A stretch of 64,000 bases of DNA, taken from positions 1-64,000 of the forward strand of contig JACIWW010000003.1 of NCBI GenBank assembly GCA_014360905.1, given 5' to 3'. Both the position numbers and the translations under genes were made by a program. Every line of letters begins with the position of its first letter. Within the stretch, counting starts at the first letter, position 1. The notes under the pieces are model-generated. The model saw nothing but the letters and a program-made list of their open reading frames with translations. It did no database searches and had not been told where the DNA came from. This document shows, in pieces, positions 1-64,000 of this stretch. This stretch comes from Chloroflexota bacterium (lineage in GTDB: Bacteria; Chloroflexota; Anaerolineae; UBA2200).

Positions 1-120
1 CCATTTGGGGTATACTGGGGATGAGCATATCGCCTTGCTACCACCTATCCTGCTCGACCCAATTAGTACCGACCTGCTGCTCGCTTGTGACAAAGAGGCT
101 GGTAACGATCTATTGGCCAC

Positions 121-279
121 TTACATCTTGCTATCGCGTAGCGTCGGCTCCGCTTTCTGCCGTAGTTGCTCCAGCACTCCCACAATGCGTTTCTGGGCTA
201 GCTACTCTTGCAAAGCAACTACTTGTGCACGCAGAGCATCGTTCTCAGCATGTAGGGCAACAACTTCTTCCAGTGTCAT
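121..279 (-). pseudogene. possible transposase N-terminal remnant (coiled-coil, IS66-like)
   Basis: From the ATG at 277-279 the minus strand reads 25 residues rich in Leu, Glu and Ala with heptad spacing (MTLEEVVALHAEN...). A TAG at 202-204 follows, then 26 more residues in the same frame (LAQKRIVGVLEQLRQ...) to a TAA at 121-123. IS66-type transposases often begin with a short coiled coil of this kind, so a decayed fragment is a reasonable reading. Nothing of the zinc-finger or catalytic domain is seen and no terminal repeats were found. The segment is too short to exclude chance. No other gene is recognisable in 1-120 or 280-324. Confidence 0.25.
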
Positions 280-324
280 GAGCTCAGTATACCACATCCA
301 GCCTAATCTGAACAATTACAAAAA

Positions 325-843
325 CTATTCCAAATAGGATGTAACCTCTGACAATGGGCGTCGTGGGGTGCGTGCCATTGGTTCTGCAGCTTGTCCGATA
401 GGCACCATCGCAATAGGCCGAAACTGACTAGGCAGCGCCAAGGCACGAGCAGCGGCTTTCTCGTCGAAAGCACCTACCCAGCAACAACCAAGGCCAAGAG
501 CAGTAGCAGCCAATAGAATGTGTTCGGTAGCTGCTGCAGTGTCCTGCAAGCAATACAGATCCCTTCCTCGCGCCCCATAGCGCAGCGCGGAGCGCTCTGG
601 TTCTGCACAGACCACGATGACCACTGGCGCTTCGGCTACGAAATCCTGTCCATATGCCGCCTGTGCCAGAGCCTCTTTGACCGCTGCCCTGCGCACAACG
701 ACGAAATGCCACGGTTGCCGATTGCCGGCTGAAGGAGCGCGGATGGCTGCTTCGAGAATTTTTTGCACTGTGGACGCACTCACTTCTTCAGAGGTGAAAC
801 GTCGTATGCTGCATCTACGGGCAATAACCGTCCATAAGTCCAT
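325..843 (-). CDS. nitroreductase family protein
   Basis: A 172-residue FMN-dependent nitroreductase-fold protein, cytoplasmic, expected to reduce nitro or quinone-like substrates with NAD(P)H; the substrate cannot be told. The N-terminal RRCSIRRF segment and the APSAGNRQPW motif (about residues 34-43) are the family's FMN-binding signatures. The central GLGCCWVGAF stretch and the C-terminal PIAMVPIGQ strand also fit, and the length is that of the short nitroreductases. An upstream in-frame ATG exists at 861, but GAGGGAG lies 6 bases before the ATG at 843, so the shorter start is preferred. It is the last gene of the minus-strand operon, directly after surE. It has no obvious tie to the glycosylation genes. 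Confidence 0.9.
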   Translation of the reverse strand: MDLWTVIARRCSIRRFTSEEVSASTVQKILEAAIRAPSAGNRQPWHFVVVRRAAVKEALAQAAYGQDFVAEAPVVIVVCAEPERSALRYGARGRDLYCLQDTAAATEHILLAATALGLGCCWVGAFDEKAAARALALPSQFRPIAMVPIGQAAEPMARTPRRPLSEVTSYLE

Positions 844-857
844 TTGTATCTCCCTCA

Positions 858-1625
858 TCATTCGAAACGTAATTGCCAGTCGCGCAGTTCGCTCAGCAAA
901 TGATGCGCAGTTAGATCTAGCTGGAGAGGAGTTACCGATATTTTATTCGCCGCAAGTGTGGCGATATCCGTCCCCTCTTCAATCACACCTGTTGGAGGCT
1001 CTCCGCCAATCCAGTAATAAGTATTACCTCGTGGATCCTGCCTCTCGATCAGGACATCCCGGTAGATACGCCGTCCCAGGCGGGTGATTTCCACTCCAGC
1101 GATTTCATGGCATGGTATAGCAGGTACATTCACATTCAGGAGCAGGTCCTTGCGTCCGCTCGCCAATACCTTGCGTGCCAACACGGCAGCAAAACGCGCA
1201 GCACAATTAAAGTCTGCCACTGTGCCATCACGCATGGCTAACGAAATCGCTATGGCAGGAATACCCGAGATGAGGGCTTCCAACGCGGCTGCCACCGTGC
1301 CTGAATAGGTCATGTCCTGTGCCACATTCGAGCCCAGATTGATTCCAGAGATGACCAGATCAGGCTGATGAGGAAATGCGCCTAGTACCGCTAATGCCAC
1401 GCAATCAGCAGGCCCACCATTTGTGGTAAAAGCCGGGCTACCGTCTGCCAGTTTGGCTTCCTGAATACGCAATGGCTTGTGCATCGTCTTCCCGTGACCA
1501 GCAGCAGACCAGTTGTGATCGGGAGTGAAAACCAGGACCTCACCGACGGTCTCGATTGCTTGCTTGAGAGCAATCAAGCCTGGTGAATTTAGTCCATCAT
1601 CATTGGTCAAAAGGATCCGATTCAT
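858..1625 (-). CDS. surE: 5'/3'-nucleotidase SurE
   Basis: A 255-residue SurE, a metal-dependent phosphatase that removes phosphate from nucleoside 5'- and 3'-monophosphates in stationary-phase and stress metabolism. The family start MNRILLTNDDGLNSPG is intact, including the metal-binding Asp pair. The NGGPADCV and SGINLGSNV segments supply the other conserved Asn/Ser ligands. The length is typical. The open frame extends another 90 codons upstream, but that extension lies inside the preceding glycosyltransferase gene and is not SurE-like. The chosen ATG overlaps the upstream stop in an ATGA arrangement, pointing to translational coupling. The downstream nitroreductase follows at once. Confidence 0.96.
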   Translation of the reverse strand: MNRILLTNDDGLNSPGLIALKQAIETVGEVLVFTPDHNWSAAGHGKTMHKPLRIQEAKLADGSPAFTTNGGPADCVALAVLGAFPHQPDLVISGINLGSNVAQDMTYSGTVAAALEALISGIPAIAISLAMRDGTVADFNCAARFAAVLARKVLASGRKDLLLNVNVPAIPCHEIAGVEITRLGRRIYRDVLIERQDPRGNTYYWIGGEPPTGVIEEGTDIATLAANKISVTPLQLDLTAHHLLSELRDWQLRFE

Positions 1626-2533
1626 AGACCTACCTTTCGTTTCTCCGGTGGGCGGAAAAAGTTGATGAGCAGAGCCAAGCCGCAGAGGCAAATAAGGCCC
1701 AGTGCAGTAGCCCAATTGACCACAAAGAAAGTACGCGGGGCAAAGTGTTTCTGATGGAAAAGCCACATGGCACGATAGAATTGGATATTCATGGGTATAT
1801 AGCGTTGCTTTGTGGATTGACCCTTGTAGTGTGTGACAACTACTTTGGGATTGTAATACACTTTCCATCCGTGATCGACTTTGATGCGGTAACAAAGGTC
1901 AATATCCTCTGCGTAGGCAAAGAAGCGTTCGTCGAGGAAACCGGCTTGTTGCAGCGCTTCACGGCGTATCATCATGAAGGCACCGACCACGGAGTCAACC
2001 TCGGTCATCTGATCTGGGTCAAGATAGCCGAGATTATAGCGATTGAAGCGGGGGCTATGAGGGTAACGCTTGCTAAGCCCAACCAGGCGGTAGAACGCGA
2101 CGTCCAAGGTGGGAAAGCTACGCCGACAGGCTAAGTCCAGGCTGCCGTTAGCCAATACCAACTTAGGACCAGCCACGCCTGCATCGGGGTGCTCTTCCAT
2201 AAAGGCCAGCATGTCGCGAAGGGCTGTAGGTGGCAGGACCGTGTCTGGATTGAGCAGCAACACATAGCGACCTGTTGCTTGTTGCAGGCCTAGATTGTTG
2301 GCATAGGCATATCCCCCGTTGATTTGGCTGGCGATTAAGTTGACTTGGGGGAATTCTCGCTGCACCATAGCCACGCTATCGTCAGGTGAGCAATTGTCTA
2401 CAACGATCACCTCGTAGTCAAAGTTTCCCTGGCTGGCGTAGATGGAGCGCAGGCATTCGCGCAGCAAGTCACACGTATTATAATTGACAATCACGATTGA
2501 GAGGTCCATGAGGCGAGTATCCATTCTAACCAT
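1622..2533 (-). CDS. GT2 family glycosyltransferase (rhamnosyltransferase-like)
   Basis: A glycosyltransferase of about 303 residues with the GT-A fold. The first strand is LSIVIVNYNT and is followed by VVVDNCSPDDS, the nucleotide-sugar-binding region. LLNPDTVLP sits where the DxD motif lies, and AEDIDLCYR is the catalytic-base region typical of WbbL/rhamnosyltransferase-type GT2 enzymes. One hydrophobic segment near the C-terminus (ALGLICLCGLALLI) suggests membrane attachment. No Shine-Dalgarno precedes any of the possible ATGs (2533, 2524, 2509). The 2533 ATG is 7 bases after the previous stop, so coupling is likely. It probably acts on a lipid-linked glycan. Donor and acceptor are unknown. 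Confidence 0.9.
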   Translation of the reverse strand: MVRMDTRLMDLSIVIVNYNTCDLLRECLRSIYASQGNFDYEVIVVDNCSPDDSVAMVQREFPQVNLIASQINGGYAYANNLGLQQATGRYVLLLNPDTVLPPTALRDMLAFMEEHPDAGVAGPKLVLANGSLDLACRRSFPTLDVAFYRLVGLSKRYPHSPRFNRYNLGYLDPDQMTEVDSVVGAFMMIRREALQQAGFLDERFFAYAEDIDLCYRIKVDHGWKVYYNPKVVVTHYKGQSTKQRYIPMNIQFYRAMWLFHQKHFAPRTFFVVNWATALGLICLCGLALLINFFRPPEKRKVGL

Positions 2534-2540
2534 GGTAGAT

Positions 2541-3539
2541 TCAGTCACGCCAGCGCGGGATGTTGCGACGGTGATGCCAGCGCCAATAGACACCTACAGG
2601 ATAGCCGAGCATTTTGGCAATGTCCCCAGTGACTCGGATAATGGGCACCAGACAGAAAGCCTTCAACTTATCTACAATAGGGAGGGACTTGAGCGCAGGC
2701 CACAAGCGCTTGTAGGGCGTCCAGAACATGATTGCTGCCCCCAATGCTAGGGGTACGCCCCATAACAGACTTCTATTGACGCAAAGCCAGAGGAGGAGAG
2801 GAAGAGCAACCAGGTACGTTAGGTAGCGCACGGCGTGTCTTTTGCGCCACAAGTCCGCTTTGCCATCACCTCGTGCATACCGATAGTATTGTCTGAAAAA
2901 GGCGCTGAGATCGCTGCGTGGACGGAAGTATGCAATAGCAGTGGGCACAAATACGAAGCGATAGCCTCTGGCGTGCAAGCGGAGATCGAAGACCAGATCT
3001 TCGCAATAGTCCAACCATTCGGGATACCCTCCCACATCCTCCCAGGCGCTTTTCAAGAAGGCTACCGACCGACTGGAGGGTAAGAATTTCGCAGGGTTGA
3101 CGTCCGCTAGAACAGGCAGGACCGTGGCTGCCATAGCTATCTCGAAGACGGTGGTCGTCTCTGGCATGAAGAAACCACATGCGATAATGGGAGCAGAGTT
3201 TGGTTCATTTGCCATAAATTGATGCGTCAAATTGGCCAACCACGATGGGTCCAGATGAACTCCAGCATCGGTGCCGGCAATAATGGGACCCCGCGCGGAA
3301 GCGATCGCGATATTCCTGCCACGAGAAATGTTGCACCCGGGCTCGACTACGATGCAAAGTGGCAGGCGCCCGCTGTCTTTCCAGGCGTATAACTGGGATA
3401 GCGTGTCATCGTCAGAGCCCCCGTCCACAATGACCACTTCGTCGGGCGGGCGTGTCTGTTGGCTAAGCGACTCCAATAACCGCCCGATAGAGTTGCCCTC
3501 GTTTTTCACTGTTGCGATGACTGATACCGAGACCGTCAG
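2541..3539 (-). CDS. GT2 family glycosyltransferase with C-terminal membrane segments; CTG start
   Basis: The first gene of the minus-strand operon, about 332 residues. The N-terminus reads VSVIATVKNEGNSI, then VVIVDGGSDDDT and AGTDAGVHLDPSW (DxD region), typical of GT2. Two hydrophobic segments follow near the C-terminus (YLVALPLLLWLCV and VPLALGAAIMFW), so the enzyme is probably membrane-bound. The only ordinary start codon in frame, a GTG at KNEG, would remove the first beta strand. A perfect AGGAGG at 3547-3552 lies 7 bases before an in-frame CTG at 3537-3539, and the promoter -10 ends at 3567, leaving a leader of about 20 bases. CTG is therefore the best start. The nucleotide-sugar donor is not predictable. 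Confidence 0.88.
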   Translation of the reverse strand: MTVSVSVIATVKNEGNSIGRLLESLSQQTRPPDEVVIVDGGSDDDTLSQLYAWKDSGRLPLCIVVEPGCNISRGRNIAIASARGPIIAGTDAGVHLDPSWLANLTHQFMANEPNSAPIIACGFFMPETTTVFEIAMAATVLPVLADVNPAKFLPSSRSVAFLKSAWEDVGGYPEWLDYCEDLVFDLRLHARGYRFVFVPTAIAYFRPRSDLSAFFRQYYRYARGDGKADLWRKRHAVRYLTYLVALPLLLWLCVNRSLLWGVPLALGAAIMFWTPYKRLWPALKSLPIVDKLKAFCLVPIIRVTGDIAKMLGYPVGVYWRWHHRRNIPRWRD

Positions 3540-3566
3540 TTGTGCACCTCCTGCCTAGTCGGGCAT

Positions 3567-3595
3567 ATTATAACGGTTTGATGCGGTTTCGGCAA
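3567..3595 (-). promoter_or_regulatory. sigma70-type promoter of the minus-strand operon
   Basis: On the minus strand TTGCCG (3590-3595, 4 of 6 to consensus) is followed after exactly 17 bases by a perfect TATAAT (3567-3572). Transcription should begin near 3560, about 20 bases before the CTG start and just ahead of the AGGAGG. The promoter is divergent from the one at 3671-3699. Confidence 0.65.
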
Positions 3596-3670
3596 CTGGT
3601 CGCTTTCTGTTAGATGGGCAGAAGTGTATGCAGCATCAAAACACATAACAAGGAGTTGAAAAACTTGTAT

Positions 3671-3699
3671 TTTGCACACTGGACAACGAATGATATAAT
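3671..3699 (+). promoter_or_regulatory. extended -10 promoter of the response regulator operon
   Basis: TGATATAAT at 3691-3699 is a full extended -10 element (TGnTATAAT). A weak -35, TTTGCA (3671-3676), lies 17 bases before the hexamer. The predicted start near 3706 leaves a leader of about 60 bases to the ATG at 3768. The PhoB-like half-sites seen at three other promoters here are absent, so this unit is probably not controlled in the same way. Confidence 0.6.
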
Positions 3700-3767
3700 T
3701 AAAACAATCAGTTCATATCTTTTTATGTGTCTGTGCGTCTCCAAAAAGAGAGGAATAAGGTGCGGAT

Positions 3768-4454
3768 ATGCGTGTTCTGGTAGTAGATGATGATCCACCC
3801 AGCGTCAAGATGATTTCCTTTCTCTTGCGTGAGGAAGGGTATGAGGTCTTCAGCGCAGATAACGGGACGACCGCTCTAGAATTGGTTAATCGCGAGCAGC
3901 CGGATCTGGTGATCCTGGATGTCATGATGCCACACGTTGATGGCTTCGAAGTGTGCCGGCGGATACGCCAAAAGCTGGATGTTCCCATTATTTTCCTCTC
4001 AGCTAAAGGCGAGACAGCGGATAAGGTGGCTGGGCTGCAGTTAGGAGCAGATGACTACTTAGCCAAGCCCTTTGAGCCAGCAGAGCTGTTAGCTCGGGTG
4101 AGAGCGGTGATGCGTCGAGCGGAGGTTTTTGCGGGCGAAGAAGCGCAGGTACGCTTGACCGTAGGGGATATCACGCTTGAACCGGTGAACAATCGGGTAG
4201 TATTTGCGGATGGCCGAAAGGTAGATCTGACACCGATTGAATTCAGGCTTCTGCACTGTCTGATGCGCAATGCGGGTCGTATCCTGAGTCATGATTTGCT
4301 GTTGAATGCCGTTTGGGGTTATGACTACGAAGGTTATAGCAACCAGATCGCCGTGTATGTACACCGCTTGCGCTTGAAAATCGAGGAGGATCCTGAAAAT
4401 CCTAAATACCTACTCACAGTACGTGGCCTTGGATACAAATTCGAGCGTCCGTGA
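3768..4454 (+). CDS. OmpR/PhoB-family response regulator
   Basis: A 228-residue two-component regulator. The receiver domain (about 1-115) has the acidic pocket D7-D8-D9, the phospho-acceptor D51 in DLVILDVMMP, S78 and K100 (LAKPF). The winged-helix DNA-binding domain (about 130-228) shows LTPIEFRLL, the recognition region NQIAVYVHRLRLKIE and the terminal hairpin TVRGLGYKF. AAGGTG lies 5 bases before the ATG. It heads a unit that ends in a histidine kinase, the likely partner. OmpR/PhoB proteins bind direct repeats about 11 bp apart. Such repeats occur before 15148, 37679 and 55903 in this window, which makes this protein a candidate regulator of the glycan genes (inference). Confidence 0.95.
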   Translation: MRVLVVDDDPPSVKMISFLLREEGYEVFSADNGTTALELVNREQPDLVILDVMMPHVDGFEVCRRIRQKLDVPIIFLSAKGETADKVAGLQLGADDYLAKPFEPAELLARVRAVMRRAEVFAGEEAQVRLTVGDITLEPVNNRVVFADGRKVDLTPIEFRLLHCLMRNAGRILSHDLLLNAVWGYDYEGYSNQIAVYVHRLRLKIEEDPENPKYLLTVRGLGYKFERP

Positions 4455-4591
4455 AGGTTTTGCCATTCGGGTTCACGGCGCAAATCCACGGGTCCGCAGC
4501 GGTATCCAATATACGAGGTATGCTTCCATTTGCAATCTAATACTGTGTTTTTGTGGGGAGCTCTATCAAGTATCGGAAAGGGGAGCGGAGA

Positions 4592-7500
4592 ATGAGGGTT
4601 AGAGCCCTGATAAGTGTAGTTACGTTTGGCATGCTGTTTATCTTTTTATGTGCGGCTACCCAGGTCAGGGGCATGACCATCGAATCAACGCTGATGGGAG
4701 CCAGCCTCCAAAGTTGGTATGATTTTCAACCCAGTGGGTGGGTTACAACCACTTTGGTGACCTGTACGATCGAAGTTTACCACCCGGATGGGTTTATTGA
4801 CGAAGCCGAGTACCAATACCGCACGGGAGATGCTTGGAGCAACTGGGTTGCAGAAAGTCTTCAGATTGTCATATTGGATACCACAAGGCGCCGTTTGACT
4901 GTCTCCAATCTATTTTTCCCTCATTCTGCTACCGAGGATCAAAATCAGATCAGGTTTCGTATCAAGTCCTCACTTGACGAGTGGTTAGAAAGCAACGCCT
5001 ATTCTGTGCGCGTAGATAGAGTTGCTCCTGACTCCACTGTGGCTGTGGCTTCTTGCTATAGCTCTACTATGGAGATTAAGGGTGTGGCCAGCGATTCTGG
5101 CTCTGGAGTACAAGTTGTGGAAATCGCCTTGCAGCGCGCTTTGGACTCTTGGTATTTCAATGGCACCTCCTGGGGGCCAACGCTGAGTTGGATAGCTGCT
5201 TTTGGCACTACGAACTGGTCATTGCCGTTTACCCCAACGGTAGAAACAGTGTACACGGTTACTTCCAGAGCTACGGACAACGCCGGCAATGTGCAAGGGA
5301 TACCGGGAAGTGGCGTTTTCCGTTATGATGCAACTCCACCGCAGTCTGTAGTAACGACTACTGGCTGCTTCAACACTTGGCCAGGGGCCATACAGGGTTT
5401 GGCCAACGACGCATTTTCTGGTGTTGCGTCAGTGCAAATCCGATTGCAAAGGGCCTCGGATCGTTTCTATTACAATGGAACCTCCTGGGGGCCAACTGAG
5501 AGTTGGGTTACGGCTTCTGGAACAGCTGTCTGGTCATTGCCATTTACACCACCTGTGGAAACAGTATACACGGTTACTTCGAAAGCTGTAGATAATTGTG
5601 GTAATTGGCAAAGTGTGTTTATCACGAGTACGTTCAGTTATGATGTCACACCGCCCCAGACAGTGGTAACAACCACCGGCTGCTTCAATAGCTGGCCTGG
5701 AGCCATACAGGGTGTGGCTAGTGATTTGGTCTCCGGAGTTTCTTACGTTCAGGTAAGGCTGCAGCGGGCGTTGGATGGCTTTTATTACGATGGCTTTTCT
5801 TGGACGCCTGTTGCCACCTGGCTCACAGCTACTGGGACAACTGACTGGTCGTTGCCCTTTACGCCAACACTGGAAACAACCTACATGGTTGCTGTGAGGG
5901 CCGCAGATCATTGTGGCAACCTGCAAATCGAGCCTGGCACAGGTGTGTTCACCTATGATGCCACTCCCCCTGAATCTGTGGTTGCCACTGTTGGTTATTT
6001 CAATACGTGGCCCGGAGCAATCGAGGGCATAGCCAGCGATGCTGTGTCCGGGGTTGCACATGTTCGAGTGAAATTGCAGAGGTCATTGGACCATTTCTAT
6101 TATGATGGCTTTTCCTGGGCATCGGCTGAAAAATGGATTACGGCTACTGGAAACATTACCTGGACAGTGCCCTTTACACCAACCGTAGAAGCAGTCTACA
6201 CAGTCACCAGCCGTGCTACAGATTCCTGTGGTAACGTGCAAGATATCCCTGGTATAGGCACGTTTGTGTACGACATCACACCGCCATCATCGCCCTTTAA
6301 CCTTGCTGTTGAACCTTCGGTGTGGACACCAGTGAATTCTTTTACTGTAACATGGGAATGTCTTGCCGACCTTTCAGGAGTTAAGCTCGCGCACTATAAA
6401 TGGAATGCTGCGCCGGTGAACAACGAAGATGAATCGCCAGGGTCACCCGTACCAATCTCAGGCGAGAGAATTCAAAGCATCCAAGGATTGGCCGTGCCGA
6501 CACAGGGTGCCCATCAGCTTTTCATCTGGCTGGAGGACAAGGCGGGCAATGTTAACTTCCAAACCCGCAACGCCACTACAGTAGGAGCATTTAAATGGGA
6601 TGCCGAACCTCCAGCTACAACTATTGTGAACTTGGATGGCAGGCAGGGATGCGAAGGCTGGTATATTTCTGCAGTACAGGTCAACCTCTCCGCTGTGGAT
6701 GTAAATCCAGACCCAGGTACGATCAATGCGACTTCTGGCATCAGTGCAACATTTTGGCGCAAAGATGGAGGCAGCTGGCAGCAAGTGACCGGATCCAACT
6801 TCCAGATAGCGGAGCAAGGTGTTCATACCATCGAGTACTATTCGGTGGATATTGCGGGCAATAGCGAAACACCACGTGAGCTCACTCCTACGCTAAAGAT
6901 TGATACGGTGCCACCTACTACGTACCAACCTATCTATACTGGTACCCTAGGGCGTGAAGGTTGGTACATATCGCCAGTTTCCGTGACTTTGAATGCTGTG
7001 GATGCTACTTCTGGCATATCCATCACCTGCTATCAGGTAGATACGGACACTTTGCAGACGGGAGATTCATTTTGTGTAACCGCTGATGGAGCGCATACTA
7101 TTCGTTATTACTCTGTTGACGTTGCGTGCAATTGGGAGACAGAACAAACTGCCACACTCAAGGTAGATAAAACTTATCCCACTACTGCCTACCAACTGGA
7201 AGGCGTTCAGGGTGACAACGGCTGGTTTCTCGCCGCGCCGGTGACCGTGACCTTAATCGCCAGCGATGCCGTTACGGGTGTACAGGGGGTCTCTGGCGTG
7301 GATAAGGTGCATTACCGCATTGACAGCGGGTCCTGGCAGATCAGGGAGCCGCTAACATCGTTTACCATTACGATCCCGGCAGGGCAGAGCGAGTACATGC
7401 GTACGGTCACGTACTACGCAACGGACCTGGCTGGCAATATAGAACCGATGCGCACGCTGACCATTGGTGTGGATTCCCGCGCACCATTGGCTCTTCCTTA

Positions 7501-9586
7501 CGCCCCATATCCTGTGCCCAGTGGCTGGACCAATATCAACTGCTTCGATATCCGTTGGTTTGCGAATCCTGCTGATTTTTCAGGCATCGGTGGAGCTTAC
7601 TATAGTTTTCATGTGCCGGTTTCACCGACCGATGGGATTCTTGTCCTTGGTGACAATATCATGTCTATCCCGTGTGTGCAGGTGCCAACCCAGCTCGGAG
7701 ATGGGTTGCATAATGTGTATGTTTGGTTGCGGGATAGAGCAGGTAATAGCGATCATCGCACCAGACATGCGGTCACGCTAGCACTGGATCAGACTCCTCC
7801 TCAATTGAGCGCAGTGGTAGCAGGACGCCTGTGTAACGTGGGTGGATGGTACAATTCTCCTATTACTGTCACTTTTGTGGCGACGGATGCACTCTCAGGC
7901 ATGGCTACTGGAGTGATTAGTTATCAGGTAAATGGTGGAGGCTGGGTGCAAGGCACTGCTTATTACGAGTCCAGCGATGGCCGCTATGTGATCGAAAGCA
8001 GGGCCAGGGATGTCGCTGGCAACCATAGCGACATCGTCACCGCAACTGTCCGAATCGATCAGACGGCGCCAGATGCGCCCATGCCTATTTGGGTTGAGCC
8101 AAGCGATTGGTCCAGAGAGAACAATTTTGTGGTTCGTTGGGTGAATCCTTGGGATTTATCTGGAATAGCAGGAGTTTACTATAAACAGGTAAATCCTCCA
8201 ACTTTTTCCTCAGATGGAACTTATGTGGATGGTTTCCATAGCTCACTTGCTATCTCTGCTACTGAGGAGGGGTTGATACCAGTCTATGTATGGCTGGCAG
8301 ATAAGGCCTGCAACAAGGATCATCAGAAACGAGGCATGGTTACACTTAAATACGACCGAACGCCGCCTACAACCACTTTTAGTGTGGAGGGTGTTTCTGG
8401 AGGTGAAGGTTGGTACACCTCAGATGTGCAAATCTCATTGAATTGTACAGACGCTCACTCCGGATGCAAGCAGGATGGTACCTACTATCGGATTGGCGAT
8501 GGGGCATGGCATAATGGCACTTCGTTTGTCATAAGCGCTGAAGGCGTCATTACGTTCTCGTACTATTCTGTGGATATCGCAGGCAATACGGAAGCCATAC
8601 GCACAGGTTCGGTCAAGATTGACCGCACTCCACCCTCATCCTATGCCTATGCTGATCGCTACAGTCCATCTACCTCTTTCACTGTCCGTTGGAATGGCAG
8701 TGATGGATTATCTGGCCTTGCTGCCTTTGACGTACAGTATAAAGAAGGGACGATTGGCACTTGGCAAGATTGGGCCATTTCCTTAGACCCAACGCAGCGT
8801 TCCAAACTGTTTACTGGCGTGCGGGGAAGGACTTATTATTTCCGTACCCGGGCAATGGATAAAGCGGGCAATGTGGAGCCTTATCCTGTTGTTGCCGATA
8901 CCTATGTATCTATAGATCCTTTGCTCAATGGTGATTTCGAGCGCGATATTGCGAGTGAATGGGAGATCTTGTGGATCACTGGTGGCGGTCAGGGTAGCTG
9001 CTGGCCCACACGGGTTTATACACAGTCGTATAGCGGTGGGAATACCTATGCGGTGGTTCTGGGTTGCCGCGATAGAAGGGACGCTCCTTTTGGCGTGTCC
9101 ATGATCTGTCAGACTATCAATGTGCCTACCGTGCAGAACATGCCTGCTCCCATGCTACTTTTCCGTTACCGTATTTTCACGTATGATTTAATACTAGGGC
9201 CAATAACCGGAAAGTTCTTCGATTCCTTCAATATTGCTCTGTGGCGTCCGGGCGATATTTCTCCCACCTACGTTTTTACAGATGGGCACAAGGGTCCGGA
9301 TTATGGCACTTTGCGGGATTTGGGATGGCGTGAGGGAGCAGTGGATCTCAAGCCGTATGCAGGGCAAACACTAAAAGTTTGTCTTGCCAATGTGACTAGA
9401 GAGGATGAGCATCTGAATACTTGGACTTATGTCGACGATGTCCGAGTGGTCAATTTGGAGTATAAGATTTGTTTGCCTGTCATAAAGCGGCTTGTTCCTA
9501 TGGCTGGGTTAGCAGCAGAAGCAACGCTGAGTTCGGTACTCCCTAAAGTACAGGAGGAACTCGAATTGCCACCGCTTAAGCGATAG
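4592..9586 (+). CDS. secreted multi-repeat Ig-like surface protein
   Basis: A 1664-residue exported protein starting with a signal peptide (MRVRALISVVTFGMLFIF...). An in-frame GTG lies at 4553, but AAGGGGAG sits 6 bases before the ATG at 4592. About residues 145-565 hold four Ig-like repeats of 105 residues (PPQSVVTTTGCFNTWPG... to ...DNCGN). About 565-1440 hold further Ig/OmpL47-like repeats, recognisable from TPPTT..., GWY, VTLNAVD, EGVHTIEYYSVD and AGN. About 1443-1617 is a jelly-roll-like domain (NGDFE... to ...YVDDVRV). The tail contains YKICLPVIKR, close to a LPLV-type motif common near the C-termini of Chloroflexota surface proteins. No catalytic signature is seen, so an adhesive, structural or ligand-sensing role is likely. 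It lies between a response regulator and its probable kinase. Confidence 0.85.
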   Translation: MRVRALISVVTFGMLFIFLCAATQVRGMTIESTLMGASLQSWYDFQPSGWVTTTLVTCTIEVYHPDGFIDEAEYQYRTGDAWSNWVAESLQIVILDTTRRRLTVSNLFFPHSATEDQNQIRFRIKSSLDEWLESNAYSVRVDRVAPDSTVAVASCYSSTMEIKGVASDSGSGVQVVEIALQRALDSWYFNGTSWGPTLSWIAAFGTTNWSLPFTPTVETVYTVTSRATDNAGNVQGIPGSGVFRYDATPPQSVVTTTGCFNTWPGAIQGLANDAFSGVASVQIRLQRASDRFYYNGTSWGPTESWVTASGTAVWSLPFTPPVETVYTVTSKAVDNCGNWQSVFITSTFSYDVTPPQTVVTTTGCFNSWPGAIQGVASDLVSGVSYVQVRLQRALDGFYYDGFSWTPVATWLTATGTTDWSLPFTPTLETTYMVAVRAADHCGNLQIEPGTGVFTYDATPPESVVATVGYFNTWPGAIEGIASDAVSGVAHVRVKLQRSLDHFYYDGFSWASAEKWITATGNITWTVPFTPTVEAVYTVTSRATDSCGNVQDIPGIGTFVYDITPPSSPFNLAVEPSVWTPVNSFTVTWECLADLSGVKLAHYKWNAAPVNNEDESPGSPVPISGERIQSIQGLAVPTQGAHQLFIWLEDKAGNVNFQTRNATTVGAFKWDAEPPATTIVNLDGRQGCEGWYISAVQVNLSAVDVNPDPGTINATSGISATFWRKDGGSWQQVTGSNFQIAEQGVHTIEYYSVDIAGNSETPRELTPTLKIDTVPPTTYQPIYTGTLGREGWYISPVSVTLNAVDATSGISITCYQVDTDTLQTGDSFCVTADGAHTIRYYSVDVACNWETEQTATLKVDKTYPTTAYQLEGVQGDNGWFLAAPVTVTLIASDAVTGVQGVSGVDKVHYRIDSGSWQIREPLTSFTITIPAGQSEYMRTVTYYATDLAGNIEPMRTLTIGVDSRAPLALPYAPYPVPSGWTNINCFDIRWFANPADFSGIGGAYYSFHVPVSPTDGILVLGDNIMSIPCVQVPTQLGDGLHNVYVWLRDRAGNSDHRTRHAVTLALDQTPPQLSAVVAGRLCNVGGWYNSPITVTFVATDALSGMATGVISYQVNGGGWVQGTAYYESSDGRYVIESRARDVAGNHSDIVTATVRIDQTAPDAPMPIWVEPSDWSRENNFVVRWVNPWDLSGIAGVYYKQVNPPTFSSDGTYVDGFHSSLAISATEEGLIPVYVWLADKACNKDHQKRGMVTLKYDRTPPTTTFSVEGVSGGEGWYTSDVQISLNCTDAHSGCKQDGTYYRIGDGAWHNGTSFVISAEGVITFSYYSVDIAGNTEAIRTGSVKIDRTPPSSYAYADRYSPSTSFTVRWNGSDGLSGLAAFDVQYKEGTIGTWQDWAISLDPTQRSKLFTGVRGRTYYFRTRAMDKAGNVEPYPVVADTYVSIDPLLNGDFERDIASEWEILWITGGGQGSCWPTRVYTQSYSGGNTYAVVLGCRDRRDAPFGVSMICQTINVPTVQNMPAPMLLFRYRIFTYDLILGPITGKFFDSFNIALWRPGDISPTYVFTDGHKGPDYGTLRDLGWREGAVDLKPYAGQTLKVCLANVTREDEHLNTWTYVDDVRVVNLEYKICLPVIKRLVPMAGLAAEATLSSVLPKVQEELELPPLKR
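5021..6283 (+). repeat. four 315-bp tandem repeats inside the Ig-like protein gene
   Basis: A shared landmark, G-[VLI]-A-[SN]-D, begins at 5081, 5396, 5711 and 6026, exactly 315 bp (105 codons) apart each time. Copies two to four also share GCFN.WPGAI, and all four share W..PFTP..E..Y.V. The repeats have diverged in sequence but kept their length, which suggests older duplication with structural constraint. The first copy is two codons shorter before the landmark. Confidence 0.85.
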
Positions 9587-9610
9587 GCTGAGAGATAGAG
9601 GGGGAGTATT

Positions 9611-11026
9611 GTGCCTGACGAGATAGAGGACGCAAATGTAGATAGCATCCAGGATTCCGAAGCTGCTGATGCTTTGTATGCGGAAGGCATGGCTCATTAC
9701 CGCAGACGGGAATGGGAAGAAGCCAGGGCCTGTTTTATACGCTTGAAATCCATTGCACCTGGCCGGCGGAATGTTGACGCGCTTTTGAATGAGGTAGATC
9801 TGTTCCTTCAATTGCAGGAAATGCAACCGGAGCGCCGTAGGGCTGTGCCTTTTACAAGTAGAGCGGAAGAAGCGCGTGAAGCGAAGCGTGTTTCACGAAG
9901 AGAGGCAAAACTTCCTCGCGAACGGCGTAGGACCACGTGGTCAATAGTGTTGGTTGTTCTGGCCTCCCTGTTGATTCTTTTCTCAGTGCTGTACGTAACA
10001 GGATGGCTAGATCCACTCATCAATAGTCAACGGCAGGCCCGCGTCCAGAGTCTGGTGAACCAGGGGCGAGCTGCATTGAACGTTGGCGAATATGACCGCG
10101 CTGTAGCTGCTTTTGGCGAGGCACTGGCTCTGGCTCCCAACAACGAAGATGTGCAGACTTGGTATGCCAAAGCACAGAGATTTCAGCAGATGGATTACCT
10201 ATATACACAAGCGGAAGCAGACATGGCTGCTGAGAAGTGGGATAGCGCATTGGAGAAGTTAGAGAAAGTTATAGCGCTTGATCCCACGTTTAAGGATGCT
10301 CGTACTAAGGTTGATTTCATCAAGAGCCAGCAGACTTTGGATGCCCGCTTTGCCGAAGCCCGGCGCTATTTTGAACAGGGCAAATGGAAGGAGGTTATTG
10401 ATATCCTGGAACAATTGCGTGAGACAGCGCCGGCTTTCAAGACGAACGATGTGCAACAAACTCTCTTCTATGCCTATTTTCGGCATGGGGTGGAGCTTTT
10501 AGCTGGGGCAGGTGAGTCTCTGGATCTGATGAGTCAGGCGATTCAAAGTTTTGATCGGGCATTGCTGATCCTACCCAATGACAAGACAGCTCTTACTGAG
10601 AGGAGGCTGGCAGATCTTTATCGCCAAGGTTACCTCTTTTTCAATCAGAAGAATTGGCCGCAAGCGGTCCTTGTCTTGCAACAGATCTACAGTACACGTC
10701 CGAGTTATATGGATGGCCGGGTCACTGCTATGTTGTGCACTTCCTATTTGCGGTTGGGAGATGCCTATCATGAGTCCGGGGATCTGGAACAAGCATTGCT
10801 CCAGTATCGAAACGTACTGGCTATCGATGGCTGTGACCATGTTGAAGCGGCGGTAAAGGAGCGCGAGGTGTACCTGGCTCTTTATCCACCGACTCCAACT
10901 CCAACCAGGACGCGAACACCAACCCGCACACCACAACCCACTCCCACTTTCACTGCTACACCTTTGCCGCCTACGCCACCTCCACCGCGTCCTCCGCCCC
11001 CTACAGAGACACCGATCATCCGGTGA
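9611..11026 (+). CDS. membrane-anchored TPR protein with Pro/Thr-rich tail
   Basis: A 471-residue protein starting at GTG, with GGGGAG 5 bases upstream. Residues about 1-108 are charged, Arg-rich and probably cytoplasmic, with one TPR-like unit (ADALYAEGMAHYRRREWEEA). Residues 111-134 form one transmembrane helix (IVLVVLASLLILFSVLYV). About 140-420 are TPR units, for example NQGRAALNVGEYDRAVAAF and a later one at residues 379-398, which should lie outside the membrane. From 426 the tail is Pro/Thr-rich (PTPTPTRTRTPTRT) and ends PPTETPIIR. TPR arrays mediate protein contacts, so it may hold partner surface proteins. The next gene's product ends almost identically (PPQETPVLR). Confidence 0.88.
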   Translation: MPDEIEDANVDSIQDSEAADALYAEGMAHYRRREWEEARACFIRLKSIAPGRRNVDALLNEVDLFLQLQEMQPERRRAVPFTSRAEEAREAKRVSRREAKLPRERRRTTWSIVLVVLASLLILFSVLYVTGWLDPLINSQRQARVQSLVNQGRAALNVGEYDRAVAAFGEALALAPNNEDVQTWYAKAQRFQQMDYLYTQAEADMAAEKWDSALEKLEKVIALDPTFKDARTKVDFIKSQQTLDARFAEARRYFEQGKWKEVIDILEQLRETAPAFKTNDVQQTLFYAYFRHGVELLAGAGESLDLMSQAIQSFDRALLILPNDKTALTERRLADLYRQGYLFFNQKNWPQAVLVLQQIYSTRPSYMDGRVTAMLCTSYLRLGDAYHESGDLEQALLQYRNVLAIDGCDHVEAAVKEREVYLALYPPTPTPTRTRTPTRTPQPTPTFTATPLPPTPPPPRPPPPTETPIIR

Positions 11027-11048
11027 TTGATGAGGTGTATTAGCCGGA

Positions 11049-12512
11049 TTGGATCAGAAAATGAACAATCGCTCCTTTGTCGTGGAAAGGGAAAGCGCCC
11101 ACAGTTATCTGCACGGTCTTTTGGAAAGCAAAGCAACCCAGATTGTCCTGGCTATCCTATGTTTTCTTTTGCCCGTTTTCTTCCTGCCAGCCGCTTTGCA
11201 TGAGAGTGGAACAGACCTTTGGGTATATGCTGGGCTATCCAAGAGTGCGATTAAACAGGTGTTGCTTCCTCGAGGAATCATTCCTGTGCGGTATGTACTG
11301 CTTGCTGATAAGGGAATATATCGCAGTACGGATAATGGCATCACCTGGACGGCACTGAACGATGGCTTGCCTTCTGGACAATTTACAAATATCAATGTGC
11401 AAGCCCTTGCTGTAGATGCTGACAATCCACTCATTGCATACGCTGGCATAGGCGGCGCTGGCAGTCGAGACAGTTCGCTCAGTGCTGGGTTATACGTATT
11501 GGATGAGAAGGGCGCGACCTGGCTACCTGCAGGTAGGGTGATGGCAGGCCAGGAGGTGCGGCAAATTGCGATCATGACACTGCCAAGTGTGAAAAACAGC
11601 GTGGTTTGCGCTGCAGCGAGCGAGGGCATCTATTGCAATATCGGGGAACAGCAGTCCTGGTTGCGACTTAATCCGCCAGCTATAGAGGTGAACAAGATCT
11701 CGTCTCTCGCTATCCGTCCTGGCAATCCACGCGTGATCTATATAGGGACTGACGGACGTGGCCTGTTTGTCACCAAAGATGGCGGGAATTCCTGGTTGGA
11801 ACAGGCTCAGGGGTTGGACGGCCTTCATATCTATGACATCGCTATCTCACCGATTCAACCTGACTTGCTGTATGTCGCGACAGAAAGCGGCATATACAAA
11901 TCCATAGATGCTGGCTTGACATGGACTAAACTAGCTCTGACGACACAGGGCCGACGGATCAACACAATAGTTCTGTATCCAGGTGATGAGGACGTCTTGT
12001 TTGTGGGCCTACAATATGGTGCGGCTTATTGCACAGTGGATGGCGGCATACGCTGGACTCCCTTGAAAAAGGGGCTAGGCGATGTAACCATTTTGTCTTT
12101 GGCGCTTGATCCCCAGAATCCTTCTATTCTTTGGGCAGGCACAACGGATGGCATTTGGCGCTATGTATTAGGGACGCCTGTGGCTTCGAGGACAACTTCT
12201 GTAGTGGTAAGTGCAACTGCAGTGCCTACGGTTGAGCCTACGCTTACGCCAACAGTGCAGCCTAGTTTTACTCCAACGCCTACCGAAACGCCTATTCCTA
12301 CGGCAACGTTGACACCAACGGCGACCTTTACTGCCAGCCCTACTGCTACGCGTACTAAACAACCCACTCCAACTCGTACTTCAACACCTGTGCCCACTCC
12401 TACCGCAACAGCAGTACCACCAACACCTGTGCCCACTCCTACCGCAACAGCAGTACCATCAACACCTCCGCCTCCACCTTCTCCACCTCAGGAGACTCCG
12501 GTGCTGAGATGA
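11049..12512 (+). CDS. exported beta-propeller (Asp-box/BNR, YCF48-like) protein with Pro/Thr tail
   Basis: About 487 residues. A hydrophobic segment at about 32-51 (IVLAILCFLLPVFFLPAAL) acts as signal or anchor. Residues about 60-375 form a propeller with Asp-box repeats: YRSTDNGITW, FVTKDGGNSW, YKSIDAGLTW and YCTVDGGIRW. Such folds occur in sialidases, sortilin-like receptors and YCF48 assembly factors. No sialidase catalytic set is seen, so binding is more likely than hydrolysis. The tail from about 390 is Pro/Thr-rich and ends SPPQETPVLR. The start is uncertain: TTG at 11049 has GAGGTG 11 bases upstream, and ATG at 11061 gives a protein 4 residues shorter. It is co-oriented between the TPR protein and the kinase. 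Confidence 0.85.
   Translation: MDQKMNNRSFVVERESAHSYLHGLLESKATQIVLAILCFLLPVFFLPAALHESGTDLWVYAGLSKSAIKQVLLPRGIIPVRYVLLADKGIYRSTDNGITWTALNDGLPSGQFTNINVQALAVDADNPLIAYAGIGGAGSRDSSLSAGLYVLDEKGATWLPAGRVMAGQEVRQIAIMTLPSVKNSVVCAAASEGIYCNIGEQQSWLRLNPPAIEVNKISSLAIRPGNPRVIYIGTDGRGLFVTKDGGNSWLEQAQGLDGLHIYDIAISPIQPDLLYVATESGIYKSIDAGLTWTKLALTTQGRRINTIVLYPGDEDVLFVGLQYGAAYCTVDGGIRWTPLKKGLGDVTILSLALDPQNPSILWAGTTDGIWRYVLGTPVASRTTSVVVSATAVPTVEPTLTPTVQPSFTPTPTETPIPTATLTPTATFTASPTATRTKQPTPTRTSTPVPTPTATAVPPTPVPTPTATAVPSTPPPPPSPPQETPVLR
12382..12459 (+). repeat. two 39-bp tandem repeats encoding a Pro/Thr linker unit
   Basis: 12382-12420 and 12421-12459 are identical except for the last base. Each encodes 13 residues of the type TPVPTPTATAVPP. 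Near identity at DNA level points to recent slippage or recombination and to a linker that can vary in length. Confidence 0.9.
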
Positions 12513-12539
12513 CTGTAGAATGAAATCGTGGTGGGCAAG

Positions 12540-14861
12540 ATGTTAGCACATACGGATGATCATGCTGACTATTTGAATACGATATTGCAGAGCGAACGTC
12601 GGGTGGGTTTATCCATCAAGTGGGCATTATTGCTACTTGGTTTGTTCAGTACGCGCTTTCTGGAAAAATATCGCATCTTTACTGGATTGGCTATTGGGGT
12701 GTTGGCCTATGCTCTGTTCAACCTGTATTTTACGTACCAGTTAGTGTTTCGCTTGGACATGGCCAAGTCATGGGGACGCAACTCTTACTTGCTCTCATAT
12801 GGAATGGACATCGCTTTTGCTAGCCTGATCATTTATTACAGTGGTGCTGCTGTCAGCGAACTGTACTTCTTGTATGCATTGTTAGCACTGAAAAGTATCT
12901 TGTATTATCCTGCGTGGCATGAAGCATTGATTTTTCCCTTTGCCTCGGGCCTGTTGTACACGGTGCTTCTGCGCTTTTCGCTCCATACATGGTCTTTCTT
13001 GACCGAGCCTCTTTTCCTTCAGCGCTATGTTTTGCTCTTTGGCAGTGTATTGACCTCGGTCTATCTAGGCTGGTTGAATGAACACAATTACCTATTGCAA
13101 TCGAGTTTACGACGTAGTATAGCCGAACGTACCCAGGAGTTGGACAGTAAAACGCGCTCCATGCAGCAAATGGCTACTAGCCTTGGCAATAGAGTGCTTG
13201 AATTGCGAACCCTTCAGGAAGGAATCAAGGCCATCAATTCCGCGCTGGCTTTGGAGGATGTGCTACGTCTCATTGTGGCTAATGCTTCTCAGGTTCTGGA
13301 AGGAGCACGCTGCTCAGTGGCACTTTTGGATGAGGAACGCAACCAGGTCCTCTCCATGGCAGCATCAGATGGGAAGGTAGGTGTTGGGACTGACACCAGT
13401 TTCGAGTTTGTCAAGAGCCTTGTTCAGTGGATTGTGGAGAATGGCAAGCCGCTGCTCATTGGCGATGTACGGCAGGACGATCGCTTTACAAGCATGACCC
13501 ATCTGCCCATTGTCTCGGTAATCAGTGTGCCGCTCTTTCTGGACGATAAAGCGGTTGGAGCGCTGATTGCCACAAGCGCAGATGCCGATGTGTTTACAAC
13601 CGAGGATTTGAACCTCCTGACTGCCTTCGCAGATCAGGCGGCTGTTGCAGTGAAAAATGCCAGACTGTATGAGCAGCTTGTCGAGGAGCAAAGGCAAACA
13701 GAGCAGATTTATCAACATGTCGAGGAGCGGAGAAACGAACTCGAGGCAATTCTGCGTGGCATTGGCGACGGAGTGATTGTGACAGACCCCGATCTAAATT
13801 TGTTGCTCATGAATCCGGTTGCTACTCGTATCTTTCGAGTCAAAGCGGATGTGTCCAGTAGCGTGTCATTATCAAAACTTATACCGCATCAGGAACTGAC
13901 ATCCCTCTTTCAGGATGCGCTTCATGGTGCTGGAAATGCCATTGTGCGGGAGATCTCTCTGTCACCAGCAGGTGATAGGATAGAGGCTACTTATCAGGCC
14001 CTAGCCTCGCCGATTCTTGGCGCAGATGGTAAGGCACGTGGAGTGGTGACCGTGCTGAGGGATGTCACAAGTCAAAAAGAACTCGAGCGTATGAAATCTA
14101 GTTTCTTGTCGGTAGTATCTCATGAACTGAAAACACCGCTGCATTCGATCAAGGGCTTCGTGGACATTATCTTGATGGGCAAGACTGGCCCGCTTACAGA
14201 CACCCAGGCTGATTTCCTCGCCACGGTGCGCGATCAAACAACTCATTTGCAAAGTCTGATCGATGACTTGCTCGAATTCTCACGCCTCGAGTCAGGACAA
14301 ATTAAATTGCGCCTAAGCGAGGTTTCGTTGTCAGAAGTGACGGCGGCGGTCATTGACAAGTTAAAGCCCCTAGCAGAGCGTGGTCAGATCCAACTAGTCA
14401 ACCGTGTTGGGGCAGAGATCCCGGTCGTCGAAGCAGACTATATGCGCATTGAACAGGTTTTGACCAACCTCATTGACAACGCGATCAAGTTCACTCCTCC
14501 TTCTGGAGTTGTGACCATTGCGGCTCAGGACTTGGGAGGCGAGGTGCAGGTTGCTGTTTCGGATACTGGCATTGGTATTCCAGCAAGTGAACAGGAACGC
14601 ATCTTCGAACGTTTTTATCAAGTGGATAGTGGCTCAGCGCGACATTATCGCGGCACTGGTCTTGGCTTGACGATATGTAAGCATATTGTGGAATACCACC
14701 ATGGCCGGATTTGGGTGGAAAGTGAGGTGGGCAAAGGCAGCACTTTCTACTTCATTTTGCCCAAAAAGATCAGGGCTGAAGAGGGCGAATTGTTGCTCGA
14801 CTTCTCGAGCTTGCCCAGAAAGGAACAGAGACAAAAGCGCTCACGCGAGCACAAAAAGTGA
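12540..14861 (+). CDS. membrane sensor histidine kinase (TM-GAF-PAS-HisKA-HATPase)
   Basis: A 773-residue sensor. The first 190 residues or so contain several hydrophobic segments with very short loops, so any signal is probably sensed in or at the membrane. A linker helix leads to a GAF domain (about 222-377) and a PAS domain (about 396-517, beginning ILRGIGDGVIVTDPDLNLLL). The HisKA helix carries H528 in SHELKTPLH. The ATP-binding domain (about 628-745) has the N box NLIDNAIKF, G1 DTGIGIP, F box IFERFYQ and G2 GTGLGL. There is no receiver domain. GTG codons at 12528 and 12531 are in frame, but the ATG at 12540 has GGTGG at good spacing. Partner: probably the regulator at 3768. Confidence 0.94.
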   Translation: MLAHTDDHADYLNTILQSERRVGLSIKWALLLLGLFSTRFLEKYRIFTGLAIGVLAYALFNLYFTYQLVFRLDMAKSWGRNSYLLSYGMDIAFASLIIYYSGAAVSELYFLYALLALKSILYYPAWHEALIFPFASGLLYTVLLRFSLHTWSFLTEPLFLQRYVLLFGSVLTSVYLGWLNEHNYLLQSSLRRSIAERTQELDSKTRSMQQMATSLGNRVLELRTLQEGIKAINSALALEDVLRLIVANASQVLEGARCSVALLDEERNQVLSMAASDGKVGVGTDTSFEFVKSLVQWIVENGKPLLIGDVRQDDRFTSMTHLPIVSVISVPLFLDDKAVGALIATSADADVFTTEDLNLLTAFADQAAVAVKNARLYEQLVEEQRQTEQIYQHVEERRNELEAILRGIGDGVIVTDPDLNLLLMNPVATRIFRVKADVSSSVSLSKLIPHQELTSLFQDALHGAGNAIVREISLSPAGDRIEATYQALASPILGADGKARGVVTVLRDVTSQKELERMKSSFLSVVSHELKTPLHSIKGFVDIILMGKTGPLTDTQADFLATVRDQTTHLQSLIDDLLEFSRLESGQIKLRLSEVSLSEVTAAVIDKLKPLAERGQIQLVNRVGAEIPVVEADYMRIEQVLTNLIDNAIKFTPPSGVVTIAAQDLGGEVQVAVSDTGIGIPASEQERIFERFYQVDSGSARHYRGTGLGLTICKHIVEYHHGRIWVESEVGKGSTFYFILPKKIRAEEGELLLDFSSLPRKEQRQKRSREHKK

Positions 14862-14869
14862 CATTCTCA

Positions 14870-14953
14870 AGGCCAGAGCAGCCTGCTTGCAGAATTGGTC
14901 TTGCCTGATCCAGCCCCCTTGGTTTTGAGAGGAGCGTGCTCTGGCCTCTTTTT
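14870..14953 (+). terminator. candidate intrinsic terminator after the kinase operon
   Basis: GGCCAGAGCA (14871-14880) is the exact complement of TGCTCTGGCC (14937-14946); one more A-T pair extends the stem to 11 bp. TCTTTTT follows the 3' arm. The 56-base loop is unusually long, so the hairpin may be folded further inside or may have another role, but position and U-run fit a terminator. Confidence 0.6.
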
Positions 14954-15052
14954 GGCTTTTGGCCGGAAAATGAATATAGTTGAAAAAATTTACATTTTCT
15001 TCATTTGAAATGGCGTACTACATGAGCGGATTGTAACCCCTGTCGCGCTTGT

Positions 15053-15086
15053 TTTTCATCCTCTTTTCATCTCGAAAGGCTAGAAT
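15053..15086 (+). promoter_or_regulatory. PhoB-type promoter (site A) before the HTH/radical SAM/GT-C operon
   Basis: TTTTCAT at 15053-15059 and TTTTCAT at 15064-15070 are 11 bp apart. Ten bases later comes TAGAAT (15081-15086), a good -10 with no separate -35. This is the layout of promoters activated by PhoB/OmpR proteins, where the activator sites replace the -35. The same spacing occurs at 37419-37452 and 55850-55883. A small hairpin, CGGAG-GTGAA-CTCCG (15096-15110), lies at the start of the transcript. Confidence 0.65.
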
Positions 15087-15147
15087 GTTGTTAGCCGGAG
15101 GTGAACTCCGACATCCTTTTAGAGATTTGGATGCGAGGGGGAAGAGT

Positions 15148-15594
15148 ATGGCGCTCTATGTGCGCAAGCTAACTGAGGCAGAGGAAGAACAACTCAAGCG
15201 TTGGTTAGCAGGCGGCGATCCAGCGATGAGACATCGTGCTAGGGTCATTCTTCTTTCGAGCCAGGGCTATCGGGTACCAGAGATAGGGCCACTGGTTAAG
15301 TCTCATCCAGCCAATCTACGCAAATGGATTCATCGTTTCAATGAACGGGGATGTGAGGGGTTGCGGACAGTGCGCTCTGGTGGCCCAAGGTTGCGCTTCT
15401 CTCCAGAACAAAGGCAGGAAATTGTTCGCCTGGCTCGAGCAAAGCCAAGGGATTTGGGGTTGAATTTTAGCCGCTGGACCCTGCATAAATTGGCCCAGCA
15501 AGCTGTGAAACACGGCATTGTAGACCGAATCAGCCACGAATGTGTACGTCAGATACTGAGAGAGGCGCAATGCCAGTATAAAGGGTATAAGTAG
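15148..15594 (+). CDS. stand-alone helix-turn-helix protein related to IS630 transposase N-termini
   Basis: 148 residues. The start at 15148 is set by GAGGGGGAAG just upstream; an in-frame extension back to 15049 would overlap the promoter. Residues about 15-75 form one HTH (RARVILLSSQGYRVPEIGPL then NLRKWIHRFNERG). About 80-145 form a second winged-HTH-like unit (LNFSRWTLHKLAQQAV... to CVRQILREA). Both match the DNA-binding half of IS630/Tc1-type transposases. The DDE catalytic domain is missing: the frame stops and a radical SAM gene begins 8 bases later. No inverted repeats flank it. It is either a truncated transposase or a domesticated DNA-binding protein. As first gene behind a regulated promoter, a regulatory role is plausible but unproven. 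Confidence 0.75.
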   Translation: MALYVRKLTEAEEEQLKRWLAGGDPAMRHRARVILLSSQGYRVPEIGPLVKSHPANLRKWIHRFNERGCEGLRTVRSGGPRLRFSPEQRQEIVRLARAKPRDLGLNFSRWTLHKLAQQAVKHGIVDRISHECVRQILREAQCQYKGYK

Positions 15595-15601
15595 ATAGAT
15601 C

Positions 15602-17068
15602 ATGAGGATTGCTTTAATCTCACCAAAATGGAATAAAAAGGCTAATGATTATCCGCCGCTGGGTTTGGCTTATCTAGCTGCTGTTCTGGAGCGAGATGGC
15701 CATCAGGTAAGAATTTTTGATTTTGCTTTGGATCCTTATACGGCTCTTGAGGATGATGTAAGACCTGTCTGCGCTTTTGATCCGCATCTCATAGGCATCA
15801 CGGCGATGACCAGCGTGTATCACAGCGCTCTAGAGATTGCTACGTTGCTGAAAGCCTATCTGGGTAGGCCTATTGTGATTGGGGGGCCTCATGCTACCGT
15901 TTATCCAGAGCGGATATTGGCAGAGTCACCTGTGATCGACTATGTAGTTCGTGGTGAGGGCGAAGAGACGATAAGAGAGTTGGTACATGTCCTGTACGAT
16001 AGTGGTGATCTCAGCACAATCAAGGGCCTCACTTACCGGCTCCGGGGCGAAATCCTTTCGAATCCAGATCGGCCGCTTATTACCGATCTAGACAACTTGC
16101 CTTTCCCTGCGCGCCACTTATTCGATTTGAAACGGTATGGTTTGTGTACTCCTGACGGGCAACCTATGTTGTCGATCTTATCCAGCCGAGGTTGTCCTTA
16201 TAATTGCAGTTATTGTTTCAAGGGAATTGTTGGGCGCACTTATCGTCAACGCAGCCCAGAAAATATCATTGCCGAACTGAAGCAGGTGATTGACCAATAT
16301 GGCATCCGCAATTTCTACTTCATTGATGATCTGTTCACCATTGACCAGCGACGTTTAGAGGCTATTACAGAGCAACTTATCAACGAGAAATTGGATATTC
16401 GCTGGCAATGTTTGGGGCGTGTAGACCGTGTAAATGTTGAGATTTTACGCAAGATGTACGCAGCTGGCTGTCGCCGTATACACTTTGGGATCGAATCCGG
16501 TAACGAAGAGGTTCTACAGCGTATTGGCAAGGGTATTAAGTTGGAGCAAGTGCGACAAGCAGTGCGCTGGGCACAGGAGGCTGGGATTCAAGTCAAGGGA
16601 TACTTTATGCTAGGGCTTCCTGGCGACACGGAAGAGACCATGCAACAAACTGTAGATTTGGCAGTTGCGCTTAACCTGGATGAAGCAATGTTCAGTCTCA
16701 CTACGCCTTTCCCCGGCACACGCCTATGGGACGAGTTAGTCAAGAAGAAACCAGAAACAGAGTATAACCAGGATTTCACTCGGGCTTATTATTACACTGA
16801 TCCAGACGAAGAGCTAGTCCCATTTCTGAATGTGTCTGAGGTTTCGGACACCGTTCTCAGCCAATGGATGCGCAAAGCCCAGCGCGCCTTAGCAGAAAGT
16901 AAGTCAAAGTATCTGTATAAACAAGCATTTGGGCCGCGATTGGGCTCCATTCTGTGGCGGATTTCACGTTTTGAGCCTTTGCGAGTGCTTGCCCGCTACC
17001 TGTTGCGCTTGGGAGCGTTTAAACGCTTTGCTAGTCTCCGTATACGGAGGGTAAAGACATGGTCTTGA
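15602..17068 (+). CDS. B12-binding-domain radical SAM protein
   Basis: 488 residues. About 1-140 form a cobalamin-binding-type Rossmann domain (MRIALISPKWN, PPLGLAYLAAVLE, VIGGPHATVYPE). From about 190 comes a radical SAM domain with the cluster cysteines C198, C202 and C205 in SSRGCPYNCSYC. HFGIESGNEEVL and FMLGLPGDTEE are typical of this family. The usual DxHxxG cobalamin motif is not evident, so cofactor use is uncertain. Such enzymes methylate or rearrange unactivated carbons; the substrate may be a sugar or a lipid carrier. The next gene overlaps by 10 bases, so the two radical SAM proteins are probably co-translated. Confidence 0.88.
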   Translation: MRIALISPKWNKKANDYPPLGLAYLAAVLERDGHQVRIFDFALDPYTALEDDVRPVCAFDPHLIGITAMTSVYHSALEIATLLKAYLGRPIVIGGPHATVYPERILAESPVIDYVVRGEGEETIRELVHVLYDSGDLSTIKGLTYRLRGEILSNPDRPLITDLDNLPFPARHLFDLKRYGLCTPDGQPMLSILSSRGCPYNCSYCFKGIVGRTYRQRSPENIIAELKQVIDQYGIRNFYFIDDLFTIDQRRLEAITEQLINEKLDIRWQCLGRVDRVNVEILRKMYAAGCRRIHFGIESGNEEVLQRIGKGIKLEQVRQAVRWAQEAGIQVKGYFMLGLPGDTEETMQQTVDLAVALNLDEAMFSLTTPFPGTRLWDELVKKKPETEYNQDFTRAYYYTDPDEELVPFLNVSEVSDTVLSQWMRKAQRALAESKSKYLYKQAFGPRLGSILWRISRFEPLRVLARYLLRLGAFKRFASLRIRRVKTWS

Positions 17069-18060
17069 CCAAGATAAAGCATCGCGTGCAGCGTTATCGA
17101 CGCCGTGCTTCCAATCTTGCAAAATGGCTTTCTTACATCAGCGGCTGCACCCGCTTGTGGACTTATCCCGATCGCATGTATCTGGAATCCACCAATGTGT
17201 GCAATCTGAGGTGTGTGATGTGTCCAACAGGTCTAGGCCTACTCACGCGACAAAAGGGGTATATGGACTATGACCTTTTCACTCAGATCGTTGACGAGAT
17301 GGCACCTCATGTGCAGACAACTACCTTACACATCTGGGGCGAGCCTCTTTTGCATCCTCGAATCTACGACATGATTGCGTATTGCCGTAGCCACGGTCTC
17401 CATAGCGAAATCTCTACAAATGCGACACTGCTGACCGAAGAGAGCAGCCACAAGATACTAGATGCAGGGCTAGGTGCTATTTATCTCTGTCTTGATGGTT
17501 CGACGGCCGAGACTTACGAGCGTGTGCGGCGCAAGGCCGATTTCGAGCAAACTCGTGAAAATATTCTGCGCTTTGCTGAGATGAAAAGCCAGCGTGGTCA
17601 AGGGCCTCGTGTCAGTGTGCAGATTATTCACATCAAACCGACTGCTGCAGAAATTGATGAGTTCAAACAGATTTGGCACATTCCTGGGGTGGATCGTGTG
17701 CATATCAAAGCTTTTGACTCCTGGGGTGACCAGGTCCAGCAAATCAGTGAATTGCGCGCTGACGATGACGAGATCGTTGTGCCTGGAAAACGCTACCATT
17801 GCCCGAATCTGTGGTACCATGTGCATATCTATTGGGATGGGACACTGGTTTGCTGCGATCGCGATTATAATGCGCTTTATCCCCTTGGCAACGTTCGTGA
17901 CGGTGTGATGAAAGCCTGGAATGGTCCCCGAATGGTAGAACTGCGACGCAAACATCTGGAAGGCAATTTGGAAGACGTGCCTTCGTGCAGCAAATGCGTC
18001 GAATGGAGTTGGTGGCGACCTACACCTTTCTCATCTCATGGCAATGCCCCTCAGCGCTAA
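17059..18060 (+). CDS. radical SAM protein with SPASM-type C-terminal cluster region
   Basis: 333 residues. Cluster cysteines C48, C52 and C55 lie in NVCNLRCVMC. The core has LHIWGEPLLHP and TNATLLTEES. The C-terminal region has a Cys-rich pattern (YHCPNLW, LVCCDRDYN, SCSKCVEWSWW) that fits a SPASM domain with extra Fe-S ligands, as in enzymes acting on peptides, amino sugars or lipids. GGAGGG precedes the ATG, which lies inside the end of the preceding gene. The N-terminal 30 residues are basic and may contact membrane or RNA. The substrate is unknown; context suggests modification of a glycan or its lipid carrier. Confidence 0.88.
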   Translation: MVLTKIKHRVQRYRRRASNLAKWLSYISGCTRLWTYPDRMYLESTNVCNLRCVMCPTGLGLLTRQKGYMDYDLFTQIVDEMAPHVQTTTLHIWGEPLLHPRIYDMIAYCRSHGLHSEISTNATLLTEESSHKILDAGLGAIYLCLDGSTAETYERVRRKADFEQTRENILRFAEMKSQRGQGPRVSVQIIHIKPTAAEIDEFKQIWHIPGVDRVHIKAFDSWGDQVQQISELRADDDEIVVPGKRYHCPNLWYHVHIYWDGTLVCCDRDYNALYPLGNVRDGVMKAWNGPRMVELRRKHLEGNLEDVPSCSKCVEWSWWRPTPFSSHGNAPQR

Positions 18061-18072
18061 GAGGACGGGCAC

Positions 18073-19599
18073 ATGGAGGAATGTTGGACAGAAGTTGCAC
18101 AGCTACCCGTCCATACCAAGGTTGGTCTGTTTGTATTGGTTGTGCTGGTTGCTTTTCTCTGGCGTTTTGCCGGGCTGGGCAAAGAGAGCATCTGGCTCGA
18201 TGAAGCGACCAGCTTGATTATTGCCCGCATGGACTTGCGCTCAGAGGTCGCCTGGGCCGCTGCAGATATTCATCCCCCACTCTATTATTTCGCTTTGCAT
18301 TTCTGGCTTCGTGCAGGGGAGACAGAGTTTTCCATTCGTGCACTGTCTGCAGTTCTAGGTGTGATCGCAGTTGCGATCCTGTATGCGCTGGGTCACGAGT
18401 TGTTTGGTCCACGTGCTGGATTGCTTGCTGCGCTCTTATTGGCTCTGTCACCGCTGCATATCTGGTGTTCACAGGAAGCGCGTATGTATGCCATGGTAGC
18501 CACAATGAGCCTGTGGTCAAGTTATCTCTTGCTTCTGGCTCTAAAGAAGGGGCAAACACGCTATTGGCTAGGCTATGTTCTTGTCTCTGCTGTAGCAGTC
18601 TACACGCATTATTTCATGCTCTTTGTTTTATTATCCCATAACTTATTCGCTCTCTATTGGCTGTGGCAAAACAAGAGTGCAAGGGGCATCTGGTTCAGAT
18701 GGCTGATGGCGGAGCTAGCTATTTTCCTGTTGTTTTTGCCCTGGTTGCCTATCTTCTATCGCCAGGCGAGCATTCGCGGTGTAGGTTGGGAGGATAGGTA
18801 CCTTAGGAGGCCTTCTATCTATGCCTTGTTGAGCACTTGGATCTATTTCAATATTGGCCTGGATAGCCGGCTTTACCCCTTGATCTTGCGCCGACTGGCT
18901 TATCTGCTGTTTGGCATTCCTATCGTGATGGCCATAGTGGCACCATTCTTGGAGCGATCAGAGGTGAATGCAGAAGTTGGGATTATTCGTGCACGCCGTG
19001 AAGGCTTGATGTTTGGCCTCCTATATACCGTCATGCCCTTGCTGACCATTTGGCTTTTGTCTCAGGTTACACCTATATATGCTATACGCTATCTGTTGCC
19101 ATTCTTGCCACCCTATTATATGATTGTGGCTCATGGCATCCATATCCTGGGCCGGAATTGGCTGCGGTTTGCTCTAGTTTTGTGCCTAGTGTTGATCCTA
19201 CTGGTGGGCAATTGGAATGCCTTGCGCATCGAACAAAGGGATGACTGGCGGGGGATTAGTGCTTACGTCTTGGCGCAAGCCCATCCAGGAGATGTGGTGC
19301 TTTGCTCACCACGTTGGAACGTCAAACCTTTTGATTATTATGCTCGTGGACAGGTAGCAATCAACATGGACCTTCCCATTCCTGTCACGATGCAGGCGGC
19401 GGAAGAGGTAGTAGCAGACATTGCTCAGCGCTACACACGCGTATGGCTGATCTGGCAACGTGGACATTATAGTGATCCAAATGGCATTGTGAAACAACTT
19501 CTTGATAGCCGATTTCAACTGATAGAAGCCCGCGAGTTTCGAGGCATGATGGATTTGATGCTGTACGATCTGAAAGCAGCACGAGCAGAGGGATCATGA
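18073..19599 (+). CDS. GT-C (PMT_2/GT39-type) membrane glycosyltransferase
   Basis: 508 residues with about ten hydrophobic segments. The catalytic acid is expected in the first outer loop, IWLDEATSLIIA (about residues 42-53). HPPLYYFALHFW and SPLHIWCSQEARMY are conserved family landmarks. Enzymes of this type move a sugar from polyprenyl phosphate to an acceptor on the outer membrane face. The C-terminal soluble part contains DWRGISAYV and is probably extracytoplasmic. The stop overlaps the next gene's start as ATGA. The next product is a diverged paralog sharing the PPLYY and SQEARMY motifs. Confidence 0.9.
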   Translation: MEECWTEVAQLPVHTKVGLFVLVVLVAFLWRFAGLGKESIWLDEATSLIIARMDLRSEVAWAAADIHPPLYYFALHFWLRAGETEFSIRALSAVLGVIAVAILYALGHELFGPRAGLLAALLLALSPLHIWCSQEARMYAMVATMSLWSSYLLLLALKKGQTRYWLGYVLVSAVAVYTHYFMLFVLLSHNLFALYWLWQNKSARGIWFRWLMAELAIFLLFLPWLPIFYRQASIRGVGWEDRYLRRPSIYALLSTWIYFNIGLDSRLYPLILRRLAYLLFGIPIVMAIVAPFLERSEVNAEVGIIRARREGLMFGLLYTVMPLLTIWLLSQVTPIYAIRYLLPFLPPYYMIVAHGIHILGRNWLRFALVLCLVLILLVGNWNALRIEQRDDWRGISAYVLAQAHPGDVVLCSPRWNVKPFDYYARGQVAINMDLPIPVTMQAAEEVVADIAQRYTRVWLIWQRGHYSDPNGIVKQLLDSRFQLIEAREFRGMMDLMLYDLKAARAEGS

Positions 19600-21065
19600 G
19601 GATACACCAGGTTTGGGCAGGCCTCGCCCCAAAACGGAGAGCAGGGATTGGGTTGCTGCTTATCTTGCTCAGCGGCGCATTATTGCGCTTGTATGCCCTG
19701 TCGGCGGAGAGCCTGTATTTTGATGAAGTCTATAGCGTGTGGGCGGCTAGGCATAGCATTGGCTGGCTTTTCACTCTCAGCACGCAGCGCATCTTTCCGC
19801 CATTGTATTATATGCTTCTGCATCTCTGGTTGTCGCTGGGGGATAGCGAGTTTATCGTGCGCTCGTTATCCGTAGTGGTCGGTTTGGGATCTATTCTAGT
19901 CATTTATGCCTTGGCCCAAAAACTTTTTGACGCACGGGTGGGTTTGCTCAGCGCATTGTTGCTGACGATCTCGCCATTGCACATTTGGTATTCGCAGGAA
20001 GCTCGCATGTATGTCCTGGTATTGACTTTGGCTCTCTGCTCTGCCTATTTTATGTTGTTGGCACTTCGGGAGGGACGGCGCTGGCATTGGTTGGCTTATA
20101 TACTGAGCACGGCTATGGCCATGAACACGCATTATTTCGTCCTTTTCCTTGCCGTTTTCGAAAATGTTTATGTGTTCTATATGCTTTTGCGACGGCGAGT
20201 GCACACCGACATCTGGAGACAATGGTTGCTTAGCCAGTTTGCTGTTGGGCTTTTGTCTGTGGTTGGATTGGCAGGCATCTTCAGTGCAGAGTCGGAGTAC
20301 TGGTGGGGATTGCTGGATACCTGGCACGGCGCACCAACATGGCGGGACTTGGTCGGCACCTGGTTCAAGTTCAGTTTCGGTACGCAAGTAAGCGCGCCCG
20401 TGTTTTACTGGGTAGGCTTGCCATTGTTTGGCTTCTGTGTGGTGTGGAGTTTGATCGACTTTCGACAGAAACGTGTGGCATTGTCCTTGGATGACGGATT
20501 GGTGTTCTGCCTTTTGTATCTCGTTCTGCCTATTGGTACGGTTTTTGTTATCTCACAATTCAGATCGTTCTGGGTATTGCGCTACATCTTTCCCTTTTTG
20601 CCACCTTACTGTGTTATTGTAGCAAGAGGGATATCCAGAATGCCAGGCCGGATTCTGCCAGCGCTGATTACTGTAGCCATTGTTTTGTCTTCCCTGTGGC
20701 CCATTGCTACCATATATCGCTATGAGCAAAAAGAGGCTTGGCGTACTGTAGCGCAATATATCACTTCTCAGGAGCAACCGGACGATTTCATCTTTATGGT
20801 GGACGAGGATATCTGGTTGCCTTTTGGGCACTACTATCAGGGTTCTCTATCTTACACAGGTGTCAGTCGTGGGATAACTGATCGGGACTTTTTGGCAGCA
20901 CGCGTAGGTCAAGTGCTGCTTACCCATCGGCGTATCTGGCTCGTGTTGAGCCATACCAGTAACTTTGCCCTGAAGGACTATTTGGTGACCTCACGCTATA
21001 CAAAACTGGTTTCGGAAAAGCATTTTACCGGTGTAGAGGTTGACCTATTTACCATAAATCCTTAG
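19596..21065 (+). CDS. GT-C (PMT_2/GT39-type) membrane glycosyltransferase, paralog of the preceding gene
   Basis: 489 residues. Motifs align with the upstream protein: LYFDEVYSVWAAR (first-loop acid), FPPLYYMLLHLW and SPLHIWYSQEARMY. About ten membrane segments are visible, then a soluble tail with EAWRTVAQYI. The ATG overlaps the previous stop by 4 bases, so it is likely translated by coupling. The shared motifs and adjacency point to tandem duplication followed by divergence, presumably for different sugars or acceptors. The exact specificity cannot be read from sequence. Confidence 0.9.
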   Translation: MRIHQVWAGLAPKRRAGIGLLLILLSGALLRLYALSAESLYFDEVYSVWAARHSIGWLFTLSTQRIFPPLYYMLLHLWLSLGDSEFIVRSLSVVVGLGSILVIYALAQKLFDARVGLLSALLLTISPLHIWYSQEARMYVLVLTLALCSAYFMLLALREGRRWHWLAYILSTAMAMNTHYFVLFLAVFENVYVFYMLLRRRVHTDIWRQWLLSQFAVGLLSVVGLAGIFSAESEYWWGLLDTWHGAPTWRDLVGTWFKFSFGTQVSAPVFYWVGLPLFGFCVVWSLIDFRQKRVALSLDDGLVFCLLYLVLPIGTVFVISQFRSFWVLRYIFPFLPPYCVIVARGISRMPGRILPALITVAIVLSSLWPIATIYRYEQKEAWRTVAQYITSQEQPDDFIFMVDEDIWLPFGHYYQGSLSYTGVSRGITDRDFLAARVGQVLLTHRRIWLVLSHTSNFALKDYLVTSRYTKLVSEKHFTGVEVDLFTINP

Positions 21066-21086
21066 CGCACAGAGGGTGATCAGGGT

Positions 21087-22688
21087 ATGCAGCTGTTGTC
21101 CAAATATCGCTTGATCTTGATATTGACTCTGGGTTTGTTTTTGGCTGTGATGCGGCTTAATGAGCATTTGGTGCCGGCTGGCGATAATGCAACTTATATT
21201 GTTCTAGGCCAGTCCCTGGTTATGGGTAAGGGCTACAAAATGATCAGCGACCCTCGTTCGCCCGAGATGGCTTTGTATCCACCTGGCTATCCCTTGTTGT
21301 TGGCTGGAGTGCTTGCTTTAACAGGCACAATGCATGACCTATTAGCGGCGATCTTGCCGTTGAAATTGCCATCGCTGCTGTTTTTTCTCGGAGTCATTGC
21401 ATTGGTCTATGATCTGTTGCAAAAGCGGAATACCCTTCTAGCAACAATGGCTGCATTGCTTACGGCTGTGAATCCATTCCTCCTGCAATTTGCCACGGAG
21501 GTCGGTACCGAAATTCCCTATCTCTTCGTTTCTCTCTGTTGCCTCTACCTGTTTGATCGCCATTGGCAAAAGTCGAGTGATAGGAACGTCTTGGCGATTG
21601 CTGTGTTGGCGGTGTTGGCATTCTACATCCGTTCCATCGCGCTGGTTCTGGCGCTTGCTCTTGTGGCCCACTTATTTGTGCGGCGGAGATGGAGGCATGC
21701 CTTATTGCTGCTAATCAGTATAGGAGTCCTGGTGGCCCCCTGGTTTATCCGCGGCAGCTTGCTACCCACAACGGGCACCTCCGTAGGGCTGGGACGCAGC
21801 TACTTTGCTCTGTACTTCGCCAGCGATCCGTATGGCACAGAGCGAGCCAGTCTATCGGATTGGGCAGCACGACTGGCTCAGAATATCTATACCTATGCAT
21901 TGGAAATATGGCCCAACATCCTCTTCCCCCATGTATTTAGGGTGAGTGCATGGTTAGAGCGCCTGGGAGTTATTTTCATATTGTTGTTCTCGGGATTGCT
22001 TCTGTTTGGTTTCATCCTGGAAGCCCGGCATGGGCATGTCTCCGAGTGGTATGTAGCGCTCTTCTTTCTGTCCTGTTTGTGTTATCTGTGGCCTGCACTC
22101 AGATTGGTTGTGCCTATTGTTCCGTTTGCCATCTACTATTTCTTGGTGGCAATTCACCATGTGTTACAGCAAGTACAGCGTTGGTGGCATTCTCGTGGCC
22201 TACGCTCTAGGCAGGTTGAAATAGCTGTTTTGGCCGTGTTGTGCGCTGTGTTGACCCTATCGGCCTTGGTTCGTAATATTCGCAATATCCAAAACAATCT
22301 GCGTTATGGATTGGGGCATCCAGTGGCATTGTACTACTCCGCTGATGCCCAATGGAAGAACTATTTGCTTGCCATAGACTGGGTTACACAGCACGCTGCC
22401 CCGCACAGCATCGTGATGTGTCGCAAGCCAGATTTGCTGTATATTCTCACTGGATACCATGCTTTGGAGTATCCCTACTCAGCGCAGGCAATGGACTTGA
22501 AATGGAGTGTGCTTGAGAATCACGTGGCGTATATCATCGAGGATGCGTTCCGTTGGACACTTACAACCGCGGACTACTTGCGCCCTGCATTGAATGCTTG
22601 GCTCGCTGCAGAGCCCGATGCGCTTTCTCTGGTTTATGAAACTGACACGCCTCGCACCAGAGTGTGGTGTGTTAATCAATCGAATTAG
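21087..22688 (+). CDS. GT39-type membrane glycosyltransferase
   Basis: 533 residues, about eleven hydrophobic segments. The first outer loop is VPAGDNATYIVLGQSLVMG, with an Asp in the catalytic position but without the DE pair of most neighbours. YPPGYPLLLAGVLAL follows, as in other GT39-like proteins. The C-terminal domain (LLAIDWVTQHAAPHSIVMC) resembles the soluble tails of related GT-C proteins. The next gene, a small four-helix transporter-like protein, starts 8 bases after the stop. Donor and acceptor are unknown. Confidence 0.85.
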   Translation: MQLLSKYRLILILTLGLFLAVMRLNEHLVPAGDNATYIVLGQSLVMGKGYKMISDPRSPEMALYPPGYPLLLAGVLALTGTMHDLLAAILPLKLPSLLFFLGVIALVYDLLQKRNTLLATMAALLTAVNPFLLQFATEVGTEIPYLFVSLCCLYLFDRHWQKSSDRNVLAIAVLAVLAFYIRSIALVLALALVAHLFVRRRWRHALLLLISIGVLVAPWFIRGSLLPTTGTSVGLGRSYFALYFASDPYGTERASLSDWAARLAQNIYTYALEIWPNILFPHVFRVSAWLERLGVIFILLFSGLLLFGFILEARHGHVSEWYVALFFLSCLCYLWPALRLVVPIVPFAIYYFLVAIHHVLQQVQRWWHSRGLRSRQVEIAVLAVLCAVLTLSALVRNIRNIQNNLRYGLGHPVALYYSADAQWKNYLLAIDWVTQHAAPHSIVMCRKPDLLYILTGYHALEYPYSAQAMDLKWSVLENHVAYIIEDAFRWTLTTADYLRPALNAWLAAEPDALSLVYETDTPRTRVWCVNQSN

Positions 22689-22695
22689 GAGAGGA

Positions 22696-23055
22696 ATGCA
22701 AATGGATCCCAAAATTCTGTTGTTCTTTGCCATCTTTGCTGCCGTCACAGGTCAGTTGCTGATGAAGACAGGGTTGAATCAGCTTGGCGCGTTGACTGAC
22801 ATCAATGTGGCGGTATTCTTCCGCATGGTTTTCAACCCTTATGTCTTTGGTGGGATTGTTTCGTATGGGGTTGGGTTTATTGCCTACCTGTTTGCCCTGT
22901 CCAGGCTTGATCAGAGCTTTGCCTATCCCATGTTTGCGTTGGGGTATGTGCTTGTGCCCCTCTACAACTGGATTGTAATGCATGAGCCATTCTCTGTTGC
23001 GCGGCTGGTGGGCATCCTGTTGGTCTTGCTGGGAGTCTCGCTGATCAGCAGGTAG
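22696..23055 (+). CDS. small EamA/SMR-type membrane protein (ArnE-like flippase subunit candidate)
   Basis: 119 residues forming four membrane helices. It starts with LLFFAIFAAVTGQLLMKTGL, the typical first helix of the DMT/EmrE superfamily, and ends VGILLVLLGVSLISR. Single-domain members near polyprenyl-phosphate-sugar genes, such as ArnE/ArnF, flip the lipid-linked sugar across the membrane. That role fits here because the run contains many enzymes needing an outward-facing polyprenyl-phosphate sugar, and no other flippase is visible. The start is ATG 22696 or 22702; GAGG at 22691-22694 favours the second slightly. A drug or metabolite exporter is the alternative. Confidence 0.8.
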   Translation: MQMDPKILLFFAIFAAVTGQLLMKTGLNQLGALTDINVAVFFRMVFNPYVFGGIVSYGVGFIAYLFALSRLDQSFAYPMFALGYVLVPLYNWIVMHEPFSVARLVGILLVLLGVSLISR

Positions 23056-23075
23056 CAGACGAGGTGCAAAGCCAC

Positions 23076-24974
23076 ATGGAAGCCAAAATCAGAGTCAGCG
23101 ACAGATGGCGCTGTGGCGCTTTGAGCACATATTGGGTAGTGTTGGGGGCATTTACAATGCTGAGCCTGATCCTGACTTATCCCCTTGTCAAGGATCTAGG
23201 TTCGAAGGTCCTTGGGCCGCCAGCACCTGGTGATAATTTCTATTACGTGTACGAGATTTGGTGGTTCAAGCACGCCCTGTTCGATTTGCATGTGTCTCCG
23301 TTTTTCAATCCTAACATGTTCTATCCCTTTGGCTACCACATGACTTTGTCCGAAACGACGCTATCGCACACTATTCTGGCCTTACCCCTAACTTTGGCTT
23401 TTGGCGAAGTCGTCGCCTACAACTTAATAATATTCCTTTCCTTTGTACTATCCGGATTAGCCATGTACTTATTCGTGCTACAACTTACAGGAAACCGAAT
23501 AGCGGGACTGCTCAGTGGCATCGTGTTTGCTTTCAGCCCTTATCGCATGGCTCATTTGGGTGTTGGGCATTTGCCTCTCATGGGTACACAGTGGCTGCCT
23601 CTGCTTTTTATCTATCTGAGGAGAATGGTTTTGCAGCAACGTGGCCGTGATGCTTTTATGGCCGGGCTTTTCTACAGCTTTGGAGCCCTATCAGCTTGGT
23701 ACTATGCGTATATCTTTGCCCTAGCTGGATTCCTGTATGTATTGTTTTGCGGCAGACCATGGCGCCAGCATTTGTGGCAACGGCGCTTTCTGCAGGGTGT
23801 TCTCGTTTTTGTAACGGTATGCCTTTTGCTGGTGGGGCCCTTGGTAGTACCGGTTACCCGATTGTGGAAGGAGGGAAGTCGGCCCCAATCTCTAAGTTAT
23901 CTCGATTATTTCTCAGCCAGCCCTCTGGATTTTGTTTATCCCAATGTGATGCATCCCCTGTGGGGCCAATGGCTGCTGGAGCGATATCCTCTGAACATCC
24001 ATGAGAATGTCCTTTCCCTCGGTTGGGTTCCGTTGATATTGGCGGTTATCGCTTTGTGGCGTTGTCGTGACAAGGTGCGAGCAACATTTCTATGGTTATT
24101 TCTGATCTTTGGGATCATCGCCTTAGGGACAACATTGCATTTGGGGAATACGCGGGTCTATATTGCAGTGCCACCATGGCTGGAACGGCTGTTTACACTG
24201 GGCATGGGGTTTCTCACCAAGCGCCTGTCGTTTTATCCTCTCTCTTCCTATACTTTGCGTGAGCCAGAAGCGATCTACGTGCCTTTGCCCACATTGCTGT
24301 TGGTGCTTTATCTGCCTTTCTTCAATGCTATGCGTGTGTGGACCCGATTTGGACTCATTTCGATTTTCAGTGTCGCGGTCCTGGCGGGATATGGATTTCA
24401 GCGACTGTACGAGACCAGAGTGATCTCCAAAAGGAACAATCCGCCCCACCTTGGTGGCCTGGTGACGGCAATTGTTATGTTTGCTCTGGTCCTTCTAGAG
24501 TTCGCTGTATTTCCTTATGCGCTAGGAACTAGTCGGGTGGAGGCACGGCCAGTGGATCTCTGGCTTAGTCGTCAAGAGGGCGACTTTGCAATCATGGAGT
24601 TCCCAGTTATTAAGGCTGTATCGGGTCGCACATTATATGCGATGCGCATTCATGGCAAAAAGATCTCTTTTGGTTATGGCACTTTCTTTCCTTCTGCTTT
24701 CAACGAGCAGCGCACCGTGTTGGATACATTTCCCAGTGCTGCTAGCATTGCCTTGTTAAAGCAATGGGGAGTGCGCTATGTTTTGGTAGGTGCGTACAGT
24801 TATGGTGCTAACTGGCCACAGCTCGAGCGGGAGCTAGCGACAGCCTCAGGCCTGAAATACGTCTTAGTCATGGATGATGTTCCAATTTATGAGGGAGACC
24901 GAATCCTGCGTCTGTTGCCAGGAACAGAGCCAGCATTTATTGTTGATCGTGTCTATGTCTATGAGGTACAGTGA
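23076..24974 (+). CDS. large polytopic membrane protein, GT-C/YfhO-like
   Basis: 632 residues with about twelve hydrophobic segments. The first outer loop (PPAPGDNFYYVYEIWWFK) has an Asp at the position expected for GT-C catalysis. FNPNMFYPFGYHM and AFSPYRMAHLGVGHLPLMG are strongly patterned loops resembling YfhO-like and PTPS-related membrane proteins. It is more distant from the PMT_2 proteins around it, so glycosyltransferase function is inferred from topology and context. The ATG at 23076 is preferred because GAGGTG lies 9 bases upstream; an in-frame GTG at 23064 lies within that site. The end overlaps the next start as GTGA. Confidence 0.78.
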   Translation: MEAKIRVSDRWRCGALSTYWVVLGAFTMLSLILTYPLVKDLGSKVLGPPAPGDNFYYVYEIWWFKHALFDLHVSPFFNPNMFYPFGYHMTLSETTLSHTILALPLTLAFGEVVAYNLIIFLSFVLSGLAMYLFVLQLTGNRIAGLLSGIVFAFSPYRMAHLGVGHLPLMGTQWLPLLFIYLRRMVLQQRGRDAFMAGLFYSFGALSAWYYAYIFALAGFLYVLFCGRPWRQHLWQRRFLQGVLVFVTVCLLLVGPLVVPVTRLWKEGSRPQSLSYLDYFSASPLDFVYPNVMHPLWGQWLLERYPLNIHENVLSLGWVPLILAVIALWRCRDKVRATFLWLFLIFGIIALGTTLHLGNTRVYIAVPPWLERLFTLGMGFLTKRLSFYPLSSYTLREPEAIYVPLPTLLLVLYLPFFNAMRVWTRFGLISIFSVAVLAGYGFQRLYETRVISKRNNPPHLGGLVTAIVMFALVLLEFAVFPYALGTSRVEARPVDLWLSRQEGDFAIMEFPVIKAVSGRTLYAMRIHGKKISFGYGTFFPSAFNEQRTVLDTFPSAASIALLKQWGVRYVLVGAYSYGANWPQLERELATASGLKYVLVMDDVPIYEGDRILRLLPGTEPAFIVDRVYVYEVQ

Positions 24975-26593
24975 GTATGTCAACTTTGCGTGTTGAGCGC
25001 AGGCAATTCGTCATCGGTCTGATACTGGCCACTTGCACAATGGTAGCGATTCTGCTCACATTGAGTGATGTCGGCGTGACCTGGGATGAGCCATTGTACC
25101 TGAAGGCTTCACGTGGCTACATGACCTGGTTGGGACTGCTCAAACAAGGCCTGCAGCAGCGTGACCTGCGTGAAGCATTTTCGGATGCATCCATTACCCG
25201 TTGGTGGATGCAGCACCCGACTCTGGAACTGCATCCTCCGTTGGGCAAGTTCTTGTCTGGCCTGACGTGGGCTGCTTTACGGGGCGTGCTAGGCGATATT
25301 GCTGCTCATCGCGTGAGCAATGCAGCACTATTTTCACTCCTGGTGGCATTGGTATTTTGGATGGTAGCCTCTGCCTACGATACAGCGAGTGGCATCTTTG
25401 CTGCTCTATCTTTGGTGCTCATGCCACGTATGTTCCTCCATGCTCACTTGGCCAACATTGACACTACGGTAGCCATTACCTGGTTCTTAGCGATGTACCT
25501 TTTCTGGAGATACGTAGCCAAGCCCAGTTGGTTTCTGGTCCTCTGCACGGGGATTGCTTATGGCCTGGCATTTGGAACCAAATTGAATGCCATCGTTATG
25601 CCTTTAGTGTGGGTTATCTGGGTGCTGCTGTTTGACCGCAACTGGCGCGCGTTAGCCAAGCTAATCCTGATGGGGATCATTGGCATTGGGGTTTTCATCG
25701 CTATATGGCCTTGGTTGTACCACGATACAGTAAATCGCCTGCTATACTATTTCTTCATGGCATCGCGTTTCAAAGACCGGCCCCAGTTCTACCTAGGTCA
25801 GACGCCAGCGCATGTGCCTTGGCATTATCCATTCGTCATTACATTGGCTGTGGTGCCTTTGGTCATCACGGTAATGTATGTATTGGGATTCGTTCGAGTT
25901 GTGCGCAGCAGGTCAGACCGAACGGGCTGGCTGCTCATTCTGAATGCATTGGTGCCTCTGCTCATCGCTGCTACTCCATTCCAAGCGGTATATAGCGGCG
26001 AAAGGCACTTTATCCCTGCTTACCCGTACCTGGCTTGTCTTGCTGGAGTGGGATTTGGCAGTGTGTTGAGCCTGTTGAGTGCGACTTGGCAGCGGTTCTA
26101 CCAGCAGGTTAGCCCACGCCAAGCCCGTTGGCTATTTGGCTTGCTGTTAGTTTTGCTTCTCATACCACCGTTGTTTTCCATCGTTGACATCCACCCATAT
26201 GAATTGTCTTACTATAGTGAACTGGTGGGGGGACTGCCCGGAGCTACCCGACTGGGGCTAGAAACCACTTTCTGGTGTGAGACGTATCGAGACGCGCTGC
26301 CGTATCTGAACCAAAACGCCGAGCCCGGGGCCATTGTATGGGCGGAAAATCCTTTTGTCTTACGCCTCTATCAGCGCTATGGTTTGTTACGGGAAGATCT
26401 GGATGTAACGGGAGGGGACATTGTCAGTCCTTATGAAGCTGATTACGCAGTAGTTGAGATGCGTCAAACTGGGTTCAGCTATACGCCAGAGGTGGTGGAT
26501 ATCCTGCGCGAATACTCACCAGTGTATGCTCTGGATTACAAAGGGGTCGTATTGCTATATGTTTATCGTCTCAGGCAGAAAGAACAAGGCTGA
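24971..26593 (+). CDS. GT39-type membrane glycosyltransferase
   Basis: 540 residues with a GTG start overlapping the previous stop; ATG at 24977 is the alternative. The first-loop motif is GVTWDEPLYLKASRGY. LELHPPLGKFLSGLTW resembles the HPPLGK motif of eukaryotic-type protein O-mannosyltransferases more closely than its neighbours do. About ten membrane segments follow, with a C-terminal soluble part ending in a Tyr/Val-rich strand. Of the enzymes in this cluster it is among the better candidates for transfer to protein, though a glycan acceptor remains possible. Confidence 0.88.
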   Translation: MSMSTLRVERRQFVIGLILATCTMVAILLTLSDVGVTWDEPLYLKASRGYMTWLGLLKQGLQQRDLREAFSDASITRWWMQHPTLELHPPLGKFLSGLTWAALRGVLGDIAAHRVSNAALFSLLVALVFWMVASAYDTASGIFAALSLVLMPRMFLHAHLANIDTTVAITWFLAMYLFWRYVAKPSWFLVLCTGIAYGLAFGTKLNAIVMPLVWVIWVLLFDRNWRALAKLILMGIIGIGVFIAIWPWLYHDTVNRLLYYFFMASRFKDRPQFYLGQTPAHVPWHYPFVITLAVVPLVITVMYVLGFVRVVRSRSDRTGWLLILNALVPLLIAATPFQAVYSGERHFIPAYPYLACLAGVGFGSVLSLLSATWQRFYQQVSPRQARWLFGLLLVLLLIPPLFSIVDIHPYELSYYSELVGGLPGATRLGLETTFWCETYRDALPYLNQNAEPGAIVWAENPFVLRLYQRYGLLREDLDVTGGDIVSPYEADYAVVEMRQTGFSYTPEVVDILREYSPVYALDYKGVVLLYVYRLRQKEQG

Positions 26594-26603
26594 GGTAGTC
26601 GAA

Positions 26604-28046
26604 ATGGTATCCAATTTGTACAAGAGGATAACGAATCTGTGGCGAGGTCATTTTCACCTTGAATTGCCGAAAGTAGATCTTGTCTTGCTCCTGATCTTGG
26701 CACTAATGGCTGCCATTGTTATGTTCTGGCGCCTGGGTGAGGGTAGTCTAGGGGACTATGATGAAGCGGCCTATGCACAGATCGCGCGGGAAATGCTATG
26801 GCGGAATGACTTTAACACTTTGCGTTGGAACGGCGTGGAGTTCTTCGACAAGCCTCCGCTGTGCTTATGGTTCACTGCATTGGCCTACAAGGTATTTGGC
26901 ATCAATGAGTTTGCGGCGCGGGTCGTATCTGCTTTTTCCGGTGTATTGGTCATCTTGCTAGTCTATATGCTAGGACGTGATCTGTTTGGCAAACGCATTG
27001 TGGGTCTGGGCGCGGCTATCATCCTGCTGGCTATTAACCGTAATCTTTCCAGCCATAGCTGCAACTTCGTTAGTTTAGCGCGTGTAGGAATGCTCGATGC
27101 ACCTCTGATCCTGATGATGACCCTGTCTGTCTGGTTTGTCTGGCGTGGCCAGCGAGATGCCAAGTGGCTCATCTGGCTGGGGATACCACTTGGTCTGGGG
27201 CTGATGGTGAAGAGCGTTGCCGGATTGATGGCCTATGGCATTGTAGTGCTCTTTTTGCTCACCAGTGCAGGGTTGTTCTGGAAACAGAAGGAGATCATCT
27301 GGGGATTTCTGCTCTCGCTGCTGGTGGCAGTACCCTGGCATCTGGGTCAGTTGCTGATCTGGGGTCGGTCTTTCTGGGATTCTTACATGGTTTCTTTGAC
27401 TGTGGGTTACGTAACCGGTGAGCAGGGTCATATGCGGGATCCTTTTTTCTATTTCCGCATTATACGGCAAGGTTTTCCCATTTTGTATCCGCTCATAGCA
27501 TTAGCAGTCCTGTACGGGATATACCGGGCTCTGCGTCATAGGGACCGAGCGGCAACCCTCTTGTTGTGTTGGACACTGGTGCCCATGTTATTGTACAATA
27601 TCTCACGCAGCAAGATAGGCTGGTATATCATTCCCGTTTATCCAGCGTTGGCATTATTGACCATGAACCTGCTGGCTGCAGTGTTGCGCAGGGAGCTGGC
27701 TCTTCTCCTTGTCCTAGTAACTACTGTGGCTTTTCATCCCATCTTGCCTTCCGCCAGAGACTTCAATCCGGATGTGAAGTCAGTGGCTTCTTACAGCAAA
27801 TATGTGGTTAGCGAAAATGCCATCATGGTGAATTATTGGCCAGGCTCATATTGGATTAGACCCTCGGCCTTGTTTTATGCAGGCCGGCCACTGCTTCTGG
27901 TAACCGATGAGCAGGCATTGCGGCGTTTGTTTATGAGCGGAGAAGATTGCTACGTGCTGGCTGATTGGGTATATTGGGAACCGCTGCAAGAACTGGGAGA
28001 GGTCATATATCGTTCTGGAAATTATGTCTTAGTCAAAGCGAAATGA
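26604..28046 (+). CDS. ArnT-like GT-C glycosyltransferase
   Basis: 480 residues. LGDYDEAAYAQIAREML is close to the ArnT signature (DExxYAxIAREM), and FFDKPPLCLWFTALAYKVFG matches its second conserved loop. About eleven hydrophobic segments are present. ArnT moves aminoarabinose from undecaprenyl phosphate to lipid A; a Chloroflexota cell would lack lipid A, so another acceptor is expected. The ATG at 26604 is chosen because GAGG lies 8 bases upstream; the frame is open earlier but overlaps the preceding gene. It is followed after 26 bases by a polyprenyl-phosphate-sugar-synthase-like gene, which could supply its donor. Confidence 0.9.
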   Translation: MVSNLYKRITNLWRGHFHLELPKVDLVLLLILALMAAIVMFWRLGEGSLGDYDEAAYAQIAREMLWRNDFNTLRWNGVEFFDKPPLCLWFTALAYKVFGINEFAARVVSAFSGVLVILLVYMLGRDLFGKRIVGLGAAIILLAINRNLSSHSCNFVSLARVGMLDAPLILMMTLSVWFVWRGQRDAKWLIWLGIPLGLGLMVKSVAGLMAYGIVVLFLLTSAGLFWKQKEIIWGFLLSLLVAVPWHLGQLLIWGRSFWDSYMVSLTVGYVTGEQGHMRDPFFYFRIIRQGFPILYPLIALAVLYGIYRALRHRDRAATLLLCWTLVPMLLYNISRSKIGWYIIPVYPALALLTMNLLAAVLRRELALLLVLVTTVAFHPILPSARDFNPDVKSVASYSKYVVSENAIMVNYWPGSYWIRPSALFYAGRPLLLVTDEQALRRLFMSGEDCYVLADWVYWEPLQELGEVIYRSGNYVLVKAK

Positions 28047-28072
28047 GTGCTCAGAAAGAGCGAGGGTAGTTG

Positions 28073-28801
28073 ATGTCTTCAAATATATTCCTATCTATCA
28101 CCGCACCCGCCTACAACGAACGCGAGAATATCGAGAAATTGGTAACTTATTGGGAAGACATCTTTGCCCGTGATGGCATCCAGGGCGAAATAGTCATCGG
28201 CGAAGATGGCAGCACCGATGGCACTAAGGACATCTTGCGGGACCTCCAGCGCAAATTCGACAACCTGATAGTAGTAGATCACGCCGTCAATCAAGGATAT
28301 GGTTATGCCTTGTCCAGTGCTATCGCTCGCTCTAGGGGCGACTATGTCTTGACCATTGATTCAGATGGGCAATTTGATGCCGCTGAATACGCGCTTCTGT
28401 TGGCAGAGATGCAAAAAGGCTATGATGTGGTCACTGGCTACCGGCGCCACAAGCAGGACCAGCCATTGCGGGTGATCGCTGATCGAGTACTCAACCTTAT
28501 TATCCGTGTTTTATTCCGCCTATCTTTGCGCGATACCAATTGTGCGCTAAAACTTCTGCGAGGTGATGTAGCACGACGCCTTACAGTGGAGGCGCGAGGA
28601 TACCCGACACCCACGGAATTGCTAGTGCGCGCTCATACTTTAGGTTATCGCATTGGTGAGGTGGGCATTACTCACTACGAACGAGCCGGGGGGAAAACCA
28701 AGTTGAAGGCCCTGCGTACGAGTTGGCATATGCTCTTATTCTTGATTTACTTGAAATACAAGCAAATGCTCTTTAGGGCAAAGATTATCAACAGCTTTTA
28801 A
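28073..28801 (+). CDS. GT2 glycosyltransferase, polyprenyl-phosphate-sugar synthase-like
   Basis: 242 residues, cytoplasmic. It shows SITAPAYNERENIEKL, VIGEDGSTDGTKDI and LTIDSDGQFDAAE (DxD), then a Cys-Ala-Leu-Lys-Leu stretch and TELLVRAHTLGYRI, the pattern of dolichyl-phosphate-mannose synthase relatives. There are no C-terminal membrane helices, so it would charge polyprenyl phosphate at the inner face for the GT-C enzymes. GAGGG lies 6 bases before the ATG at 28073. It sits between an ArnT-like gene and a sugar nucleotidyltransferase, so synthesis of donor, carrier charging and transfer are adjacent. Confidence 0.9.
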   Translation: MSSNIFLSITAPAYNERENIEKLVTYWEDIFARDGIQGEIVIGEDGSTDGTKDILRDLQRKFDNLIVVDHAVNQGYGYALSSAIARSRGDYVLTIDSDGQFDAAEYALLLAEMQKGYDVVTGYRRHKQDQPLRVIADRVLNLIIRVLFRLSLRDTNCALKLLRGDVARRLTVEARGYPTPTELLVRAHTLGYRIGEVGITHYERAGGKTKLKALRTSWHMLLFLIYLKYKQMLFRAKIINSF

Positions 28802-28814
28802 ACTTGGAGGAATC

Positions 28815-29780
28815 TTGTCACAAAAATTACTCGGGGTCATTTTAGCTGCTGGCAAAGGCGGCCGTATACAACCGTTAAACTTATACCTGCCCAAGCCCTT
28901 GCTGCCGGTGTGTAACAAGCCCATCATCCAATACCAGTTGGAAGATATGCGCAAGATCGGCGTACGCGATGTGATTATTGTCGTTGGTCATTTGAAGGAA
29001 GAGATTATCTCCTACTTTGGTGATGGTTCTTCTCTAGGTCTACATATCCGCTATGTCGAGCAGCAGGAAACACTGGGCATTGCCCATGCCGTGGCGCAAC
29101 TGGAAAACGTGGTTGATTCGCCATTTATCCTGTTCCTGGGTGACATCTTTCTCGTGCCCAAGGACTTGCAATCCATGGAGCGCATGTTCTGGGAGCGCCG
29201 CGCAGGAGCTGTATTGGCTGTCAAGCGGGAGAAAAACCCGGAGTACGTCCGACGCAACTTTGCCGTAATCCTGCATGCTAGTGGTACCGTCACGCGGGTG
29301 ATTGAGAAGCCGCGTTATGTGACCAGTGACCTCAAAGGGTGTGGCGTATATATTTTTGACCTGGCTATTTTCGATGCCATCAGGCGCACACCACGGACAG
29401 CGCAGCGCGATGAGTACGAGATTACGAATTCGATCCAAATCCTCATTGACGATGGCTTTCCCGTCTATCCCGCAGAAGTCATTGATTGGGATATGAACAT
29501 CACTTTTGCCTGTGATTTGCTGGATTGCAACTGCAATCAACTTCAGCGGCTAGGCAAGCCATATCTGGTGGGACGGAATACGACGATCCATCCGGGTGCC
29601 ATGCTGGTGGGGTCCGTGCTCGGAGATGATGTAACAGTGGAGAATCCGATTACGATCGAGGATTCGTTGATTCTCTCCGGCACGCGTATTACAACCACGC
29701 AGGATATCCATCGCATGCTATTGACTCCTGATGTCAGTATTGATTGCTCTTCTGAGAAGGGGTTGAACTGTGGATTATAA
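28815..29780 (+). CDS. sugar-nucleotide nucleotidyltransferase with left-handed helix tail (RmlA/GlmU-like)
   Basis: 321 residues starting at TTG, with GGAGG 4 bases upstream. The catalytic start is GVILAAGKGGRIQPL, then LPKPLLPVCNKPII. LFLGDIFLV carries the metal-binding Asp, and VIEKP is conserved. The final 60 residues (VGRNTTIHPGAMLVGSVLG) form part of a hexapeptide-repeat helix, as in glucose-1-phosphate nucleotidyltransferases acting on activated sugars. The usual GxGTRL is GKGGRI here. It probably makes the NDP-hexose used by the epimerase whose start overlaps it by 11 bases. Confidence 0.9.
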   Translation: MSQKLLGVILAAGKGGRIQPLNLYLPKPLLPVCNKPIIQYQLEDMRKIGVRDVIIVVGHLKEEIISYFGDGSSLGLHIRYVEQQETLGIAHAVAQLENVVDSPFILFLGDIFLVPKDLQSMERMFWERRAGAVLAVKREKNPEYVRRNFAVILHASGTVTRVIEKPRYVTSDLKGCGVYIFDLAIFDAIRRTPRTAQRDEYEITNSIQILIDDGFPVYPAEVIDWDMNITFACDLLDCNCNQLQRLGKPYLVGRNTTIHPGAMLVGSVLGDDVTVENPITIEDSLILSGTRITTTQDIHRMLLTPDVSIDCSSEKGLNCGL

Positions 29781-30699
29781 AAGAGCGCTGATAACTGGAG
29801 GGGCAGGGTTTATCGGCTCTCATCTGGTAGAGCGGCTTCTGCAAGAAGGCCTGCAGGTGGTAGTGCTGGACGATTTATCCGTCGGCAAGCGCGAGAATGT
29901 ACCAAAGGAAGCCGAATTTATACTGGGTGATGTTCGAGACCCTGCTGCAGTGGCAACAGCCGTGTCTGGTGTGGACGCTGTTTTTCACTTGGCAGCTAGA
30001 GTCAGTATACGCGCTTCGGTAGCTGGTTTTTATGAGGATGCAGAAACTAACCTCATGGGCACCCTCAATGTGTTGCGCGCCTGCGCCTCCGCGAGGATTA
30101 AGAAGTTTGTCTACGCTTCTTCCATGGCTGTTTATGCTGATGCTGAGAAACCTGTTCCCTTGCCTGAAACACACCCCACAGTACCGATATCGCCTTATGG
30201 TGTTGCCAAACTAGCCAGCGAAAGATATGCCATGCTGGTGGCAGAGCAATCTGGTTTTCAGGCGGTAGCCTTACGCTATTTCAATACTTATGGTCCGCGA
30301 CAAGGTTTCACTCCATATGTGGGGGTTATCACCATTTTCATTCAACGCCTACTGCGTGGCGAACCACCATTGATCTTCGGTGATGGTGAACAGTGTCGTG
30401 ATTTTGTGTATGTCGGCGATGTTGTTGAAGCTACGTTTCGCGCTTTGGTGCGCCCTGTGCATGGGGAAGTATGCAATGTTGGTTCTGGTGTAGGCACCTC
30501 GGTGAACCAGTTGGCTGCTTTACTCTGTGCGCGTATGCATCCTGGCATTGAGCCTCAGCATATACCCGCACATCCTGGTGAACTGCGCAACTCTGTTGCT
30601 GATATACGCAAAGCCCGAGAACTACTTGGGTATGAACCGCGTGGTCGGCTGGTGGAAAAAATTGACGAAGTCATTGCTTGGAATCGAGGGAGTATGTAG
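29770..30699 (+). CDS. NAD-dependent UDP-glucose 4-epimerase-like SDR
   Basis: 309 residues, GTG start inside the end of the preceding gene. The nucleotide-binding motif GGAGFIGSH lies at residues 10-18, with VVLDDLSVGK after it. The catalytic pair is Y143 and K147 in SPYGVAKL, with the Ser of ASSMAVYA upstream. RYFNTYGPRQGF and FGDGEQCRDFVYVGDVV are standard extended-SDR sugar-epimerase motifs. It likely inverts C4 of an NDP-sugar made by the upstream nucleotidyltransferase. Dehydratase activity is less likely because the Y..K context is epimerase-like. Confidence 0.92.
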   Translation: MDYKRALITGGAGFIGSHLVERLLQEGLQVVVLDDLSVGKRENVPKEAEFILGDVRDPAAVATAVSGVDAVFHLAARVSIRASVAGFYEDAETNLMGTLNVLRACASARIKKFVYASSMAVYADAEKPVPLPETHPTVPISPYGVAKLASERYAMLVAEQSGFQAVALRYFNTYGPRQGFTPYVGVITIFIQRLLRGEPPLIFGDGEQCRDFVYVGDVVEATFRALVRPVHGEVCNVGSGVGTSVNQLAALLCARMHPGIEPQHIPAHPGELRNSVADIRKARELLGYEPRGRLVEKIDEVIAWNRGSM

Positions 30700-30700
30700 C

Positions 30701-31471
30701 ATGAGCGCTTCCACAGCAAAGACTCTTTTGATTATACCTGCTCACAACGAAGCGAACAACATTGGACAGGTCTTGGCCGAGGTGAGAGATACCGGACTTG
30801 AGCTAGACATATTGATCGTTGACGACTATTCGACCGATGACACCGCGCTTGTTGCTCTTGATGCTGGAGCGCGTGTGCTGCGCTTGCCCTGCAATCTGGG
30901 CTATGGTGGTGCAGTACAGGCAGGTTTTCGCTACGCCGTTCACTACGGCTACGATTTTGGGGTGTTGATGGATGCAGATGGACAGCATGCAGCTAGTTGT
31001 ATCGCAGATCTGTTGCAGGTAGTACAATCAGGTAAGGCAGATTTTGCGCTTGGTTCCCGTTTTTTAGGGCGGATGGAGTATCGCACTACTTTTTTCAAGC
31101 GCGTGGGGATGGCTTTCTTCAGCCAGGTAGTCTCGCGCATCACAGGGCGGCATATCACCGATGCAACCTCTGGCTTCCAGGCCTTCAATCGTGAGGTGAT
31201 GGAATTTTTTGCTAAGGACAATTATCCTGTTGATTTTCCTGATGCTGATACCATCTTGCTGCTGCATTTTGCCGGGTTCCGTTTAGCCGAAGTGCCCGTT
31301 GTAATGCGTGAAAGATTGAGCGGGCAATCTATGCATTCTAGTTGGAAACCTATCTACTACATATTCAAGATGTTTCTTTCTATTTTTATTGTTTTATTGC
31401 GCCAGCGTACCCATAGCAATGCCGTGCGGCGAGGTCAGAGTCCGCTAAGAGAAGGACCTTCACCGTGTTGA
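30701..31471 (+). CDS. GT2 glycosyltransferase, polyprenyl-phosphate-sugar synthase-like
   Basis: 256 residues. LLIIPAHNEANNIGQVL, LIVDDYSTDDT, GYGGAVQAGF and LMDADGQH (DxD) match the DPM1/GtrB-like branch. TSGFQAFNREVMEFF and the late PVVMRERLSGQS are also typical. One weak hydrophobic segment near the end (FKMFLSIFIVLL) may touch the membrane. GAGGGAG lies 8 bases before the ATG. It lies close to a DUF2304 gene; the two families commonly occur as neighbours, suggesting a synthase with a small membrane partner. The end overlaps the deacetylase start by 7 bases. Confidence 0.9.
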   Translation: MSASTAKTLLIIPAHNEANNIGQVLAEVRDTGLELDILIVDDYSTDDTALVALDAGARVLRLPCNLGYGGAVQAGFRYAVHYGYDFGVLMDADGQHAASCIADLLQVVQSGKADFALGSRFLGRMEYRTTFFKRVGMAFFSQVVSRITGRHITDATSGFQAFNREVMEFFAKDNYPVDFPDADTILLLHFAGFRLAEVPVVMRERLSGQSMHSSWKPIYYIFKMFLSIFIVLLRQRTHSNAVRRGQSPLREGPSPC

Positions 31472-32316
31472 ACGCATTGACGATAGACTTGGAGGATTGG
31501 TATCATCCCGAATTGGTGCGTCCCCGGCTGTCGTCCGCTGAGCAGGAGGCGCAGATTGAACAATCCACTTGGCCGCTTTTGGATTTGCTGCAGGAGCGAG
31601 GAGTTAAAGCCACTTTCTTTGTTGTGGGCCAAGTGGCTCAACGACATCCAAGTCTTATCGAGGCTATTGCTGCGCAAGGTCATGAACTGGCCTGCCATGG
31701 AATGAGCCACAGGCCATTGTGGGAGATGACACCGGATGAATTCCGCACCGAGTTGGAAGAGTTCGGTCAAGTCATATCAGCGCTTGTGCCTGGGACCGAG
31801 ATCATTGGTTTTCGCGCTCCCACCTTTTCTCTGGATAACCGGACGCATTGGGCATTGGGTATCCTAGCAGAGTTTGGGTATCGGTACGATTCGAGCGTGT
31901 TTCCGCTGCGCACTCCGCTTTATGGAGTTAGCGGCTGCCCGCTCACAATCTACCGTCCTTCCGCAGGAAACATTGCAGTGCCTGATGATCATGGTGCACT
32001 GCTTGAATTCCCTATGTCCGTGTGGTCATGGGCAGGTCTGAAGATACCTGTGGGCGGTGGCGTTTACTTACGGATTTTGCCGCTTGCTTTAGTCAAATTT
32101 TGTTTGAGACAAATTAACAGTGAAAGGCCTTTTGTCATTTATGTGCACCCTTGGGAAACGTATCCCAATACGCCGCGATTGGAACTGCCTTTGCCAGCCC
32201 GCTTAGCTACATATCACAACATTGGCAAGATGCTGCCTCGACTCGCAGCGCTGTTGGACGCATTTTCCTTTGCGCCGATGAGAACTGTGCTCGAAGACAT
32301 TGGGGAATTGAAATGA
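31465..32316 (+). CDS. polysaccharide deacetylase (NodB-type, DUF3473-like)
   Basis: 283 residues, GTG start. The fold begins with NALTIDLEDWYHPE, holding the metal-site Asp residues D8 and D11. VKATFFVVGQVAQRHP and ELACHGMSH supply the His ligands, and GFRAPTFSLDN holds the conserved Arg. FVIYVHPWET near the C-terminus is the second His region. This pattern is that of the deacetylases found with exopolysaccharide/exosortase-type clusters, which remove N-acetyl groups from amino sugars. No signal peptide is seen, so it would act in the cytoplasm or at the inner face, perhaps on a lipid-linked intermediate. Confidence 0.92.
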   Translation: MLNALTIDLEDWYHPELVRPRLSSAEQEAQIEQSTWPLLDLLQERGVKATFFVVGQVAQRHPSLIEAIAAQGHELACHGMSHRPLWEMTPDEFRTELEEFGQVISALVPGTEIIGFRAPTFSLDNRTHWALGILAEFGYRYDSSVFPLRTPLYGVSGCPLTIYRPSAGNIAVPDDHGALLEFPMSVWSWAGLKIPVGGGVYLRILPLALVKFCLRQINSERPFVIYVHPWETYPNTPRLELPLPARLATYHNIGKMLPRLAALLDAFSFAPMRTVLEDIGELK

Positions 32317-32366
32317 GCGCTTGGTTGAATGATTGCTTGCGCCTCGCTTTGCAGGAGGAGGATGTT

Positions 32367-32768
32367 ATGGAATTTCGGGCTCGCCTTTTTGCGATCGTGC
32401 TGGGCCTCGCAGTCTTGTTATTTGTGATCAACTTGGTACGCACAAGGAAATTGAAAGAAGAATTTGCCCTATTATGGCTACTCACAGGTGTGGTGTTGGT
32501 GCTCACCCCTTTGTTCATCGATTATTTGGATATGCTTGCATATACCCTTGGGATCGAGTACCCACCAGCCCTGATTTTTGTGCTAGCCATTATTTCTTTA
32601 TTGTTTATTCTTTTCCAGTTCTCTATGCGTTTTTCTCGTATGAGCGATCAGATCAAAGTTTTGATCCAGGAACTGGCATTGCTGCAAGCCCGGCTTGAAG
32701 TGCTTGAGCAAAAGGCTAGCGATGAAAAAGGGAGAAGCGATACAAATGACGAATGTGACACGAACTAA
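32367..32768 (+). CDS. DUF2304-family small membrane protein
   Basis: 133 residues: three hydrophobic helices (FAIVLGLAVLLFVINLV, LWLLTGVVLVLTPLF, ALIFVLAIISLLFILFQF) followed by a charged coiled-coil tail (LIQELALLQARLEVLEQK). This is the DUF2304 layout; members often lie beside GT2 polyprenyl-phosphate-sugar synthases and may hold them at the membrane. The ATG at 32367 has a strong AGGAGGAGG 6 bases upstream. A start at 32313 would overlap the deacetylase stop as ATGA and add 18 residues, so it remains possible. The GT-C gene that follows overlaps its end. Confidence 0.85.
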   Translation: MEFRARLFAIVLGLAVLLFVINLVRTRKLKEEFALLWLLTGVVLVLTPLFIDYLDMLAYTLGIEYPPALIFVLAIISLLFILFQFSMRFSRMSDQIKVLIQELALLQARLEVLEQKASDEKGRSDTNDECDTN

Positions 32769-34395
32769 TCCCAGAAGGAATGAAGTCCTAACTATTGCTG
32801 CTCTGTGCCTTTTGACTGCGTTGGTGCGTCTGGGGGCATTGTTGCTGCCACAGCGCATTGTGTGGGGTGATGAGCCTTTCTACCTCTGGTTGGGGCGTAA
32901 CTGGCTCACTGGAAGAGGCTACACTTTTACTGGCTACTCCGATGTACACCATACGCCGATGTATCCATTGCTGTCTGGGCTGTTCTATCTTCTTACCCAC
33001 AACATGGAGTTGGCTAGCGACATTTGTTACGTATTGTTTGGCGTACTATTGGTCATCCCAATGTATCTGCTAGCAAAAGAAATGTACAGAAGGGAGGTAG
33101 GTTATATTACTATAGCCCTGCTCGCTATCTATCCGGCTGTTGCCACAGCGCCGCTTTTCTGGGGCACGTTGACCGAGCCCCCTTATTATTTCTTTGTCTA
33201 CACTGGCCTGCTCATGGCCCTCCTCGCTATGCGTCGAGAACGTCTCTGGTCTTATCTTTTGGCCGGCATCTGCTTCGGCCTGGCCTACTTGACCCGTCCT
33301 GAGGCCGTGGCGTACGTGGCTATAGGTGGTCTGTTACTGGCTTTGGTCAGGCTCTTTGAGCGAAAATTATTCACGCGTCGGACACTGGTTGCGTTGACGC
33401 TTTATGTTGTAGGGTTTTTGCTATTGTTTTTGCCCTATGCCTATTACGTTGCTCGAGAGACTGGCTCGTGGATGATCAGTGAGAAAGCAGGAGTGACTTT
33501 TGTAACATGTATCGGTCTTTCCGAGGGTGATACGAAAGCTTTTGACCAGGCTACTTGGGGATTGGACTCCACTGGGCGGGAGGTGTTCTTTTTCTCCCGC
33601 GAGAGCTACCATGTGAGCATGTGGAATGTCATCCGTGCGTATCCTTCTGAATTCATGCAGTTGTTCATTCGGAATGTACGCCGTTTTATCAACTATTTGC
33701 TCTCCTGGCGGCTGTTTTCTTATTACTTTTTGCCTCTGATAGGTCTTGCCTTCTTCAAAAGGCCTTGGGACAAATTCCGGACGAAGGGGGAATTGCTCTT
33801 GCTGGCATCCCTTATGCCGGTAGGGGTTTTCTTGCTGTTCTTCATCCAAGATCGCTATATTGCTACTGTGCTGCCCACTCTGGTTATCTGGCTGGCTTTG
33901 GGTGCTTATGAACTAGGACTGTGGCTCAGTCAAACTGTGGCGAATCTGCTTGCTGGGCACGCACTACGACGCCGTTGGCTGACTGTTTTGGTAGCGGTTC
34001 CCACCCTAGTCCTCCTCGTTTGTCTCATCTTGCTTCAGCCGAGGATCATTGAAGACTACACAACGACAGGATCCTTCCGTCCAGAACATAAAGCCGTAGG
34101 ACTTTGGCTAAAGGAGCATATCCCTCAGGGTTCTACAGTAATGTCTCGCTATCCAGCAATTGCTTTTTACGCCGATGCTCGTTGGAAACCCACTCCGAAT
34201 GCCAAGTATGAGCAAGTTCTGTCTTATGCGCGAGCCAATCAGGTGGATTACTTTGTTTTGGATGAGCTCGAGACACGCGAACTACGTCCACAACTCGCTT
34301 TTCTGCTGAATGAGTATGCGACTCCCGCTGAGCTGGAACTGTTTCACGTGGTGCGCAGCACAGATGGGAAACTAGTGGTATTCAAATTGAGATAG
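32722..34395 (+). CDS. GT39-type membrane glycosyltransferase (paralog of the gene at 47690)
   Basis: About 557 residues with ten or more membrane segments. The first loop is RIVWGDEPFYLWLGRNWLTG, with DE as catalytic acid, then THNMELASDICYVLFG and FGLAYLTRPEAVAYVA. The product of the gene at 47690 shares this layout almost motif for motif (RWDEPDYLILGRNLFTG, LNSDICFVVFG, FGLAYLTKPEAVVYMA), so the two are paralogs in separate operons. The ends also match (MSRYPAIAFYADARW and MSRDTEVPFYAERRW). The start is uncertain: ATG 32722 has AAAGG 6 bases upstream, ATG 32746 lies 8 codons further on. Confidence 0.9.
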   Translation: MKKGEAIQMTNVTRTNPRRNEVLTIAALCLLTALVRLGALLLPQRIVWGDEPFYLWLGRNWLTGRGYTFTGYSDVHHTPMYPLLSGLFYLLTHNMELASDICYVLFGVLLVIPMYLLAKEMYRREVGYITIALLAIYPAVATAPLFWGTLTEPPYYFFVYTGLLMALLAMRRERLWSYLLAGICFGLAYLTRPEAVAYVAIGGLLLALVRLFERKLFTRRTLVALTLYVVGFLLLFLPYAYYVARETGSWMISEKAGVTFVTCIGLSEGDTKAFDQATWGLDSTGREVFFFSRESYHVSMWNVIRAYPSEFMQLFIRNVRRFINYLLSWRLFSYYFLPLIGLAFFKRPWDKFRTKGELLLLASLMPVGVFLLFFIQDRYIATVLPTLVIWLALGAYELGLWLSQTVANLLAGHALRRRWLTVLVAVPTLVLLVCLILLQPRIIEDYTTTGSFRPEHKAVGLWLKEHIPQGSTVMSRYPAIAFYADARWKPTPNAKYEQVLSYARANQVDYFVLDELETRELRPQLAFLLNEYATPAELELFHVVRSTDGKLVVFKLR

Positions 34396-34406
34396 TGTGA
34401 AAGCCT

Positions 34407-35678
34407 ATGGAACTCAGCGTCGTTATCCCTGCTTGGAATGAAGCGGACAATTTGGTCAAACTGTTGCCCCAGTTACATGCCGTATTATCGAATCTTGGCT
34501 GCGAATACGAAGTTCTCGTAGTAGACAACCATTCGGCAGATGCTACAGAGGAGGTCTGTAGAGCTGCGGGGGTTGTTCTGTTGCAACAGAATGAGCCAGG
34601 CTATGGTGGAGCATTGTGGGCAGGGTTCGGTCATGCCTCGGGTGAGTACATCTTGACTATGGATGCAGACTTATCCCACACACCGGATTTCATCCCGCTT
34701 ATGTGGAATGAGCGTGCGAAAGCCGATGTCATTGTTGCTTCTCGCTATGTAGAGGGCGGGAGCACGGATATGCCGTGGTACAGGCATATCTTGAGCATTA
34801 TTCTCAACCGCGTTTATACACGAGTCCTATCCCTGCCGATAAGAGATATTTCCAGCGGGTTTCGCCTCTATCGTGCGTCCATCCTCCGCAGTCTCGACTT
34901 GCAGAGCAAGGATTTCGACGCACTGGAAGAGATTTTGATCGAGTGCTATGCGCAGGGTTATACGATTCTAGAAATGCCAATGCACTACATGCCAAGGGAA
35001 CAAGGCAAGTCAAAGGTGAAGTTGTTGCGATTTGGCATAGCCTACTTGAACACTTTGTTCCGTATGTGGAAGTTGCGCAACTCGATAAACTCCGCTGATT
35101 ATGACGCGCGTGCTTTTGACAGCGTCATCCCTCTGCAGCGCTATTGGCAGCGCAGGCGTTATGCCATTATCCTGGGGATGCTTGACCGCTCCAAGCGATG
35201 TCTGGATGTTGGCTGTGGGTCTAGCCATATCCTTCGCGGTTTGAGTGCAGATTCGATTGGGTTGGATATCAAATTGAACAAACTCCGTTGCGCACGGCGT
35301 TACAAGCGTCCCCTAGTCAATGCCAGCGCATTTGCTTTGCCTTTTGGCGATGGGGTCTTCGATCAGGTGCTTTGTTCAGAGGTTATCGAGCATCTCGAAG
35401 CGAGCGAGCAGCCCTTTCGCGAGATGAATCGCGTGTTGAAAAAGAGAGGCAGGCTGGTGATTGGCACGCCTGACTATGGAAGCCGGGTCTGGCCAATTTT
35501 GGAACGGCTATACAAGTTTTTTGCACCGGGTGCGTATGCGGATGAGCATATCACTCACTACACGCGCGAAAGTTTGTTGCGCGTGCTACAAAAGCATGGA
35601 TTCCAATGTTGCCAGTGGAAGTACATCTGGGGTGCTGAGCTGATCGCCTCGTTCACCAAGGGCGACTGTGCCGGCTAG
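34407..35678 (+). CDS. GT2 glycosyltransferase fused to a class I SAM methyltransferase
   Basis: 423 residues in two domains. About 1-225 form a DPM1-like GT2: LSVVIPAWNEADNLVKL, VLVVDNHSADAT, GYGGALWAGFG, LTMDADLSHTPDF and ISSGFRLYRAS. About 245-415 form a methyltransferase: RCLDVGCGSSHILRGL (SAM motif I), FALPFGDGVFDQVLCSEVIE, and MNRVLKKRGRLVIGTPDYG. Both domains keep their binding motifs. The enzyme could place a sugar on polyprenyl phosphate and methylate either that sugar or a nearby one. Such fusions exist in databases, but the substrate is not predictable. It lies between two GT-C genes. Confidence 0.9.
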   Translation: MELSVVIPAWNEADNLVKLLPQLHAVLSNLGCEYEVLVVDNHSADATEEVCRAAGVVLLQQNEPGYGGALWAGFGHASGEYILTMDADLSHTPDFIPLMWNERAKADVIVASRYVEGGSTDMPWYRHILSIILNRVYTRVLSLPIRDISSGFRLYRASILRSLDLQSKDFDALEEILIECYAQGYTILEMPMHYMPREQGKSKVKLLRFGIAYLNTLFRMWKLRNSINSADYDARAFDSVIPLQRYWQRRRYAIILGMLDRSKRCLDVGCGSSHILRGLSADSIGLDIKLNKLRCARRYKRPLVNASAFALPFGDGVFDQVLCSEVIEHLEASEQPFREMNRVLKKRGRLVIGTPDYGSRVWPILERLYKFFAPGAYADEHITHYTRESLLRVLQKHGFQCCQWKYIWGAELIASFTKGDCAG

Positions 35679-35692
35679 GAGCTCTGCAGGCG

Positions 35693-37321
35693 ATGCGAGT
35701 CAAATTTTTTCTCGAGAACTGGCATTCGATAGCCTTGCTATTGATCCTTTTGATGGGGCTTGTCTGCCGGTTGTATCGCTTGGTACCTCCAGAGGTCGGG
35801 TTGCTTTATGCTCAAGATGCTGATGAAGGGGTCTATGCCACGACAGCTCAGTTGGCTTTGCAAGGCTATCTGCCGTATCGCGACTTTTTCACGCCTATGC
35901 CCCCGCTGGCCATTTATCTATTCATGGTTGTATTGCGCATATTCTATCATCCTTGGGGCAGTCCTACCGGTCTGATGGCCTTGCGCTATGCCTCTGTTGC
36001 CTATGGCTTGTTTACCGTGTTGCTTACCTTCTTCGCTGCTAACCTGATTGGGGGGAAAAGAAGCGGTTTACTGGCTGCCGCCATTGTGGCTGTTGACGGT
36101 ATTGTTGTAGCACAAGACCGGCGTGCCATGCTGGAATCTCTTACTAACCTTTTCTCCCTTTTGGCTATCCTCTGTTACTTGCTTGCCCTTCGTGCGCCCA
36201 ACGTGAAGGATGGGTTGCGAAAGAAACCCAACTCCCTGATTCTGCTTGCTGGTTTCTTCTGTGCCCTTGCCCTGCTCAGCAAGGGCACAGCGATTGTTCC
36301 TCCCCTTGTGATTGCGTTGGCGATTTTCATGCAGCGTCGTTGGCGCGAAGTGTGGTGGTTTGTTGTTTCCTTCCTGGGCAGTTACTTGTTGTGTGCTGGG
36401 CTCTTTCTGATTACCTGTCCTACAGACTATATCAAGCAAATGTATCTCTTTCATTTGCTGCGCCCATGGGATGGGACTGCGCACCCGTTGGCTAGGTTGG
36501 CGGAAATATGGAACTACCCTTGGTCCTGGATCACGGTGCGGATTTCTCTCGTGGGAGTGGCAATAACCTTTCTCGCTGGTAAAAAAGTGCGCCACCGCCG
36601 CCTGTGGTTATTGGTATTGGCTTGGGCTGTATTGGTATTGCTCCTGTTGCTGAGCAGTCGTACCTACTGGGCCACGTATTTTTCCCAACTGGCTGTGCCA
36701 TTAGCCATTTTAGGTGGCCTCTTGTTCAATCAGGAAATGGAGCATGACATGGCTAGTCCGCTAGACCGTTTACCAGTGGCTTCGCAGCAGTTGTGGTCAA
36801 TGCTGCAAGTAGCGGTTTTTGTTGCGTTGCTTGGCCTAGGCTTTCCGCGGCTGTTGCTTCAGTTTGGCTCAACTAAAGCCGCTTTGGAGCAGATCAAACC
36901 CGCCTATGTGGAAATTAGCACACACATTCGTAGGCACCTTCCCGATAGTGTACCTATCCTGGCTTTCGAGACGAATTACACTTTTCTATCCTCCCACCCG
37001 CCGGCTGGTGCCCGGGAAGGCTCTTTTTTCATTGACAGTTACGGCGAAATGCTCTATCGGAATCTAGGCATACCGGATAAGCCCATTCCAGTTTTGCTGG
37101 AAGTCTGGGTGCGATCGACGCGGGTTAGAGCACAAGAAGTTTTTCACCAGCAGCCGGCGCAAAGGGAAGTGCTTGCTATTTTCACTCGAGCACCTTACAT
37201 TATTTTGGATGGACGTGCTCTGAAGCAACTTTCACCCGATACCACTGCGTATATCCGCTCTCACTCGCAGGTGCTCAAATCTGCATATGCTGCCGAACTG
37301 CGCATGCGCCTCGCGGAGTGA
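35693..37321 (+). CDS. GT39-type membrane glycosyltransferase, last gene of the first glycan operon
   Basis: 542 residues. The first outer loop is AQDADEGVYATTAQLALQG, with acidic residues in the catalytic position, followed by YRDFFTPMPPLAIYLFMV. Membrane segments alternate through about residue 400. The end (PYIILDGRALKQLSPD) is soluble. The ATG has AGGAGC 10 bases upstream. A paired hairpin region and a new promoter follow, so transcription of the first run likely ends here. Confidence 0.88.
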   Translation: MRVKFFLENWHSIALLLILLMGLVCRLYRLVPPEVGLLYAQDADEGVYATTAQLALQGYLPYRDFFTPMPPLAIYLFMVVLRIFYHPWGSPTGLMALRYASVAYGLFTVLLTFFAANLIGGKRSGLLAAAIVAVDGIVVAQDRRAMLESLTNLFSLLAILCYLLALRAPNVKDGLRKKPNSLILLAGFFCALALLSKGTAIVPPLVIALAIFMQRRWREVWWFVVSFLGSYLLCAGLFLITCPTDYIKQMYLFHLLRPWDGTAHPLARLAEIWNYPWSWITVRISLVGVAITFLAGKKVRHRRLWLLVLAWAVLVLLLLLSSRTYWATYFSQLAVPLAILGGLLFNQEMEHDMASPLDRLPVASQQLWSMLQVAVFVALLGLGFPRLLLQFGSTKAALEQIKPAYVEISTHIRRHLPDSVPILAFETNYTFLSSHPPAGAREGSFFIDSYGEMLYRNLGIPDKPIPVLLEVWVRSTRVRAQEVFHQQPAQREVLAIFTRAPYIILDGRALKQLSPDTTAYIRSHSQVLKSAYAAELRMRLAE

Positions 37322-37330
37322 CTGTACTTT

Positions 37331-37371
37331 GCACAGACCCCATGCTGTTTCGACGGCATGATATTCTGTGC
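37331..37371 (+). other. two-tier stem-loop between the two glycan operons
   Basis: GCACAGA (37331-37337) pairs with TCTGTGC (37365-37371). Inside it CATGC (37341-37345) pairs with GCATG (37356-37360). No U-run follows, so it is not a standard intrinsic terminator. It may slow or end transcription with Rho, or protect the 3' end of the long upstream message. The 357-base gap 37322-37678 also holds the promoter at 37419 and a possible leader ORF at 37529; nothing else is recognised. Confidence 0.4.
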
Positions 37372-37418
37372 TGCCGGCTCTGGGCAGTATTGCAGAAATT
37401 TCATGCACTGAGCGTGCC

Positions 37419-37452
37419 TTTATATCTTGTTTTCATGTAACTAGTGTATAAT
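37419..37452 (+). promoter_or_regulatory. PhoB-type promoter (site B) before the second glycan operon
   Basis: TTTATAT (37419-37425, 5 of 7 to TTTTCAT) and TTTTCAT (37430-37436) are 11 bp apart. Ten bases later is a perfect TATAAT (37447-37452). Spacing is identical to sites A (15053) and C (55850). A further half-site, ATTTCAT, lies at 37398-37404. The predicted start near 37459 leaves a long leader of about 220 bases before the ATG at 37679. Confidence 0.6.
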
Positions 37453-37528
37453 TTGAGCATAATCTATGATGTTAAGTTGGCAAGGCCGCTGTGCTTTTCT
37501 CTAGGGCGACGTTAATATTAAGGTTCAG

Positions 37529-37600
37529 ATGATTGAGGAAGAGCTATCCAAACGCCAGGCACTGTCTTTGTTCTTTTGGGCGGACATCTTCAAAGGTTGA
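37529..37600 (+). CDS. possible 23-residue leader peptide
   Basis: An ATG at 37529 with AAGG 5 bases upstream opens 23 codons ending in TGA (37598-37600). The product starts MIEEELSKRQALSL and ends FWADIFKG. It lies in the long leader between promoter site B and the GT2 gene at 37679. No run of regulatory codons is obvious and no attenuator was identified, so it may be a chance ORF. It is recorded because the leader is otherwise unexplained. Confidence 0.2.
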   Translation: MIEEELSKRQALSLFFWADIFKG

Positions 37601-37678
37601 ATTAGTGAATTACACTCTTTCACGAGCATTCATGCAGTTTTTCTAGTCTGGTGGCCTAGTGAGGGTGAAGTTTGGTCT

Positions 37679-38698
37679 ATGATCTCAATCGTGATCCCTG
37701 TACACAATGCAGCACATACTCTGAGCGAGTGTCTACAAGCTATTCAAGGCTCTAGCTATACCGAGTATGAAGTACTCGTGGTTGATGATGCTTCAGCGGA
37801 TGAGAGTGCTCAAGTGGCAGCGCAATATGGCTGCCGGCTCATTCGCTTGACAGAGAATGTGGGTGCAGCACAGGCTAAGAACATCGGCGCAAAGGAAGCC
37901 AAAGGTGATATTATTCTATTTACGGATGCTGACATCGTGCTGCAGCCAGATACACTGAGTATCGTGGCTGCCCACTTTCAAGACCCCAGCATTGCTGGAG
38001 TAGTCGGCCTGCTCGGGGAAAGGCTGCGGTACAGTAACTTTAGCAGCCATTTCAAGAACTTGTGGATGAATTATACGTACCGGCGTCTAGCGGCAAGCAA
38101 GGATGCCGAACGAGGTGTGGGCGTCTTCCTTACCAGCATCGCCGCTATCCGCAAAGAGATTTTCGAGCAGATGGGTGGCTTTGACCCAGGTTATCGCGGT
38201 GCAAGCGTTACCGAGGATATTGAGTTTGGGCAGCGGCTTCTATCCGCTGGGCACAAAATACGACTCGATAGCCGTCTAGCGGTTGAGCATCTAAAGCACT
38301 ATTCATTTAGCGGGTTGCTGAGGACAGATTTTGAGCGTGCCTTTGGTTTGACCAAAACCTGGCTGCGCAAGAAATTGGAACCGAGCCTCAGAGCAACGGG
38401 GCAGAAGTACTATGCATCGGTGCCGTGGTTTTTCATAGCGGGGGTGCCAATGGCCTGGCTATTGTTGTTATTTATCTTTTTGGCTGTGGGGACACGGCAT
38501 TTCATTTGGGGCTTGGCAGCATTATTGACTTACCTGGCCATCTTGCTTGTCAATGCGCCGTTCCTGAATGCATTGCGTCGCGCGCGGGGCTGGTTCTTTG
38601 GTTTACAATCTTGTTTGTTCTTACCCGTTGATTTGTGGGTATCTGGGTTAGGTGTTGTATGGGCAATCATAGATTACTTGAGAGGCAACCGCTATTAA
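37679..38698 (+). CDS. GT2 glycosyltransferase with C-terminal membrane helices
   Basis: 339 residues. ISIVIPVHNAAHTLSECL, VLVVDDASADES and LFTDADIVLQPDTL (DxD) start the GT-A domain, and GASVTEDIEFGQRL holds the catalytic ED. Two or three hydrophobic segments follow from about residue 250 (VPWFFIAGVPMAWLLLLFIF). This is the layout of membrane GT2 enzymes that extend a lipid-linked or secreted glycan, unlike the soluble synthase-type GT2s nearby. It is the first large gene behind promoter site B. Its ATG has GAGGGTG 11 bases upstream, a rather long spacing. Confidence 0.9.
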   Translation: MISIVIPVHNAAHTLSECLQAIQGSSYTEYEVLVVDDASADESAQVAAQYGCRLIRLTENVGAAQAKNIGAKEAKGDIILFTDADIVLQPDTLSIVAAHFQDPSIAGVVGLLGERLRYSNFSSHFKNLWMNYTYRRLAASKDAERGVGVFLTSIAAIRKEIFEQMGGFDPGYRGASVTEDIEFGQRLLSAGHKIRLDSRLAVEHLKHYSFSGLLRTDFERAFGLTKTWLRKKLEPSLRATGQKYYASVPWFFIAGVPMAWLLLLFIFLAVGTRHFIWGLAALLTYLAILLVNAPFLNALRRARGWFFGLQSCLFLPVDLWVSGLGVVWAIIDYLRGNRY

Positions 38699-38734
38699 AG
38701 ATGGGTTAGGCGGGTTGTCTTGCTTCTAGTAACA

Positions 38735-38746
38735 GCACTAGAGTGC
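38735..38746. promoter_or_regulatory. short palindrome before the radical SAM gene
   Basis: GCACTAGAGTGC is a 5-bp inverted repeat around AG, set within outer TAGT/ACTA arms. It lies in the 109-base gap before the gene at 38808. It could be an operator half-site pair or a weak hairpin; no promoter hexamers could be placed with confidence beside it. Confidence 0.25.
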
Positions 38747-38807
38747 CAACTACGAACAAAGTGGCGTGCTTTGGTTGGCTTGTTGATAGGTCGCAAAGGG
38801 ATTAGAA

Positions 38808-39977
38808 ATGAACTATAGGCGTTATCTGAAGTATGGCAGTCGCATCTTGTACAAAAGAGGCGCCTCGCCAATATATTTTGTGTTCTTTGTCACCGACTTT
38901 TGCAACGCGCGTTGCAAACACTGCCTGCTTGCTGAACATAATCCTACAGCAAAGGAAAGAGAGCTGACTATTGATGAGATCGAGCGGGTGTCGGCCAGCA
39001 TGGATGACATGCTTTTTTTCACTCCTACTGGGGGTGAGCCTTTTCTCCGTCGGGATTTGGCAGAGATTGTGCGCATCTTTCATCGCAATAACCATGCTGC
39101 CAACGTGGGCATCCCGACCAATGGCAGTCTCACCGCACGCATTGTCGAAACGACGAAAGACATGCTCGATACCTGTCCCGGCCTTGACCTGCACATTGAC
39201 GTTTCCATAGACGATATCGGAGAGCGGCATGATGAGATCCGGCAATTCCCAGGGCTGTTTGATCGCGCTGTGCGCACTTACAAGGAGCTCCGACTGTTAG
39301 AAAAACATTATCCTAATTTCAGCACTTGTGTTGAGATCACGGTCTCGGCATACAATCAAGACCACTTGCTAGAATTGTATGACTATTTGACTCATCAAGT
39401 AGGGGTCAACACGGTCTTTACCTTGCTGACACGCGGCGCGCCCCGCGATCCAGGTGCTAAGAATTTTGACATTCGCAAGTATGAGGAATTGCATGCTGTG
39501 CTGGAGCGCGATAACAAGGCGCGCATATTATCCGGTTATTACAAGATGCCCTTCTCTGATTTCTTGAACGCCAAGCGTATTGTGCGGCCGCACATTATTG
39601 CGAAAACGGTGCGCGAACGCCGCTTCCAGATTCCGTGCTATGCTGGCTCTCTGGGTGGTGCGATGTTCAGCGAAGGGCAGGTTCTGCCCTGCGAGTTGCT
39701 CATTGATAAAGAAATCGGCAATGTGCGCGATTTTGATTATGATTTCAAAAAGATTTGGTATAGTCCCAAGGCAGATGAAGTGCGTCGATACATTCACGAT
39801 ACAAAGTGTTTCTGCACTTATGAATGTTTTCTGACGATCAATATCCTCTTCAATCCACTCGTCTTGCCGCGTGTGGTGAAAGAGTGGAGTGCACTCAAAT
39901 GGAGCAAGTTAAGGTATCGGATAAAAGGCGGGAAAGAGCCGGCAAGCGTCCTAACTTTATCCACAGAAGACAGATAA
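38808..39977 (+). CDS. radical SAM protein with C-terminal Cys-rich (SPASM-like) region
   Basis: 389 residues. The cluster motif is C32, C36 and C39 in FCNARCKHC. TPTGGEPFLRRDL and VGIPTNGSL are core radical SAM strands. The end has IPCYAGSLGG, VLPCELL and KCFCTYECF, enough cysteines for an additional cluster, as in SPASM/twitch enzymes. AAAGGGA precedes the ATG. It lies between GT2 genes in the second operon, so its substrate is probably linked to the glycan pathway. The sequence cannot say which carbon centre it acts on. Confidence 0.88.
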   Translation: MNYRRYLKYGSRILYKRGASPIYFVFFVTDFCNARCKHCLLAEHNPTAKERELTIDEIERVSASMDDMLFFTPTGGEPFLRRDLAEIVRIFHRNNHAANVGIPTNGSLTARIVETTKDMLDTCPGLDLHIDVSIDDIGERHDEIRQFPGLFDRAVRTYKELRLLEKHYPNFSTCVEITVSAYNQDHLLELYDYLTHQVGVNTVFTLLTRGAPRDPGAKNFDIRKYEELHAVLERDNKARILSGYYKMPFSDFLNAKRIVRPHIIAKTVRERRFQIPCYAGSLGGAMFSEGQVLPCELLIDKEIGNVRDFDYDFKKIWYSPKADEVRRYIHDTKCFCTYECFLTINILFNPLVLPRVVKEWSALKWSKLRYRIKGGKEPASVLTLSTEDR

Positions 39978-39999
39978 ATTGGTGCTAGAAAGGAATCAG

Positions 40000-40686
40000 G
40001 TGTATAAGGGTTATTCGATCTCTGTCGTGATACCGTGTTATAACGAAGAGGAGGGGATTCATGTTACGCTTGCTGATATGCCCGATGTAGTAGATGAGGT
40101 GATTGTTGTGGATAATAATTGCACGGACCGCACTGCCGAAGTCGCTGCGAGCATGGGCGCTAAGGTTATCTTTGAGCCTAAGCCGGGTTACGGAGCAGCC
40201 TGCAAAGCTGGATTTCGTGCCGCGACCGGCGACATCATCGTAGCCATGGACGGAGATGCAACTTATCCGCGCAACTTCATTCCCGTTCTGGTAGATGTGA
40301 TGATTGAAGAGGGCATTGATTTCATCTCCTGTGATCGCACAGGGCACAAAGCCGAGGAAGCCAACTCATTTCTGCGTGTCCTAGGCAACTTTATCCTGAA
40401 TCTGACTATGTTTGGGCTCTTCTTCATCTGGCTAAAGGACTCTCAGTCGGGCATGTGGGTTTTCAGGCGTTCGATTCTCCCACAGCTTGACCTGAGCAGT
40501 GATCACATGTCCTTTTCAGAGGAGTTGAAGATCGAGGCTTTCACACGCAAAGGCCTCAAGGCACGTGAATTGCCTATCTACTACAAAGCGCGTGTAGGCG
40601 AAAGCAAACTGCAGCTCTGGCGAGATGGGTTTGCTAATCTCTTCTTCTTGTTCAAGAAGAGGTTCAGGACATGGCGGAAGCATTAG
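40000..40686 (+). CDS. GT2 glycosyltransferase, polyprenyl-phosphate-sugar synthase-like
   Basis: 228 residues from GTG at 40000, chosen because AAAGGA ends 5 bases upstream; TTG at 39979 and GTG at 39982 are in frame but have no site. SISVVIPCYNEEEGI, VIVVDNNCTDRT, GYGAACKAGF and VAMDGDATY (DxD) are typical of DPM1-like enzymes. DSQSGMWVFRRS and LKIEAFTRKGLKARELPI complete the pattern. No clear transmembrane anchor is present. The 3' end overlaps the epimerase gene by 16 bases, implying joint expression with sugar-nucleotide supply. Confidence 0.9.
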   Translation: MYKGYSISVVIPCYNEEEGIHVTLADMPDVVDEVIVVDNNCTDRTAEVAASMGAKVIFEPKPGYGAACKAGFRAATGDIIVAMDGDATYPRNFIPVLVDVMIEEGIDFISCDRTGHKAEEANSFLRVLGNFILNLTMFGLFFIWLKDSQSGMWVFRRSILPQLDLSSDHMSFSEELKIEAFTRKGLKARELPIYYKARVGESKLQLWRDGFANLFFLFKKRFRTWRKH

Positions 40687-41723
40687 AAGGTGTAGCAAAC
40701 CCCAAAACAGTGCTATATGAGAGCGCATTTGCGGGCAAGAAGGTTCTGATTACAGGCGGACTTGGCTTTATCGGCAGCAACCTCGCCATACGACTGGTCG
40801 AATTAGGGGCTGAGGTACTCCTTGTAGATTCGTTGATACCGGACTATGGCGGCAATCTATTCAACATAGAGCCTGTGAAGGACAAAGTACGGGTCAATAT
40901 CGCAGATGTGCGTGACGTGAATGGAATGAACTATCTGGTGCGCGGCCAGGATTACCTGTTCAATCTAGCGGGGCAGGTTAGCCATATTGACAGCATGCAG
41001 GACCCCTATACTGACCTGGAGATCAATTGTCGCGCGCAATTGTCCATATTAGAAGCCTGCCGCCACAACAATCCTGATGTTAAGATTGTCTACGCCAGCA
41101 CACGGCAGGTCTACGGTGTTCCAGAATATCTGCCCGTTGATGAAAAGCATTTACTACGCCCCACAGATGTAAATGGCATTAACAAGATGGCTGGTGAATG
41201 GTATCATATCCTATACAATAACGTGTACGGTATCCGAGCTGTATCGCTACGTCTAACCAACACCTATGGTCCGCGCTTATTGATGAAACACAATCGGCAA
41301 GGCTTTGTGGCTTGGTTTATCCGCCAGGCGATTGACAATGAGGAGATACAGATTTTTGGCGATGGATTGCAGGTCCGTGATTTGAACTATGTGGATGATG
41401 TGGTAGAAGCGATGCTGTTAGCGGCTATTTACGATGGGGCGAATGGACGTGTTTTCAATCTTGGAAACACTCCGCCGGTGAGCCTTTTGGAATTTGTGCG
41501 AGTGTTGTTAGAAGTGTGCCAGGAGTTTGGCGCGGGCAAGGGCGGCTATCGCCTGGTGCCGTTTCCACCGGACAAAAAGCGTATTGACATCGGCGATTAT
41601 TATGCCGACTATAGCAAGATCCAGAAGACATTGGGTTGGACCCCCCGAGTCCCTCTCAAAGAGGGGCTGCGACGTACAGTAGCCTATTACATAGAGTATC
41701 GGGAGCATTATTGGAAAAAGTAA
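40671..41723 (+). CDS. NAD-dependent sugar epimerase/dehydratase with Asn in place of the catalytic Tyr
   Basis: 350 residues, extended SDR. The cofactor motif is ITGGLGFIGSN (about 26-36). ASTRQVYG supplies the active-site Ser/Thr strand, and LRLTNTYGPR and FGDGLQVRDLNYVDDVV are sugar-nucleotide epimerase signatures. In the YxxxK position the sequence is N168-G-I-N-K172 (VNGINKMAGEWYH), so the usual Tyr is Asn. I recall similar VNGINK-type motifs in other bacterial homologs, so this may be a subfamily trait and not damage. It probably still binds NAD and an NDP-sugar; the chemistry is unclear. Confidence 0.88.
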   Translation: MAEALEGVANPKTVLYESAFAGKKVLITGGLGFIGSNLAIRLVELGAEVLLVDSLIPDYGGNLFNIEPVKDKVRVNIADVRDVNGMNYLVRGQDYLFNLAGQVSHIDSMQDPYTDLEINCRAQLSILEACRHNNPDVKIVYASTRQVYGVPEYLPVDEKHLLRPTDVNGINKMAGEWYHILYNNVYGIRAVSLRLTNTYGPRLLMKHNRQGFVAWFIRQAIDNEEIQIFGDGLQVRDLNYVDDVVEAMLLAAIYDGANGRVFNLGNTPPVSLLEFVRVLLEVCQEFGAGKGGYRLVPFPPDKKRIDIGDYYADYSKIQKTLGWTPRVPLKEGLRRTVAYYIEYREHYWKK

Positions 41724-41823
41724 CCAAGTTGGCTTTTGTGATGTTAGGGGTCGTTAGTTCGAGAAAGCGTGCATCAGATATTGTCTGTCATAATTATCCT
41801 GTTAGATGGTGAAGGGGATGAGT

Positions 41824-42669
41824 ATGCGTCAGAAAGTTATTGTAGTCATGCCTGCTTACAATGCAGCCAAAACTTTAGAGCGTACTTACAATGACCTGCC
41901 GAAAGAAGTGGTGGATAAAGTCATCCTTGTGGATGATGTAAGTCAGGATGAGACAGTGGAAATTGCCCGTCAGCTAGGGTTGGAGGTAGTGGTTCATATC
42001 CAGAACAGGGGCTATGGTGGCAATCAGAAGACTTGCTATCTTAAGGCGCTTGAAGAGGGAGCGGATATTGTGGTCATGCTGCACCCTGATTATCAGTACG
42101 ATTCTACACTTGTGCCCGAGCTGATCCGTCCTATTTTGGAGGGCAAGGCTGATATGATGCTGGGCTCTCGTTTTCTTAGTGGGGGCACTCTGGCTGGGGG
42201 CATGCCCTTGTACAAATATATCTCCAATCGCTTTTTGACCATGATTGAGAATTTGGTGCTGGGACAACATTTGTCCGAGTGCCATACCGGTTTTCGCGCT
42301 TATAGCAGGCGGTTCCTGGAGACCATTCCCTTTTTGTTGAATTCGGATAATTTTGTCTTCGATACGGAAGTAATTGCCCAGGCGGTGGCCTTTGGTTTTC
42401 GCATTGGAGAGATTGCAGTTCCAACGCGTTACTTCAAAGAAGCCTCTTCGGTAAACTTCAAGAACAGTGTCATTTACGGCTTAAGCACTCTGGCAGTGAT
42501 GATACGGTACTTGCTGGCAAAGTGGAACATCGTGCGCTATCCTCAGTTCAAGAAGACATTGCCAGAGATCATCAGTCGCTATCACCTGCCTCAAATCCTA
42601 CGGCGTCAGCCCACTGTAGATACAATGGAAACAGTGAGTAAACCAGCTCAAGGAGGCAACAAGTCCTGA
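41824..42669 (+). CDS. GT2 glycosyltransferase, DPM1-like
   Basis: 281 residues from ATG 41824, which has AAGGGG 7 bases upstream; in-frame ATGs at 41806 and 41818 fit less well. VIVVMPAYNAAKTLERTY, VILVDDVSQDET, NRGYGGNQKTCYL and VMLHPDYQYD are present. The metal-binding motif is therefore HPDYQ and not DxD, as in a known GT2 branch. CHTGFRAYSRRFLE and the later IAVPTRYFKE fit the family. It has one weak hydrophobic stretch (LSTLAVMIRYLLA). It directly precedes the tandem GT-C triplet and may supply its donor. Confidence 0.9.
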   Translation: MRQKVIVVMPAYNAAKTLERTYNDLPKEVVDKVILVDDVSQDETVEIARQLGLEVVVHIQNRGYGGNQKTCYLKALEEGADIVVMLHPDYQYDSTLVPELIRPILEGKADMMLGSRFLSGGTLAGGMPLYKYISNRFLTMIENLVLGQHLSECHTGFRAYSRRFLETIPFLLNSDNFVFDTEVIAQAVAFGFRIGEIAVPTRYFKEASSVNFKNSVIYGLSTLAVMIRYLLAKWNIVRYPQFKKTLPEIISRYHLPQILRRQPTVDTMETVSKPAQGGNKS

Positions 42670-42673
42670 TCTC

Positions 42674-44308
42674 ATGCTCTATCGTGCAAAGCACCTCGGC
42701 TCAGATTGGTTACAAAATATCACGTTTCCAGCATTGGCGTTGCTTGTTGCTGCGCTATTGCTTTTTTGCCGGCTGGATGATATGTATTTGTGGCAAGATG
42801 AAGCTGAGACGGCTCTTGTTTCACGCCATCTATTGACTTATGGAGTGCCTCTGGCGACAGATGGTAAGGATTGGGTACAGCAGGCGGATGATCCCTTCGT
42901 AGAGTTCAGGCAGAACTATGTCTGGATTTTTCACTCCTGGTTGCAATATGCGTTGACTGCTCTAGCTTTCATCACCCTTGGGCCTACTACTTTGGCAGCA
43001 AGATTGCCATTTGTTCTTATTGGCTTGGTCATTTATGGCTTCTTCTATGGCTTTGTATCGCGGTGGTTGAAAGATGAGCGCATAGTGCGTGTAGCTACTG
43101 TACTTCTGCTCTTTTGCGTGCCTTTTATCCTACATATGCGGCAGTGTCGCTACTATGCACTCGTCGCCTTAATGACTCTGGTGATCTTGGATGCTTACCT
43201 GCGCTTCCGTGCAGAGGAGCCATGGGCTGTCCCCTACTTTGTTTTATCAGCGGTGCTGTTATACCATAGTCACTATGGTGCTTTCTTCCCCACGGTGGCA
43301 GCATTGTCTATGCACCTTTTTCTTTCCAGAACAAAGCGTGAGGTATTGTATCGCTTCCTTTTGGCGCTAAGTCTCATTGTATTGCTCGTGCTGCCTTGGG
43401 CCTATTTTATGCGCGTGTGGAATCGCGGCCAGTTATTTCTATGGGATCGCTTCCTGGCACATCTTGGACAATATTCTCTGTTCATTACAGTATGGATTTT
43501 CCCTTTGATTCTGGTACCAATCTTGTTAGTTGCCTGGATGCGTCGGGCCAGGGGTACCGGATTTGCATTGAATCCAACTCAGGCTGCCTTTTGCGAACTT
43601 GCTGGCTTCGTGATCCTGGTCAATATCCTGTTTCTTTCTGCTTTTGCCGCTTATGATTGGGTTTATTTCCGTTACGTTCTGCACCTAGTCCCATTGTTGC
43701 TAATGCTCATGGCGATTCTCGTCGTGTTGGTTATGGAGCGTTGGTTTGCTTTGGGAGCGGCTATGCTGGTCATGCTCCTGCTCAGCAATGCTTTGCATAT
43801 CTTGCCCTATAGACTTCCTGGCATCAAGCATATTAACTGGCAGAATCTGTGGCCTGATTCTGGGGCATTCAGAGCTTTGCAAGGGCTTTGGGTCGTTGCC
43901 AACCGCTTTCGCTCTGACGTACTGATGTATGCTCAGCAGTTGACTCATACCTATGAAGGGCCGATTGAGGGCTTGGTGCATTATCTCTCTGTACATGCCC
44001 TACCAGGGGAGACAGCTGTTGTCAATGATGAAGAATTGCCTTTGATGTTCTACACTGATCTGCGCGTGCTTGGTGGCCTTGGGCATCATGCTCTGTTTGC
44101 CGAGATGCAGCCAGATTGGGTGATCGACCGCAAATATGGTCACTACCGCGAATTATTGGCCGAGATCATCTCCTCTGGCTCCTATGAACGCATAGAGATA
44201 CCCTATCCCGATATTCGATGGGAAAGCCGACCGCAGCCAGGCGCTCATCATTATCTCACTGCGCGAGGCGAGGATAACGTGGTGTTGTACAGACGCCGGA
44301 GGGACTAA
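42674..44308 (+). CDS. GT-C membrane glycosyltransferase, first of a tandem triplet
   Basis: 544 residues with about ten membrane segments. The first loop reads DMYLWQDEAETALVSRHLLTYG, with DE as catalytic acid, then NYVWIFHSWLQYALTALAF. The C-terminal soluble domain contains PDWVIDRKYGHYRELLAEI and RIEIPYPDIRWESRP. These motifs recur in the next two products at the same positions. The ATG follows the preceding stop by 4 bases. Tandem amplification suggests different sugars or acceptor positions, or a higher dose of one activity. Confidence 0.9.
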   Translation: MLYRAKHLGSDWLQNITFPALALLVAALLLFCRLDDMYLWQDEAETALVSRHLLTYGVPLATDGKDWVQQADDPFVEFRQNYVWIFHSWLQYALTALAFITLGPTTLAARLPFVLIGLVIYGFFYGFVSRWLKDERIVRVATVLLLFCVPFILHMRQCRYYALVALMTLVILDAYLRFRAEEPWAVPYFVLSAVLLYHSHYGAFFPTVAALSMHLFLSRTKREVLYRFLLALSLIVLLVLPWAYFMRVWNRGQLFLWDRFLAHLGQYSLFITVWIFPLILVPILLVAWMRRARGTGFALNPTQAAFCELAGFVILVNILFLSAFAAYDWVYFRYVLHLVPLLLMLMAILVVLVMERWFALGAAMLVMLLLSNALHILPYRLPGIKHINWQNLWPDSGAFRALQGLWVVANRFRSDVLMYAQQLTHTYEGPIEGLVHYLSVHALPGETAVVNDEELPLMFYTDLRVLGGLGHHALFAEMQPDWVIDRKYGHYRELLAEIISSGSYERIEIPYPDIRWESRPQPGAHHYLTARGEDNVVLYRRRRD

Positions 44309-44309
44309 C

Positions 44310-45983
44310 GTGGCCACAACACCCCAGCCGGTAATAGTGTTGCAGCGCGGGATAGAAGCCAGATTCCTCTGGCTTCTTCTCATCATTGGTATGCTACTGC
44401 TCTTCGCAGATCTGGGAGATATCTATCTTTGGCAAGACGAGGCGGAGACAGCGGTGATTGCGCGTCATTTGTTGGCTTATGGTTTGCCACTTTCCACCAA
44501 TGGAGTAACCTGGGTTCAACAACAAGGACAGCCGTTTATTGAATTCACGCGTGACTATGTGTGGATTTATCACCCCTGGTTGCAGTTTGCACTGACTGCT
44601 GCTGCTTTTGCGGCACTTGGCTCCACTACAGTTGCGGCACGAGCGCCCTTCGCTCTGGCAGGATTAGCCACATTTTGTTTCTTTTATTATTTTGTCTTAC
44701 GTTGGCTGAAAGATGAGCGCATTGCGCGAGCGGCGGCTGTGCTTCTCTTATTTTGCGTACCCTTTATCCTTTTGGCTCGCCAGTGTCGGTACTATGTGCT
44801 CTCTGCGTTGTTCACCTTGCTTACGGTGGATTCTTATCTGTGGTTGCGCTTGGAAAGGCCCTGGACTGTGCCGTACTTCGTACTCTCTTCAGTATTGCTC
44901 TACCATAGTGACTATCTTGCTTTTCCCCCTACATTAGCTGCCTTATTACTGCATCTGTTCTTTTTTGCTAGAACACGCATAGTCTGGCATCGTTTCTTGA
45001 TTGCTTTTTTGCTTATCGCTGTCCTTGTTGTGCCTTGGGCTTATTTCATGCGTTTGGGTAGTCGAGCGGGGTTCTCGTCAGTCCAAAGTCAATTGACGTT
45101 AGTAAGTCCATCACGATGGAATCGTTTCCTAGCACACCTGGGGCAATATTTTCTGCAAATTACTCTTTGGTTTTTCCCTTTGATATTTATCCCTGTGCTG
45201 ATTGTTGCCTTGCTAAAGCGGTCAAAGGCAGATGGATTGGCATTGAATTCAACGCAGGCCACATTTTGCCAGCTAGTTGGTTTGGTGGTCGTAGTGAATA
45301 TCTTAACATTGTCTACGCTGGGTTGGGTATTCTTCCGTTACCTTACGCATTTGATCCCGTTGCTGTTAGCCATGCTAGCGGTTGTCATCGCCAGGTTCTT
45401 AGAGCGCTGGCCTGTGTTCGCTTATACTTTGCTAGCGTTGCTTATCACAAGCAATGTTTTACATATTCTACCCTATAGGCTGCTCAGTGCCGCTCCTTTG
45501 GAGCAGAGCCATTGGTGGCAAGAAGCCGTCACATCGCCCACGATGAATTGGGTAGACTTGATACGGAGCATTCGTTTTCGTTCTGATTTATGGATGTATG
45601 CCCAAGAGTTGACTCATTCCTATGCAGGGCCTATCGAAGGGCTGGTGGGATATCTCTCCCAACATGCAAAGCCAGGACAGACGGTTTTGGTCAACTATGA
45701 GGATCTGCCGCTCCAGTTCTACACAAACCTGCGCGTACTGGGTGGGTTTGCTGCCCGTGGTGTGCTCTCCGATCAGCAACCGGATTGGGTGATTGACCGC
45801 AAGCATGGACATTACCGTGATATCCTCGCGGCAATTCTAGCTGCAGCTTCGTATGAGCGTATCGAGATACCCTATCCAGACATTCGTAACGAGAATCGCG
45901 AAGAAGCATATAAGCATTATTACCTTCTTACGGCACAGGGCGACGAGGATCATGTCGTACTGTACCGACGTAGGGGAGATTAG
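44310..45983 (+). CDS. GT-C membrane glycosyltransferase, second of the tandem triplet
   Basis: 557 residues, GTG start one base after the previous stop. The first loop is DIYLWQDEAETAVIARHLLAYG. DYVWIYHPWLQFALTAAAF and PDWVIDRKHGHYRDILAAI match the first copy closely, so these two are the most similar pair. It has an insertion of about a dozen residues after FMRLGSRA, in a loop. The ending IEIPYPDIRNENREE is conserved in position. Its start has no clear Shine-Dalgarno, so translation is probably coupled to the first copy. Confidence 0.9.
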   Translation: MATTPQPVIVLQRGIEARFLWLLLIIGMLLLFADLGDIYLWQDEAETAVIARHLLAYGLPLSTNGVTWVQQQGQPFIEFTRDYVWIYHPWLQFALTAAAFAALGSTTVAARAPFALAGLATFCFFYYFVLRWLKDERIARAAAVLLLFCVPFILLARQCRYYVLSALFTLLTVDSYLWLRLERPWTVPYFVLSSVLLYHSDYLAFPPTLAALLLHLFFFARTRIVWHRFLIAFLLIAVLVVPWAYFMRLGSRAGFSSVQSQLTLVSPSRWNRFLAHLGQYFLQITLWFFPLIFIPVLIVALLKRSKADGLALNSTQATFCQLVGLVVVVNILTLSTLGWVFFRYLTHLIPLLLAMLAVVIARFLERWPVFAYTLLALLITSNVLHILPYRLLSAAPLEQSHWWQEAVTSPTMNWVDLIRSIRFRSDLWMYAQELTHSYAGPIEGLVGYLSQHAKPGQTVLVNYEDLPLQFYTNLRVLGGFAARGVLSDQQPDWVIDRKHGHYRDILAAILAAASYERIEIPYPDIRNENREEAYKHYYLLTAQGDEDHVVLYRRRGD

Positions 45984-45984
45984 C

Positions 45985-47583
45985 TTGAAGAGGCTTTGGG
46001 CTTGGATGGAGAAAAAGTTTTTCTGGCTGCTCTTTGTCGCCGGGGCTATCTTGCTGTTAACGAACCTTGGGAATATCTATCTCTGGCAAGACGAGGCCGA
46101 GGCTGCATTGCTCTCCCAAAGGCTGGGGATGTATGGCTTGCCCTTGGCCTTCGATGGCCGCAATTTGATCCGTCAGGCCCCTGCGGATGTGCAGTATACA
46201 GAGGATTATGTCTGGATATATCATCCCTGGTTGCCTTTTTACTTCACAGCGCTATCTCTTGCCCTCTTGGGTCCGACGACATTCGCCGCACGTTTGCCTT
46301 ATGCAATTGCCGGATTGGCTGCAATTCTCCTCCTATATCACAGTGTAAGCCAGCATTTTCGCGACCGACGTGTGGCTATTCTTGGCGCGAGTTTGTTATT
46401 GTTCTGTGTGCCGTTTCTGCTCCATGCTCGACAGTGCAAGTATTTTCCCTTTGCTGCTTTGTTCACTGTGGCTACGTTGGATGCTTATCTGCGCCTTCTT
46501 CAGGATGAGGCACCTGATTTTGCTCTACCGTATTTCATATTGTCTGGCTTCTGTCTGTTTCAAAGCAATTTTGGTGCCTTTTTACCTTTGGTTGCTGCAA
46601 CGGGGTTGCATTTTCTCCTCACCCACTCCAAATGGGTTCGTGTGAAGCGCATGGCATTGGCTGTCAGTCTCCTTTTTCTTTTCACCGTGCCTTGGGGACT
46701 GTATCTACAAGCATGGGCGCGAGGTCGGTTTGTTTTTGATGTATACCGTTTCGTTGGTCACATGGTGCATTACATCGTCTATATCACCGGTTGGGTTTTG
46801 CCTTGGCCTTTGGCGCTCTTGTTTGCGTATTGGTACTTGAAGAAAGATTTGAAACTGAGGGAAAGCGAAGTTTCAGCCCTGAATTTGTATATTGGGGTGA
46901 TTCTGATCACGCTTCTGTTTCTCTCCGCGACTTTTGTCTGGATATATTTCAGTTATATTGTGCAATTGGTACCACTCTTAGCAGTGGTTCTGGCGTTGAC
47001 TGTGCTAAAGATCCTAGACCGTTTTCGTGCGCTGGGCTATGGGTTAATAGTCTTATTAGTAATGACCAATGTGCTGCATGGTTTTCCCTACTTTCTGCCT
47101 TTGACCAGAGAATTCAAATGGGCTTCTCTTGCTCCGCGCCGGTATCTAGCGGAGACAGATGCGTTAATCGAGCAAGCTGGCCGCTTGCACTTTGACCTAG
47201 CGAACTATTTCTATGAGCTCACCCATGATTACGATGGGCCAGATGAGGGTATTGTGCTATTCTTGCGTGAGCATGCAAAGCCGGGAGATATGGTCTTGAC
47301 CAGCTATGGCGAGTTGCCGATTGTTTTCTATACCGGGCTGGACATCGCTGGTGGCTTATCCGCATATCGCATAGAGCAGGTGAAACAGCCGGAGTGGGTA
47401 ATTGACCGCCGGGAAGGCTTCTACCGAGAGGTAATTACCCAGATTATCGCGAGTGGAAACTATCAGGCAATTGAGATACCTTATCCGGACATCCTGTGGG
47501 GCAACCGGCCGGTGCCAGAGTACCACAAGTTCGCCACTGTGCGCGATGTTCCAAACGTGGTAATTTATCAGCGCCTGGATTAG
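45985..47583 (+). CDS. GT-C membrane glycosyltransferase, third of the tandem triplet; TTG start
   Basis: 532 residues. The start is TTG at 45985 because AGGGGAG lies 6 bases upstream and the preceding stop ends at 45983; ATG at 46006 would cut only 7 residues. The first loop is NIYLWQDEAEAALLSQRLGMYG. DYVWIYHPWLPFYFTALSL and PEWVIDRREGFYREVITQI correspond to the other copies but have diverged further. The tail has IEIPYPDILWGNRPVPEY. A 106-base gap follows, with small hairpins but no clear terminator. Confidence 0.9.
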   Translation: MKRLWAWMEKKFFWLLFVAGAILLLTNLGNIYLWQDEAEAALLSQRLGMYGLPLAFDGRNLIRQAPADVQYTEDYVWIYHPWLPFYFTALSLALLGPTTFAARLPYAIAGLAAILLLYHSVSQHFRDRRVAILGASLLLFCVPFLLHARQCKYFPFAALFTVATLDAYLRLLQDEAPDFALPYFILSGFCLFQSNFGAFLPLVAATGLHFLLTHSKWVRVKRMALAVSLLFLFTVPWGLYLQAWARGRFVFDVYRFVGHMVHYIVYITGWVLPWPLALLFAYWYLKKDLKLRESEVSALNLYIGVILITLLFLSATFVWIYFSYIVQLVPLLAVVLALTVLKILDRFRALGYGLIVLLVMTNVLHGFPYFLPLTREFKWASLAPRRYLAETDALIEQAGRLHFDLANYFYELTHDYDGPDEGIVLFLREHAKPGDMVLTSYGELPIVFYTGLDIAGGLSAYRIEQVKQPEWVIDRREGFYREVITQIIASGNYQAIEIPYPDILWGNRPVPEYHKFATVRDVPNVVIYQRLD

Positions 47584-47689
47584 AGGCACAAAGGGTGGGA
47601 GAGCAAGTAGGTTGCTGGATAAGATGATAGAGAAGCGCCTGGTTGGCGCATGATTCTACATAAGGATATTCGCATCGCAGGAGTTTGCA

Positions 47690-49342
47690 GTGAAAGACGA
47701 ATCTAGAAAATACACGAAGGGATTGCCGACCAGCAGAGAGTTCTGGATGTTGGCAACCATAGTCATTGCTTCTCTGGTGCTCAGAGTGATTCTGATACGC
47801 GTGGATCGCATCGTGCGCTGGGATGAGCCGGACTATCTCATTCTTGGCCGGAACTTGTTCACAGGGCGGGGCTATACTGTGAGCGGACGGCCTGAATTGC
47901 ACTATGCGCCGTTGTTTCCTGTGATTACAGGGTTATTGTACCCATTGACGCATGACATGAAACTGAACAGCGACATCTGCTTCGTTGTCTTTGGCACACT
48001 GACGCTCTTGCCTTTCTACTGGCTAGCCAAACAGCTGTTTGGCTTGCGTGTTGCCTTGATGAGTGTGGTCTTCTTGTGCTTTTTCCCTGCACTGACAGCG
48101 GCGGTGCTCTTTTGGGGTACCATGCTGGAACCGCTCTATCTTTTCCTGCTTTATGCTGCGCTTTGTGCTGTCTGGCTCGCCTGGGAGAAACAGAAACTGG
48201 GCGCCTATCTGGCTGCAGGCGCATTGTTTGGGCTAGCCTATTTGACCAAGCCTGAGGCAGTGGTCTATATGGCGTTGATGTTTGTCTTGCTCTCTTTGGC
48301 CAACTTATGGCGGCGTACGCTGTTCACCTGGGGTACTGTCCTTGCCCTGTTGGCTGGTATGTTGGCTTTTGCCCTGGTGATTTCGCCTTATATTGCTTTT
48401 CTCTATCGTCACACTGGGCATCTCATGGTCAGTGGCAAATTGGGAGTTACCTATGTAGCGGGCCAGGGTGCGGTGGATCACGACCCCAGTCTCTATGACC
48501 GAGCACTATCTCAATTAGATGAAGCTGGCGAAGAGATTATCTGGTTCTCAGCAGACCGCTTCAAGTACGACATTTTAGATTACATCAAAGCCGATCCGCG
48601 AGGCTTCGTGCGCAGGGTGTGGCGGAATGTGAATACATTAGAAGGGATTTTGTTTGCCAGGCAGGTTTTCCCCTTCTATCTGCTAATCTTCCTCAGCCTA
48701 GGGTGGTTTGGCCAAACTTGGAGCAAGGAGCGGGCAGTGAAGGAATTGTTCCTCGTTGCCGTTGTATTGCCTGTATTTATCTTTCTACCCTTTCACATTG
48801 AATTACGCTATTTTGCACCAATGTTGCCGATTTTATTGTTGTGGGTAGCAAAAGGAATTGACGCGCTGGCGGATTGGTTACAGCGTACTTGGGTGGGTTT
48901 ACGATCTGACAGTTTATCCCTTAACCTGGTCGCGAGTTTTTCTGTACTAGTATGTGTTCTGGTTGTGCTCTATTTTCTTATTCTGCAGCCTCTCGTTGTG
49001 CGTGATGGATTGGCTGGGATGAATCCCAGCCGGCGTGAGGCTGGACTTTGGCTGAGAGCTAATTCTCCTCCTGATGCGCTCATCATGTCTCGTGATACCG
49101 AGGTACCTTTCTATGCAGAGCGACGTTGGGCTGCTACGCCGCACGAGGATTACTCGCGATTCATTGCTTATGTACGCAAACGAGGTGCAAAGTACCTGAT
49201 TGTGGACGAGCGAGAGGTTACAGTCATCCGGCCCCAACTTCAGCTATTATTGAACGAGGATGCGCCGCCCTCCGGGTTACGGCATGTGTACACGGCTCAT
49301 GATCCCAGGGGCAAAACAATTATCTACGAGGTACTATATTGA
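47690..49342 (+). CDS. GT39-type membrane glycosyltransferase (paralog of the gene at 32722)
   Basis: 550 residues, GTG start with GGAG 7 bases upstream. DRIVRWDEPDYLILGRNLFTG is the catalytic first loop; LHYAPLFPVITGLLYPLTHD and FGLAYLTKPEAVVYMALM follow. The soluble end has MSRDTEVPFYAERRWAATPH and KYLIVDEREVTVIRPQLQ, matched closely by the 32722 product (YFVLDELETRELRPQLA). The two paralogs sit in different operons and may have parallel roles in each. A weak hairpin, GCGCC-TGGTT-GGCGC (47635-47649), lies upstream. Confidence 0.9.
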   Translation: MKDESRKYTKGLPTSREFWMLATIVIASLVLRVILIRVDRIVRWDEPDYLILGRNLFTGRGYTVSGRPELHYAPLFPVITGLLYPLTHDMKLNSDICFVVFGTLTLLPFYWLAKQLFGLRVALMSVVFLCFFPALTAAVLFWGTMLEPLYLFLLYAALCAVWLAWEKQKLGAYLAAGALFGLAYLTKPEAVVYMALMFVLLSLANLWRRTLFTWGTVLALLAGMLAFALVISPYIAFLYRHTGHLMVSGKLGVTYVAGQGAVDHDPSLYDRALSQLDEAGEEIIWFSADRFKYDILDYIKADPRGFVRRVWRNVNTLEGILFARQVFPFYLLIFLSLGWFGQTWSKERAVKELFLVAVVLPVFIFLPFHIELRYFAPMLPILLLWVAKGIDALADWLQRTWVGLRSDSLSLNLVASFSVLVCVLVVLYFLILQPLVVRDGLAGMNPSRREAGLWLRANSPPDALIMSRDTEVPFYAERRWAATPHEDYSRFIAYVRKRGAKYLIVDEREVTVIRPQLQLLLNEDAPPSGLRHVYTAHDPRGKTIIYEVLY

Positions 49343-49366
49343 ACGCAAACCACAAGGAGAACTGCG

Positions 49367-50659
49367 TTGTATAAAGTAAATCTGATTAATCCACCAAGTG
49401 CTCCTGGTACAGTAGCCAATCGCGAGGGTGCTGCGGGTATGGGAGTCGTATATCCCTACCCCGATGCCTTCTTCTATCCTCCACAAACATTGGCAACAGT
49501 AGCCGCGAGCCTGCGCGATGCTGGCTATACGGTACAGGCTTTTGATGCCGTGGTGGAGGAATTGGCTGCGCATGCAATGCAGGCGGATGTAATTGGCATT
49601 TTTGTCGCTTATGCTAGCTTAGATAATGACCTCGCTTTTATTCGTGCATTGCGCAAACAGACTGCGGCTATACTGATCGCTTTTGGTCCTGCGGTGCGCT
49701 TTGTTGCCGAGGAGATGCTGAGCCTAGTACCTGTAGATATCGTCCTCGTGGGTGAGGCGGAAGGATTTTTCGTGGCAGCGTTGCAGCATCTAAGGACCCA
49801 CGTAGAATCACACATTCCCCGAATGTTGACAGCAGAAAGCGTTGGGGCCTCTTGCTGCGATGCCTTGGGCTTTGTGCAAAATCTGGATGCACTACCTTTT
49901 CCAGCCTGGGATCTATTGCCCTATGAAAAGTACAGATTCCTGACCGTATTGAGCAGCCGTGGCTGCCCGGACCGTTGTGCCTATTGCCCTTATGCAGCAG
50001 CCCAGGGACACCGTTTTCGCCCCCGTTCGGTAGAGAATGTCCTGACAGAACTAGACTGGCTGAGCAGGCGTTTTCATCCTGTTAGGCTGATCTTTCGCGA
50101 CCCAGTGTTTGCTCATGACCGCGAGAGAGTAGTAGCCATCTGTGAAGGAATGCTGAGGCTTGATCTACGTCTGAACTGGGAATGTGAATCCAGGCCGGAG
50201 CACTTTGATGCAGATTTGCTTCGTCTCATGCAGCGTGCTGGCTGTCAATGGGTGAAGATCGGACTAGAGACGACGAATGCGCTGTTGTTGCAACAGTTGC
50301 GTAGAGTGAGCTCGGCAGAAGAAGCCACGGCGTATCTCAGCCATATTGCGGAAGTGGTAAGGGTATGCAGAGAGATTGAATTGCCATGCCGATTGTTTGT
50401 CATGGCTGGCCTGCCCGGCCAGGACATATCGATGGCGCAGCATACGCGCCATTTTATCGAGCAACTCAGACCTGCTGCATTGAACGTGAAAGTTTTCGAG
50501 AGATACCCAGGCATCGACCTGGAAGGTGAGCCAGATAAAAATGATGAAGCACAGTTGGCAATTTTGCGTCAGGCACAAGCAGCGCTTGTGCGTGACCAGC
50601 CAGGTCTCACTTTGTTGGTACGTGGCAAGCGTTGGCTGAGACGCACCCTACGCAGGTGA
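49367..50659 (+). CDS. B12-binding-domain-type radical SAM protein
   Basis: 430 residues, TTG start with AAGGAG 7 to 8 bases upstream. The N-terminal half is a cobalamin-binding-like domain (YKVNLINPPSAPGTV, FFYPPQTLATVAASLRDAGY). The cluster cysteines are C200, C204 and C207 in SSRGCPDRCAYC. WVKIGLETTNALLLQQL and LFVMAGLPGQD are family motifs. Its last base pairs overlap the esterase start (TGATG). The N-terminus resembles enzymes that modify lipids or carbohydrates. It is not closely similar to the protein at 15602. Confidence 0.86.
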   Translation: MYKVNLINPPSAPGTVANREGAAGMGVVYPYPDAFFYPPQTLATVAASLRDAGYTVQAFDAVVEELAAHAMQADVIGIFVAYASLDNDLAFIRALRKQTAAILIAFGPAVRFVAEEMLSLVPVDIVLVGEAEGFFVAALQHLRTHVESHIPRMLTAESVGASCCDALGFVQNLDALPFPAWDLLPYEKYRFLTVLSSRGCPDRCAYCPYAAAQGHRFRPRSVENVLTELDWLSRRFHPVRLIFRDPVFAHDRERVVAICEGMLRLDLRLNWECESRPEHFDADLLRLMQRAGCQWVKIGLETTNALLLQQLRRVSSAEEATAYLSHIAEVVRVCREIELPCRLFVMAGLPGQDISMAQHTRHFIEQLRPAALNVKVFERYPGIDLEGEPDKNDEAQLAILRQAQAALVRDQPGLTLLVRGKRWLRRTLRR

Positions 50660-52416
50660 TGAAGCCGATGGCGTCGAGTCCTGAACCAGCTATGAATGAC
50701 AGGCCAGTTGTCCTATTGCAAGGACTCCGTTTCCTCCCTATTCTCCTGCTATTGGCGCTATTTGCTTGGTTTACACTAAGCAAATGCTCGATTGAAGAGG
50801 CTGCAAACGATCAATTGGCCAACGATTTGCTCAGCGATGTAGAAGAGCCAGGCTGGACGGTGGTTGCCTCTACTGTGGGCAAGGAGTGCGCGATCGTTAC
50901 AGCTGACCGCAGAAAAGTTCAGTCAGCAGAAGGGAAGGTTCTGCTTTTCTACGAGGGTACACCGGAAGTTGCTCATCTAGTGCTAACCTCCTGCGGAGTC
51001 AAGTCAGGCAAAGCACACACGATTTACCTGAATGGAGAACCGGTAGCTCAGGCTCAAGATGACGCATTTCATACCTGCATGTGCAACGGAAATGGTCGGC
51101 TTGTAACCTACACATTGCCCGATCCCTCCATCGTTGTCAATGGCTGGAATCACATTAGTGTCACCAATGACGCAGATATCACAGATAGTTGGATGGCTCA
51201 CAATCTGCAGTTGATAATCAAGGGTAATCTATCCCAGGCAATTATTGCGGAATTTGCTTTTACCAGCAGTTATGATGGCAGTACGCGCTATACCGTGTAC
51301 CAGATACCGATTGGCCACACTCCAGGTACGCGTGTGCCATTGTTGGTATCCATTGGTGGGACTCTTGAGGACAAATGGGATGCCCTTTCCCGCTTTGCAC
51401 ATCGAGCTAACGTTAGAGGTTGGCTATTGATGGCACCCGATATCCGGCAAGTTAATAAGGAATCGCTTGGTCGGACCGCCTCTCTTGCTACTCAGCATGA
51501 CATCATGGATGCCATCTATTACATGATCCGTCATTATGAGGTGGATGTCAACCGCATCTACATGAGTGGTTTTTCTACAGGTGGTGGTGTAGCGGCAACG
51601 GTGGCAGCGAAATATCCTGATGTCTTTGCAGCGGTTGTAGCTTGGAAAGGACCGACTAACCTGTTACAGTGGATCGAACAGCGCCCCCAGTTATATTTTG
51701 GCTTGGTGACCTATGACTTTGGATGCCCGCCGCAAGGAAACACGTCGGCCTGTCCGTTCGAATGGAGGCGTCGAGCTGCATGGGAGTTGGTGATGAACCT
51801 GAAGCATGTGCCGATGGCTATTGTTCATGGCCGTGCCGATGACCGGGTGCCATTTGCTCAGTCTAGGGAGTTCTATGACCGAATGGCTGCATTCTATGAT
51901 CCGATTGCGCACAACAAATTGGCTGTTTGGCATGATGGCGGTCATGTTGATTCATTGCCCAATTTTGACGGATTAGATTTTTTGGCCCAGTTCACCGTGA
52001 ATACCAATCCCAGAGATGTCATGATCAGAACCGATGAGAGCAAAAGCTACTATTGGGTGCATGTCGAGCAGAGGGATTGGAATGGCAAGCACATTGAGGG
52101 CTTTAGTAACGTAGTGGCCGACTACGACTTAGCCACACGGGTGATCTCGGCCACAGTGTGGGATGAGCGCGTTTTTGAGGATGGCACCTTACCGATTGAT
52201 GTCACTTTTGATCTAGTCGCGATGGGATTTGACCCCTCTACTGCATATACCATTGAAGATCACCACATTGCCTCGGGCAAAGTGTGGTGTAAGCAAGACA
52301 TCTTGCCCGTGGAAGGACGTTTGACCATCTCTTTGCCTCGCGAGCATTTGGGCGAAGAACGCCATCAGTATCGAATCTATCCCTCTTCTCGAGTCGGAGA
52401 CCAGACTTGCCAATGA
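50659..52416 (+). CDS. membrane-anchored esterase/depolymerase-like alpha/beta hydrolase
   Basis: 585 residues. An N-terminal hydrophobic anchor (FLPILLLLALFAWFTL, about 29-45) exports the rest. About 60-215 form a beta-rich domain (YEGTPEVAHLVLTSCGV, WNHISVTNDADITDSWM). The hydrolase domain holds the nucleophile S306 in GFSTGGG, the Asp region VHGRADDRVPF and the His in VWHDGGHVD. The fold is that of PHB-depolymerase/feruloyl-esterase-type enzymes, which cut ester bonds in polymers. A C-terminal beta domain (about 450-585) follows. The same three-part module occurs twice in the product at 56923. The start overlaps the radical SAM stop, so one message carries both. Confidence 0.86.
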   Translation: MKPMASSPEPAMNDRPVVLLQGLRFLPILLLLALFAWFTLSKCSIEEAANDQLANDLLSDVEEPGWTVVASTVGKECAIVTADRRKVQSAEGKVLLFYEGTPEVAHLVLTSCGVKSGKAHTIYLNGEPVAQAQDDAFHTCMCNGNGRLVTYTLPDPSIVVNGWNHISVTNDADITDSWMAHNLQLIIKGNLSQAIIAEFAFTSSYDGSTRYTVYQIPIGHTPGTRVPLLVSIGGTLEDKWDALSRFAHRANVRGWLLMAPDIRQVNKESLGRTASLATQHDIMDAIYYMIRHYEVDVNRIYMSGFSTGGGVAATVAAKYPDVFAAVVAWKGPTNLLQWIEQRPQLYFGLVTYDFGCPPQGNTSACPFEWRRRAAWELVMNLKHVPMAIVHGRADDRVPFAQSREFYDRMAAFYDPIAHNKLAVWHDGGHVDSLPNFDGLDFLAQFTVNTNPRDVMIRTDESKSYYWVHVEQRDWNGKHIEGFSNVVADYDLATRVISATVWDERVFEDGTLPIDVTFDLVAMGFDPSTAYTIEDHHIASGKVWCKQDILPVEGRLTISLPREHLGEERHQYRIYPSSRVGDQTCQ

Positions 52417-54113
52417 ACCCAACCACGGACTGCCTTGATCGGGTCAAGAACTGGATAGTCTTTGCTCTTTTGGGAACTTTGGTTGCTTTGTGCTTGCTTG
52501 GCATTCAAGTCAATTCACCTACCTTGGATGAGCCAGCACATATCGCTCGTGGTTATCGCTATCTCATAACTGGCAAGCTCGATCTCGATGAATCTCCCCC
52601 GCTTGTAGATATGCTCTCTGCTTTGCCAGTGCTCTTTCATAAAGGCATTATAATACCTCCCCCTCATCCTGTGCACAGGTTCTCCCTCACTGAGTTCGCC
52701 GACATGTTTGTCTGGGTTTACAATGATGCTGAGGCGGTGATCAATAGCGGACGTCTGGCGATTATCTTTTTGTCTGTTCTACTTGGCTATGCTGTTTTTC
52801 TTTGGGCGAGAGAGCTGTGGGGCGTATCCGCGGGGCTGCTGGCATTGTTTTTTTATGTTTTGGATCCCAATATCCTGGCGCATTCTCAGTTGGCCACGAA
52901 TGATCTAGGGGCAGCTTGTTTCATTTTCATTGCTACGTATTTCTTATGGCGCTTTCTTCGCCGGCACCGAAGCGTAGATCTAGCAGCAGCAGGGTTATTG
53001 CTAGGGTTAGCACAGGCGGCAAAGTTCTCGGCATTGCTTCTTTTACCGGTTTTCTGTGTTATGCTGCTGATCGAGGCTTGTCGTAATAGGATCTCGCACG
53101 GTTGGAGGACTCGGCAAGGGCATAGTGCCCACCGAGGTTTGGGCCGAGCAACCCGCTCCTTTTGTGTTACTTTACTCATTTTAAGCAGTTTGGCCTTTTT
53201 CTCACTATGGGCAAGCTACCGTTTTGAAACGGTGCCGCTGCAATCCTTCAAATCGGTATGGAATTTGGCGCAACAGGCGCTCAATTCTTCGGGCGGACAA
53301 GGAAGTATCAAGGACTGGGTGATGCCTTTTGCTACGTATGCCCGAGGCTTACGCTCGATACTGCGTCGTCTGGAACGTGCTGCGCCAGTCTTCCTAATGG
53401 GCAGGCATTTCAGCAAAGGCCCATGGTACCACATACTTGTTGCCTTTGCCATCAAGACACCAATTCCTACGTTAATTCTTTTGGCTGCAGCCACGTATTT
53501 GACTCTGCGTGGCAAGCATAGTGCGCATGAAGAGTTCATCTTGTATTTGCCTATCACAGTTTTCTTCCTGGCAGGAGTTATTTTCAGCTCATTGAACCTT
53601 AACTATCGACACATCCTACCGATTTTGCCTTTTGCCTTCGTTATTGTGAGCAAAATCGTAACATGGAACTTGGGGCATCTAGGACAGCTCATTCTGGCTG
53701 TGCTTTGTCTATGGTATGCTATTGGTACTGCTTCTATCTATCCCCATTGTTTAGCCTATTTCAACGAGTTTGTGGGCGGCTCTGGGAATGGGTATAAATA
53801 TCTTGTGGGTGCTGATTTGGATTGGGGGCAAGATTTGAAAAACTTGAAAACATATATGGCCCAAAATGACCTAGATATAGTGCATCTGGCCTATTTTGGC
53901 AGTGCACATCCCGATTATTACGGCATTCAAGCGCAGCCATTGCCTACAAATAAGCCAGAGGACTTGGAAATAGAAACTACTCCAGTCTATGCTATTAGCG
54001 CCACGTATCTACAAGGGAGCTATCTGGAAGATGTGGATCAATTTAGTTGGTTGCGACGGTATACGCCTGTGGCCAAGATAGGCTATTCGATATTCTTATA
54101 CCGGCTACCATGA
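52413..54113 (+). CDS. GT39-type membrane glycosyltransferase
   Basis: 566 residues. The ATG at 52413 overlaps the esterase stop as ATGA. A TTG at 52407 has GGAGA 6 bases upstream and is an equally possible start. The first loop is SPTLDEPAHIARGYRYLITG, followed by DESPPLVDMLSALPVLF, close to proteins annotated as dolichyl-phosphate-mannose-protein mannosyltransferase-like. DPNILAHSQLATNDLGAA is a conserved loop of that branch. The C-terminal part (VGADLDWGQDLKNLKTYM) is also typical. It is the last GT-C gene of the cluster and directly precedes the HpnA-like gene. Confidence 0.9.
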   Translation: MNPTTDCLDRVKNWIVFALLGTLVALCLLGIQVNSPTLDEPAHIARGYRYLITGKLDLDESPPLVDMLSALPVLFHKGIIIPPPHPVHRFSLTEFADMFVWVYNDAEAVINSGRLAIIFLSVLLGYAVFLWARELWGVSAGLLALFFYVLDPNILAHSQLATNDLGAACFIFIATYFLWRFLRRHRSVDLAAAGLLLGLAQAAKFSALLLLPVFCVMLLIEACRNRISHGWRTRQGHSAHRGLGRATRSFCVTLLILSSLAFFSLWASYRFETVPLQSFKSVWNLAQQALNSSGGQGSIKDWVMPFATYARGLRSILRRLERAAPVFLMGRHFSKGPWYHILVAFAIKTPIPTLILLAAATYLTLRGKHSAHEEFILYLPITVFFLAGVIFSSLNLNYRHILPILPFAFVIVSKIVTWNLGHLGQLILAVLCLWYAIGTASIYPHCLAYFNEFVGGSGNGYKYLVGADLDWGQDLKNLKTYMAQNDLDIVHLAYFGSAHPDYYGIQAQPLPTNKPEDLEIETTPVYAISATYLQGSYLEDVDQFSWLRRYTPVAKIGYSIFLYRLP

Positions 54114-54132
54114 GCCTGAGCGGGGAATTAGT

Positions 54133-55092
54133 ATGAAGGCATTTGTGACTGGAGCGACTGGTTTCGTGGGTTCTGCCGTAGTGCGTAGTTTGCTGCGCAG
54201 GGGCGTTGAAGTCAGAGTGCTGGCTCGGCGAAGCAGTGACCTACGCAATATTGCTGGCCTTGATTTGGAAATTTCTTATGGCGATCTATTACATGAAGAG
54301 GCCCTGGCACGGGCTTTACAAGGTTGCAATGTCGTTTACCATATCGCCGCCTATTACAGTACGGATGAAGCCGATAGCCAGATGATGTACGAGGTGAACG
54401 TGCGCGGGACGAAGGCGGTAATGCGTGCTGCACTGAAGGCAGGGGTACAGCGCGTCGTGCATACCAGTACTATCGGGACAATTGGGCAACCCGAGGATGG
54501 TACTCTAGCGACTGAAGAGACGCCCTTCAATCTATGGGATAGCGCTAGTCACTATGTCAAATCTAAATACCTCGCCGAGGTTGCAGCGCTTGCAATGTGC
54601 AAACAAGGCTTGCCTGTGGTTGTGGTAAACCCTTGTGCACCGGTAGGCCCACGGGATATCAAGCCAAGCAGCACAGGTCAACGTGTCCTGGATTATCTCA
54701 ATGGCAAGCCTCCTTCCTTTGTGCCAGGAGGGATAAATTTTATCTCAGTTCACGATGTTGCAGAGGGTGAAGTGTTGGCAGCAGAAAGGGGTCGTGTGGG
54801 TGAGAGGTATATCCTTGGTCATAAGGACGGTAACCTGCAATTGTCAGAATTTTTGGCTTTAATGGAACAGGTATCAGGAGTCAAACGCCCTCGCATAACC
54901 AAACACCCGCTCTCCATTTTGTCTGCCATGCGAGGCAGGTCATCTGATAAAGCACCCAGTTTCAGGCCAAGATCACTGACTTGTGACCCATCGAAGGCTA
55001 TTCGTGAATTGGGATTGCCCCAGACACCGCTGCCGGTGGCATTTGCAGAGGCTATTGCCTGGTTTAGAGACAATGGGTATGTCCGGACATGA
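54133..55092 (+). CDS. hpnA: HpnA-like sugar epimerase/SDR oxidoreductase
   Basis: 319 residues. The Rossmann motif is VTGATGFVGSAVVRSLL, followed by RSSDLRNIAGLDLEISYGDL. The catalytic pair is Y141 and K145 in HYVKSKYLAE, with HTSTIGTIG upstream. The signature VNPCAPVGPRDIKPSSTGQ and LDYLNGKPPSFVPGGINFISVHDVAEG match the hopanoid-associated epimerase HpnA closely. No squalene-hopene cyclase or other hopanoid gene is visible, so here it may act on a glycan precursor. GGGGAA lies before the ATG. Confidence 0.85.
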   Translation: MKAFVTGATGFVGSAVVRSLLRRGVEVRVLARRSSDLRNIAGLDLEISYGDLLHEEALARALQGCNVVYHIAAYYSTDEADSQMMYEVNVRGTKAVMRAALKAGVQRVVHTSTIGTIGQPEDGTLATEETPFNLWDSASHYVKSKYLAEVAALAMCKQGLPVVVVNPCAPVGPRDIKPSSTGQRVLDYLNGKPPSFVPGGINFISVHDVAEGEVLAAERGRVGERYILGHKDGNLQLSEFLALMEQVSGVKRPRITKHPLSILSAMRGRSSDKAPSFRPRSLTCDPSKAIRELGLPQTPLPVAFAEAIAWFRDNGYVRT

Positions 55093-55129
55093 GTTGATAT
55101 TTCAGAGTTTGCCTCAGGGGAGTGAGATC

Positions 55130-55822
55130 ATGCAGAGGATTAGTAAGTGGGCTGGATATATGCGAAAAAAGGTCTTGGCTATTCTGATGGGAGTATCGGC
55201 AGTACCCGTTTTGGGATGGTTGACCGTGCGGCTTGCCGAAGCCTTAGTTGGGCCTTACAAAGATCGACGTATACTGGCACAAGTGACCTCCAGACCTTAT
55301 ATTTCGCCTCATGCCCAGATAAAATGCCCTCATTTACGAGTTGGGCGTAATTGTTTCATAGACGAGAGAGTAACCATTTACTCTCACCATAATGGGGGTG
55401 AGGTTCGCCTGGGCGATCGAGTGCATATATACCGAGACACGATCATCGAAATCGGAATGGGAGGAAGCGTGATGATCGGAGATAATACGCATATTCAGGC
55501 ATCATGCAATATCAAAGGCTTTCTGAAGAGCGTCATTATTGGTCACAATGTACAGATCGCCCCTCATTGTGCTTTCAGCCCCTATGAGCATAACTTTGAA
55601 GACCGGTATAGGCCTATCAATGCACAGGGTATCCGCAGTGCAGGCGATATTGTGTTGGAAGACGATGTGTGGCTTGGGTTGGGAGTCAAGGTGCTGGAGG
55701 GCGTGCGCATTGGCAAAGGGGCTGTGATTGGAGCTGGTGCGGTGGTCACCAAAGACATCCCTGAATATGCTATCGCGGTAGGTGTGCCAGCGCGTGTCAT
55801 CCGCTGGCGTGGCGAGGCGTGA
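55130..55822 (+). CDS. hexapeptide-repeat acyltransferase (WbbJ-like)
   Basis: 230 residues from ATG 55130, selected by GGGGAG 7 bases upstream. A hydrophobic stretch at about 14-40 (VLAILMGVSAVPVLGWL) may bind the membrane. About 60-225 contain left-handed beta-helix repeats (VRLGDRVHIYRDTIIEIG, SVMIGDNTHIQASCNI, VRIGKGAVIGAGAVVTKDIP) and end with VGVPARVIRWRG. The loop APHCAFSPYEHNFED holds the catalytic His and matches O-acetyltransferases of surface polysaccharide clusters. It probably acetylates a sugar of the glycan. The promoter at 55850 follows immediately. Confidence 0.92.
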   Translation: MQRISKWAGYMRKKVLAILMGVSAVPVLGWLTVRLAEALVGPYKDRRILAQVTSRPYISPHAQIKCPHLRVGRNCFIDERVTIYSHHNGGEVRLGDRVHIYRDTIIEIGMGGSVMIGDNTHIQASCNIKGFLKSVIIGHNVQIAPHCAFSPYEHNFEDRYRPINAQGIRSAGDIVLEDDVWLGLGVKVLEGVRIGKGAVIGAGAVVTKDIPEYAIAVGVPARVIRWRGEA

Positions 55823-55849
55823 AAGATTTGTAATATCTGCCCTTTGAAC

Positions 55850-55883
55850 TTTTCATAAGTTTTTCATTTTGGGTTGTTAGAAT
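55850..55883 (+). promoter_or_regulatory. PhoB-type promoter (site C) before the methyltransferase gene
   Basis: TTTTCAT at 55850-55856 and TTTTCAT at 55861-55867 are 11 bp apart, and TAGAAT (55878-55883) comes 10 bases later. The first repeat plus spacer, CTTTTCATAAGT, resembles the start of the E. coli phoA box (CTGTCATAAAGT). The transcript should start near 55890, just before the GAGG that serves the ATG at 55903. This rules out an earlier in-frame ATG at 55882, which lies inside the -10. Confidence 0.7.
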
Positions 55884-55902
55884 GGGCGGGAAAGAGGATG
55901 AC

Positions 55903-56811
55903 ATGCTGGAAAGCGTTCGTTGCAATCTTTGCGGTGCTGACGATACTGAGCCTGTAGCGGAGATCGATGATTTTCACATTGTCCGCTGCCGGCAGTGTGG
56001 TTTGGTCTATGTCAATCCACGCTACCAGGAAGGCTTCCTTCAGGAACTCTATACCGCAGAGTATTATGTTCACGATGGCATCAAAAATGGCCTGGCTTTC
56101 TTTGGTTATGATGACTATATTGCCGATGAGGAGAACATCAGGATTACCTTCGCCAAACGCTTGAAAACCATTGAACGATTTGCGAACAAAGGCAAACTGT
56201 TGGATATCGGCTGTGCGACTGGGTTTTTCTTGGATCTTGCGCGAACCAGGGGCTGGGAAGTAGTCGGCAGCGAGGTATCCACATTCGCTGCACAGTATGC
56301 GCGCGACAGGTTTGGATTAGATGTGCACGAAGGCTCACTTAGAGAGTTACATTTTGCTGCAGAAACGTTTGATGTGGTAACCATGTGGGATGTTATCGAG
56401 CACGTAGCAGACCCAATGGGTGATTTACGGGAGGTTTGGCGTATTCTGCGTAAGGGTGGGTTGCTTTCCTTGATCACACCAGATTGCAGCAGTCCGATAG
56501 CACGCTTATTGGGCAAGCGTTGGGAGGAGGTACGCCGGGTGCGCGAACACATCTACTTCTTTTCTCGGCGCACGATGACCGAGATGTTGCGTAGAGCCGG
56601 TTTTGAGGTGCTGAAGATAGAAAGTGCTGACAAGGTCTTCTATTTGGGTCCAGCAATGCAGCGGCTAAAGTACTATACCTGGGATGGAATTTTGACGAAT
56701 ACAGCAACTCGCCTCGTGTACAAGCTGGGTCTGGACAAGATCCGCATCAACATCAACCCTTTCACGAAAATTGCAGTATATGCCCGTAAGCAGTGCGATT
56801 CCTCTCTGTGA
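55903..56811 (+). CDS. class I SAM-dependent methyltransferase with N-terminal zinc ribbon
   Basis: 302 residues. C7, C10, C29 and C32 form a CxxC...CxxC ribbon (RCNLCGADD, RCRQCGLVY) that starts many sugar C- and O-methyltransferases. The SAM domain has LLDIGCATGFFLDLA (motif I), FDVVTMWDVIEHVADP and WRILRKGGLLSLITPD. The YAEFY-like segment is YTAEYYVHDG. The ATG at 55903 has GAGG 5 bases upstream; an earlier ATG at 55882 overlaps the -10. It has its own PhoB-type promoter. Likely targets are a sugar nucleotide or glycan residue. Confidence 0.9.
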   Translation: MLESVRCNLCGADDTEPVAEIDDFHIVRCRQCGLVYVNPRYQEGFLQELYTAEYYVHDGIKNGLAFFGYDDYIADEENIRITFAKRLKTIERFANKGKLLDIGCATGFFLDLARTRGWEVVGSEVSTFAAQYARDRFGLDVHEGSLRELHFAAETFDVVTMWDVIEHVADPMGDLREVWRILRKGGLLSLITPDCSSPIARLLGKRWEEVRRVREHIYFFSRRTMTEMLRRAGFEVLKIESADKVFYLGPAMQRLKYYTWDGILTNTATRLVYKLGLDKIRININPFTKIAVYARKQCDSSL

Positions 56812-56826
56812 AGGAACAATCCACCC

Positions 56827-56855
56827 TTGACTAATCATTGCCCACACAGTAGAGT
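56827..56855 (+). promoter_or_regulatory. sigma70-type promoter of the large dockerin-esterase gene
   Basis: TTGACT (56827-56832, 5 of 6) is followed after 17 bases by TAGAGT (56850-56855, 4 of 6). The predicted start near 56862 lies inside the palindrome at 56859-56873. No TTTTCAT half-sites are present, so this gene seems separate from the PhoB-type group. Confidence 0.5.
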
Positions 56856-56858
56856 GGA

Positions 56859-56873
56859 ACGTATGTCATACGT
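56859..56873. promoter_or_regulatory. 15-bp palindrome at the transcription start (operator candidate)
   Basis: ACGTATGTCATACGT is a perfect 7-bp inverted repeat around a central T. It covers the predicted start site of the promoter at 56827-56855. A repressor dimer bound here would block transcription. No copy was found elsewhere in the window on reading. Confidence 0.5.
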
Positions 56874-56922
56874 CTATTTATTTAGAGTGTTGCAAGCATA
56901 GCTATCTATTAGGAGAAGCATC

Positions 56923-59900
56923 ATGACCAGAATCTCTGTTATTTTCGTCATTGCTTTGGCTTTGGCCATTGGCCTGTGGCTGACTGTATCTTGGAATATC
57001 GGGAGCCAGATAGCAACGGTGGCTGTCTTGCCAGCCCACGCCCAGCAAGGAGTGTATAGCGTTACTTTTCAGACCAATGTTTCGCCTGCTGGATACCGCG
57101 GTGCTGCTGACGCCTTTCTCAACTACTTTTCTGCGACCGAAAATCAAGGAGCCAGTGGCGACTTGTGGGTCAGAAGCGATGGTTGGCAGCGTGCTCTGAT
57201 GAAATTTGACTTGACGCAGCATATTCCCGAGGGTGTACGAGTGCTCTCGGCGACGTTGACTATCCGTGTGAGCAACCGGACAGCTTCTTATCCTATACGC
57301 TTGCAATGCTACCATGTGTTGCAACCTTGGATGGAGTCTCAAGTGACCTGGAACAACGCCTCGCAAGGAGTAAGTTGGTGGGGTGGGGGCGGATGCGAGG
57401 GAAGTTCACGCTCTGAAGGGCCATTTTATCAGACCGAGGTGAACAACCCTGCTGGAGATATTGTTGTGCTGGATCTGACGAGCGCAGTACAAGCATGGGT
57501 GGATAACCCGGCAGCGAATTATGGATTCCTGCTGCAGGGGGCTACTGTTGTAGCGAACGTGACCTATAAATTTGCTAGTTCTGACAACCTCACTCCTCAT
57601 TATCGCCCCCAATTGGTAGTGACATACGAGGGTGCGCCGCCACTGGCCACTCCTACACCAACGCGAACTCCCACCAAAACACCTACGCCTTTTCCACCAA
57701 CAGTCCTTACCTCAACGCTAGCCGATTGGCAGTTTGATCAGTGTCTAAAGGCTAATTCGGAGCAACCCGTGTCGAACGCGGAGATGATGCTGCTAATCTG
57801 GCAGGGTACCCCCTGGACAGCGGAATTGCGATTGACCATCTGCAACAGCGACAGTCCACACCCTATCTATCTCAATGGCAAGCTTGTTGGCACAGCCCCG
57901 ATCACTTCGACTGAAAACTGTGAATGCAATGAAGAGCAACGTCGTGGGTATCAGGCTCGGTTTGAGATAGACCCAAGTTGGATCAATTCTGGGCCAAGCT
58001 ATATGAACTTTATCACGGTTACCAATGAGGCGAATCCCTGGGACAGTTTCAAGGCTTATGGGGCGCATATCATCCTCAGCGGTGACATCACTGGCGCGAC
58101 GCGGTCTTATTTCGATTTTGCTTATGACTATGATGGGTCACTGATAAGGGGAGCAATACAAATCCCTATTGGTTACAATCCCAGTGTGGCTACGCCATTG
58201 CTTATCTCAGTGCCTGGTACAGGGGAGGATAAAGATCATGGTCTAATCCGGTACGCTGCGCGGGCCAATGAGATGGGTTGGTTGTTAGCTTCGCTGGACA
58301 TGCGCAAGGGTTGGAACAGCACTTCGGCTACACCAGCCAGAACGCCTTCTCTGGCCGTTCAGCAAGACATTATCAGACTATTGCAGTATGTACAGACTCA
58401 TTACAACGTGGACCGAACGCGGGTCTATATCGCGGGCTTTTCAACTGGTGGAGGTATTGCAGCCACTGTAGCAGCGAAGTACCCGGATGTCTTTGCAGGA
58501 GTAATTGATTACGCGGGTGTGACGAGCTATGCAGAGTGGTATCAGGAGCGTGGGGATCTCGCTGTGGTATTAGAACGCGAACTCAATGGGACTCCCTATG
58601 GGAATTTTGAGTACGCACGTCGTTCCAGTCGTTTGTTGGCGCGCAATCTGCAATATGTGGCGATGCGCATCGTGCACGGTACAGCAGATGACCGGGTACG
58701 CTCTACCCATTCATCTAAACTCTACAACGAAGTTATGCCACTGTTCTATGATCCGGCGCTTACATTTAAGGAGTTTCATCAGCATTCGGGAGGGCATACG
58801 CCTGATCTTGCTGGTGTGAGTGAAACGGACTTGCACTTCCTGGCCCAGCATACGCTAGTGGAGAATCCGCGTGAGCTAAAGCTCATTACAGATGAAGGCA
58901 AGAATTACTACTGGCTTCGAGTGGATAAACTAGGCGTCTCATCCACTGCTTGGCGCGGTTGGGTGGAAATGGATGCCAGATATGACCCCAATACCAGCAC
59001 TATTTGGGTGAGTGTAAAGGAGGGCGATTTTTCTGAAGGCAAGCCGCTTACCGTCACACTCGATTTGTCGAAGATGGGTCTGAACACAACCTCTGTATAC
59101 GATATCGAGGAATATGATGAGCAAACAGGGGAATTTTCTTTTCGTACAGCGGTTATGCCTGTTGCGGGCAAGTTGATTTTGACAGTGCCGCGGAACGCAC
59201 TGGGATATGTGATTCGTCAGTACGTAATCTACCCAGCTGGGAGCAGGCAATTGCGGCTTCTGCGCTTGCAGCAGGGGGTAGATGGTTATACAGGGACACA
59301 GGACACTTACATTACCTCGTGGCCAAGCGAGGGACCAGAGGAGCCTCACGGCTCTTCACCCACATTGCTTCTCGCTTATGATGCACGCCGCAAAGCGCTG
59401 CTCAAATTTGATTTGAGCTCTGTGCCTGCTGGTATGGAGATCAAAGCTGCCAAGTTGACGGTGCATCTGGTAGAGAACAGAGGAACAGGCATCAATGTTG
59501 GTGCATATGAAGCCCTACGACCGTGGGCGGATGACAGGGCAAGTTGGCAGTGGTCAAATCCAACTCAGCAATGGACTGTTGCAGGCGGGGATGGTGCTGG
59601 CGATCGCGCTTCCTCAGCTACGTATACTGTGCAAAACGTGCGGCTGACGGGAGCGTATACTTTTCATCTCAAGTCCCTAGTGGAACACTGGCTGGCTGAA
59701 CCTAACAGCAATCATGGTTTGTTTTTGATTGGGAGCGGGTCTTATACAACAGACAGTTATCCTTTGGCATCGGCAGAATATGCTGACGTCAGCAAACGAC
59801 CTCTGCTGGAAATCTGGTACATGGAGCCACTGCCTACGCCAACTAGTACACCGATTCCTACAGCGACCTCTACTCCTACGACAACGCCCACACCCGGAGC

Positions 59901-62589
59901 GTCAACGTCCACACCCACTAGAACGGCAACACCAACGTCCACTGTTACTCCAACACAGACACCGACTCAGCTTTTTGTTCCCACAGTATTGACCTCGACT
60001 GCGTCCGGTTGTATGGAGATCGTGCCTGACCTGGTTGGGCGCACCGTGCAGAAGGCCGAATCGCGGATGTTGCTCCTCTGGGAGGGGGCTATCTCAACTG
60101 CTCGTCTGGTTCTCCCGTCGTGCGGGGTCAGGCCAGGAGTGCATCACACAGTCTATCTCAACGGTCAACCAGCAGTCAAAGTTGCTGATGATGTGTACAG
60201 TACGTGCATTTGTTATAGTAGTGGACAGGCCGTGACCTACACTTTAAGCAATCCGAATATAGTGCTGAGCGGGTGGAACTATATTAGCATCACCAATGAT
60301 GCAGATGTGACCGATGCTTGGATGGCCTATAGCGCAAGGCTGATCATCGAGGGCAATTTGACAGGAGTAGTCATTCGCGATCTCGTGTTCACTAGTACAT
60401 ATGATGGGAGTACGCGCCGCGCCCTTTATCAGGTGCCTATCATGCACAACCCTGGTCGTCCCATGCCGCTATTGGTGTCTGTGGGCGGTATTGGTGAAGG
60501 CAGATGGGAAGCTCTCTACCGCTATGCCGAGCGTGCCAATGCTCGGGAGTGGCTGCTACTTGCTCCCGACATTCGTTCTGCTACGGGCAATGAGGGAGGA
60601 CGCACCGCTTCGCTACCGGTACAACATGATATCATAGATGCCATTGACTATCTGCTAACAGATTCTAGTTTGAATATAGACCCTACTCGGATCTATTTAA
60701 GCGGTTTCTCCGTGGGTGGAGGCATAGTAGCCACAGTAGCAGCCAAATACCCGCACAGAATTGCCGCAGTGGTTGATTGGGCTGGCCCAACTGATCTTAA
60801 AGAATGGGCAGAGCAAAGGCCGTCAGTGCAGCCTTCGCTTATCGCAGATATTGGATGCCCATTTTCAGGCCCTGGTATGTGTCCAATGGAGTGGATGCGG
60901 CGCTCTGCCAGAGCGATGGCTCAGAATTTGAAACACGTGGCTTTGGCTGTTGTTCATGGTCGAAATGATACGAGGGTCCCCTTTGCACAATCGTGGGATT
61001 TTTATCAGCATATGCGAAGCTTTTTCGTGCCAGAGGAGTATCATAAACAGTTCATTTGGCATGATGATGACCACGTAGATTGGTTGCCGGATTTCGATGA
61101 CCTGGGTTTTATGGCTAACTTTACTTTGAATGCCAATCCTACGGATATTATGATTAGGGCGGACGAGAGCAAGGACTATTATTGGGTGCGTATGCAGCAA
61201 AAGGATTGGAATGGCAACTGGGCAGAAGGCTTTAGCAATGTTGTAGCTAGCTACGATGCAGCTACACGCGTGATTTCGGCTACTATCTGGGATGGGCGTG
61301 CTTTCCAAGATGGTAATTTGCCTTTGGATGTTGCCTTTAACCTGATGGCCATTGGCTTCGATCCCTATGCTACCTATACAGTTGAGGATTATAATGTAGC
61401 CACGGGGGATTTCGAGGCGCGAAACGTGTCGCCGGTGGATGGTTATCTGCTTGTCTCATTGCCGAGGGATCGCTTGGGTAAGGTGCATCACCAATACTTG
61501 ATCTACCCCTTCACCTCGCTTGAGTTTTACCACACGATTTTGCAGCAGGGAACTGCTTATATGGGCACAACAGATACTTACATCTATCAGTATCAACCCA
61601 CTGCTAACTATGCGGCCAGTCCAGAGCTAAAGGTCAACAACGGTGGAAGCTTATTGGGATTATTGAAGTTTAATCTGAGTGGCATTCCGCAGGGTGCCAT
61701 TATCAAGCAGGCGCTTTTGACTCTGTATCTTGGCAATACCCTTTCCAACAGTCTTGAGGTTAGCCTTTACCCCTTGCTTGTGCCTTGGGTAGATACAGAA
61801 GCTACCTGGAATCAGGCTGCGCAGGGTGTACCTTGGGCTGTTCCTGGAGCAGGCGCTGCAGATATAGACTACAATCCCACGCCAGCGGCTGTAGCCGCGG
61901 GTGTGCGAGCGAGTGGTCCTTATGTGTTTAATGTGAAAACAACAGTCCAAAACTGGCTAACAGGGACCCTACCCAACGAGGGCCTATTGATTTCTGGCCC
62001 GCGTGGCGGTGGCTCTGGATCGGAACACTATCGATTTGCTTCATCCGAGGCGTCAGATGCAAGCCGCAGGCCTGAGTTGCGGATTATTTACGCATTGCCT
62101 ACACCTATGCCGACTAGTACGGCTACGCCGACACCAACTCCAACTCCTACTGCTACATTGACCTGTATCCTTCAGGGAAAAGTCTCTTTGCAACGTCCGA
62201 CTAAACCTGCACCTGATCCAAGCTGGATTACTCAACTGAGTGTGATGGTCGGTAGCAATCGTTATCAGGTTCTCACAGATCAGTGGGGGAATTTCACCCT
62301 CTCTAATTTGGTGCCAGGAATTTACGATATCCGAGTGAAAGGCAGTCATACCCTATCTAACGTTGTAAGGGGGGTGATCTTAAATACTGGCCTGAATGTA
62401 GTTGATTTCGGCACTCTCAGGGAAGGCGATGCTAATGACGACGATTGTGTCAATATGCACGATTTTATTATCCTAAGGGTTACATTTAACAGCAGCTCCG
62501 ATCTTCGTGCTGATTTCAACCAAGATGGCATGGTCAATATGCTTGATTTTGTGCTGTTGAGAGGAAACTTTGGATTATGTGGCCAGTAA
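56923..62589 (+). CDS. giant secreted protein: two esterase modules, three DNRLRE-type domains, C-terminal dockerin
   Basis: 1888 residues; AGGAGA lies 6 bases before the ATG. A signal peptide (ISVIFVIALALAIGLWL) is followed by a DNRLRE/CBM96-like domain (about 40-235), a Pro/Thr linker (243-263) and a first hydrolase module with S507 in GFSTGGG. The second DNRLRE-like domain (about 778-970) leads through a longer linker to a second hydrolase module with S1263 in GFSVGGG, VVHGRNDTRVPF and WHDDDHVDW. A third DNRLRE-like domain (about 1537-1725) and a linker precede a carboxypeptidase-regulatory-like domain and a dockerin (about 1835-1888). The dockerin shows two Ca-binding loops, DANDDDCVNMHDF and DFNQDGMVNMLDF. 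It probably attacks ester bonds in a polymer and docks to a cohesin partner, which is not in this window. Confidence 0.9.
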   Translation: MTRISVIFVIALALAIGLWLTVSWNIGSQIATVAVLPAHAQQGVYSVTFQTNVSPAGYRGAADAFLNYFSATENQGASGDLWVRSDGWQRALMKFDLTQHIPEGVRVLSATLTIRVSNRTASYPIRLQCYHVLQPWMESQVTWNNASQGVSWWGGGGCEGSSRSEGPFYQTEVNNPAGDIVVLDLTSAVQAWVDNPAANYGFLLQGATVVANVTYKFASSDNLTPHYRPQLVVTYEGAPPLATPTPTRTPTKTPTPFPPTVLTSTLADWQFDQCLKANSEQPVSNAEMMLLIWQGTPWTAELRLTICNSDSPHPIYLNGKLVGTAPITSTENCECNEEQRRGYQARFEIDPSWINSGPSYMNFITVTNEANPWDSFKAYGAHIILSGDITGATRSYFDFAYDYDGSLIRGAIQIPIGYNPSVATPLLISVPGTGEDKDHGLIRYAARANEMGWLLASLDMRKGWNSTSATPARTPSLAVQQDIIRLLQYVQTHYNVDRTRVYIAGFSTGGGIAATVAAKYPDVFAGVIDYAGVTSYAEWYQERGDLAVVLERELNGTPYGNFEYARRSSRLLARNLQYVAMRIVHGTADDRVRSTHSSKLYNEVMPLFYDPALTFKEFHQHSGGHTPDLAGVSETDLHFLAQHTLVENPRELKLITDEGKNYYWLRVDKLGVSSTAWRGWVEMDARYDPNTSTIWVSVKEGDFSEGKPLTVTLDLSKMGLNTTSVYDIEEYDEQTGEFSFRTAVMPVAGKLILTVPRNALGYVIRQYVIYPAGSRQLRLLRLQQGVDGYTGTQDTYITSWPSEGPEEPHGSSPTLLLAYDARRKALLKFDLSSVPAGMEIKAAKLTVHLVENRGTGINVGAYEALRPWADDRASWQWSNPTQQWTVAGGDGAGDRASSATYTVQNVRLTGAYTFHLKSLVEHWLAEPNSNHGLFLIGSGSYTTDSYPLASAEYADVSKRPLLEIWYMEPLPTPTSTPIPTATSTPTTTPTPGASTSTPTRTATPTSTVTPTQTPTQLFVPTVLTSTASGCMEIVPDLVGRTVQKAESRMLLLWEGAISTARLVLPSCGVRPGVHHTVYLNGQPAVKVADDVYSTCICYSSGQAVTYTLSNPNIVLSGWNYISITNDADVTDAWMAYSARLIIEGNLTGVVIRDLVFTSTYDGSTRRALYQVPIMHNPGRPMPLLVSVGGIGEGRWEALYRYAERANAREWLLLAPDIRSATGNEGGRTASLPVQHDIIDAIDYLLTDSSLNIDPTRIYLSGFSVGGGIVATVAAKYPHRIAAVVDWAGPTDLKEWAEQRPSVQPSLIADIGCPFSGPGMCPMEWMRRSARAMAQNLKHVALAVVHGRNDTRVPFAQSWDFYQHMRSFFVPEEYHKQFIWHDDDHVDWLPDFDDLGFMANFTLNANPTDIMIRADESKDYYWVRMQQKDWNGNWAEGFSNVVASYDAATRVISATIWDGRAFQDGNLPLDVAFNLMAIGFDPYATYTVEDYNVATGDFEARNVSPVDGYLLVSLPRDRLGKVHHQYLIYPFTSLEFYHTILQQGTAYMGTTDTYIYQYQPTANYAASPELKVNNGGSLLGLLKFNLSGIPQGAIIKQALLTLYLGNTLSNSLEVSLYPLLVPWVDTEATWNQAAQGVPWAVPGAGAADIDYNPTPAAVAAGVRASGPYVFNVKTTVQNWLTGTLPNEGLLISGPRGGGSGSEHYRFASSEASDASRRPELRIIYALPTPMPTSTATPTPTPTPTATLTCILQGKVSLQRPTKPAPDPSWITQLSVMVGSNRYQVLTDQWGNFTLSNLVPGIYDIRVKGSHTLSNVVRGVILNTGLNVVDFGTLREGDANDDDCVNMHDFIILRVTFNSSSDLRADFNQDGMVNMLDFVLLRGNFGLCGQ

Positions 62590-62658
62590 TGCCTCATTGA
62601 CCTTGCTCATCGAGCACGGGCTTGACCATGGCGATGATTCGTGCTGGAAGAAGATAAA

Positions 62659-64000
62659 ATGAAAGTTTGTTTGGTCTATTCAGATGTTGGCGGTGTGGCA
62701 CGGTATGGTGCCCGCAAATATTACCATGGCCTGGGCTATCTTTCCAGTGTATTGAAGCAGGCAGGTCATCAAACTGCTTTGATCTACCTCTTGGCTGAGC
62801 CTGTGAAAGGTGAGTTTCTGCAGCAAGTCGCTGCTATAGCGCCAGATATTATTGCTTTTTCTGCCACTACCCATCAATTTCCTTACGTGGAAAAATGCGC
62901 CCGCTGGATCAAGGAATCCTTGCCAGAGATGCTATGCATAGCTGGCGGACCCCATCCCACACTTGTGCCAGAGGATGTGCTTGCTAACTCGAATTTTGAC
63001 CTGGTTTGCATCGGCGAAGGCGAGTACCCTTTGCTCGATCTAGTGACAGCTCTACAAGAAGGGCGAGAGATAACGAATATTCCTAACCTTTGGCTGCGCC
63101 GAGATGGGGCTTTGGTTAAGAATCCCTTGCGACCGTTGCTGGCCAATCTGGATGAGCTGCCCTTCGCCGATCGAGAACTGTTCGATTTTGAGCAGATTCT
63201 GGCAGCTAACGATGGATGGGTGGATATGATGGCCGGACGAGGTTGTCCATATGGATGTTCTTATTGCTGCAACCCCATCCTTCGCGAGAAATTCAAAGGA
63301 CTGGGCAGGTATGTCCGGTTCCGGAGCGTGGACAATGTGCTCTCTGAAATACGCTTCTTAACTGGTCGCTACAGGGTCAAAACGCTGAATTTCCAGGATG
63401 ATGTCTTTACCCTCGATCGGAACTGGACATTGCAATTCTGCCGGAAGTATGAAAGGGAATTTGACCTTCCATTCTGGATTAACACGCGAGTCGAACGCAT
63501 TAACGATGAAGAAATAGTAGCAGCATTAGCTCGTGCCGGATGTCGTGGAGTGCGTATCGGCATCGAATCGGGCAATGAAAAGCTGCGCGCTGAAATACTC
63601 AAGCGACGCATGTCCAACGATGAGATTCGGCATGCCTTCGCCCTGGCACGCCGGCATGGTTTGGATGTGTACACATGCAACATGCTTGGTATACCAGGAG
63701 AAACAGCGGAGATGATTCAGGAGACTGTTGACCTGAACCGCGAATTGCAGCCCGCAGATTTACAATTCTCAGTTTTTTATCCTTACCCTATGACTGAACT
63801 CTATGATTTGGCGGTGCGCGAAGGGTATCTGATAGAGGGTGAATCATTGCCTAGTTACTACGAGCGTAGAAGCATTCTCCGCTTGCCCACTTTGACCCCT
63901 GAGGAGTTGGAGCGGGGCTATGATCGGTTTCAGCAACTCAAGGATGAATTACGCCTGAAAAGGGAAAATCCGCGCAAGTACCGCGTTTATCAAGTGTTAC
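62659..64000 (+). CDS. B12-binding-domain-type radical SAM protein (3' end outside window)
   Basis: The frame is open from ATG 62659 to the window end, 447 codons with no stop, so the gene is partial. The first part is a cobalamin-binding-type domain (MKVCLVYSDVGGVARYG, GLGYLSSVLKQAGH, IAGGPHPTLVPED). The cluster cysteines are C196, C200 and C203 in AGRGCPYGCSYC. VRIGIESGNEKLRAEIL and NMLGIPGETAEM are family motifs. GGAAGAAG precedes the ATG. It follows the large esterase gene by 69 bases and may belong to the same unit. The substrate is unknown. Confidence 0.85.
   Translation, partial: MKVCLVYSDVGGVARYGARKYYHGLGYLSSVLKQAGHQTALIYLLAEPVKGEFLQQVAAIAPDIIAFSATTHQFPYVEKCARWIKESLPEMLCIAGGPHPTLVPEDVLANSNFDLVCIGEGEYPLLDLVTALQEGREITNIPNLWLRRDGALVKNPLRPLLANLDELPFADRELFDFEQILAANDGWVDMMAGRGCPYGCSYCCNPILREKFKGLGRYVRFRSVDNVLSEIRFLTGRYRVKTLNFQDDVFTLDRNWTLQFCRKYEREFDLPFWINTRVERINDEEIVAALARAGCRGVRIGIESGNEKLRAEILKRRMSNDEIRHAFALARRHGLDVYTCNMLGIPGETAEMIQETVDLNRELQPADLQFSVFYPYPMTELYDLAVREGYLIEGESLPSYYERRSILRLPTLTPEELERGYDRFQQLKDELRLKRENPRKYRVYQVL

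Follow-up and report, generated by a model that had tools for sequence, protein, structure and literature searches.

Unrelated exported proteins that carry a common C-terminal element are known from the LPXTG/sortase, PEP-CTERM/exosortase and T9SS CTD systems; in the last of these, PorU removes the conserved CTD from the cargo. In anchoring of the Braun-lipoprotein type, the side-chain amine of a C-terminal Lys is linked to peptidoglycan. A different kind of end signal is the C-end rule (CendR) of neuropilin-1 (PMC3753659), in which an Arg or Lys must stand, unblocked, at the exact end of the chain; activity is lost when residues are added after it or when it is amidated. Bacterial proteins at large also show a preference at the last residue, given in PMC7246954 as a 1.8-fold shift for Arg and a 2.3-fold shift for Lys. 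Here we describe an operon in which three proteins of different fold, all apparently exported, end in Arg; a literature search covering titles and the beginnings of abstracts found no description of these tails.

The window, a stretch of 64,000 nucleotides from a Chloroflexota bacterium (GCA_014360905.1, contig JACIWW010000003.1), contains a five-gene operon that encodes a response regulator, an Ig-like repeat protein ('Big'), a TPR protein, a propeller protein and a histidine kinase (Table). Big has 1,677 residues in the window, with a signal-like helix at the N-terminus, a jelly-roll domain towards the C-terminus and, after it, a tail without structure. Its C-terminus has no Pro/Thr linker, yet it ends in Arg here and nearly everywhere else. 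The propeller ORF matched Pfam Sortilin-Vps10 above the cut-off and BNR below it. In full, the TPR tail reads PPPPTETPIIR and the propeller tail SPPQETPVLR. Judged from hydropathy and charge, each of these two proteins has a single membrane helix on its N-terminal side with the basic flank inside, so that the linkers and tails should face outward. The gene order recurs in relatives, with gaps at contig ends or where the ORF caller chose another frame, and with either protein as query the TPR and propeller orthologs were found side by side in related genomes. The operon occurs in part of the class: a TPR profile matched 88 of 396 genomes of the class at E<=1e-60, a count that includes paralogs from other gene clusters, and had three matches in a phylum sample of 400 genomes, all from the same class, 377 genomes of this sample not being listed by class.

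Table. Parts of the operon, with positions counted from the first letter of the window.
Feature	Position	Strand	Basis
OmpR-type response regulator, first gene of the operon	3768..4454	+	Pfam Response_reg, Trans_reg_C
'Big', Ig-like/OmpL47-type repeat protein	4553..9586	+	Pfam Big_13/Big_3_2, NCBIfam barrel_OmpL47
Tail ELPPLKR of Big	9563..9583	+	Sequence; Arg column almost invariant in alignment
TPR protein: N-terminal TPR, one membrane helix, TPR domain, Pro/Thr linker, tail	9611..11026	+	Pfam TPR
Pro/Thr-rich linker of the TPR protein	10886..11005	+	Sequence
Tail ETPIIR of the TPR protein, codons GAG ACA CCG ATC ATC CGG	11006..11023	+	Sequence
Propeller protein (sortilin/BNR-like): N-terminal membrane helix, Pro/Thr linker, tail	11049..12512	+	Pfam; orthologs adjoin TPR gene
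Pro/Thr-rich linker of the propeller protein	12210..12491	+	Sequence
Tail ETPVLR of the propeller protein, codons GAG ACT CCG GTG CTG AGA	12492..12509	+	Sequence
Histidine kinase: six-helix membrane domain, GAF, PAS, HisKA, HATPase	12528..14861	+	Pfam; model of residues 1-205

A first-pass annotation of the window had singled out the tails PPTETPIIR and PPQETPVLR, both of which are present as described, and had suggested that the shared terminus P-x-E-T-P-[IV]-[IL]-R is a sorting, anchoring or modification signal and not due to chance. That suggestion holds in part: the terminal Arg is kept in orthologs, the proteins look exported and the tails co-vary, but the motif itself is local. A degenerate DNA pattern for E-T-P-[IV]-x-[RS]-stop hit the two tails and nothing else in the 2.83 Mb assembly (96% complete), with no match to the reversed pattern in the same assembly, and ETP[IV][IL]R was therefore rejected as a proteome-wide tag. 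Most orthologs do not share the exact motif either; even a genome of the same genus has it in the propeller protein only, where the TPR protein ends ATPIIHD (L063) while propeller and Ig-like protein are Arg-ended. That the gene upstream of the TPR gene (Big) is a further member of the set had escaped that annotation. A stretch PPTETP is found within a different linker of the genome as well (L270), and part of the likeness between the TPR and propeller tails is a common linker vocabulary.

Pro/Thr linkers elsewhere in the genome were surveyed at 100 of its 121 PTPTP-coding sites, 30 by way of loci and 70 by way of 40 stretches, which yielded 53 distinct Pro/Thr-rich ORFs, whether genuine genes or not; in 17 of the 53 the stop follows the linker by no more than 40 residues. 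Among these 100 sites, no linker besides that of the TPR gene was directly followed by a terminal Arg, the propeller ORF being cut in that locus. Four Arg-ended linker ORFs (L141, L246, L251 and L276) have other sequence between linker and end, and two short putative ORFs with Pro/Thr ends terminate in Pro (L241 and L257). TPR paralogs outside the operon were rejected as tail carriers, since they end in VP (two), WIK (two), WVK (one) and TSP (one); from the look of their neighbours, we take their gene clusters to be tad-pilus-like.

What is conserved in relatives is the last residue. Operons were collected from 62 distinct TPR-like ORFs, of which the 51 with at least 280 bits were kept after removal of duplicates. 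The 11 that were dropped include paralogs as well as four ORFs of other kinds: L239, which synteny places in the operon set and which ends DTG; L018, which is partial and ends PPPR; L098, which ends TPAP and whose operon was not seen; and L093, which runs off its contig. ORFs that run off contigs present no observable end and were not counted. Among the closed ORFs of the 51 operons, Arg is the last residue in 48 of 49 Ig-like proteins, 34 of 37 TPR proteins and 22 of 27 downstream proteins (104/113 in total), and Lys is the last residue in none (0/113). The downstream set consists of the longest downstream ORF in each case and includes at least one frame artefact (L214); the contig of L214 also has a propeller match (L021), whose end is RPPR. 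The pattern persists when the operons are grouped at 60% TPR identity, which gives 24 groups: Arg ends were found in 22 of 23 Ig-like, 22 of 24 TPR and 16 of 20 downstream groups with data. Clustering of neighbours from 78 sources gave a similar picture, with Arg at the end of 53/58 Ig-like and 31/36 TPR proteins and of 13/16 and 11/12 members of two propeller clusters. The kinase has no conserved Arg end (4/29 in the neighbour clustering, 3/15 in the operon set), and in the response regulator cluster, where Arg is not the rule, the most common last residue is Asp (14/37). Of the neighbouring families amenable to clustering, only these three thus keep a terminal Arg.

The remainder of the tail has diverged. 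In relatives it mostly no longer reads ETPIIR but still closes with Arg, as in TPPR, RPPR, TPYR, TPER, PPTR, PPRR and LPPR. In the Ig-like family the most frequent residue at -2 reaches at most 14/49 and no residue exceeds 33% anywhere from -2 to -15; in the TPR family Pro at -3 is also frequent (30/37), inside a Pro-rich stretch. All six Arg codons (CGA, CGC, CGT, CGG, AGA and AGG) and all three stops (TGA, TAG and TAA) are used at these ends, which speaks against a signal in the nucleotides, for instance a ribosome-binding site. A cause at the DNA level, be it the Shine-Dalgarno sequence of the next gene or a start/stop overlap, was rejected on these grounds, and the signal lies at the level of the amino acid. 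There are exceptions to the Arg end, which weigh against a common reading of the tails. The f30 genomes (L092, L099/L239) have TPR proteins that end DTG beside Arg-ended propellers, and a single protein deviates in each of three further cases: an Ig-like protein ending SRAP (L094), an Ig-like protein ending PRH (L078) and a TPR protein ending SRDT (L086). One lineage (L067) has one residue past the Arg in two tails (Ig-like PPYRRW, TPR PPIRT), which we count in favour of a common reading, and three propellers (L236, L067 and L088) are without linker and tail.

For comparison, last residues were counted across 15 genomes in 40 stretches, each 20 kb long and none overlapping the operon; the stretches were picked on contigs known from earlier matches, not drawn at random, and ORFs were called by a simple longest-ORF method, so that the baselines contain some false genes. 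Arg ends were found in 31/318 and 43/311 of these ORFs and Lys ends in 16 and 18, which makes 34 Lys to 74 Arg, or about one third Lys, among basic ends. Of ORFs at large whose single membrane helix is N-terminal, 8 of 64 were Arg-ended. The terminal Arg therefore stands at 92% in the three families against 10-14% in the background.

The tails of one genome also resemble each other in the residues before the Arg. Both ends are Arg in 20 pairs of TPR and propeller proteins, from which two (L023 and L238) were dropped as near-duplicates. In the remaining 18 genomes, positions -5 to -2 of the two tails agree better when both tails come from one genome than when they come from two (z 3.7; p 2e-4, the lowest value that 5,000 shuffles allow; these and the following shuffle p values take no account of relatedness among the genomes), and positions -9 to -6 do so as well (p 0.003). 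The five blocks from -10 to -29 show no within-genome excess (p 0.23 to 0.77); an effect of shared genome composition would be expected to show there too, and does not. Removal of the window's own pair left p at 2e-4, and removal of four of the five f32 genomes (14 pairs) gave p values of 0.0005 to 0.0024. The TPR and Ig-like tails match at -5 to -2 (p 0.004, 17 pairs) and the propeller and Ig-like tails weakly so (p 0.04); further in, comparisons with the Ig-like protein gave nothing clear, the best value being p 0.07 for TPR/Ig-like at -17 to -14. In pairwise swaps of tails, the own pairing was better in 60 of 77 cases between distant genomes (worse in 6, equal in 11), in 36 of 58 between intermediate genomes (worse in 6, equal in 16) and in 7 of 18 at TPR identities of at least 45% (worse in 2, equal in 9). 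The matching may thus be largely old, and part of it a matter of old clade history.

A near-fixed Arg, the lack of Lys, three unrelated folds and matching neighbouring residues together argue for a chain end that is read by one reader. On balance we favour a model in which three exported proteins share a recognition element, made up of the free C-terminal Arg and the few residues before it, that one partner reads in trans. We infer both the export and the recognition in trans. According to this model, each tail would present a free terminal Arg, preceded by about eight residues whose sequence is specific to the lineage, at the tip of a flexible stretch (the Pro/Thr linker in two of the proteins, a disordered segment in the third). 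A single partner reading all three tails would allow the proteins to be docked, assembled or presented jointly at the cell surface, and this docking or assembly might be under the control of the two-component pair of the operon. In a more specific form, which we put forward tentatively, an operon-specific receptor would read the Arg along with the co-evolving residues, the spelling of each lineage serving its surface parts, or its kinase, to recognize their own partners and not those of relatives.

The tails might alternatively reflect a general C-terminal effect, whereby Lys or Arg ends aid, and Thr or Pro ends hinder, efficient termination and protein stability, and the Arg merely caps a linker that would otherwise end in Pro or Thr. 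Across bacteria, Arg and Lys are enriched and Thr is depleted at -1 and a C-terminal Pro can stall termination, as reported in PMC7246954, and two of the three families do end in a Pro/Thr linker. However, the Arg is most strongly conserved in the Ig-like family, whose ends are not of Pro/Thr type (P 0.13 and T 0.05 over -2 to -41), and among the sampled background genes a final Pro is 1.7 to 2.0 times as frequent as Pro in bulk; the two putative linker ORFs mentioned above also terminate in Pro. A general bias would also lead one to expect Lys at least as often as Arg and similar ends in all classes of protein, neither of which agrees with the Lys count or with the ends of kinase and regulator. 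Such a bias accounts for the direction of the effect, but not for its strength, the missing Lys, its restriction to three families or the agreement between tails at -2 to -9, and we regard a cap as rather unlikely. Chance with a shared linker vocabulary, or recent gene conversion between adjoining linkers, would fit the second occurrence of PPTETP and the fact that adjoining genes could exchange repeats. Against it stand the excess of Arg over background and a matching that stops some 10 residues from the C-terminus while the linkers continue; moreover, 44 of 57 matching residues (last six positions, terminal Arg included) are encoded by different codons, which makes recent conversion unlikely. 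Of all the explanations weighed here, we give this one the least credence.

Two further explanations would assign the tails a biochemical fate. The Arg could be the substrate of a transpeptidase, a carboxypeptidase or an arginine-modifying enzyme, by which the protein is linked to wall or glycan or is processed, and the exact position at the chain end, the specificity for Arg and the flexibility of the tails would all suit such an enzyme. A YkuD-type L,D-transpeptidase, present in 57 of 60 genomes and in every operon carrier among them, would be at hand, but it occurs without the operon as well. Of sortase, exosortase and YkuD, the three enzyme types searched for, none tracks the tails, contrary to the co-occurring transpeptidase-like gene that the first-pass annotation had proposed to look for. 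Sortase (PF04203) was found in 53 of 60 relatives, our genome included, and had no match in three draft genomes with Arg tails (G013, G022 and G058, the last 73% complete); exosortase matched in 18 of 60 relatives, with carriers of the operon (e.g. G020, G022 and G033) and non-carriers alike, and in none of the own genome and its nearest relatives (G000-G007). In the 104 Arg-ended ORFs, neither LPxTG within 60 residues of the end nor a hydrophobic 18-mer within 50 was found, and the Lys required for anchoring of the Braun type is at none of the 113 ends. Radical SAM genes downstream were rejected as tail modifiers, being linked only in some, mostly nearer, relatives. Taken together, a role as enzyme substrate seems improbable. 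Still less probable, in our view, is the release of the tails as short Arg-ended peptides that are sensed by the kinase of the operon, as a pheromone-like signal or a readout of wall integrity. The recurrent linkage to a kinase/regulator pair is in keeping with it, as is the model of kinase residues 1-205, a six-helix membrane domain with short loops in which one loop position is mostly acidic (D/E in 79% of 29). The five genes, however, include no protease, nothing indicates cleavage, and the membrane domain had no match among solved structures at E<=0.001 (an adenylyl cyclase membrane domain came up at E 1.3).

If the tails are recognition elements read in trans, the candidate reader may be encoded in the operon itself, because only these five genes travel together and other neighbours do not; as a guess, it could be the six-helix domain of the kinase or the TPR domain. 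The acidic loop position of the kinase, which would lie on the outer side, is a lead that falls short of evidence. We also considered the Ig-like protein. An AlphaFold model of the last 290 residues of Big predicts two beta domains, of which the second is a jelly roll, and then the tail at a pLDDT of about 40-60. By structure matches this jelly roll resembles MAM, CBM4, ephrin-receptor and gingipain-adhesin folds; among the 50 matches listed there was no neuropilin b1-type domain, no receptor homolog was found, and a neuropilin-like receptor domain in the Ig-like protein is thus unsupported.

C-terminal signals of a single residue are easily missed, as linkers are treated as filler and domain searches skip the position. 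Here a single residue, the last of the chain, hardly varies across many families of the class, on three different folds, with the rest of the tail diverged. If one partner reads the tails, the operon would provide a compact and testable model of how co-expressed surface proteins find each other, and genome screens for terminal-residue conservation across orthologs could reveal more such systems.

Compared with the known systems, the tails differ from sortase and exosortase substrates in having no LPxTG and no C-terminal hydrophobic helix, in that the enzymes do not track them and in that they were seen in one operon. They share position and direction with the general Lys/Arg bias, but are near-fixed, use Arg only and belong to three families. 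Other exported proteins of Chloroflexota carry a similar Pro/Thr linker with a hydrophobic-basic end, which we call the [YFW]LP[LIV]-type end (e.g. YLPVILR, YLPLLMR or WLPVLLK); their last residue varies (R, K, W, Y, Q or P), and in the Ig-like protein the motif is internal, in most cases some 20-40 residues ahead of the Arg, whereas the TPR and propeller tails of the window lack it. CendR takes Lys as well and needs R/KxxR/K, whereas the operon tails never end in Lys and have the second basic residue in 9 of 104 cases. As an analogy only, the tails nevertheless resemble the neuropilin-1 ligands in the feature that we consider central, a free basic chain end that acts as a signal together with a short upstream context.

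Downstream of the operon's histidine kinase, an HTH gene, a B12-binding radical SAM gene and a radical SAM/SPASM gene follow one another in an order that is kept in several relatives (the same-genus locus L063 and locus L065, and partly loci L064, L067, L235 and L236). Because this order is common to several relatives, we suggest that these genes form a second conserved module. In the run of similar-sized ORFs that begins with the mannosyltransferase-like protein, the domain scan covered the first ORF.

Several exported-looking proteins in the genomes studied end in [YFW]LP[LIV][LIV]-type residues after a (mostly) Pro/Thr linker, often closed by K or R (for example YLPVILR, WLPVLLK and FLPIIFTY). 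In the operon's Ig-like repeat protein, Big, a motif of this type is internal, as YKICLPVIKR, and is followed by a 31-residue tail. The TPR paralogs of three tad-pilus-like clusters have the C-terminal end [DE]-[WY]-D-P-x-W-[IV]-K in common, and similar ends are found at loci L055, L056, L057 and L060.

Features of the window and of other loci (L-numbers)
Feature	Position	Remark
Big, internal motif	window 9461-9490	
Kinase, six-helix domain	window 12528-13142	
HTH (transposase-like), B12-binding radical SAM, radical SAM/SPASM	window 15049-18060	in that order
PMT_2-type mannosyltransferase-like protein	window 18073-19599	first of run
Very large protein	window 56923-62589	CBM96, prolyl-oligopeptidase/esterase-type hydrolase domains, Disaggr_repeat, C-terminal dockerin-like domain
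[YFW]LP[LIV][LIV]-type end	L101:8301-10250	
[YFW]LP[LIV][LIV]-type end	L110:2-2725	
[YFW]LP[LIV][LIV]-type end	L114:5010-6461	
[YFW]LP[LIV][LIV]-type end	L121:11666-17933	
[YFW]LP[LIV][LIV]-type end	L011	
TPR paralog	L284:7836-10475	tad-pilus-like cluster
TPR paralog	L285:7206-9053	tad-pilus-like cluster
TPR paralog	L286:7435-9318	tad-pilus-like cluster

In a Foldseek comparison, the six-helix membrane domain of the kinase resembled a membrane domain found in an adenylyl cyclase from a mammal (8buz; TM 0.66 by query, probability 0.89); since the E value was 1.3, the predicted likeness to the cyclase domain is only a hint.

Follow-up and report, generated by a model that had tools for sequence, protein, structure and literature searches.

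An esterase with a type II-like X-dockerin in a glycan locus points to a probable non-cellulosomal docking system in Anaerolineae

The 64,000-nucleotide stretch of Chloroflexota DNA analyzed here (the window) encodes, on the forward strand at positions 56923–62589, an 1888-residue protein that joins two complete hydrolase modules to a C-terminal region whose sequence and predicted fold both match type II X-dockerins. We consider it probable (roughly 0.6) that this is a secreted glycan-ester hydrolase whose X-dockerin docks it on a cohesin at the cell surface or in the extracellular matrix, where it would edit the polysaccharide exported by its own cell. The host lies close to the Anaerolineales genomes UBA2200 and UBA6131. 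We found no description of a cohesin–dockerin system of this kind in Anaerolineae in the literature searched, and one study reported that six genomes of the class contain neither cohesin nor dockerin (PMC4877987).

An earlier note on this DNA gave the extent and length of the reading frame exactly. The protein begins with a signal peptide, read by eye from the translation (about residues 1–41, 56923–57045, ..PAHA/QQ), followed by a DNRLRE/CBM96 domain (residues 62–234, 57106–57624; Pfam and NCBIfam), esterase module 1 (residues 257–778, 57691–59256; Pfam and homologue alignment), a second DNRLRE/CBM96 domain (about residues 795–975, 59305–59847; Pfam, NCBIfam and comparison with relatives), a Thr/Pro-rich linker (59848–59971), esterase module 2 (residues 1018–1535, 59974–61527), a third DNRLRE/CBM96 domain (about residues 1543–1725, 61549–62097; Pfam and NCBIfam) and another Thr/Pro linker. 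An X-module (residues 1743–1832, 62149–62418) and a dockerin (residues 1833–1888, 62419–62586), both assigned by Pfam, profile and fold comparison, complete the chain, and all of these features lie on the forward strand. The DNRLRE-like separators that the earlier note described are present, and their number is refined to three: Pfam finds three CBM96/DNRLRE and two alpha/beta-hydrolase stretches, and the NCBIfam DNRLRE_dom model scores 258.9 bits across three copies. These domains would bind polysaccharide.

In each esterase module an alpha/beta hydrolase sits between two beta domains, the C-terminal one of which opens with a nearly invariant DE-x-K-x-YYW motif. The claim that a complete hydrolase module occurs twice and keeps its Asp and His holds at the level of single residues. 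Module 1 carries GFSTGGG from residue 505 and module 2 GFSVGGG from residue 1261, and the full triads, Ser507 (58441–58443), Asp589 (58687–58689) and His625 (58795–58797) in the first and Ser1263 (60709–60711), Asp1349 (60967–60969) and His1384 (61072–61074) in the second, are identical across all 19 aligned homologues. With GxSxG followed by Asp and His in order and a hydrolase fold, both modules belong with the alpha/beta-hydrolase serine esterases (CE1/BD-FAE/S9-like). Over both, dN/dS against the congener is about 0.04–0.08, with dS near saturation. Short esterase relatives with the same DESKSYYW motif also occur outside Chloroflexota, in Candidatus Zipacnadia (L059–L061).

The hydrolase part of module 2 (AlphaFold model, mean pLDDT 89) resembles S9 peptidases and carbohydrate esterases. 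Its tightest fold match is the C-terminal esterase domain of LC-Est1 (LC-Est1C; Z 24.3, rmsd 1.6 over 183 residues, 25% identity), which is also the best PDB sequence match of the esterase profile (3wyd, E 6e-29), and gut carbohydrate esterases are close folds as well. Unlike LC-Est1C, the hydrolase here is flanked by two extra beta domains carrying an invariant E-x-K-x-YYW motif, and it is present twice. S9 peptidases rank level with esterases in the comparison and ester and peptide substrates are not separable by fold; neither sequence nor fold settles the substrate. Activity as an extracellular polyester (PHB) depolymerase or as an S9-type peptidase is very unlikely. The NCBIfam PHB-depolymerase models and Pfam Peptidase_S9 do match the double esterase, and S9 enzymes head the fold list, but the PHB models NF050058 and TIGR01840 stay below their curated cut-offs (120.3 versus 150 and 72.8 versus 107.85 bits), the S9 beta-propeller is absent from the protein, and the carbohydrate-binding-type domains and glycan locus point elsewhere.

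The terminal two-loop dockerin was recovered by Pfam, with Dockerin_1 matching residues 1835–1880 at E 6.4e-5 when the whole protein is searched (23.5 bits, the cut-off being 22.9) and at E 9.6e-7 (31 bits) in a whole-genome scan. Calcium loops 1 (DANDDDCVNMHD, residues 1836–1847, 62428–62463) and 2 (DFNQDGMVNMLD, residues 1864–1875, 62512–62547) are complete, with D or N at positions 1, 3, 5, 9 and 12 of both, the pattern of a dockerin (PF00404), and the calcium-liganding positions are strongly conserved among 43 dockerins of the class. The best PDB match of a profile of the last 146 residues is 4wi0_B (E 5e-10), the X-dockerin of a cellulosomal scaffoldin, and the match spans both the X-module and the dockerin halves. 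A predicted structure of moderate confidence (built with 7 sequences; pLDDT 78, with a low 54–70 in the dockerin half) places one helix after each calcium loop (103–112 and 131–140), and the ten structures that it matches best in the PDB are without exception type II X-dockerins, at a TM of about 0.7. Since profile and predicted structure both match type II X-dockerins across the two halves, the CarboxypepD_reg-like beta sandwich before the dockerin is best read as an X-module. The type II recognition pattern consists of Met10, Ala17, Phe20 and Asn/Gly21 (PMC5590126); here Met10, Phe20 and Asn/Gly21 occur in both repeats, and position 17 is Arg, with Ala in several orthologues.

The window dockerin also has a Cys in calcium loop 1 (62446–62448) and another at its C-terminus (62578–62580), which likely form a disulphide clasp, as judged from their distribution: among 43 aligned dockerins, 14 have both, 25 neither and 4 a single one.

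A search for cohesins elsewhere in the genome had been set beforehand, beside the dockerin fold, as a refuting test of the docking idea, and the outcome of both favoured docking. Profile searches found seven cohesin domains, one of them on the window's own contig, together with six X-dockerins, using a cohesin profile built from three Pfam cohesins plus cohesin-like neighbours of dockerin genes and a matching profile for X-dockerins. With seven matching cohesins in the genome, surface attachment of the enzyme through its dockerin is probable. The nearest solved relatives of the cohesin profile are type II cohesins. Because PF00963 alone recovers only three of the seven, the number of Chloroflexota genomes with a PF00963 cohesin, at least 18 of 201, is a lower bound.

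The cohesin gene on the same contig (C3:92301–94250), about 30 kb downstream of the esterase gene, encodes a 649-residue cohesin and DNRLRE protein and is adjoined by the gene of another X-dockerin protein. We would expect the type II-like X-dockerin of the esterase to bind a cohesin on an anchored partner, most likely this protein, or otherwise another of the seven. A further locus encodes a 1698-residue protein that has both an X-dockerin and a cohesin; the cohesin encoded next carries three LysM repeats, and this two-gene unit is a candidate adaptor and wall anchor. At yet another locus, a cohesin gene adjoins a glycosidase-like X-dockerin gene. The two-gene unit, a protein of 1.6–1.8 thousand residues ending in X-dockerin–cohesin and then a LysM cohesin, is conserved to the level of the order (L008, 3046–9356 on contig C29; L119, L127, L128). 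Elsewhere, a papain-like peptidase has an internal cohesin that closely resembles that of the C3 protein (L120, 3523–6573 on contig C9), and cohesin, X-module and dockerin are joined in single chains, sometimes in tandem (L064, 2141–3103; L099, 937–3075; L100), and such chains might form head-to-tail polymers, provided that their dockerin fits the same type of cohesin.

We rejected the possibility that cohesins are absent or derive from a contaminant bin, since the window's own contig carries one and the arrangement recurs in related genomes. Across 41 Anaerolineae genomes, 23 have both cohesin and X-dockerin, 3 only the cohesin, 4 only the dockerin and 11 neither (p=1e-4, a value that serves only as a guide because the genomes are related), and a cohesin lies within 3 kb of 58 of the 105 dockerins. 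That the C-terminal domain is instead a calcium-stiffened cap that binds no cohesin appears improbable. The dockerin drifts fast, being the part of the protein that changes most between congeners (61% identity, against 81–85% for the esterases), and the cohesin proteins of this genome have one cohesin each, as such a cap would allow; on the other side stand the presence of cohesins, their co-occurrence with and frequent proximity to dockerins, the agreement of Met10, Phe20 and Asn/Gly21 with the published type II pattern, and the retention of an own X-dockerin copy on each gene where the esterase is split. The non-classical cohesin–dockerin surface assembly suggested in the earlier note is therefore well supported by genome evidence, in the form of cohesins, anchors, neighbouring genes, co-occurrence and fold, and the binding itself is predicted.

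In classical cellulosomes, the type II cohesin–X-dockerin pair fixes the complex to the cell. Cohesin and dockerin domains were reported by Peer and colleagues in 2009 to occur also in organisms without cellulosomes, and their roles there are uncertain. The pairs of C. thermocellum (CipA XDoc, 2b59/5g5d) and A. cellulolyticus (ScaA XDoc, 4wi0/4u3s) share with the present one an X-module and two-loop dockerin of the same overall fold, and the matching cohesins here are also type II in character. The present system differs in that the X-dockerin sits directly on an enzyme, that the genome has neither a cellulase complement nor a multi-cohesin scaffold, and that about a third of Anaerolineae dockerins have the Cys pair. 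Enzyme-borne type II dockerins with X-modules are known from the cellulosome of Pseudobacteroides cellulosolvens (PMC5590126); however, that organism has 78 cohesins and 212 dockerin ORFs devoted to plant-wall degradation, against seven and six in a setting of glycan biosynthesis here. Non-cellulosomal cohesin and dockerin proteins, of uncertain role, are likewise found in ANME archaea (PMC9012536), so that the esterase arrangement is a variant of something already known; what sets it apart is the conserved docked esterase, the specific glycan locus, the LysM-bearing cohesin and the exchange of a dockerin for a tail, described below.

The genomic setting bears on what the enzyme acts upon. The window is a long one-strand surface-glycan cluster with PMT_2-type glycosyltransferases, GT2 enzymes, epimerases, a polysaccharide deacetylase, methyltransferases and radical-SAM genes. 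Upstream of the esterase are a hexapeptide-repeat acyltransferase (54983–55822) and a methyltransferase (55882–56811), and downstream is a radical-SAM gene that runs past the window (62641–63999), with Wzx-, GT-, Wzc- and Wzy-like genes next; all three are conserved neighbours on the forward strand. In the family members examined, over as much of each as the fetched stretch covers, the genes keep the arrangement epimerase–hexapeptide acyltransferase–methyltransferase–esterase–radical SAM–methyltransferase–Wzx-like–glycosyltransferases–Wzc-like, and part of it recurs across the taxonomic order. The Wzx, Wzc and Wzy labels come from our own reading of the sequences and not from database hits. 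From gene context, the most plausible role for an esterase kept next to an acyltransferase in a polysaccharide-export locus is that of an editor of that polysaccharide. In the mechanism that we favor, the secreted protein would hold two serine-esterase units at the cell surface or in the matrix, and these would strip acyl groups, probably acetyl-like, from the cell's own exported polysaccharide, whose assembly genes surround the gene. PHB, feruloyl and acetyl-xylan substrates, which the earlier note had suggested, become less likely, as the PHB models are not reached and the Wzx/Wzc locus and acyltransferase point to the cell's own polysaccharide. The window also encodes, at the beginning of this cluster, an otherwise unannotated 1677-residue protein with Ig-like domains (4553–9586).

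A different target is conceivable, namely plant or detrital polysaccharide attacked by a small cellulosome-like system in which the esterases strip feruloyl and acetyl groups and docked glycosidases cut the backbone. The BD-FAE (bifunctional feruloyl-acetyl xylan esterase) model of Pfam scores above its cut-off in the double esterase, LC-Est1C and gut carbohydrate esterases are close in fold, and the other dockerin proteins include likely TIM-barrel glycosidases. We regard this as unlikely, though it is the strongest of the competing explanations: every family member examined has the gene fixed in the Wzx/Wzc glycan-export locus, the six dockerin proteins form a small set whose scanned members gave no cellulase or xylanase family match above cut-off, and one dockerin-bearing member is a peptidoglycan protein. 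The genome has no multi-cohesin protein, and with one cohesin in each cohesin protein no multi-enzyme scaffold is evident. The peptidoglycan protein, which combines SpoIID and N-acetylmuramoyl-L-alanine amidase and ends in an X-dockerin (L012, 4572–9074 on contig C22), brings a wall enzyme into the docking set.

Relatives for tracing the history of the gene were gathered by profile searches. Module 1 is 38% identical to module 2, which is 56% identical to a single-module paralogue in the window (50632–52416, forward strand; N-terminal hydrophobic segment, nucleophile Ser315, no dockerin). In the esterase tree the two modules form separate lineages, and the fused genes make up a clade within each (96/90 and 100/99). 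A recent or simple internal duplication was thus rejected, as module 2 groups with the paralogue and both lineages are older than the family. Four family genomes have the fused form seen here. Two have a pair of adjacent genes instead, both with an X-dockerin of their own at the end, and X-dockerin, stop, new start and signal peptide lie at the position of the Thr/Pro-rich linker between the modules. In one genome of the order, two esterase genes in tandem lack dockerins. The simplest reading of these sequences is one fusion of neighbouring genes; fission of a fused gene is a possible alternative. Orthologues outside the family lack the dockerin, and catalysis is therefore independent of docking, which, like the fast drift of the dockerin, counts against the mechanism that we favor. 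Concerted evolution of dockerins within genomes was also tried as an explanation; the X-dockerin tree separates two classes (100/99) and leaves the enzyme class mostly unresolved.

The proteins that carry cohesins look anchored, to judge from their ends, and dockerin proteins almost never carry such anchors. The cohesin proteins terminate in one of several ways: with LysM repeats, with a transmembrane helix together with basic residues, with a PEP-CTERM-like end (L073), or with a short tail, of which LYLPLVLKSGVPR, YCYLPLIRNK and IFLPIIFTY are examples. A YLPLI-type tail is found on 23 of 53 cohesin proteins against 1 of 36 proteins ending in a dockerin. Among the esterase homologues, the tail is present in 15 of 15 without an X-dockerin (one by a looser pattern) and in 0 of 8 X-dockerin genes, a descriptive count of related sequences that omits two membrane-anchored single-module paralogues, a frameshifted gene, a contig-end fragment and the short Zipacnadia relatives. 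Because the dockerin-free homologues end in the tail, dockerin and tail look like interchangeable surface addresses. It is possible, and we propose it tentatively, that Anaerolineae have two such C-terminal addresses, the tail as an undescribed form of envelope retention and the X-dockerin acting through a tail- or LysM-bearing cohesin, and that the glycan-locus esterase gave up the tail for the X-dockerin, whereby the editing of polysaccharide came to be docked. A non-cellulosomal cohesin–dockerin role becomes testable here because the enzyme is conserved, its gene neighbourhood is defined, matching cohesins are present and nature offers an exchange of dockerin for tail; the role at stake is that enzymes which edit polysaccharide are docked on the cell surface in a widespread and little-studied bacterial class.

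A literature search for the tail motif returned unrelated peptides only and no description of it. As a general secretion tag in this genome the tail was rejected, being rare outside cohesin proteins: in an 800 kb sample it occurs in 3 of 425 cytosolic-like genes and in 5 of 117 secreted-like ones, and four of these five encode cohesin proteins from chosen loci. The tail follows the pattern [YFLV]-[LIV]-P-[LIV]-[LIV]-x-[KR], often after Thr/Pro linkers (L009, L010, L011, L020–L032, L054, L123). The X-dockerin of one split relative (L017/L053) has ..RRLPVLLR after it, and this stretch may be a remnant of the tail.
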